A stretch of 23,899 nucleotides of DNA from a virus. Both the position numbers and the translations under genes were made by a program. The stretch spans positions 1 through 23,899 of the IMG/VR virus record IMGVR_UViG_3300002137_000018; one strand, written 5' to 3'. Positions 1 to 23,899 of this stretch are shown here, piece after piece. Each line of letters begins with the position of its first letter. Within the stretch, counting starts at the first letter, position 1. The notes beneath the pieces are model-generated. The model saw nothing but the letters and a program-made list of their open reading frames with translations. It did no database searches and had not been told where the DNA came from.

Positions 1-689
1 GTAGGTTCTGTTTCAGTTCCGACAAGTGTTACGGTTGCAATGTCTGTCCAAACTGTTGTACCAGTAACTTGATTTTCTAACGTAGCTTGGACAACTACAT
101 TGCCAATATAACTGTCGGTATATACTACAGCAGTGTGCAATGCATCGTTGCCGTTTATACCCGGTTGTGCGTTAGTTGCTTCGCTATTCCATACACCGTT
201 GTCTTCAGTAAAAGTAATAATGCTAGTTGCTGCTGCCGGCCCTGGAAATGCAGTTTCACTTACATAGATAGTTCCGTTCATTCCAAAATTAGTATTTGAA
301 TAAGTTAATACAGGAACACTAGTAGTATTATCTACAAGATGTATATTGTAGGAAAGATATTGTTGATCAATGCTTAAGAGATCGTTGTCAGTAACTGTAA
401 CTTTAAATAGTCCTCTTGTAGGAGCACTGTCATCACCTGGAAGAAGTTCGCCATCGTGTTCGATTACTAATAATCTGTTTTCATCAAATGCTTGAAACTT
501 TGGTGTATAGTTTGCGATGTCAATTGGTTTCTGATCAGCATTGAGTACTTTAAAATCTAGCACATTGTCAATGCCTCTATATACGTTTATATGTTTTTGA
601 TACACTGGTCTGTACTCCGTAATGAATCCTGCGTCATTAGTAACAATGGTCGTTTTATTATTGACTAAATATCTAGGTGTTAGCTGCAT
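1..689 (-). CDS. Virion structural protein, N-terminal part (3' end outside window)
   Basis: An open frame of 229 full codons reads from an ATG at 689 to the window edge without a stop, so the C-terminus is missing. The protein begins MQLTPRYLVNNKTTIVTND. Its first ~125 residues contain a beta-rich stretch (INVYRGIDNVLDFKV, then FKVTVTDNDLLSID and QQYLSYNIHLVD) of the type found at the N-terminus of tail, baseplate or fibre proteins in marine T4-like phages, reminiscent of BppU/Ig-like beta-sandwich modules. Thr, Asn, Val and Gly are abundant and there is no signal peptide or membrane segment. A GATAAATA late-promoter-like box sits four bases upstream of the ATG, which agrees with a late structural gene. 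The structural assignment is by composition and remembered similarity; the exact virion part is unknown. Confidence 0.7.
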   Translation of the reverse strand, partial: MQLTPRYLVNNKTTIVTNDAGFITEYRPVYQKHINVYRGIDNVLDFKVLNADQKPIDIANYTPKFQAFDENRLLVIEHDGELLPGDDSAPTRGLFKVTVTDNDLLSIDQQYLSYNIHLVDNTTSVPVLTYSNTNFGMNGTIYVSETAFPGPAAATSIITFTEDNGVWNSEATNAQPGINGNDALHTAVVYTDSYIGNVVVQATLENQVTGTTVWTDIATVTLVGTETEP

Positions 690-693
690 AGTG

Positions 694-701
694 TATTTAT
701 C
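694..701 (-). promoter_or_regulatory. T4-late-like promoter box GATAAATA
   Basis: On the minus strand the sequence reads GATAAATACACTATG, ending in the start codon of the structural gene. T4 late promoters have the consensus TATAAATA centred near -10. With that geometry transcription would begin within a base or two of the ATG, giving a leaderless mRNA. The same type of box lies before the terminase and LysM-protein genes. Confidence 0.5.
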
Positions 702-709
702 GAGAACTA

Positions 710-1078
710 ATGTTATTAAAAGATATTGAAAACAACTTCCCCTTTATCAGCGTAGTCACTTATGGTGGTAACGAGTATGTCGGCATCATTGCCAATCAAG
801 ATGCGTTTATAACGAGTATGTATATTTTTACTTCATTAAAGACAGATGTTGAAAAAGAAGCATTTTTAGATATGGGCAATGTTTGGTGGTGGGAATCAAA
901 TCGCATGCTTCCTATAAACATTTTCTTAATAAAAGAAATGCGGGCATTTAGTTATGCAATGATGACCATGAACAGCAAAGATGTTAAAGTAACAATAGGC
1001 CCTTGCGTTAACCTAAACGACTTAAACTTTAAACGTATTAAACGTAAAAGTGTACAACTAGTCCGTAAACCTAAGTAG
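710..1078 (+). CDS. Conserved T4-like marine phage protein, unknown function
   Basis: A 122-aa protein starting at ATG 710, the only plus-strand gene in the left third of the window. It is soluble, with an N-terminal segment FPFISVVTYGGNEYVGIIANQD, a central WWWESNR aromatic/Arg motif followed by LPINIFL, and a basic C-terminus (KRIKRKSVQLVRKPK). I recall small proteins with the same WWWESNR...PINIF arrangement in other marine T4-like phages, but no function is known to me. It is divergent from the structural gene (20 bp between the two starts) and its stop overlaps the 3' end of the convergent polymerase-like gene by 8 bp. The ribosome site is weak (GAGAA). I found no convincing sigma70 promoter for it. 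Confidence 0.75.
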   Translation: MLLKDIENNFPFISVVTYGGNEYVGIIANQDAFITSMYIFTSLKTDVEKEAFLDMGNVWWWESNRMLPINIFLIKEMRAFSYAMMTMNSKDVKVTIGPCVNLNDLNFKRIKRKSVQLVRKPK

Positions 1079-1628
1079 ACAACTGCTCACACAATAGATT
1101 CATGTGTACAACACATGCTGCTGCGTAACTCACCGCGTGTGCTTTCTTAAAGAAGTACTGATCATTTTCGGGCTTCGTCCACACTTCTTGTAAAATCAAA
1201 TTCCAATTGCTGTTCGATAGATGCCGTTTCGCCGGACGAATGATCGCTAGTGTTGCTGCTAATTGTAATACCGAGATGGGTTTCAATTTTTTTAATAGTG
1301 CGCTGTGCCCGTTCAGATGAAAGACTTGCTCGCTGAAGTCCTCGTGCTCCAATAGTTGCCATAGTGGTTCTCTTTCCATTAGTTCTGTTAAATGTGTTTC
1401 GTCTCTAACATCTTTGTAGATGCTTACGTTTAAAAAGTCTAGTTTAAAGTAGCCGCGTTCTTCTGCTGTCTTATAGTCAATTGTAGATATTTCATTAAAC
1501 GGATTGTGCGGAATTTCTGTTACATAAACACCAGTGTTATGCTTCTTTCCTGTATCTAATTTTGCAACTCGATGTTTGAGCTTATTTAGAATAATATCTC
1601 TGTTTGGAAAATCTATGTCAATGTCCAT
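1071..1628 (-). CDS. Miniature DNA polymerase III alpha (DnaE/PolC)-like protein
   Basis: A 185-aa protein whose segments line up in order with the palm-finger region of bacterial family C polymerases. Residues 2-7 (DIDIDF) match the PDFDVDF-type catalytic motif. Residues 51-74 (YKTAEERGYFKLDFLNVSIYKD) match the Y-D-x-K...G-x-x-K-x-D-F-L-G segment. Residues 102-132 (VFHLNGHSALLKKLKP...ALAIIRP-like) match VFQ(L)ES...LL+RLKP...IALxRPG. Residues 159-170 (FFKKAHAVSYAA) match YGFNKSHAAAYA. PHP, beta-binding, tau-binding and OB regions are absent, and full-length DnaE is over 1,100 aa. The stretch that carries the third catalytic Asp in E. coli DnaE (D555), just after the RPG motif, is replaced by unrelated sequence, so polymerase activity is doubtful. 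The start is an ATG directly abutting the previous stop (TAAATG), with a G-rich ribosome site. It is the last gene of the long operon. Confidence 0.7.
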   Translation of the reverse strand: MDIDIDFPNRDIILNKLKHRVAKLDTGKKHNTGVYVTEIPHNPFNEISTIDYKTAEERGYFKLDFLNVSIYKDVRDETHLTELMEREPLWQLLEHEDFSEQVFHLNGHSALLKKLKPISVLQLAATLAIIRPAKRHLSNSNWNLILQEVWTKPENDQYFFKKAHAVSYAAACVVHMNLLCEQLST

Positions 1629-1856
1629 TTATCCACCCCCCACAAATCCACTCTTAGGTATATAAAATACTTTCTGGTTATGTATCTTTCCTAGTAAATT
1701 ATATATTAGTTTTATCTCGTTGTCAATCTTTACTTTGCTGTTTTCTTTCACAACAGTAGCTCGTTGTGATATTAATCTATGTATGCGATATCGCATACTG
1801 TCTTCCACTAGACTAAGTTCTGCTACATCAAAGTTAAAGTTAGTATTAGGTTTCAT
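1629..1856 (-). CDS. Small conserved hypothetical protein
   Basis: 75 aa (MKPNTNFNFDVAELSLVEDS...). It is mostly helical and charged in the middle (SMRYRIHRLISQRATVVK, then EIKLIYNLLGKIHNQ), with a glycine-rich end (GFVGGG). There is no transmembrane segment, signal peptide or recognisable domain. The start ATG at 1856 lies inside the 3' end of the preceding 59-aa gene (11-nt overlap), and its TAA is immediately followed by the ATG of the polymerase-III-like gene; its own Gly codons provide the G-rich ribosome site for that gene. Translational coupling with both neighbours is likely. Function unknown. Confidence 0.7.
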   Translation of the reverse strand: MKPNTNFNFDVAELSLVEDSMRYRIHRLISQRATVVKENSKVKIDNEIKLIYNLLGKIHNQKVFYIPKSGFVGGG

Positions 1857-2025
1857 CTAATCTTTTCCAATTATAGTCGCCGCTTACATCAGGCAACGTG
1901 CCGACATATTCTACTCCTGTTTCCATATCTGTTAGTTTATATTTCCAGGGGCATTTAGTATATATGTTAAGTGTAACTGCGATGTCTAACTCCACTACTT
2001 CTGTGCCGTCTAATAGTTTCCTCAT
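1846..2025 (-). CDS. 59-aa hypothetical protein filling the gap in the operon
   Basis: An uninterrupted 59-codon frame starts at ATG 2025 and stops with TAA at 1848-1846. It begins MRKLLDGTEVVELDIAVTL and ends SGDYNWKRLDET. Its ATG overlaps the TGA of the upstream zinc-finger-like gene (ATGA) and its end overlaps the next start by 11 nt, the same junction style as elsewhere in this operon. Without it there would be a 165-bp hole in an otherwise gapless gene string. The sequence looks like a compact beta-strand protein. No function is recognised. Confidence 0.7.
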   Translation of the reverse strand: MRKLLDGTEVVELDIAVTLNIYTKCPWKYKLTDMETGVEYVGTLPDVSGDYNWKRLDET

Positions 2026-2714
2026 AAATTACTTTCTCTCGAAACGTCTTTAACAAGTTGTACATCAGTTGGCTGTTTCTTAAATCGCATAGCCCAATGT
2101 TGTGGATCAACAATATTATATATCATACTTAATTGTTCGTCATTAAACTTGCCTAATAATTCTTTTCCGCTCTTACAATTAAGTACAAGCCACGGACTAA
2201 TCTTTCCATCTCTAATATGCCATACTGCTTTGTTTAAACTTATGTAATTAAAATAATGATTCCATACGCTGTTATTTTCAGTAGCCCATTCAAACATTGT
2301 ATTAATACTGCGTTCTATTGCAGTCTCAACACCTTCTTTTTTAATTAGCTCGACTGCATATGCTTCATACATTTCTTCTCGGCACCACTGGTCAAGTTTA
2401 ACACCCGACGTTACTACATAGTTGATATACTTCTCAGGGTACAACGGTTTGACATTTGAAACAAAACTACCAAACTTTACAAATGCATTATAATAACTGC
2501 TTTTGCAAAACTCTTCGTAGGTCTTATCTTTCTTTGAGCCGGCACTTAATTTATAGAATTGATTAAATGCAATGTAACCTAACTGTACTCGCTTCTCACT
2601 CTTTTGTAAAGCCCTACGTTTTTGCTCACACATATGCACCATAAGAGTTTTCTCACGGCTATATCCTGTTTTACAATATTCGCAAACGTATGGTTTCTCA
2701 GAGTTTGATATCAA
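2022..2714 (-). CDS. Conserved T4-like phage protein with N-terminal zinc-finger-like motif
   Basis: The N-terminus carries YVCEYCKTGYSREKTLMVHMC, a CxxC-x12-H-x-C arrangement that could bind zinc, followed by a basic helix (EQKRRALQKSEKR) and about 190 residues of alpha-helical sequence (GYIAFNQFYKLS, FCKSSYYNAFVKFG, then WHIRDGKISPWLVLNC). I recall similar proteins in marine T4-like phages without an assigned role; DNA binding is an inference from the finger and basic helix. The start is uncertain. No ATG precedes the finger. The most economical start is TTG at 2714, giving 230 aa and a 17-nt overlap with the upstream gene; another TTG lies at 2768. Its TGA overlaps the next ATG. Confidence 0.65.
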   Translation of the reverse strand: MISNSEKPYVCEYCKTGYSREKTLMVHMCEQKRRALQKSEKRVQLGYIAFNQFYKLSAGSKKDKTYEEFCKSSYYNAFVKFGSFVSNVKPLYPEKYINYVVTSGVKLDQWCREEMYEAYAVELIKKEGVETAIERSINTMFEWATENNSVWNHYFNYISLNKAVWHIRDGKISPWLVLNCKSGKELLGKFNDEQLSMIYNIVDPQHWAMRFKKQPTDVQLVKDVSRESNL

Positions 2715-3168
2715 TGTCGTAATCTTCTGCGAGTTGTTTAAGTTCTTTTTTTGTAGATATTCCAGCAAGTTGTTCTACTTCCTTCATTTTCATATTAGGG
2801 TGTATTTGAGATAACAATTTAATTGCTGCATTGTTATTGCCTTCTTTTTTCTTAAAGCCGATATAAGGATGGTATTCGATCTTGCCTGTTGCACCACTCA
2901 TGCAAAGTAGTTGCCACATTAATTGCGGATGGCCATTTTCTTTTCCAACACCGATATCGTTAAAGTGTTTGTTATAATATTCATTAGTTTTAAACACAGC
3001 AAGTTCTTGTGCTTCTCTATTACCTTGCACTGTACTTACATATCTGTTCAATAGCCAGAAGCTAACTTGTTTACGTTCTTCATCAGTCAGTTCTTTCCAA
3101 ACGCTCTTTGCGTTCATATCAACTGCTGCAAGTATATCTTTTATTGGTAGCTTTTTTTCTTGTGCCAT
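2698..3168 (-). CDS. Conserved T4-like phage protein, possibly replication-related
   Basis: 156 aa, ATG at 3168. It is soluble and helical. Visible segments are LPIKDILAAVD, WLLNRYVSTV, TNEYYNKHF, HPQLMWQLLCMSG, EYHPYIGFKKK and a C-terminal ISTKKELKQLAEDYDID helix. The pattern of an N-R-Y motif early, Y-N in the middle and a KKELK helix at the end loosely recalls the small clamp-loader subunit gp62 of marine T4-like phages, but this is a weak resemblance and I do not assign it. It overlaps the 3' end of kdsB by 28 nt. An A7 run near its end (2746-2752 on the minus strand) lies where its frame overlaps the zinc-finger-like gene. Confidence 0.6.
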   Translation of the reverse strand: MAQEKKLPIKDILAAVDMNAKSVWKELTDEERKQVSFWLLNRYVSTVQGNREAQELAVFKTNEYYNKHFNDIGVGKENGHPQLMWQLLCMSGATGKIEYHPYIGFKKKEGNNNAAIKLLSQIHPNMKMKEVEQLAGISTKKELKQLAEDYDIDIKL

Positions 3169-3827
3169 ATGTCTATATCCTGAGGAGTATTAATCTCTGT
3201 ACCTTTATAGTATACAGGATTTATTCCGATTTGCCAACCGTTTTTGAGCCAGCGTAGCTGTTCAAGTTGCTCAATTGTTTCTTCTTGTGTTACAGACAAT
3301 GTAGGATATAGTTGCAATGCATCACGCTTGTATCCATATACTCCCAAGTGCCAACTACCGTAACCTGTAATGCCTCTACCAAACCAAAGTGCATGTTCGC
3401 TTGCGTGTACACACTTTACAGTGTTAGGATCGTCTTGTAGCTCTTTAGGCATAGTTGTGTATACTGTTGAAACACTATAGTACTTTAACAATGTTTCTAC
3501 TTTAGATATTGCTTCAGCAGTAATGTCTGGCATATCACCTTGTACATTTATAAACTTATTATACTTGCTAAAGAAGTCATTTGTAATAGCACCGGCACAT
3601 CGTTCTGTACCGTTTGCATAATCAGTTTCATCAATCCAGCAGTTATCTGAGCCAAACAAGTTAAAGATACGCAAGTCATCAGTTAGTACATACGTTGGTA
3701 TCGTAGACGCTACACAAGCGTCATACACCCGTCTAATCATAGGAACACCGTCTAACAGTGCTAGAGGTTTGCCTGGAAAGCGTGTGCTACTGTATCTAGC
3801 GGGTATAAGAATAGCGGTGGATGTCAT
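3141..3827 (-). CDS. kdsB: CMP-Kdo synthetase (3-deoxy-manno-octulosonate cytidylyltransferase)
   Basis: KdsB activates Kdo with CTP to give CMP-Kdo and pyrophosphate, the donor for Kdo transferases in lipopolysaccharide or capsule synthesis; it is a cytosolic GT-A-like nucleotidyltransferase. Family signatures are in order: the nucleotide-binding loop IPARYSSTRFPGKPL at residues 8-22, ANGTERCA at 71-78, NVQGDMP at 94-100 (usually NVQGDEP), the EQLEQLRWL segment near 190, and the C-terminal INTPQDID. The length of 228 aa is slightly shorter than the ~250 aa of bacterial KdsB. Its start overlaps the end of kdsA by 32 nt, so the two are almost certainly co-expressed. The Glu-to-Met change in the NVQGDEP motif is the only notable deviation. 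Confidence in the family is high; activity is inferred. Confidence 0.93.
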   Translation of the reverse strand: MTSTAILIPARYSSTRFPGKPLALLDGVPMIRRVYDACVASTIPTYVLTDDLRIFNLFGSDNCWIDETDYANGTERCAGAITNDFFSKYNKFINVQGDMPDITAEAISKVETLLKYYSVSTVYTTMPKELQDDPNTVKCVHASEHALWFGRGITGYGSWHLGVYGYKRDALQLYPTLSVTQEETIEQLEQLRWLKNGWQIGINPVYYKGTEINTPQDIDIWHKKKSYQ

Positions 3828-4569
3828 CTATTACTCCTTCAAAATCTGTTAAGTGTAACATGTTAGGGCCGTCGCTGGGTGCAGCATCAGGCTCTTGGTG
3901 TACTTCTAGAAAAAAGTTACTAACACCCAAGGCACTAGCTGCACGACATAAGCCAGGCACATAACACCTATTCCCGCCGCTGCTACTTCCATTGCCACCT
4001 GGCTTTTGTACACTGTGCGTGGCATCCAACACAATAGGCACGTTATAAGTATTAAGCATATAATCAATGCCGGTAAAATCAACAACCAAGGTATTATATC
4101 CAAAGCTAGTTCCTCTCTCTGTTATCCAAACTTCTGCGTCTCCAGTTTTACTTAGTATTCCGGCGACATCCCACGGAGCAAGGAACTGACCTTTTTTAAT
4201 ATTAATAGGCATACCAGTTTCACAAGCACGTTGAATTAGATCTGTTTGACGGCAAAGGAAAGCAGGAATCTGTAGTACGTCAACAGCATCTGGATATGCA
4301 CCCATAGCGTCAATCTGTCCTCTAGTATGTACGTCAGTAAGAATCTTTAGGCCAGGAATTTCTTTCTTCATAGACTCAAAGTCTTGCATAGTTTGTGCTA
4401 GTCCAACACCACGCTTGCCTTGCATACTACTACGGTTTGCTTTGTCGTAACTGGCTTTGTAATAGTATTCAATGTTGGGATACTTTGCACACGCTCTTGC
4501 ACAATGCTCTGCGATCATCATGCTATGTTCTAATGACTCATGTTGACATGGTCCTGCTATAATTCTCAT
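3796..4569 (-). CDS. kdsA: Kdo-8-phosphate synthase (metal-dependent type)
   Basis: KdsA condenses phosphoenolpyruvate with D-arabinose-5-phosphate to form Kdo-8-phosphate. The whole family pattern is present in 257 aa: AGPCQHES at 5-12, YKASYDKANRSS at 37-48, IPAFLCRQ at 101-108, KKGQFLAPWD at 125-134, ATHSVQ at 183-188, EVHQEPDAAPSDGPNM at 222-237. Cys8, His185, Glu222 and Asp233 correspond to the metal ligands of the metal-dependent class (Aquifex type) rather than the Asn-containing metal-independent E. coli type. The ATG overlaps the stop of the SGNH hydrolase (ATGA) and its end overlaps kdsB. The arabinose-5-phosphate isomerase and Kdo-8-P phosphatase needed for a complete pathway are not in this window, so host enzymes or genes elsewhere in the phage must supply them. 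Confidence 0.95.
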   Translation of the reverse strand: MRIIAGPCQHESLEHSMMIAEHCARACAKYPNIEYYYKASYDKANRSSMQGKRGVGLAQTMQDFESMKKEIPGLKILTDVHTRGQIDAMGAYPDAVDVLQIPAFLCRQTDLIQRACETGMPINIKKGQFLAPWDVAGILSKTGDAEVWITERGTSFGYNTLVVDFTGIDYMLNTYNVPIVLDATHSVQKPGGNGSSSGGNRCYVPGLCRAASALGVSNFFLEVHQEPDAAPSDGPNMLHLTDFEGVIDDIHRYSYTR

Positions 4570-5165
4570 TGCGTAATCCTTTTGTAAAATGTTTCTGCTA
4601 TTGCCTTATGTGCTTCTATTCCTGGGTGTCCATTATCTAATGCAATATCAATTTTTCTAAGTACTTTAAAATTTATATCAAATAACAACGGATGTATAAT
4701 GCTTTCGCAACTTGAATGAAACTGTTTTATTCCTAGTGACTTAAGATATAAATTTGCATAATCAATTCTATGATTAGTTTCGATCATATGATCAACATTG
4801 TTGTACAGGTATCTAAAATAATTCATAGAACGTCTATTTTTCGCCCACGGTGCAACAGCATTATGCCCATGTGAAGTCCAGTCTTGATCACCGTCTTTAT
4901 CTATAATGCACCATCTATCTACATAACTCCAAAGTACAATAACTATATCATCATCTTGAAATTCAGTATTGCGTATTACATGTGAGATTAATTTATTTGA
5001 TGCACCAGGTACACCTTTATTTACACACTCAATGTTTAGTTTTTCTGCTAATACAGATGGCCAAGAAAATTTACTTGCAGGAGGAGCTGCTGTATTTTTT
5101 TTAAATTTAGTATCAGGCAACGCTTGTCCGTATGTATTACTACAACCAAATGCAACTAATCTCAT
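4566..5165 (-). CDS. SGNH/GDSL-type hydrolase
   Basis: 199 aa with the SGNH blocks in order: FGCSNTYG (nucleophile Ser9), NKGVPGASN at 49-57 supplying the Gly/Asn oxyanion residues, a hydrophobic strand DDIVIVLWSYVDRW, and LDNGHPG with Asp177-x-x-His180 as the remaining triad residues. Such enzymes are esterases or acyltransferases; in sugar clusters they often remove or transfer O-acetyl groups on polysaccharides. There is no signal peptide, so it should act in the cytoplasm or in the virion. It overlaps kdsA and the upstream small gene by ATGA junctions, which ties it to the Kdo genes. The exact substrate is unknown. Confidence 0.82.
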   Translation of the reverse strand: MRLVAFGCSNTYGQALPDTKFKKNTAAPPASKFSWPSVLAEKLNIECVNKGVPGASNKLISHVIRNTEFQDDDIVIVLWSYVDRWCIIDKDGDQDWTSHGHNAVAPWAKNRRSMNYFRYLYNNVDHMIETNHRIDYANLYLKSLGIKQFHSSCESIIHPLLFDINFKVLRKIDIALDNGHPGIEAHKAIAETFYKRITQ

Positions 5166-5416
5166 TTGTTTTCCTTCACTGTGTAATAAGTTACTACTAA
5201 CTTATCTAATAGCTTTTTTAAAGTTGGATATGTTAAACTTAGTTCACAAAGATTTTGCCATTCTGCGTAACTTATTAAGTCACCGTTTGCTCTTGCAATT
5301 CCTGCAGGATCGCCTCCGATGATCCAACGAGGTATTGTGTTGTGCGGAGGGTCTCGATAATGAGCGTACACAACGCTGTCGACACGCTCGTATATTAATG
5401 CTTCTCCGGGTATCAT
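5162..5416 (-). CDS. Small conserved marine phage protein
   Basis: 84 aa, ATG at 5416, one base after the TAG of the upstream gene. The N-terminus MIPGEALIYERVDSVVYAHYRDPPHNTIPRW followed by IGGDPAGIARANGD is a pattern I recall from small proteins of several marine T4-like phages. The C-terminal half is helical (YPTLKKLLDKLVVTYYTVK). No catalytic motif, membrane span or signal is visible. Its TGA overlaps the SGNH hydrolase start. Function unknown. Confidence 0.7.
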   Translation of the reverse strand: MIPGEALIYERVDSVVYAHYRDPPHNTIPRWIIGGDPAGIARANGDLISYAEWQNLCELSLTYPTLKKLLDKLVVTYYTVKENK

Positions 5417-5417
5417 T

Positions 5418-5924
5418 CTACAACAACTGTGAGTAATCTATTGTTTCGCTTTGTCGGCTAATATCTTTAACAAAGAACGCACACAGCGGATTCTTACCAT
5501 CTGTAATAGGTACACTTAACAATTGTCCGTTTTTCATTTTAGGAAAATACCACTTAACATCGTTATAAAAATTAACAACTTTTAATGTTCCAAAATCACA
5601 TTTAAAACTCTTTAATGGGTTAAAAAGAAATACTTCAAATCCTCTATCATTAATACTAGTTAGTGGTAATACTTCTAAGTCCATTCCGCTCTGCGAATCG
5701 CCTACTGCAATATGCCAATCAACTGGCATCATTACTTCGTGACCGTTAATTTCTAAAACAATTGCCGGAGCACTAAATGATTCTAGAAAGATAAGCGGAA
5801 CAAAAAAGAAATCTGGATCTTTAGGATCACTATTGTCTAGTACACTAAAGCGTACATCTTCATCTAGCTCATCGGGTAGATTGTTAAGCATAAAGCATTC
5901 GTTATTTAATGTTAATATTTTCAT
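5418..5924 (-). CDS. Conserved T4-like phage protein, unknown function
   Basis: 168 aa if started at ATG 5924 (MKILTLNNECFMLNNLPDELD), one base after the uvsW stop; an in-frame start 24 bases further upstream would lie within uvsW and is less likely. The protein is acidic and beta-rich: FFFVPLIFLESFSAPAIVLEI, MMPVDWHIAVGD, LPLTSINDRGFEVFLFNPL, VKWYFPKMKNGQLLSVPI, FFVKDISRQSE. These blocks look strongly conserved and I recall the LPLTS-NDRGFE-F and VKWY-PK segments in marine T4-like phages, but no role is known to me. Its place directly behind uvsW suggests expression with the replication genes. Confidence 0.72.
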   Translation of the reverse strand: MKILTLNNECFMLNNLPDELDEDVRFSVLDNSDPKDPDFFFVPLIFLESFSAPAIVLEINGHEVMMPVDWHIAVGDSQSGMDLEVLPLTSINDRGFEVFLFNPLKSFKCDFGTLKVVNFYNDVKWYFPKMKNGQLLSVPITDGKNPLCAFFVKDISRQSETIDYSQLL

Positions 5925-5925
5925 T

Positions 5926-7389
5926 TTAATTCCAGTCGATTTTTTCAATTGTAAATGGGTACTGTGCTTCGTTGTAAAACTTTTTACGCTGAGTTAGGTG
6001 CCGCTTCGCAAACTTGCACGTTGAAGTCAAGTCCCATATTTGTACGAAGTCTTTGTCTTTTGCCTTACGAACGCCTCTACCAATACTTTGAATTACCCGA
6101 ACAAAACTTTTTCCAGGTTCGAGAAGTACAAGATTAAAAATCCTAGGTATATTAAGGCCCACTGCCGCAACTCCGTAGGTTGCGATAATGACCTCATTAG
6201 TACCTTCACGAATTGTATCATATGTTTCTTTCCTGTCTTTAACTTTAACTGCGCCACTTACAAAAGTGCTGCCAGGCATAAGTTTTTGTAGTTCTTGTCC
6301 AGCACTAATCCTATCCACTAAGATAAGTGTGTTACCAGTCTGTGATACCTTGTTCATCATCTTACCAATGTATGCTAGTCTTGCGGTATCTGTTGTTAGA
6401 TATTTTAATTCTGCTTGATAATCAGTATGTGCTACAATATCAATTAACTGACAGATGTTAACGTGACAATCTGATAGCACACCTTTGTCCTGCAATTCTT
6501 TTGCCGTAATACTTCCAATAACTGGACCTAGGCTTGCATGAATACTTTCAAACTCAAACTTCTCTCTGGGTATAGTGCCTGTAAGTCCCCAGCGAATCGG
6601 CGCATTCTTTAGATTGCGTGTCAGTAAATTTTTAAGTACTTCGGCCTTTGCCTGGTGAACCTCGTCAACAATAACAGCACTAACGCCTTCTAAGAATTCT
6701 GCAAGTCCTAATACTGCACTACCGTCTTTATGTTTCTTATCTAGGATGTTTAGTGATTGCCAAGTACAAATAGTGTGTGTCTTGTTAAGCATTTTTCTGT
6801 CACCAAAGTAAACGCCTACATCAAGGCCGCAGTTGATATAGTCTTCTTCAGTTTGTTCAACGAGACTTTTGTTAGGTACAATAACAATGCTTCGGCCGTA
6901 CGGCTCGACCATGTGCGATAATGTTGCTGTAGTAATTGTCTTGCCTGCGCCAGTAGCAATCTGTTGCAAGCTCTGTGGATTAGCTAGAAAGTTATTAATT
7001 GCTTCTACTTGATAGTCACGCAGAATAATTTCTGTACCTGCTACCGGATGCCCTTCTGGCCAGCACACTCCTTGGTCTGCCCAATATCGTTCTGTAACTG
7101 GAGTAAAGTTTAATTTAATAGGGTGTCTGTGATCTTGAATGTCTACAATTTCTACATTGTTCTTTTGTAAAATATCACAAACAACGTCAAGATGATTAAC
7201 ATAACCACTGCCGCCAATACCAAAGAACGCAACCTTGCCGTCCCAACGTCCAAGTTTGTATTGTGGCATATGCTTTGCATACGGCACTTCAAACTTAAGA
7301 GCATTTGCTAGTTTGCGACGGATGTCAACATCAAGGCCTTCAATCTTGATGTTGACTTCGTCTTCAATTATTAGTTTGCACGTTGCCAT
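5926..7389 (-). CDS. uvsW: UvsW-like superfamily 2 helicase
   Basis: T4 UvsW is an RNA/DNA and branched-DNA helicase that removes R-loops, shuts off origin replication and processes recombination intermediates. This 487-aa protein has the same length class (T4 ~500 aa) and SF2 motifs in order: Q/I-region RDYQVEA at 124-130, Walker A ATGAGKT at 145-151, Walker B DEVH at 242-245, GLTGT at 268-272, late RecA2 motif GVAAVGLNIP around 406-415, and motif VI QSIGRGVRK at 434-442. The N-terminal ~100 residues form the small T4-like DNA-binding lobe, containing LGRWDGKVAFF. It begins one base inside the stop of the preceding 406-aa gene (TAATG), indicating translational coupling. Confidence 0.93.
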   Translation of the reverse strand: MATCKLIIEDEVNIKIEGLDVDIRRKLANALKFEVPYAKHMPQYKLGRWDGKVAFFGIGGSGYVNHLDVVCDILQKNNVEIVDIQDHRHPIKLNFTPVTERYWADQGVCWPEGHPVAGTEIILRDYQVEAINNFLANPQSLQQIATGAGKTITTATLSHMVEPYGRSIVIVPNKSLVEQTEEDYINCGLDVGVYFGDRKMLNKTHTICTWQSLNILDKKHKDGSAVLGLAEFLEGVSAVIVDEVHQAKAEVLKNLLTRNLKNAPIRWGLTGTIPREKFEFESIHASLGPVIGSITAKELQDKGVLSDCHVNICQLIDIVAHTDYQAELKYLTTDTARLAYIGKMMNKVSQTGNTLILVDRISAGQELQKLMPGSTFVSGAVKVKDRKETYDTIREGTNEVIIATYGVAAVGLNIPRIFNLVLLEPGKSFVRVIQSIGRGVRKAKDKDFVQIWDLTSTCKFAKRHLTQRKKFYNEAQYPFTIEKIDWN

Positions 7390-8609
7390 TAAATTTTCTC
7401 TATTATCTGTGTTGAACCGTATTTTTTAAACGGACTAATATCAGTGTCATAATGAATAACTAAATCTAATTCTTGTAAGTATGCATCTATTTTAGTAGAA
7501 CGCATACTGCCCATTAGTATTGCTGCGTGTGGGTGCCAACTAGATTTTAACAATGTCTTTGACATCTTATTAATACTAGTATACACTATTTTAGAATTAA
7601 TTGCAAGAAGATTATTAAGATTATTATCTTTAATGTATTGATTAAATTCGATATTTTCTGCAACGTCATTTTCTTTTCTGTAAAGTGTACAGAAGTCATC
7701 GTTGCTAAAAATATTTCTAAAACTATAATGCACTGTTTGTAAACTACTAAAATCAGTATCGTCGTTTAACACTATAAGCAACGGATATCTGTTTAATTCT
7801 AGCATGCTTTCTGCTAGTCGATCAAATGTGTATTCGCTACTGTTAACTAAAATATGTGGGCGAGTCCGTTTTACAATCTTCTGACTAAGTGTTGTTAGTT
7901 TATTAATACTACTGTTTAAATCATCTTCATCAAAATGTTTAATACCAAATAGTTGATCTCTATCTTTATAAATTGCTAGATTATCAATGTCCGGTTCACC
8001 GATAGACGATATCATGTAATCTATTGCTTTCGCGTGTAGATTTTGTAATTTAAGTCCATATATACCGGGAATATAATTGTTTTTATTATTATGCATCATT
8101 TCCAATAAATTGTATCTTTCCTGTAGTTCTGAATCGATTTCAAAACTTTTTTCTTTTAATTCACTTATTACTTTATATAAATTAACTTCAGTTAGATTAT
8201 AATAATGTATCTTTTCAGTCTTATCGTATAATTTTCTATCTTCTATATTGTAAAGGGGTTCCAATGCTGATATTAATCGTTTATTGAATGTGAATCGAAC
8301 ACTGATGTATAATTGATCTTTAATTAATGCTGTACGAATCCATCGAGCTCTATCAATTTGCCTAATAGGTATACGAGTATTTTTGACTGCATCATGTATT
8401 GGATATTCCAATGCGGTAAATTGATCTGCGTAAGAAAGTAGTTTTTCTTTTACTACTTCATACTGTCTATCAGTTAACCCGACTCCTTTGTACACTTGCC
8501 GTGCAATACTATTGAGTATAGTACGATCACTAGACTGCATTGTGAAGGTGTTGTTCCCGGCAAGTCCAGTCAGTAACTCAAGATATGATTCTATTGTTTT
8601 CTCAGTCAT
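7389..8609 (-). CDS. Conserved large protein coupled to UvsW, unknown function
   Basis: 406 aa, first gene of the long operon. The N-terminal region (LTDRQYEVVKEKLLSYADQF) is helical; a middle beta-containing part (RWIRTALIKDQLYISVRFTFNKRLISAL) is followed by a charged region. The C-terminal ~150 residues alternate hydrophobic strands and helices (RPHILVNSSEY, YPLLIVLNDD, NSKIVYTS, HAAILMGSM, LDLVIHYDTDISPFKKYG), like a Rossmann or RecA-type alpha/beta domain, but I see no Walker A loop. Because it overlaps uvsW and shares its promoter, it may be a partner of UvsW or a degenerate helicase-related protein; this is inference. I recall relatives in marine T4-like phages without function. The ATG coincides with the predicted transcription start of the promoter upstream. 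Confidence 0.72.
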   Translation of the reverse strand: MTEKTIESYLELLTGLAGNNTFTMQSSDRTILNSIARQVYKGVGLTDRQYEVVKEKLLSYADQFTALEYPIHDAVKNTRIPIRQIDRARWIRTALIKDQLYISVRFTFNKRLISALEPLYNIEDRKLYDKTEKIHYYNLTEVNLYKVISELKEKSFEIDSELQERYNLLEMMHNNKNNYIPGIYGLKLQNLHAKAIDYMISSIGEPDIDNLAIYKDRDQLFGIKHFDEDDLNSSINKLTTLSQKIVKRTRPHILVNSSEYTFDRLAESMLELNRYPLLIVLNDDTDFSSLQTVHYSFRNIFSNDDFCTLYRKENDVAENIEFNQYIKDNNLNNLLAINSKIVYTSINKMSKTLLKSSWHPHAAILMGSMRSTKIDAYLQELDLVIHYDTDISPFKKYGSTQIIEKI

Positions 8610-8615
8610 ACTAGT

Positions 8616-8644
8616 AGTATAACGTATTACAGCTTATCTGTCAA
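8616..8644 (-). promoter_or_regulatory. Sigma70-type promoter for the uvsW-kdsAB operon
   Basis: On the minus strand a perfect -35 box TTGACA (8644-8639) and a TATACT -10 box (8621-8616) are separated by exactly 17 bp. The expected start point, seven bases after the -10, is 8609, which is the A of the ATG of the 406-aa gene, so the message would be leaderless. The -35 lies in the last codons of the upstream glycosyltransferase gene (its stop is at 8629-8627). This is the strongest promoter seen in the window and probably makes the block 8609-1071 an early transcription unit using host sigma factor. Confidence 0.8.
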
Positions 8645-9478
8645 GAGGTTAAGTGGTATTCCTTGTGATATTTCTTGCACTGTCCATTCAGTATGAGCAT
8701 AGTCATTGAGCCATTGTTGTCTGTTGGGCATTAGAGGTGCTTCTATATCGTGCATGAAGTCTATGTCATTACCGGCGTCATACGCTAGCGATGCGGGCCC
8801 TACAAACGCTGGAACGCCGTTGAGTATACTGTGTATGCCCGGATTACTACTGTAGCTTACAACAGCGTGTACGCGGTCAAATTGCATGTCGTAGTCGTCA
8901 TATGTGCCGTTTAACTTTACAGGGTTCTGTCTATAGACATTTTTAAATTCGTTTTCAATATGCGGTAAGGAACAACGAGGATGTGGCCGGAATAGTATAG
9001 GACGGTCAGTATGTGCTCTTATAGCATCTATTGTATTCATTACCCATTTGCTCATACTTGGCATCTTCTGCCACTGCAAGCTCTTGTCATGCTGTCCGCA
9101 AATAAGAATAAACTCTCCGTCTGTGCGCCAATGCGTTAACGACAGGCCCAATAAACGATGGCGATCATCATTATTACCACAGGGCCCAAAGTAAGCATCT
9201 CTATTAATCCCATTGAGTCCTACCTTCCATGTTGTGCCTCTATTTATTCCGCCAACTTCTAAAACTATAGTCGGTTTAGCGTTGGCGGTGTTTCTCTCCC
9301 AGATAGCTTTGTTAGCAGCCATTCTTCCGCTAAACAGTACGCTCCAAATAACATCAACGTCGGCGTCATCGCTATTATCGACACAAGTAAAACCAAGGGA
9401 GTGACAACCCAATCTAAAAGCATCAAAGATAGGTTTGCTATTAAGTGCGCCATATTGTGTCCATAAACTAAATTTCAT
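8627..9478 (-). CDS. KpsC/KpsS-like glycosyltransferase family protein, paralog 1
   Basis: 283 aa from ATG 9478 (MKFSLWTQYGALNS); an in-frame codon 30 bases upstream is a less likely start. The N-terminal half has a Rossmann-like beginning, then EVGGINRGTTWKVGLNGINR (74-93) and a strand GEFILICGQ before the second domain. The second domain carries HTDRPILFRPHPR (156-168), VHAVVSYSSNPGIHSILNGVPAF (203-225), IEAPL, and a final W-x-x-x-E-x-x-x-G signature. The R-x-HP motif and the S-S...G-x-P-x-F motif recall the GT-B fold Kdo transferases KpsC/KpsS; the similarity is motif-level. Three related genes follow at 10890-13571. It faces a divergent plus-strand glycosyltransferase. A role in adding a sugar, perhaps Kdo, to a surface glycan is inferred from kdsA/kdsB nearby. 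Confidence 0.65.
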   Translation of the reverse strand: MKFSLWTQYGALNSKPIFDAFRLGCHSLGFTCVDNSDDADVDVIWSVLFSGRMAANKAIWERNTANAKPTIVLEVGGINRGTTWKVGLNGINRDAYFGPCGNNDDRHRLLGLSLTHWRTDGEFILICGQHDKSLQWQKMPSMSKWVMNTIDAIRAHTDRPILFRPHPRCSLPHIENEFKNVYRQNPVKLNGTYDDYDMQFDRVHAVVSYSSNPGIHSILNGVPAFVGPASLAYDAGNDIDFMHDIEAPLMPNRQQWLNDYAHTEWTVQEISQGIPLNLLTDKL

Positions 9479-9480
9479 CG

Positions 9481-9511
9481 TGTAAATACCATATAATATA
9501 TTTAACAAGGA
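9481..9511 (+). promoter_or_regulatory. Candidate promoter and ribosome site for plus-strand pair
   Basis: The 40-bp divergent gap holds TGTAAATA (9481-9488, late-like box), a TATAAT hexamer (9492-9497) without a good -35 partner, and an AAGGA ribosome site (9507-9511) eight bases before the ATG at 9519. Either box could drive the plus-strand genes; this is weakly supported. The ribosome site is convincing. Confidence 0.4.
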
Positions 9512-9518
9512 TTAGCGC

Positions 9519-10361
9519 ATGTCAAGCATAACTGTGGTTACAACATTTCATCCAGCAGGATTAGTAAAATACGGACAAAGATTTTTAGATAGTTTTGCAG
9601 CTAGAGTTGACAAGCGTATCAAACTATTTGTGTATGCAGAAGATTGTGATCCAGTTAATCCAGATCCAACTCGTATTGTAATTCTTGATGCAAAAAAAGC
9701 ATTACCAAAACTAAATGCGTTTAAGGCCAAGTGGGACAACGTTCCTAAAGCCAATGGCGACATTAGCAAGGACCCTGTACGTAGTTTACGCAAGGACAGT
9801 AACAAGGCGTTTAAATGGGATGCTGTACGCTTTGCTAATAAGACATATGCTGTGTATGACGCTTGTATACGCTCTAAGGGGTGGTGTGTGTGGATGGATG
9901 CTGATACCTTTGTGCATAGCGATTGGAGCTACGAACAGTTTAGTGAGCTGTTACCTAACAATGCTTACATCACGTATGTTGGTAGAGGTAAAGGATCACA
10001 GACTTGGCCAGAGTGTGGCTTCTACGGTATGAACCTAAATCATCCTGTGTGTCACAGTTTCTTAGAAGACTTTGAACGTATGTACGAAGATGCAGACAAC
10101 GGTATCTTTACACTAGACGAATGGCACGACAGTTATGTGTTTGGCGAACTACTAAAGAAGTATAGCGAATTTCCGTCACACGACTACTCAGCTGAAATGT
10201 ATTTGCGTGAAGCAAAGACAGGAGGTGGCGGACATCCTTTAATCAATGGACCACTAGGTAAATGGATTGACCATATGAAGGGCGGACGTAAAGACCAAGG
10301 CAAGAGTGACAGAAAAGATATCATGGTAAATAGAACTGAAGATTATTGGAGATTAAAATGA
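9519..10361 (+). CDS. GT-A type glycosyltransferase (DxD)
   Basis: 280 aa. It starts with a strand SSITVVTTFHPAGL and contains the metal/nucleotide-sugar motif WCVWMDADTFV, with Asp127-x-Asp129, then GFYGMNLNHP and WHDSYVF, the order expected of GT-A glycosyltransferases. The C-terminus has a conserved-looking GGGGHPLINGPLG followed by a basic stretch (HMKGGRKDQGKSDRKD). No membrane anchor or signal peptide. It is encoded opposite to the rest of the glycan island and overlaps the next gene (a methyltransferase) by ATGA. It probably transfers a hexose-type sugar from a nucleotide donor; acceptor unknown. Confidence 0.72.
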   Translation: MSSITVVTTFHPAGLVKYGQRFLDSFAARVDKRIKLFVYAEDCDPVNPDPTRIVILDAKKALPKLNAFKAKWDNVPKANGDISKDPVRSLRKDSNKAFKWDAVRFANKTYAVYDACIRSKGWCVWMDADTFVHSDWSYEQFSELLPNNAYITYVGRGKGSQTWPECGFYGMNLNHPVCHSFLEDFERMYEDADNGIFTLDEWHDSYVFGELLKKYSEFPSHDYSAEMYLREAKTGGGGHPLINGPLGKWIDHMKGGRKDQGKSDRKDIMVNRTEDYWRLK

Positions 10362-10900
10362 AATCATTTATTTTTGATGTAATGAAAGATGTTATCGGTA
10401 ATAGCACGCCTGCATTTATTGGTGAAATTGGAACCCACAAAGGTGCCACTGCAACTCAATTTATCGATCTTTTATCACCCAGGGTAGATAATATTTTGTA
10501 TTACGGGTATGATGTATTTGACGACAAGGTAGGAAATTTAGAGTTTCATAGAGCTGAAAGAAACGGCAAAGGTGGCGTTACTCAACTAACAGCAGAAACA
10601 ACACTTAATAAACTTAAAGCACGTCACAATAATTTAGAATATAAACTACATAGAGGGTATACAACTACTACGTTAATTAAACCTGTTGTATTTGATTTTA
10701 TCTATATCGACGGCGGCCATAGTTACGAAACAGTAAAGCACGATTATTCAATGGTTAAAGAAAGCAAATTAATTGTATTTGATGATTTAAATTTACCGGG
10801 AGTAAAACAATTTATTGATGAATTAATTAGAGACGGAGTTGATGTCGAAATAGTTAATACTGTTGTTTCAAAACACATCTGGGGTGTTATTAGGAATTAA
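10358..10900 (+). CDS. SAM-dependent methyltransferase, class I (Methyltransf_24-like)
   Basis: 180 aa starting at ATG 10358, which overlaps the TGA of the glycosyltransferase; a TTG twelve bases upstream is in frame but unnecessary. The SAM-binding motif I region is FIGEIGTHKGATATQF (20-35), and FDFIYIDGGHSYETVKHDY (112-130) is the D-G-x-H-x-Y-x-x-V-x-x-D signature of sugar or rhamnosyl O-methyltransferase-like enzymes, followed by KLIVFDDLN. In a glycan cluster it most likely O-methylates a sugar. It ends 11 nt inside the convergent minus-strand paralog 2. Substrate unknown. Confidence 0.75.
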   Translation: MKSFIFDVMKDVIGNSTPAFIGEIGTHKGATATQFIDLLSPRVDNILYYGYDVFDDKVGNLEFHRAERNGKGGVTQLTAETTLNKLKARHNNLEYKLHRGYTTTTLIKPVVFDFIYIDGGHSYETVKHDYSMVKESKLIVFDDLNLPGVKQFIDELIRDGVDVEIVNTVVSKHIWGVIRN

Positions 10901-11828
10901 TAAACTGACGCATATGTGCCCAGGCACTTCCGTTAGCTAGTTCTTCAAATTTCCAATGAAACATTGATATTCTTTCAGCCCAATGTTGCCTATCATATAG
11001 GATAGGAGTTTCAATTTTTTCTATATCATTTGCAATTTCAGAACATTGACTTTTGTCTTTATCTGCAACAAATATAGGAATACCTTCTATTGCAGCAGCT
11101 ACAACTGGGCTTGAATTATAATTTATTGCTGCCCAACAATTTTTTAAATCATCTATTATTGATCGATTATTAGATAACCTAATGGTGTTAGATAACGGTA
11201 ATCTGCATTTAGGATTACCAGGAGTTAATAGTAGTTTACTTTGTTTATCTCCAGGATGTAATCTTATAACAATAGGACGATCAGTATACTGTCTTATTTT
11301 TGTTATTGTTTCAATAGCCCAGTCTTGAATATTAACGTTTCCCATACTCCAGCCGCCGTTTCGTTGTAAGCAAAGAAGTATGTGATTACCCGTGGTCCTA
11401 TAATCCTTTAACGATATATTTAAATCTTGTTGTATTTGTTTCCAGCGGCTAGAATCTATTTCTGTATCACAGTATATGCCAGTATTAGGAAATACACCAT
11501 TAAAACTATATCTTAGATAATGGTGTGGGTGATTTGTAGTGTTAGCATATAAAAATAAATTACTGTCTGCTGTAATAACATATTTGTTATTTTTTAATTG
11601 ATTATCAATTACAGTTCTTCTTAGCTTAAGATGCGGAGAAGAACTAACATTGTGCCCCAACCAGCCTTGTATAATACCAACATCAGACATTGCATAGTTA
11701 TGTGTGTTTACATCTATTGCATTGTCTCCGGCAGCTGTTACTCCTAAAGAAAACAATCTCAATATGTCTACTTTTTCTTGACTTTTAGAGTTTGGAATAG
11801 ACTTATGATAACACGCTACATTTTTCAT
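10890..11828 (-). CDS. KpsC/KpsS-like glycosyltransferase family protein, paralog 2
   Basis: 312 aa from ATG 11828 (MKNVACYHKSIPNS), chosen because it makes the usual ATGA overlap with the upstream gene; a further upstream ATG at 11876 would overlap 52 nt. The N-terminal domain ends with YSFNGVFPNTGIYC, then HILLCLQRNGGWS (149-161), WAIETITKIRQYTDRPIVIRLHPG (170-193; HP at 191-192), a CWAAINYNSSPVVAAAIEGIPIFVADK segment, IETPIL, and the closing W-x-F-E-E...G-x-x-W. The same skeleton occurs in the three other members. It is probably a cytoplasmic transferase acting on a nucleotide-activated sugar. Substrate and linkage are unknown. Confidence 0.65.
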   Translation of the reverse strand: MKNVACYHKSIPNSKSQEKVDILRLFSLGVTAAGDNAIDVNTHNYAMSDVGIIQGWLGHNVSSSPHLKLRRTVIDNQLKNNKYVITADSNLFLYANTTNHPHHYLRYSFNGVFPNTGIYCDTEIDSSRWKQIQQDLNISLKDYRTTGNHILLCLQRNGGWSMGNVNIQDWAIETITKIRQYTDRPIVIRLHPGDKQSKLLLTPGNPKCRLPLSNTIRLSNNRSIIDDLKNCWAAINYNSSPVVAAAIEGIPIFVADKDKSQCSEIANDIEKIETPILYDRQHWAERISMFHWKFEELANGSAWAHMRQFINS

Positions 11829-12811
11829 TGCTCTGCTAGTATTCGATCTATTGAACTTTTTAAATGGTCCCAACATCTACCAGATTCCATTTCTTCGGGT
11901 GTCCATTGGCAATATGCTAAATTGCTAAGCCATTGCTGTACATGATTATCAGCAGCTAGATTTAAATTTTCAATATTGCTTAACTTACGTTCTGCTATAT
12001 TCCAAGCAAAATTTCCTTCGTCACATGCTATAACAGGGATACCTCTTACTACTGCATCAATTGATAATCCGCTAGTGTATGCAACTATACAATACGCATC
12101 TAGTATCTGATCTTCCCACGGTACTTCTCTACCGTTAACAAAAGAAATATTTTTATAATTTCCAAATAGAAAGTACCTAAATAGTTCTTCATGATTGCTC
12201 CATCCCTTTTCGCTAACTCCTGGATGTGTTCGTATTTCTATTGGTCTATCTGTATACTGTCTAAGAGTGTGTACAGTATCTTTGCACCATTGATTAATAT
12301 CATTATTTCTTAAACTAGCATCGCCACCGAGTTGTAAAGCAATTACAATTTTATTACCGTTACTTTTATTCCATCCATTATAATTAATTCCTAGGGCTGC
12401 TAGACGATCGTTTGGATAATCTATATCTTCTCCAAAAGTAGCAGCACAATTTAAAAAACCATTTATTCCTACTCGTTGATGTTTATTAGGTTGAAATACT
12501 TTACGACCTAATAACGGTGTTTCGATACAAATAAAACAGTTAGAGTGTTCGACAATACTTGTTCTAATTATGTGATGAATATTTGATCGATCCGGTTTCC
12601 AACTTCCAAACATAACTGCTACATTACACTTGGTATATTTTTCATCATAAGAATAATCAACTCCGTCTTTACTATTACGTTTGCTTATCCTAGACATAAA
12701 ATTATTTTCTTGTTTGTTTTCTGCTTTAACTTTAATACCGTCGTGCATTGCTCGGAGAATTTCTCTTTCGTGATTATGACCTGCGGTCATCATAAAAACT
12801 TTAACTTTCAT
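11825..12811 (-). CDS. KpsC/KpsS-like glycosyltransferase family protein, paralog 3
   Basis: 328 aa, ATG 12811, overlapping the end of paralog 4 by 11 nt and starting MKVKVFMMTAGHNHERE. The first domain contains CNVAVMFGSWKPDRSN (62-77) and HQRVGINGFLN. The second domain has KIVIALQLGGDAS (154-166), WCKDTVHTLRQYTDRPIEIRTHPG (HP at 196-197), AYCIVAYTSGLSIDAVVRGIPVIACDEGN and a terminal WTPEEMESGRCWDHL, the clearest W-x-x-x-E...G-x-x-W ending of the four. Order and spacing equal those of the neighbours, so the set arose by gene duplication. GT-B fold transferase is inferred; specificity unknown. Confidence 0.65.
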   Translation of the reverse strand: MKVKVFMMTAGHNHEREILRAMHDGIKVKAENKQENNFMSRISKRNSKDGVDYSYDEKYTKCNVAVMFGSWKPDRSNIHHIIRTSIVEHSNCFICIETPLLGRKVFQPNKHQRVGINGFLNCAATFGEDIDYPNDRLAALGINYNGWNKSNGNKIVIALQLGGDASLRNNDINQWCKDTVHTLRQYTDRPIEIRTHPGVSEKGWSNHEELFRYFLFGNYKNISFVNGREVPWEDQILDAYCIVAYTSGLSIDAVVRGIPVIACDEGNFAWNIAERKLSNIENLNLAADNHVQQWLSNLAYCQWTPEEMESGRCWDHLKSSIDRILAEQ

Positions 12812-13571
12812 GTAATATTCTCCAAGCTGTGTTATTCTTCATTTCGTCATTGTGAAATTGTCCGTAAGCTAAATGACAAGCCCATTTATATATTTTATCT
12901 TTATCTTGGTGTGTCGGAGTCTCAATCAGACTTAGATCTTTGTTGCACACAGGGTCTGCTGCTGTAGGTGCAAGCGTAAAAGCCGGAACACCATATAGTA
13001 CACTTTCAACTGCTGCTATACTCTGATAGGTTACAAGGGCATGGCAGTCAGTTAAATCTTCAAATATAGTACGTGTAATGCGTTGCTGTCTCGGTTGTTT
13101 ATCACGTACAAGAATAGGCCTGTCTGTATGTTTCTTAATTTCTGCAACCGTTTCATTAACCCAATGACTTCTATCTATGCCATAAAACATGCAGGGCTTT
13201 TCACTAGGCGTAACTAGTAAAATATGTTTACCTTGCTTGCGATGTTCTATTGGATAGTCTAACCGTTTCCATCTGTCATCAGATCGATTAATTATCTCGT
13301 TATGCTGCACGTCGTTCTTAACTATGCGATGCCAAACTTTCCAACCCTGAGGATTAGCTTTAGATTTATAGTTTCCTACATAACCACTGTCCATATAGTA
13401 GAAGGGGTGGTTATTTTTCCAACACCACTGTATAAGTTTACGTTTGCCCATACTACGAATTAATATTGGACTATCACCAAAATTGTAATTGTAATCGTGT
13501 ATAGGTAAGTTTGCACCTTGTGCAAACATGTTAACATATTCGTCAGTTAAGTTTTTACTTAGACAGATCAT
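12801..13571 (-). CDS. KpsC/KpsS-like family protein, paralog 4, diverged active-site motif
   Basis: 256 aa, the shortest member; the N-terminal domain is reduced (MICLSKNLTDEYVNMF...). Conserved parts are HILLVTPSE (116-124), WVNETVAEIKKHTDRPILVRDKQPR (137-161), CHALVTYQSIAAVESVLYGVPAFTLAPTAADPV, IETPT and a C-terminal WACHLAYGQFHNDEMKNNTAW. Where the other three have R-x-HP after TDRP, this protein has RDKQP: the His is missing. That could mean changed specificity or loss of activity. It overlaps the upstream methyltransferase by ATGA and paralog 3 by 11 nt. Confidence 0.62.
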   Translation of the reverse strand: MICLSKNLTDEYVNMFAQGANLPIHDYNYNFGDSPILIRSMGKRKLIQWCWKNNHPFYYMDSGYVGNYKSKANPQGWKVWHRIVKNDVQHNEIINRSDDRWKRLDYPIEHRKQGKHILLVTPSEKPCMFYGIDRSHWVNETVAEIKKHTDRPILVRDKQPRQQRITRTIFEDLTDCHALVTYQSIAAVESVLYGVPAFTLAPTAADPVCNKDLSLIETPTHQDKDKIYKWACHLAYGQFHNDEMKNNTAWRILHES

Positions 13572-14041
13572 TTATAAAACTCTACGTGTAAGTGTTTACT
13601 GTTATCCCCGTTAAAAGATTTATAATTAACAAAATTCTTTTTTGTTACTAGTTTTTCCATACTATAAGTATCATAGCCGCTTTTATGAACGTCCCAAACA
13701 TCATTAAAGTCTCCACGTTGCCCGCCGTATATATTCTTTGCAGCCCGCGGATCTCCACTAATCCACTGATTTACATGAAGCAACATATTTGGTAACATCA
13801 TTTCAATCCTACCGCCTGGCTTAAGAATTTTATGCCATACTTCTAAAAGATATTCACCTTGGACAAACGTAAGATGCTCAAAGAAATGTCTTGAAAATAT
13901 TTCTTCTACTGAGTTTTCATCAACTAGTTTATTAATTTCCCATGCTGTACACACAAAGTCAATACCAGGAAGATCTCTAATATCCTGCTGTAAGAAATCT
14001 GTCTTAGTTGGAGTTTCTCCTCCACCAAATTCAATTTTCAT
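13568..14041 (-). CDS. SAM-dependent methyltransferase (small, class I)
   Basis: 157 aa from ATG 14041. It begins with motif I KIEFGGGETPTKTDF, then DIRDLPGIDFVCTAWEINKL as the motif II region, and SRHFFEHLTFVQGEYLLEVWHKILKPGGRIEMMLPN, the H-F-E-H...L-K-P-G-G pattern of Methyltransf_11-type enzymes. The C-terminal part (KKNFVNYKSFNG...HVEFYK) matches the short family that appears in polysaccharide clusters. A 33-nt gap separates it from the upstream GT; this is the largest gap within the glycan operon. Likely a sugar or glycolipid methyltransferase; substrate unknown. Confidence 0.75.
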   Translation of the reverse strand: MKIEFGGGETPTKTDFLQQDIRDLPGIDFVCTAWEINKLVDENSVEEIFSRHFFEHLTFVQGEYLLEVWHKILKPGGRIEMMLPNMLLHVNQWISGDPRAAKNIYGGQRGDFNDVWDVHKSGYDTYSMEKLVTKKNFVNYKSFNGDNSKHLHVEFYK

Positions 14042-14074
14042 ATGTGCATTCTAAATTTGTTTTTACCTGCGTCT

Positions 14075-14746
14075 TTAGCCATTCATCATATCCTGTAGTT
14101 CATCTTTCCACAACAGATGATGCTCGCAATTACGATAGTTTTCAAACCACGGTCCGCCTTCGGTGTAGTGCAGTGCTTTAGGAGTACCTTCTTTATACCA
14201 ACCTGCAAGATAGTTCCACTCATATGGCAGTTCGCCAATTTCTTCATCTTTGAGCCAACTAAAGCGATGTAAGTATGCTCCATTAATTTCTGGACTGTTA
14301 ACTAAATCTTGATCTAATATCTTATTGCTAGGATGACTGCAATTAAACATCATTACACTTGACCAATTTTTACGTGGATAAACAGTTTGTGTTTGTCCGT
14401 CCATCTTTGTGCCTTCGGCTGGAGTGTAGTCGTGTTTAACACACATTACTGCATACCGATCATCTGCTAACTCAAATAATTCTTTAACATCGTTTAAGAA
14501 AATAATATCACTGTCACAGAATATTGCCCATCCTTGGAAGTTCATAAGTTCTGGTACTAGGTATCGAGTAAATGTAAATTCAGTACTTGCAAGTTTATCG
14601 TTTGGTCTAGTATACCATCCAGCATTTCGTAAATCTTTTTGTACCAACGGTCGAACAACTATATCCTTGTTTCGACGTATAATACTATGCTTACATACTT
14701 GGTATGCAATATCTTCTCTAGTGTCGTAACCTACAAATACTTTCAT
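14075..14746 (-). CDS. Glycosyltransferase with DxD motif (GT8-like)
   Basis: 223 aa. The N-terminus MKVFVGYDTREDIAYQVCKHSI is typical of GT8-like and related phage glycosyltransferases; WAIFCDSDIIFL (73-84) holds Asp78-Ser-Asp80, the metal and nucleotide-sugar site. LASTEFTFTRYLVPEL lies before it, and LHYTEGGPWFENYR is near the end, like the H-x-x-G-x-x-P closing motif of GT8. It starts one base inside the stop of the cytidylyltransferase/cupin fusion (TAATG). It likely transfers a hexose in the same glycan pathway; substrate unknown. Confidence 0.77.
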   Translation of the reverse strand: MKVFVGYDTREDIAYQVCKHSIIRRNKDIVVRPLVQKDLRNAGWYTRPNDKLASTEFTFTRYLVPELMNFQGWAIFCDSDIIFLNDVKELFELADDRYAVMCVKHDYTPAEGTKMDGQTQTVYPRKNWSSVMMFNCSHPSNKILDQDLVNSPEINGAYLHRFSWLKDEEIGELPYEWNYLAGWYKEGTPKALHYTEGGPWFENYRNCEHHLLWKDELQDMMNG

Positions 14747-15522
14747 TAACCTCTTCTTTCTATATCTTCTTCAATGCACTCGTCGCCCCATTGTATTTCA
14801 AGGATGTGTGCATTTTCTGTGCCAGTGTTAGATGCTAAGTGCCAAACTTCTTTGCCAATTTCATATGGCGTTCCGTGTGGCTTTAATTTTAGATTAGATA
14901 CGTTTCCGTTCCACTCAGTTTGCATGTCAACTACACCTTCTAGTATCATCCACTGCTCTGAACGTTTAAAATGTTTTTGATCGCTTAGTGATTTGCCTGG
15001 ATAAATTACAAGTTCTTTTACTTTGTAACCGTGTGCAGGGTTGTGATCTAGCACACGCCAGTAACCCCATTGCCGTTCAGTCTTTTGTGTTTTCCATTCG
15101 TCTAGTATCCAACTGCTACTGTTGGCTTTGTTTTCACCGCCTATACCAAACGCAAACTCTACATCTGATCTATCACCGTATGAAGCATATTCGGGTGTTG
15201 TAGTGTTTGTTCTATCGCCGCCGTTGGCAAACACAACACCCCAATTACTTCCTTTAGTTGTTAGTACCTGAATAATTGCTGCACATGAACTATTATCATC
15301 GTCGTTAAATCCAATAACTTCATCGACTACTGCAAGTTCTTTAATGATTGCTGCACGTTCTTCAAAGGGCATAAACGGTCTACCCTTCTTACGAGTAAGC
15401 CAATCGTCTGAATTTAGACCAACAACTAAATGATCACCTAATTCCTTTGCTGCTTTGAAATAGGCAATGTGCCCACTGTGTAAAGGGTCAAATCCTCCGG
15501 TGACTAAAACTACTTTGCTCAT
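14746..15522 (-). CDS. Nucleotidylyltransferase-cupin fusion (HldE/TagD-like + ManC-C-like)
   Basis: 258 aa with two domains. Residues 1-~130 are a cytidylyl/adenylyltransferase of the HxGH type: TGGFDPLHSGHIAYFKAAKELGD with His15-Ser-Gly-His18, VGLNSDDWL, FEERAAII and GGDRTN around 101-106. Residues ~150-250 look like the mannose-6-phosphate isomerase type II cupin found at the C-terminus of ManC: RQWGYWRVLDHN, YKVKELVIYPGKSLSDQKHFKRSEQWMILEG. One metal-ligand His is retained at 184 and the SEQW motif replaces AEHW. The protein probably activates a sugar phosphate (heptose- or glycerol-like by the N-terminal domain) and isomerises or binds a sugar by the cupin. It heads the minus-strand glycan operon, eight bases after the UvsY-like gene. 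Confidence 0.78.
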   Translation of the reverse strand: MSKVVLVTGGFDPLHSGHIAYFKAAKELGDHLVVGLNSDDWLTRKKGRPFMPFEERAAIIKELAVVDEVIGFNDDDNSSCAAIIQVLTTKGSNWGVVFANGGDRTNTTTPEYASYGDRSDVEFAFGIGGENKANSSSWILDEWKTQKTERQWGYWRVLDHNPAHGYKVKELVIYPGKSLSDQKHFKRSEQWMILEGVVDMQTEWNGNVSNLKLKPHGTPYEIGKEVWHLASNTGTENAHILEIQWGDECIEEDIERRG

Positions 15523-15527
15523 GCAAG

Positions 15528-15535
15528 TATTTACA
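15528..15535 (-). promoter_or_regulatory. T4-late-like box TGTAAATA before the fusion gene
   Basis: The minus strand reads TGTAAATACTTGCATG, a TAAATA box five bases before the start codon. It contains the stop codon of the UvsY-like gene, so part of the motif is coding-constrained. The geometry matches the other boxes, so late transcription of the glycan operon is possible. Confidence 0.35.
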
Positions 15536-15986
15536 AACTTGCATCTTCCATTCCGGCAACTCTGAGTTTAACTACGTTAGTAATTTGCCATTGCTTTTGA
15601 TCAAGTGCTTTAAGAACACCTAGCCATTTATTACGTAGTAGTGCAAACTCGTTAATGATCTTTTCGTAGTCAACAACATCTGCCTCACCGTCAACGTATT
15701 TTTCAACGTCACGACTTGACAGAGCTCGTTGATAGTTCTCAAGATATTTCTTAAAATACGAGCTACGCAACCTACGTAGCTCGATATTTAAATAGTTGAG
15801 GATAGCTTCAATCTCTTGAAGTTGATTAAAGCGTTGTTCAACAATGCCTGGCATTTCAGCCGCAGCACGTTCTACATTACCTTTGAGTTTTACCTCTTGT
15901 CTTGCAGATATCATTTCGCTTTCATAATGCGATACTGCATCAGGAATTTTAGAAATGTCACGCGATACGGTTGAGTACCAGCCCAT
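15531..15986 (-). CDS. Conserved helical protein, candidate UvsY-type recombination mediator
   Basis: 151 aa, almost entirely alpha-helical and charged. EMPGIVEQRFNQLQEIEAILNYLNIELRRLRSSYFKKYLENYQRALSSRD could form a long coiled helix; the C-terminal part VVDYEKIINEFALLRNKWLGVLKALDQKQWQITNVVKLRVAGMED recalls the end of T4 UvsY (W...L...A...I-x-x-x-R). In T4, UvsY loads UvsX on gp32-covered ssDNA, and here uvsX and gp32 lie directly upstream, which supports the idea. Sequence similarity to T4 UvsY is too weak for me to be sure; it is clearly a conserved marine T4-like protein. ATG 15986 has a GAGGA ribosome site. Confidence 0.6.
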   Translation of the reverse strand: MGWYSTVSRDISKIPDAVSHYESEMISARQEVKLKGNVERAAAEMPGIVEQRFNQLQEIEAILNYLNIELRRLRSSYFKKYLENYQRALSSRDVEKYVDGEADVVDYEKIINEFALLRNKWLGVLKALDQKQWQITNVVKLRVAGMEDASL

Positions 15987-15988
15987 TA

Positions 15989-16225
15989 TTAATCCTCATC
16001 TTCCCACGAATCGTCATCAGCAAAATTTTCTTCATCAATGTCTAAGAAGTAATTAATTGCTCCATCTAGCACTGCGTCAGATCCTAATGCACTTGTTAGT
16101 ACGTCATCAGCTACACCGTAGTCTGCTACTAAATCAATAAATCGCTCGGCTGCAATTTCTTGATTCTTCTTATCGACGTACTCTTTAAATAAAGTCCATA
16201 CTTCTACAATTTGACTTTCATCCAT
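15989..16225 (-). CDS. Small acidic conserved protein between uvsX and uvsY-like gene
   Basis: 78 aa. The body has EVWTLFKEYVDKKNQEIAAERFIDLVADYG, helical, and ends with a very acidic tail (DIDEENFADDDSWEDED). Such small acidic proteins sit in the recombination block of other marine T4-like phages; no function is known to me. The acidic tail resembles the C-terminal protein-interaction tails of ssDNA-binding proteins, so an interaction role is possible but unproven. It starts three bases after the uvsX stop with a GAGGAA ribosome site and ends two bases before the next ATG. Confidence 0.72.
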   Translation of the reverse strand: MDESQIVEVWTLFKEYVDKKNQEIAAERFIDLVADYGVADDVLTSALGSDAVLDGAINYFLDIDEENFADDDSWEDED

Positions 16226-16228
16226 GAA

Positions 16229-17314
16229 TTATTCCTCGTAAGTTTCTTCAATTAAATCAGTTGTATCGCTTTCAACAACATCACCGGTATTTACCACTAC
16301 TGCTGTTTTTTCATTATACTCTGACATAATCATATCTAACTTAGGACCATTCCATTGCTTACGATAATCAAGATGCTCGACTCCTGCTAAGTCAATATAC
16401 TTGAGACGATTGCCTTGCTTAACTAGCAAGCCTTTCTTCTCAAACAATTCAACTAGACCACTATACGGATTCATACCAGTTTCATAAGGAATCTTAACCT
16501 GTACACCTTCGAAAGGTTTTGAATAGCGTGTTTTCATTACTTTACAGCCAGCACGGATACCCATAACTTCTGTAATCTTATTGCCGTCTTCATCTTCTTT
16601 TAACTTCATCTTCTTCATTGCAACAACAATACTTGATGCATAGATAAAGCCACTACCGCCCGAGATCTTGTCATCTGGGTCAAACATATCTTGTGAAGCA
16701 TATGTGTGGTTAGTACAAACTAAGCCTACATTGTAGCTACCAATCATGTTTACAGTGTTACGAACTAATGAAGTTAGTGCTTTAGGCTTACGACCCATAT
16801 CACCCTTCATATCACCCTTTTGGAACTGATCAACATCAGTAGGTGTTAGCAACATACCCAAGCTGTCAATTACAAACAATACTTTAGGACGATCTTCTTC
16901 GTTCATTGCTTTATAGTCGATCATGAAAGTTGATATAGTTTTTGCTACATCATCAATCATTGCCATATTAAGTTTAAGCAATTTGTCTTCGCCTGTCTGC
17001 ACACCTAGTGCATGCAACCAGCTTTCGTCAAGTGCATTCTCTGAGTCAATTAGTACTACAAAGATACCTTGATCCTGTGCGTCTTTTACAATGTTACCTG
17101 AACAGAAATAACTCTTACCTGCTCCTGATTCACCTGCAAACACAGTAACCTTACCTAGTGGAACACCTTTGTGAAAGTCTCCTGAGATAAGAAAGTTTAG
17201 TGCGTATGATCCTGTTGAAATCCAATCAGTAGGATCGTTAAATCCAGCACTCACGCCTGAGATACTTTTAGTCAAGTCCTTGCGGAACTTACTAACATCA
17301 AATGATTTAGCCAT
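16229..17314 (-). CDS. uvsX: UvsX, RecA-family recombinase
   Basis: UvsX forms the presynaptic filament for strand exchange and recombination-dependent replication in T4. The 361-aa protein (T4 UvsX ~390) has Walker A GESGAGKS at 61-68, the catalytic region IDSENALDESW (88-98), Walker B KVLFVIDSLGML at 143-154, QFQKGDMKGDMGRKPKALTSLVRN, loop region TNHTYASQ and the glycine-rich SGGSGFIYASS, followed by the typical phage C-terminal domain (KTRYSKPFEGVQVKIPYETGMNPYSG). The acidic tail DLIEETYEE is normal. The start ATG 17314 has AGGAG five to six bases upstream. Downstream genes follow with 2-3 base gaps, so it is co-translated with the acidic and UvsY-like genes. Confidence 0.95.
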   Translation of the reverse strand: MAKSFDVSKFRKDLTKSISGVSAGFNDPTDWISTGSYALNFLISGDFHKGVPLGKVTVFAGESGAGKSYFCSGNIVKDAQDQGIFVVLIDSENALDESWLHALGVQTGEDKLLKLNMAMIDDVAKTISTFMIDYKAMNEEDRPKVLFVIDSLGMLLTPTDVDQFQKGDMKGDMGRKPKALTSLVRNTVNMIGSYNVGLVCTNHTYASQDMFDPDDKISGGSGFIYASSIVVAMKKMKLKEDEDGNKITEVMGIRAGCKVMKTRYSKPFEGVQVKIPYETGMNPYSGLVELFEKKGLLVKQGNRLKYIDLAGVEHLDYRKQWNGPKLDMIMSEYNEKTAVVVNTGDVVESDTTDLIEETYEE

Positions 17315-17350
17315 GTTTTCTCCTAATAAGCCGAAACATAGAGCAACTAT

Positions 17351-17381
17351 AAAGGGTTGCTCTTTAGCAAAGCAACCCTTT
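17351..17381 (-). terminator. Stem-loop between gp32 and uvsX
   Basis: Arms AAAGGGTTGC (17351-17360) and GCAACCCTTT (17372-17381) form a perfect 10-bp stem with an 11-nt loop. In the minus (transcription) direction the stem is followed by only a short U-poor tail (ATAGTTGC), so it is at best an inefficient terminator. It may attenuate transcription into uvsX, protect the 3' end of gp32 mRNA, or act as a processing site. There are no other genes in the 79-bp gap. Confidence 0.6.
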
Positions 17382-17393
17382 TAGCTTTCTCTA

Positions 17394-18413
17394 TTACTGT
17401 TGTTGTTGACGTGAGCGGATCATTGCAAGAATGTCGCTTGCGCCGCCTGTCGCTGCTGGTGCTGCTTCTGCTACTGGAGCAGGTGCTGCTTGTGCTACTT
17501 CTTCATTGCTTTGGAAAGGAATGTTGTTAGCTACTGGAGCAGGTGCTGCTTGTGCTACTGGAGCACTTTGGCTAGTTGCAGTTGCACCTGCACTTGCGGC
17601 TTTCATCGGATCGCCTGTACGAGCTTGCATACCGCTTGGACGGAAGTATTGGCTCCAACGATCTGCATCATATGCTTCACCATCTACTGATGCTTCAAAC
17701 ATTTCTTTCATCACTTTAATAGCGACTTCATCTGGCTTCTTAGGAAGGAAGTCATTCATGTTATACAATCCATGAGTCTGAACTGCTAACATTTCTGCAT
17801 CACTCAGCGGACGCTCGCGACGTGCCCAATTACTTGTGCCGTAGTCTGCATAACCACCTTTAGATGTTTTGTTAAGACGGAAGTCTACACCAGCAGTATA
17901 ATCTGTTGGTAATTCTTCCATATCCGGATCCATCAATGCTGCTTTAATAATCTGAAACACTTGAGGACCAATAATGAATCGACGAATCGGATTCTCTGGC
18001 TTTTCTTCTTGCAACGGATTCTCTGTTACAAAACCTTGGAAAATGTATGAACGCTTTTTCCAGTACTTACGACCCATATCTTCCAATGATGCGTCTTTAA
18101 ACCAGCCGCGTACTTCTTGTAGAATGCCGCATGATTCGCCATACATTTCCATACATGGAACTTGTACTTGTACAGGGCGTGAATCAGTTTCGCCCTTAAC
18201 TCCTGCGAATGGAAGTTTGATAATTAAACGCTCTTTCCAGAAGAAAGTGTTTTCATTATCGCCATCTGGAAGGAAACGCATCGTTGCCGATTCGCCTTCT
18301 TTAATATTCCAAAATGGGTAAATTGCGTTATCACCGCCGCTTTGTGTGTTGTTACCACCTGTGCGTGATTCTTGCTCTTTGAGCTTTGCTCGGATTTCTG
18401 CTAATGATGCCAT
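17394..18413 (-). CDS. gp32: gp32-like single-stranded DNA-binding protein
   Basis: 339 aa. The N-terminal basic LAST-like helix region is SLAEIRAKLKEQESR; the OB-fold core has YPFWNIKEGESATMRFLPDGD, RPVQVQVPCMEMYGESCGI (probable zinc-region Cys), YWKKRSYIFQGFV, NPIRRFIIGPQVFQIIKAAL and PTDYTAGVDFRLNKTSKGGYADY, matching gp32 of marine T4-like phages. The tail (residues ~265-339) is unusual: Ala/Pro/Gln-rich, with two copies of VAQAAPAPVA, ending in SDILAMIRSRQQQQ instead of a strongly acidic tip. gp32 coats ssDNA, recruits the replisome and controls its own translation in T4. The gene has an AGGAGG ribosome site, its own sigma70-type promoter and structured leader. Confidence 0.94.
   Translation of the reverse strand: MASLAEIRAKLKEQESRTGGNNTQSGGDNAIYPFWNIKEGESATMRFLPDGDNENTFFWKERLIIKLPFAGVKGETDSRPVQVQVPCMEMYGESCGILQEVRGWFKDASLEDMGRKYWKKRSYIFQGFVTENPLQEEKPENPIRRFIIGPQVFQIIKAALMDPDMEELPTDYTAGVDFRLNKTSKGGYADYGTSNWARRERPLSDAEMLAVQTHGLYNMNDFLPKKPDEVAIKVMKEMFEASVDGEAYDADRWSQYFRPSGMQARTGDPMKAASAGATATSQSAPVAQAAPAPVANNIPFQSNEEVAQAAPAPVAEAAPAATGGASDILAMIRSRQQQQ
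17470..17559. repeat. Direct repeat in the gp32 tail coding region
   Basis: A 30-bp stretch occurs at 17470-17499 and again, identically, at 17530-17559, with a 60-bp period. It encodes the repeated VAQAAPAPVA tail segment of gp32. Recent duplication or slippage is likely. Confidence 0.8.
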
Positions 18414-18421
18414 AGTTAATG

Positions 18422-18427
18422 CCTCCT
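18422..18427 (-). promoter_or_regulatory. Consensus ribosome binding site of gp32
   Basis: AGGAGG lies 8 bases before the gp32 ATG at 18413. It is one of the strongest ribosome sites in the window and fits a highly expressed ssDNA-binding protein. Confidence 0.85.
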
Positions 18428-18445
18428 ATAATGTTGCCTATGTGC

Positions 18446-18463
18446 AGTAGCGTTATTGCTACT
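18446..18463 (-). promoter_or_regulatory. Leader hairpin in gp32 mRNA
   Basis: Arms AGTAGC and GCTACT (6 bp) enclose a 6-nt loop in the ~73-nt gp32 leader, 19 bases upstream of the AGGAGG site. T4 gp32 represses its own mRNA through a structured leader; this could be the equivalent, but a 6-bp stem is short and the role is speculative. Confidence 0.4.
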
Positions 18464-18474
18464 AGTGCCTTAAA

Positions 18475-18501
18475 GTGTATAGCACAGTTACTACTATACA
18501 C
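18475..18501. repeat. Inverted repeat covering the gp32 -10 box
   Basis: Perfect 8-bp arms GTGTATAG (18475-18482) and CTATACAC (18494-18501) flank an 11-bp spacer. The right arm contains most of the TATAGT -10 element and the predicted transcription start lies in the spacer, so the repeat could be an operator or a stem near the 5' end of the mRNA. Confidence 0.65.
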
Positions 18502-18521
18502 TGGTATTTAGCAGAAGTCAA
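18493..18521 (-). promoter_or_regulatory. Sigma70-type promoter of gp32
   Basis: TTGACT at 18521-18516 and TATAGT at 18498-18493 are separated by exactly 17 bp, each one mismatch from consensus. The predicted start is near 18486, giving a ~73-nt leader. A TAAATA sequence in the spacer could in addition act as a T4-late-like element. A second inverted repeat (AGCAGA 18510-18515 / TCTGCT 18528-18533) flanks the -35. The 137-bp gap between this gene and the LysM gene holds no other gene. Confidence 0.75.
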
Positions 18522-18550
18522 GTGATATCTGCTGAATTCTTGAAATTATT

Positions 18551-20722
18551 TTATATGCCTGATAGTCTACGGATACTGTTTAGTTCGTCGTCTTGTTCGA
18601 CTGTTGGTTCCATCATAGTTCCAGCAGTTGGTTCGTCGAATTCAATTTCTTGTATTGCAGGACCTGCATTAAGTTCTTCGTACTTTGCTGTAATTGCTTC
18701 GATGAATGCTTTAGCGGGATTAATGTATTGTTCGCCGTAGTCTTTTTCTATTGCTGTCAATATTGCTGTTTCGCCTTTTGGAAACTGGCCTGACTCACGA
18801 TCGAACATGCTAAGAACAAACTCAGTTACTGGAGTCTTTTGTTCGTTTGACTCCTTTATGCTCTCTAATAGACCTGCTGCTTGCAATGCTTTCATAGTTG
18901 CTGGACCTACATTCATTGCTGTGTCCATCTTGCCGTTTTGTATAGTAAGAAACTTAGCTGGGCTTCTTACATAGCCTTTGTTTGGAAGTATATATAGATT
19001 GCTTTGTGTATCAAGTACAGCTGGTACGCCTTTGGTTCCAGCTACATCTACTGTTGCTGATTGAAAGCCGTCGCCTAGATCTCCTCCACTGCTGCTGGTT
19101 GCTGCTTGGAAATTTTTACTTGCGGCCGGAGCACCTCCGCGAGCAGCTTTTTCACCTGCGGCAATTTTATCGCTCATAGTTGGATCGTTTTCGTCATAAC
19201 CGGTATCCGGCTTGGAGCCTTGTGTACCGTCGCGTTGTATGAATATGTTAGTTCCTTGGACTCTTCCAGTCTTATCAATTGGCGTACTGTTTAGTGCTTG
19301 GAATTCGCTAACAACTTCTTCACCAAACTGTCCCATCATTTCGTCGAAGCCATCTTCCAGTTGTGATTCGTAGCTTTTAAATCCGCCGGGTGGTAAGCCG
19401 CGTGTTCCGCCACTATTCATATCGCCCATGAAGTAACCAATTTCTAGTTTCTGTCCTGGCTGTAGTGATCTTGGATCTTTGATACCGTTTAGTTTTAGAA
19501 TGTCTTTTGCACCTGCTTTAGTGTCACCGTCGTAGTTGCTGTCAGCAAATCTATCAGCAATTGACCAAACAGTATCACCCGGCTTAACAACATAAGAGTC
19601 AGCAGCTTGTGTATTTCCTAAGTCTGCAGGGCGAGCTGTTGGACGAGGACTTTTATCTAGTCCTGCACTTGCACCATCAACATCTTGCGGCACTTCCATA
19701 CCTGCACGGAATATTCCGCCGTCTTCTTCACCTAATATGTCAGTTGCACTAAGCTCTTTAGCTTTAGTTGCTTCGCTTACTAATTTGTAAATATAAGGAA
19801 ATACATCTGACAGTTCTTCATTAAACTGTTTGATGGTTAGTTGATCAATCCAGTTTTCTTTAACATCATCAGGAACATCTTCCATTACCGCTGCTTCAAA
19901 AGAACCAAATGCTTCTGCATAGTAGTTTGGTTTTTGTAGGCTTTCGATAGTCTTTTTAACTGACTTAATACGATCGTTTACTACACTAGTATATCCGGCT
20001 AAACTTTCTGCCATTACAGCACTGCGGCCCATATAAGATTTAAACTTGCGGAGTTTATTCATCTCTTCTGATAAGCCAACAATATGTGTACCAAACTCAT
20101 CAAATGGTTTGCCACCTTCTGCAACGTGACGTGCCATTGCTCTTGCACCACTTAGGTGTTTGAACGGATACATAAATCTTTCGCCGTCTGCACTTTCAAT
20201 ATATATCTTACCAATGCTGCGTGTGCGTCCGCCTGCAATATCAGCATTAATACTTTCGTTATGCTTAACTACTATTCTTGCACCATCAACCTTTTGATAG
20301 CTCACACGGTTTGTTCCGTACATCTTTGATTCACTCATTGTTTCTTCTCCGCGATTCTGTGCTAAAAATTTATAATCTCTTTTGTCGAGGTTTGACTTGT
20401 TTATATTACGGGTGTCAAACGTCATTAATCTTTTCTTGCTAAACTGTCTAATTTCTTTTAGAAAATTATACCAATTTTGTTTTGTAATTTCATCTTGTTC
20501 TGAAACAAAACTATCACTGTACATAATTTCAACGCTGTTTTCAGATAAACTTATACTTACTTTACCTAAGTTTGCATCACCTTCTTTGTAATCAAAATCA
20601 AAGAATCGTGCATCCGTAGGAACGTTAGTAACTTTACCTTCAGTATCACCTAAAGTGACACTCGGAAAGCGTCCACGTATTTTATTAAAAAGTTCTTCTG
20701 CTATTAGATTTAAATTTTTCAT
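18551..20722 (-). CDS. Large conserved virion-associated candidate with LysM domain
   Basis: 723 aa. Residues 1-~330 form a conserved N-terminal part that I recall from marine T4-like phages (RFFDFDYKEGDANLGKVSIS, NWYNFLKEIRQFSKKRLM, SNLDKRDYKFLAQ, GERFMYPFKHLSGARAMARH). Residues ~376-429 are a LysM module (YVVKPGDTVWSIADRFAD...DILKLNGI...LQPGQKLEI) that binds peptidoglycan-type glycans. Then follows a Gly/Ser/Ala-rich linker and a C-terminal part with helix FVLSMFDRESGQFPKGETAIL. No signal peptide or lytic catalytic motif is seen. Location next to terminase and a GATAAATA late box upstream suggest a virion protein that may touch cell wall. Function is not known to me; LysM is confident. Confidence 0.78.
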   Translation of the reverse strand: MKNLNLIAEELFNKIRGRFPSVTLGDTEGKVTNVPTDARFFDFDYKEGDANLGKVSISLSENSVEIMYSDSFVSEQDEITKQNWYNFLKEIRQFSKKRLMTFDTRNINKSNLDKRDYKFLAQNRGEETMSESKMYGTNRVSYQKVDGARIVVKHNESINADIAGGRTRSIGKIYIESADGERFMYPFKHLSGARAMARHVAEGGKPFDEFGTHIVGLSEEMNKLRKFKSYMGRSAVMAESLAGYTSVVNDRIKSVKKTIESLQKPNYYAEAFGSFEAAVMEDVPDDVKENWIDQLTIKQFNEELSDVFPYIYKLVSEATKAKELSATDILGEEDGGIFRAGMEVPQDVDGASAGLDKSPRPTARPADLGNTQAADSYVVKPGDTVWSIADRFADSNYDGDTKAGAKDILKLNGIKDPRSLQPGQKLEIGYFMGDMNSGGTRGLPPGGFKSYESQLEDGFDEMMGQFGEEVVSEFQALNSTPIDKTGRVQGTNIFIQRDGTQGSKPDTGYDENDPTMSDKIAAGEKAARGGAPAASKNFQAATSSSGGDLGDGFQSATVDVAGTKGVPAVLDTQSNLYILPNKGYVRSPAKFLTIQNGKMDTAMNVGPATMKALQAAGLLESIKESNEQKTPVTEFVLSMFDRESGQFPKGETAILTAIEKDYGEQYINPAKAFIEAITAKYEELNAGPAIQEIEFDEPTAGTMMEPTVEQDDELNSIRRLSGI

Positions 20723-20729
20723 TATAATA

Positions 20730-20737
20730 TATTTATC
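20730..20737 (-). promoter_or_regulatory. T4-late-like promoter box GATAAATA
   Basis: The minus strand reads TTGATAAATATATTATAATG; the box overlaps the terminase stop codon (TGATAA) and lies seven bases before the ATG of the LysM gene. It matches the T4 late consensus except the first base. Confidence 0.5.
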
Positions 20738-22316
20738 AATAGTTTGTGCTTATGAAGATCGGCATTGGTGCATCATAATCTTCCATATTTTCTGCTTGTG
20801 TAAATGTGTTGTAGATTCTAGGATCCCAGTCTTTTAATACCGCCATCATTCTTATTGCTAGTAGCGTGGCACTAACAAGATCATCTGTTTGGCCTGCTTT
20901 TGATTGATAACTTGATCCGGTTGCAACATAGTTTTTAAGTTCTGACAGGAACGGTTTACTGTGTATAACCATTTTATCATTTTCAATCATAGTTTTAAGT
21001 CTACTACAAGCAGTAATTTTACTGCCGTGCGTAGTGTTGAAACCTTTACGGAATTTCCTGACGTGTCCTTTTCTAATTGGTTCGCTAACAAATAGACCTG
21101 GAATGTTCTCTTCACCGAAGTCGTTTATAACGATTAGTGCTGCTTCGCCGATACCGTTGTTTTCAACACTCCAGTAAATTCCGTTCTGGTTCCCTGTTTC
21201 CTGTGCAAGATACTTACAGATATCTGCAAGCACTCTTATCTGCCCGGGAATAGCAGTTGTATTATGTTGCCACTCTGCAACTTGTTCGTAACTTGGTAAT
21301 TCAAATACTTGTATAGCAGCATTATCGCCACCCGTTCCCATACTAGGATCAAGTGCTACTGCATATGTATATTGACTTGTAGGTTTCTTATACCAACGAG
21401 TTTGCCCCATATTAACTAACGGAGGCTTGCCTTCCATACTAGCAAGTTTAATACTGTTGATCAGTGTTTCGTCAAATACAAGGAATTCGCAGTCATATTC
21501 ACGACGGAAGCGTTCTTCGCCAATTCGTCCTAGTTCTTCTTGTTTCCATTTCTCATCACGGTCTGGATGTTCTGTCCAATAACTACGGAAACTATGGAAA
21601 CCGTTTAATCCTACTTCTTGTTCGTTGCCGTGTTCGTCAAACTTGTCTTCTGCTTGTTTCCAAATAGTAGCAAATGTATCTTCATCACTGTTTGGAGTTG
21701 ATGTAAGAATAGCACGACCACCAGTTGCTAGTGTAGGAGATATTGATGTCCAAAAATCTGTAGCAACATTAGGTTGTACAAATGCAAACTCGTCACAGTA
21801 TAGTAACGAGATACTCATACCACGTCCTGTGTTGCCTGTTGTAGTAGCACTAACAATACGTGAACCATTTTCAAATTCAATACTACCTTTGTTGTAGTTA
21901 GTAACACCTGCTCTAATATAGTCTGGGCATAATTCGTAGATATAACGAATACGCTGCATAATCTCTTGCGCACCTGTGTACTTGTGTGCAGCAATAAGAA
22001 TAGTTTGATCTGGCGTAAACATTGCATACCAGGCTAGGTAAACAGCAGCACAGGTAGTTTTGCCTGTTTGTCTAGGTAGCATATTAATATTAAATCGGAA
22101 GTTGTGATAACTTTGTAACAAGCGTTCTTGATATTCATACGGATCAAATAATAACTTACCTTTTACTGGATGTTGTATATATGCAAACTTACGAGAAAAA
22201 TACATATACCCATTAACTGGATCCATACACTTCATAAGGTCGTTAATTTGCGATTCAGAGAAAGTCTCCTTACGATTTGCTTTTTTAATTAATACGCCGT
22301 CTAGTGCTTTTGCCAT
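20736..22316 (-). CDS. terL: Terminase large subunit (gp17-like)
   Basis: TerL is the ATP-driven DNA packaging motor and headful nuclease. With ATG 22316 (MAKALDGVLIKK) the protein is 526 aa; a TTG 15 bases upstream lies over the promoter box and is unlikely. ATPase: MLPRQTGKTTCAA (Walker A, ~79-91), Walker B ISLLYCDEFAF with Asp175-Glu176, coupling motif ILTSTPNS. RNase H-like nuclease: YAVALDPSMGTGGD with Asp323, SVENNGIGE, and TDDLVSATLLA supplying the other acidic residues. Length is shorter than T4 gp17 (~610). No intron or frameshift. It sits behind a terminator and late-type box, so it has its own late transcription unit. Confidence 0.96.
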   Translation of the reverse strand: MAKALDGVLIKKANRKETFSESQINDLMKCMDPVNGYMYFSRKFAYIQHPVKGKLLFDPYEYQERLLQSYHNFRFNINMLPRQTGKTTCAAVYLAWYAMFTPDQTILIAAHKYTGAQEIMQRIRYIYELCPDYIRAGVTNYNKGSIEFENGSRIVSATTTGNTGRGMSISLLYCDEFAFVQPNVATDFWTSISPTLATGGRAILTSTPNSDEDTFATIWKQAEDKFDEHGNEQEVGLNGFHSFRSYWTEHPDRDEKWKQEELGRIGEERFRREYDCEFLVFDETLINSIKLASMEGKPPLVNMGQTRWYKKPTSQYTYAVALDPSMGTGGDNAAIQVFELPSYEQVAEWQHNTTAIPGQIRVLADICKYLAQETGNQNGIYWSVENNGIGEAALIVINDFGEENIPGLFVSEPIRKGHVRKFRKGFNTTHGSKITACSRLKTMIENDKMVIHSKPFLSELKNYVATGSSYQSKAGQTDDLVSATLLAIRMMAVLKDWDPRIYNTFTQAENMEDYDAPMPIFISTNY

Positions 22317-22320
22317 ACTG

Positions 22321-22328
22321 TATTTACT
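22321..22328 (-). promoter_or_regulatory. T4-late-like promoter box AGTAAATA before terL
   Basis: Minus strand AGTAAATACAGTATG places the box four bases before the terL ATG, the same spacing as for the structural gene at the left end. It directly follows the upstream terminator's U-tract. Confidence 0.5.
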
Positions 22329-22329
22329 C

Positions 22330-22356
22330 AAAAAAATAGACCCCTAAGGGCCTATT
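22330..22356 (-). terminator. Rho-independent terminator after the peptidoglycan-binding protein
   Basis: On the minus strand AATAGGCCC-TTAG-GGGTCTATT forms a 9-bp stem (one G-U pair) followed immediately by seven T's (22336-22330). It ends transcription from the gene stopping at 22378, just before terL. This is the best terminator in the window. Confidence 0.85.
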
Positions 22357-22377
22357 GAGTTAGCTTCTTAGTGAGCT

Positions 22378-23899
22378 TTATTTTTTAGCAAGTGCTTCTT
22401 CAAGTGCTTTACGTAAGTCTGATTTAATTGCTTCAACTGCCATTGCGTTGTCGCCGTCTTGTGCTTTAGCATATGCTTTCTTAGGACGGTTAATACCACC
22501 AGCTAAGTCATTAAGCATGTAGTTAGCATCTTTGTATTCTTCGTCTGGGCTGTTGTCCCACTCTGCAACTACTGCATCATATTCGGAAGTATCTTCACTG
22601 CATGATGTTTCTTCATGTACTTCTCCACAAACGCTACAAGGTTCACTAGGACCGTCCATTTCATCGCCGCCTACCATTCCGATAAAGTCTGCCATGCTAT
22701 CTTGCTTAGGTGCTGCGGCACCCATTGGCGGCATGGAAGGCATCGGTGCCATCATACTACTTACAGGTGCTGCATCTGACATACCTGCATTTTTTAGCAA
22801 CTTCATTAATTCTGCAACTTGATCAGCTGTGTCAGCTGTCATAGATACATTCATTGAAGCTGACTCGTTCATTGCTTTTTTCATACTATGGTCCTTACTT
22901 TGATTTTGTTGTGTTGGTGCCGAAACTGGTTTTTCTCCTGGGAACTTTGTTGCAAGTTGCTGAGCATCACCGTATGTGCGTACACCGTCTTTATCAATGT
23001 ATGGCTTAGATCTATCAATATTAAAATTGCCAGTTTGTCCGTTTGGCATAATTTGAACTTCTTTATCAGGTTTTACTACAGGTTTTACTTCTGCTTTTGC
23101 TGCTGCTTTTGCTGCTGCATCTGCTCCACCTACGCCACCTGTTGGATCTGCTTCATCTGGGTTATTGCCTGCTGGCTGTGTTGCGAAGCCTACAGTTGGA
23201 TCTGCTTCATCTGGGTTATTGCCTGCTGGAGGAGTTGTTCCTGATGTATTTCCTGTTGGATCAGTTCCTGCTGCTGCTGGTGCTGCTGTTCCTGTTGCTG
23301 CTGCCGGTGCTGCGTCTGCGTTTAATTTTGCTTGCATTGCTTTAATAGTATTAGGACCAACTTGCCCGTCTACTGTTAATCCGTTTGCCTTTTGGAAATC
23401 TTGTACAGCTTTAAATACACCGTTACCGTATTTGCCATCTATGCCATTTGGGTCAAACCCTAAACGCGATAGAGCAAGTTGTATAGTTTTAACTTGGTCC
23501 ATTGGCTTCTTACCGCCGGTTTGATAATCTTTCATCAAGTTTTTCGATGTAACTTGCCCCAACTTAGCAGGTAATCCACTAGTAGCTTGTCCTGGACGAA
23601 CAGGCGGTTTTGCTGCTGCTTTTGCTGCTGCATCTGCTCCACCTACGCCACCAGTTGGATCTGCTTCATCTGGGTTATTGCCTGCTGGAGGAGTTGCCCC
23701 TGCGTTTGGATCTGCTTCATCTGGGTTATTGCCTGCTGGAGGAGTTGCCCCTGCGTTTGGATCTGCTTCATCTGGGTTATTGCCTGCTGGAGGAGTTGCC
23801 CCTGCGTTTGGATCTGCTTCATCTGGGTTATTGCCTGCTGGAGGAGTTGCCCCTGCGTTTGGATCTGCTTCATCTGGGTTATTGCCTGCTGGCTGTGTT
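22378..23899 (-). CDS. Repeat-linker protein with peptidoglycan-binding domain (5' end outside window)
   Basis: The frame is open from the window edge to the TAA at 22378: 506 codons visible, N-terminus missing. The TTG at 23562 sits inside the open frame (PAKLGQVTSK) and is not a start. From the visible end it has 17-aa repeats (ATPPAGNNPDEADPNAG), an Ala/Lys linker, LGQVTSKNLMKDYQTGGKK, a PG_binding_1 domain (TIQLALSRLGFDPNGIDGKYG...VFKAVQDFQKANGLTVDGQVG...), more repeats, then DKDGVRTYGDAQQLATKFPGE. The C-terminal half is Met/Pro/acid-rich, with CSVCGEVHEETSC (possible metal knuckle) and DEEYKDANYMLNDLAGGINRPKKAYAKAQ, which I recall from other marine phage proteins. It is probably a virion or scaffold-related protein that binds cell wall; role unproven. 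Confidence 0.75.
   Translation of the reverse strand, partial: TQPAGNNPDEADPNAGATPPAGNNPDEADPNAGATPPAGNNPDEADPNAGATPPAGNNPDEADPNAGATPPAGNNPDEADPTGGVGGADAAAKAAAKPPVRPGQATSGLPAKLGQVTSKNLMKDYQTGGKKPMDQVKTIQLALSRLGFDPNGIDGKYGNGVFKAVQDFQKANGLTVDGQVGPNTIKAMQAKLNADAAPAAATGTAAPAAAGTDPTGNTSGTTPPAGNNPDEADPTVGFATQPAGNNPDEADPTGGVGGADAAAKAAAKAEVKPVVKPDKEVQIMPNGQTGNFNIDRSKPYIDKDGVRTYGDAQQLATKFPGEKPVSAPTQQNQSKDHSMKKAMNESASMNVSMTADTADQVAELMKLLKNAGMSDAAPVSSMMAPMPSMPPMGAAAPKQDSMADFIGMVGGDEMDGPSEPCSVCGEVHEETSCSEDTSEYDAVVAEWDNSPDEEYKDANYMLNDLAGGINRPKKAYAKAQDGDNAMAVEAIKSDLRKALEEALAKK
23099..23248. repeat. Second repeat block of the PG-binding protein
   Basis: Contains two copies of the PAGNNPDEADP coding unit, starting near 23144 and 23198 (54-bp spacing), plus an Ala/Lys linker (AAAKAAAK) nearly identical to the one at 23611-23656. 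The linker-plus-repeat block is thus present on both sides of the peptidoglycan-binding domain. Confidence 0.75.
23657..23899. repeat. 51-bp tandem repeat array
   Basis: Four full 51-bp units begin at 23657, 23708, 23759 and 23810 and a fifth starts at 23861 and is cut by the window edge with a variant end (GGCTGTGTT instead of GGAGGAGTT). The units are essentially identical and encode 17 residues each, ATPPAGNNPDEADPNAG, so reading frame is preserved whatever the copy number. The array may continue outside the window. Confidence 0.93.

Follow-up and report, generated by a model that had tools for sequence, protein, structure and literature searches.

Four phage paralogs related to KpsC-type Kdo transferases, one of which carries the complete retaining signature

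Between the core replication genes uvsX and uvsW, many T4-like aquatic phages carry a cluster of related genes, which raises the question of what their products synthesize and by which chemistry. The window analyzed here, a stretch of 23,899 nucleotides from virus record IMGVR_UViG_3300002137_000018, encodes four such proteins. In a preliminary description they were read as a tandem family of KpsC/KpsS-like GT-B enzymes that, together with kdsA and kdsB, form a Kdo-glycan assembly line in which each paralog adds one residue or linkage.

The four genes were confirmed at 8627..9478 (P0001), 10890..11876 (P0002), 11825..12811 (P0003), and 12801..13571 (P0004), all on the minus strand. The open reading frame of P0001 reaches a TTG at 9508, but its likely start is the ATG at 9478, and that of P0002 is the second ATG, at about 11828 (residue M17), where it overlaps the preceding gene's stop; these starts were chosen because relatives align from there. 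The genes are true paralogs. A search of the window with P0003 matched the other three proteins (E = 4e-20, 7e-16, and 1.6e-6), and the four-protein alignment contains 22 invariant columns. An iterative profile then collected 300 family ORFs, 211 of them distinct, from the first 90 loci, and 557, of which 393 were distinct, from 180 loci. These sequences form separate, old orthogroups, with P0001 to P0004 belonging to A to D, respectively, and E being a fifth paralog known from relatives and absent in the window. The cultured phages with family members include Pelagibacter phage Mosig and Caulobacter phage CcrSC. The proposal of a four-member family was thus upheld. The arrangement is tandem only in part, as the genes at 12801, 11825, and 10890 lie head to tail, but the gene at 8627 is parted from them by two genes on the plus strand (9519-10361 and 10346-10900). 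Similarly, the motif skeleton proposed for the family is not common to all four proteins: P0004 carries TDRPILVRDKQP without the HP, P0003 has IENL where IE-A/T-P was listed, and P0001 lacks the final W.

Orthogroup B is encoded by at least 596 viral stretches, and a search of bacterial sequences with this orthogroup gave hits in a single SAR11 chromosome and in phage-like contigs of MAGs. P0001 to P0004 had no significant match in Pfam, PHROGs, or NCBIfam, and no family in these collections covers them; DUF6716, a putative glycosyltransferase family, weakly matched 31 of 127 family members. In the literature on marine T4-like phages we found a general review only, and the A to E family is described in none of the papers found.

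AlphaFold2 models of P0003 (mean pLDDT 94.5, pTM 0.90) and P0001 (mean pLDDT 95.6) were then compared with solved structures. The top 18 Foldseek matches of P0003 were all retaining beta-Kdo transferases (best 9yfx, E = 9e-7), and the top 24 matches of P0001 were likewise all Kdo transferases. Structure comparison gave Z = 14.7 over 245 residues for P0003 with KpsC (8fux), the first other fold scoring 11.4, and Z = 14.1 over 236 residues for P0001 with KpsC (6mgc), the first other fold scoring 10.2. KpsC, WbbB, and KrkA rank above all other solved structures for both models. By these models, P0003 and P0001 are predicted to have the modified GT-B fold of the KpsC/WbbB/KrkA type, and the earlier assignment is right at the level of the fold; P0002 and P0004 are placed in the same fold group by homology.

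Sequence relationships to the known enzymes are distant, with only about 10-15% overall identity between the family and known Kdo transferases. Sequence-profile searches of the PDB gave nothing significant (best match WbbB, E = 0.033), and none of the four proteins matched PF05159 (Capsule_synth), whose gathering cut-off is 20 bits. Orthogroup E has two members that exceed it (L041, 24.9 bits; L056, 21.7 bits), and in a profile alignment QLGGDASLR of P0003 falls on QLNSDAQIR of bacterial Capsule_synth proteins. The suggested relation to Capsule_synth is therefore supported by the profile comparison and by the two E members. The retrieved Capsule_synth genes with the paired motif all have QXXXD and K/R-x-HP, as the selecting regular expression demanded both.

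Retaining Kdo transferases are reported to share the nucleophile motif QXXXD without exception (PMC9587256, PMC10148158, PMC12887879). Of the four window proteins, only P0003 has this motif together with RXHP (Q160-xxx-D164 and R194-x-H196-P197), a combination also present in orthogroup E. The nucleophile Asp was found in 25/25 C and 26/26 E sequences and in no other orthogroup. The corresponding position is Ser in all 82 A sequences (QHxxS in P0001) and Gly in all 113 B sequences (QRxGGWS in P0002), and the Asp is absent from all 114 D sequences. The RxHP motif that binds CMP is kept in 82/82 A, 112/112 B, and 25/25 C sequences, appearing as RPHP in P0001 and accompanied by a conserved NSS in P0002; R194 is present in all scored sequences, and H196 in all of those from A, B, C, and E. 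Orthogroup D has lost the CMP-binding His and Gln, with Lys or Arg in place of the HP His in 114/114 sequences, and P0004 itself shows PxxKP and RxK at the two sites. Position 97 is Glu or Asp in all scored A to E sequences. This distribution does not support the notion that each paralog adds one Kdo. Among the four, P0003 is the most likely retaining CMP-Kdo transferase; A, B, and D are best read as sisters that have diverged in mechanism or donor.

From the computed homology, fold, motif distribution, and gene order we infer donor, stereochemistry, and acceptor as follows. The four paralogs would be an anciently duplicated branch with a modified GT-B fold and CMP-sugar donors. P0003 would most likely be a retaining enzyme that transfers Kdo, or a closely related ulosonic acid, from CMP-Kdo. 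Asp164 would attack the donor, Arg194, His196, and Pro197 with Ser247 would hold the CMP, and a conserved acid, for which Glu97 is the candidate, would activate the acceptor. In P0001 and P0002, the CMP clamp and the candidate acid remain, but the nucleophile is lost, and another mechanism, namely direct inverting transfer, or another donor is to be expected. P0004 has lost both the nucleophile and the CMP clamp, so that a different donor or a non-catalytic role may be expected.

The sisters might also use a chemically different donor. The module contains a nucleotidyltransferase (HldE/RfaE-domain-II-like)-cupin fusion (14746..15522, minus strand) and a GT8-like glycosyltransferase (14075..14746, minus strand), and the first, usually with the second, accompanies A, B, and D in most loci, including those lacking kdsA/kdsB, C, and E. 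P0001, P0002, and P0004 could then transfer a different sugar or polyol supplied by this fusion and the glycosyltransferase module, leaving C and E as the only Kdo enzymes, as the loss of the CMP-binding residues from D would allow. The RxHP clamp of CMP-sugar enzymes is nonetheless invariant in A and B, and A is modeled with a complete KpsC fold; we hold this explanation to be possible but somewhat doubtful.

The window does contain genuine kdsA and kdsB genes. KdsA, Kdo-8-phosphate synthase (3796..4569, minus strand), matches NF003543 with 320 bits against a cut-off of 242, and KdsB (3141..3827, minus strand), a divergent CMP-Kdo synthetase, scores above the cut-off for PF02348 but below the curated cut-off for its subfamily. 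This part of the proposed Kdo-glycan line therefore holds, but most of the long relatives with the paralogs have neither gene. Phages G001 and G035-G037 have C without kdsA/kdsB, and several others, such as L031, L061, and L176, have kdsA/kdsB with A, B, and D only and no QXXXD member; in these, A or B may therefore be the Kdo users, or none of the paralogs may be. An association of kds with C or E (Fisher p about 0.02-0.03, the larger table being hand-compiled) vanished once kinship was allowed for, and was dropped as evidence. No KdsC or SIS-domain protein (kdsC, kdsD) was found in 8 long records. KdsA and KdsB would raise the CMP-Kdo supply in the subclade of this phage, with host enzymes covering the arabinose-5-phosphate and phosphatase steps.

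These observations bear on whether the donor is Kdo at all. The CMP clamp might serve a host-made CMP-ulosonic acid of the pseudaminic or legionaminic type, as in GT118, whose KpsS1 is a related pseudaminic acid transferase (PMC12887879). A, B, and D do persist in many phages that lack kdsA/kdsB, and these two genes, an insertion in an otherwise colinear stretch, would then have been added between uvsW and its neighbor without relation to the paralogs. On the other hand, kdsA and kdsB directly adjoin divergent family members in L017, and each kds-positive record searched had a single kdsB-like PF02348 gene and no second CMP-sugar synthetase. We regard a donor other than Kdo as unlikely.

Further genes surround the paralogs. 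The two genes that part P0001 from the others encode a putative GT-A-like glycosyltransferase (9519..10361, plus strand; weak Glycos_transf_2 match, WMDADTF motif), which adjoins the family in most relatives, and a SAM methyltransferase (10346..10900, plus strand; Methyltransf_24). A methyltransferase-like protein (13568..14041) and a GDSL/SGNH-like hydrolase with a weak Pfam match (4566..5165) are encoded on the minus strand. The paralogs, the GT8-like and GT-A-like proteins, the HldE-like nucleotidyltransferase-cupin, and the methyltransferases would build a decorated glycan in the cytosol of the infected cell. The acceptor is most likely cytosolic, for example a virion protein: by hydropathy, the glycan genes of the module include no clear membrane protein, flippase, or exporter, and in Caulobacter phage CcrSC the family genes follow a tail-protein gene. 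Both observations speak against modification of the host LPS or capsule that would keep other phages from adsorbing, a target we entertain tentatively, as known enzymes of the superfamily build such polymers (PMC9587256, PMC10148158, PMC12887879) and one B-type gene, the only one there, lies in the SAR11 chromosome.

In T4, a DNA glucosyltransferase gene lies near uvsX. The module likewise adjoins uvsX, and glycosylation of DNA in the T4 style was considered. A thymidylate-synthase-type hydroxymethylase was found in 0/9 records, among them three complete genomes of phages and two contigs (186 and 201 kb), the window being a fragment, and the DNA glucosyltransferase fold is not that of the paralogs among the matches listed. 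DNA as the target is very improbable.

We therefore favor, as reasonably probable, an ancient phage branch of the KpsC/WbbB/KrkA superfamily serving a cytosolic glycan module, with P0003 as a retaining Kdo transferase and its sisters diverged. The enzymes of this apparent phage glycan assembly line seem to have diverged in chemistry. A more specific and rather improbable version has the nucleophile-less enzymes that keep the CMP clamp and candidate base, themselves descendants or kin of double-displacement Kdo transferases, catalyze direct inverting transfer from CMP-ulosonic acid, giving a mixed-linkage Kdo glycan on the phage's own virion; if so, retaining and inverting Kdo transferases would occur together in one phage. 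The double displacement of retaining Kdo transferases has been called unique among glycosyltransferases and is known from few bacterial enzymes (PMC12887879). The KpsC-type fold, that of bacterial capsule Kdo transferases, is rare. The large viral branch has the nucleophile replaced by Ser, Gly, or other residues, fixed per orthogroup over hundreds of sequences, and with this natural replacement the evolution of double displacement can be put to a direct test. The branch also offers a first way into an unnamed glycan module lying between two core replication genes of widespread aquatic T4-like phages.

The closest known systems are KpsC (GT107) and KpsS, the beta-Kdo transferases of group 2 capsules. 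The P0003 and P0001 models match this fold over their whole length (Z about 14), and P0003 shares QXXXD, (K/R)XHP, and the profile match to Capsule_synth proteins; the phage proteins differ in being clustered single-domain paralogs with about 11-15% identity, and P0001, P0002, and P0004 lack the nucleophile. KpsS1 belongs to the same superfamily as described in PMC12887879, and a change of donor therefore occurs within the superfamily, but no pseudaminic acid synthetase was found in the searched phages. WbbB (GT99), an O-antigen beta-Kdo transferase, has the same CMP clamp (Z about 13) and was the top, non-significant PDB profile match, whereas the phage proteins have no fused second glycosyltransferase; its general base is Glu158, to which the phage proteins offer a candidate only. 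KrkA (GT140), the K13 capsule Kdo transferase, is distant in sequence and, unlike the single-domain phage proteins, includes a ribosyltransferase, but it is the best Foldseek match of P0003, whose candidate acid Glu97, located where the third strand ends, may correspond in position to Glu102 of KrkA.

The window is a 23.9-kb fragment of a T4-like phage, in which UvsX (16229-17314), a gp32-like protein (17394-18413) and the large terminase (20736-22331) were named by reading of the sequence, and in which UvsW is encoded at 5926-7389. The genes encoding P0001, P0002, P0003 and P0004 (at 8627, 10890, 11825 and 12801, respectively) are located on the minus strand, flanked by uvsX and uvsW. With P0003 as query, its three companions were retrieved at E = 4e-20, 7e-16 and 1.6e-6, and the alignment of all four has 22 invariant columns. 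By these sequence comparisons the four are genuine paralogs, which bears out the preliminary description of a tandem family with small corrections, as three are arranged head-to-tail and the fourth is set apart by a plus-strand pair. This pair (9519-10900), encoding a glycosyltransferase-like protein and a methyltransferase, breaks the minus-strand cluster at the position occupied in some relatives by a further paralog, E. Near the right end, a gene at 22378-23898 carries many tandem PAGNNPDEADP-type repeats adjoining a peptidoglycan-binding-like segment.

None of the four proteins matched a curated protein family. From the alignment of the family, AlphaFold2 produced confident models of P0003 (pLDDT 94.5, pTM 0.90) and P0001 (pLDDT 95.6, pTM 0.91). 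When these were compared to the PDB with Foldseek, the top 18 matches of P0003 (KrkA, WbbB and KpsC) and the top 24 of P0001 were all retaining beta-Kdo transferases. VIA-align superposed KpsC on P0003 with Z 14.7 (245 residues, 3.8 A; first unrelated fold 11.4) and on P0001 with Z 14.1 (236 residues, 3.8 A; first unrelated fold 10.2). The best PDB sequence-profile matches were to WbbB (E = 0.033), and two orthogroup E members passed the Capsule_synth Pfam gathering score. In profile comparisons with Capsule_synth proteins from bacterial genomes, whose E-values apply per single comparison and not database-wide, QLGGDASLR of P0003 aligned to QLNSDAQIR, and RTHP to KNHP. This sequence evidence is independent of the fold match and weakly concordant with it. 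The KpsC-like reading was right as to fold and superfamily.

We collected 393 distinct family members from viral-contig loci and phage records. In a tree of 134 representatives, the window paralogs fall into well-supported separate groups, A (P0001), B (P0002), C (P0003) and D (P0004), with a fifth group, E, which has no member in the window; the duplications therefore predate the divergence of these phages. The conserved order is uvsX - (E) - HldE/cupin - GT8 - D - (C) - B - (E) - GTx - A - uvsW - (kdsA - kdsB), where HldE/cupin, GT8 and the glycosyltransferase-like GTx correspond to window positions 14746-15522, 14075-14746 and 9519-10361. A, B and D are near-constant, and C, E and kdsA/kdsB vary in presence. 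Pelagibacter phage Mosig and Caulobacter phage CcrSC each carry two more distant members, the CcrSC pair lying behind a tail-protein gene, and a podovirus likewise encodes distant family proteins. Very divergent members on a long branch, lacking both QXXXD and HP, were seen at three loci (L051:9421-10221, L052:5139-5948 and L053:4351-5181). A lone B-orthogroup gene with 47% identity (L099:7968-8876), on a contig with 25% GC from a SAR11 single-cell genome, adjoins a GMP-synthase-like gene in housekeeping-like surroundings and is apparently a chromosomal copy. The entire module, from uvsX to kdsA/kdsB, is present in L100 and L101, a pair of contigs assigned to a single Neomarinimicrobiota MAG; their identical gene layout and coordinates suggest that phage sequence was binned with it or that the contigs are duplicates.

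A QXXXD motif, comprising a Gln and the nucleophilic Asp, is common to the three Kdo-transferase families with solved structures, and the CMP-holding (K/R)XHP is found in GT99, GT107 and sialyltransferases (PMC9587256, PMC10148158, PMC12887879). The state of QXXXD follows orthogroup membership. The nucleophile position is Asp in C (25/25) and E (26/26), Ser in A (82/82), Gly in B (113/113), and Pro, Val or Ser in D (Asp in 0/114). Every A, B, C and E sequence retains the HP histidine, whereas every D sequence has Lys or Arg there; Arg194 of RXHP (P0003 numbering) is invariant in all scored sequences, and position 97 is acidic in all scored sequences of A-E. Since orthogroup C keeps both motifs, P0003 is a credible candidate retaining CMP-Kdo transferase. 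P0001 and P0002 appear to be CMP-sugar enzymes unable to use the known double displacement, because the Asp is replaced while the HP motif is kept. P0004, with neither Asp nor HP histidine, has what its residues indicate is a rebuilt donor site. The proposal that each paralog adds one Kdo is wrong or unproven, given the missing Asp in A, B and D.

The window's kdsA and kdsB are genuine Kdo-synthesis genes, as first described, and some relatives also have them, at the same site after uvsW; at one locus (L017) they adjoin divergent family members. They were not found in A+B+D-bearing contigs of 186, 188, 149 and 148 kb, nor in Mosig or CcrSC, with kdsB looked for in some of these records. KdsC-type and KdsD-type (SIS) genes were found in none of eight long records; we therefore infer that the host must supply both steps and must be a Kdo-making bacterium. 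In raw counts, an association of kdsA/kdsB with the paralogs that have QXXXD is suggestive (p about 0.02-0.03), but it is unsupported once kinship is allowed for. The main argument for Kdo use beyond C and E is that in some kds-bearing phages the family is limited to A, B and D.

By hydropathy, no clear membrane protein was seen among the module's glycan genes, and the acceptor is therefore probably cytosolic; one small hydrophobic ORF, not counted among these genes, adjoins uvsW. DNA is disfavoured as acceptor because no thymidylate synthase family hydroxymethylase was present in nine records. Our first choice for the putative function of the module is virion decoration; the main rival, likewise putative, is that it modifies the host surface instead.

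Phage kdsA/kdsB per se were reported earlier among surface-water viral genes (PMC10653327). In the papers that could be searched, we found no description of this paralog family or of its split catalytic residues. Among the known enzymes, KrkA retains HP with its basic residue replaced by Ser, and a covalent Kdo adduct on the Asp was demonstrated in all three solved families (PMC9587256, PMC10148158, PMC12887879).
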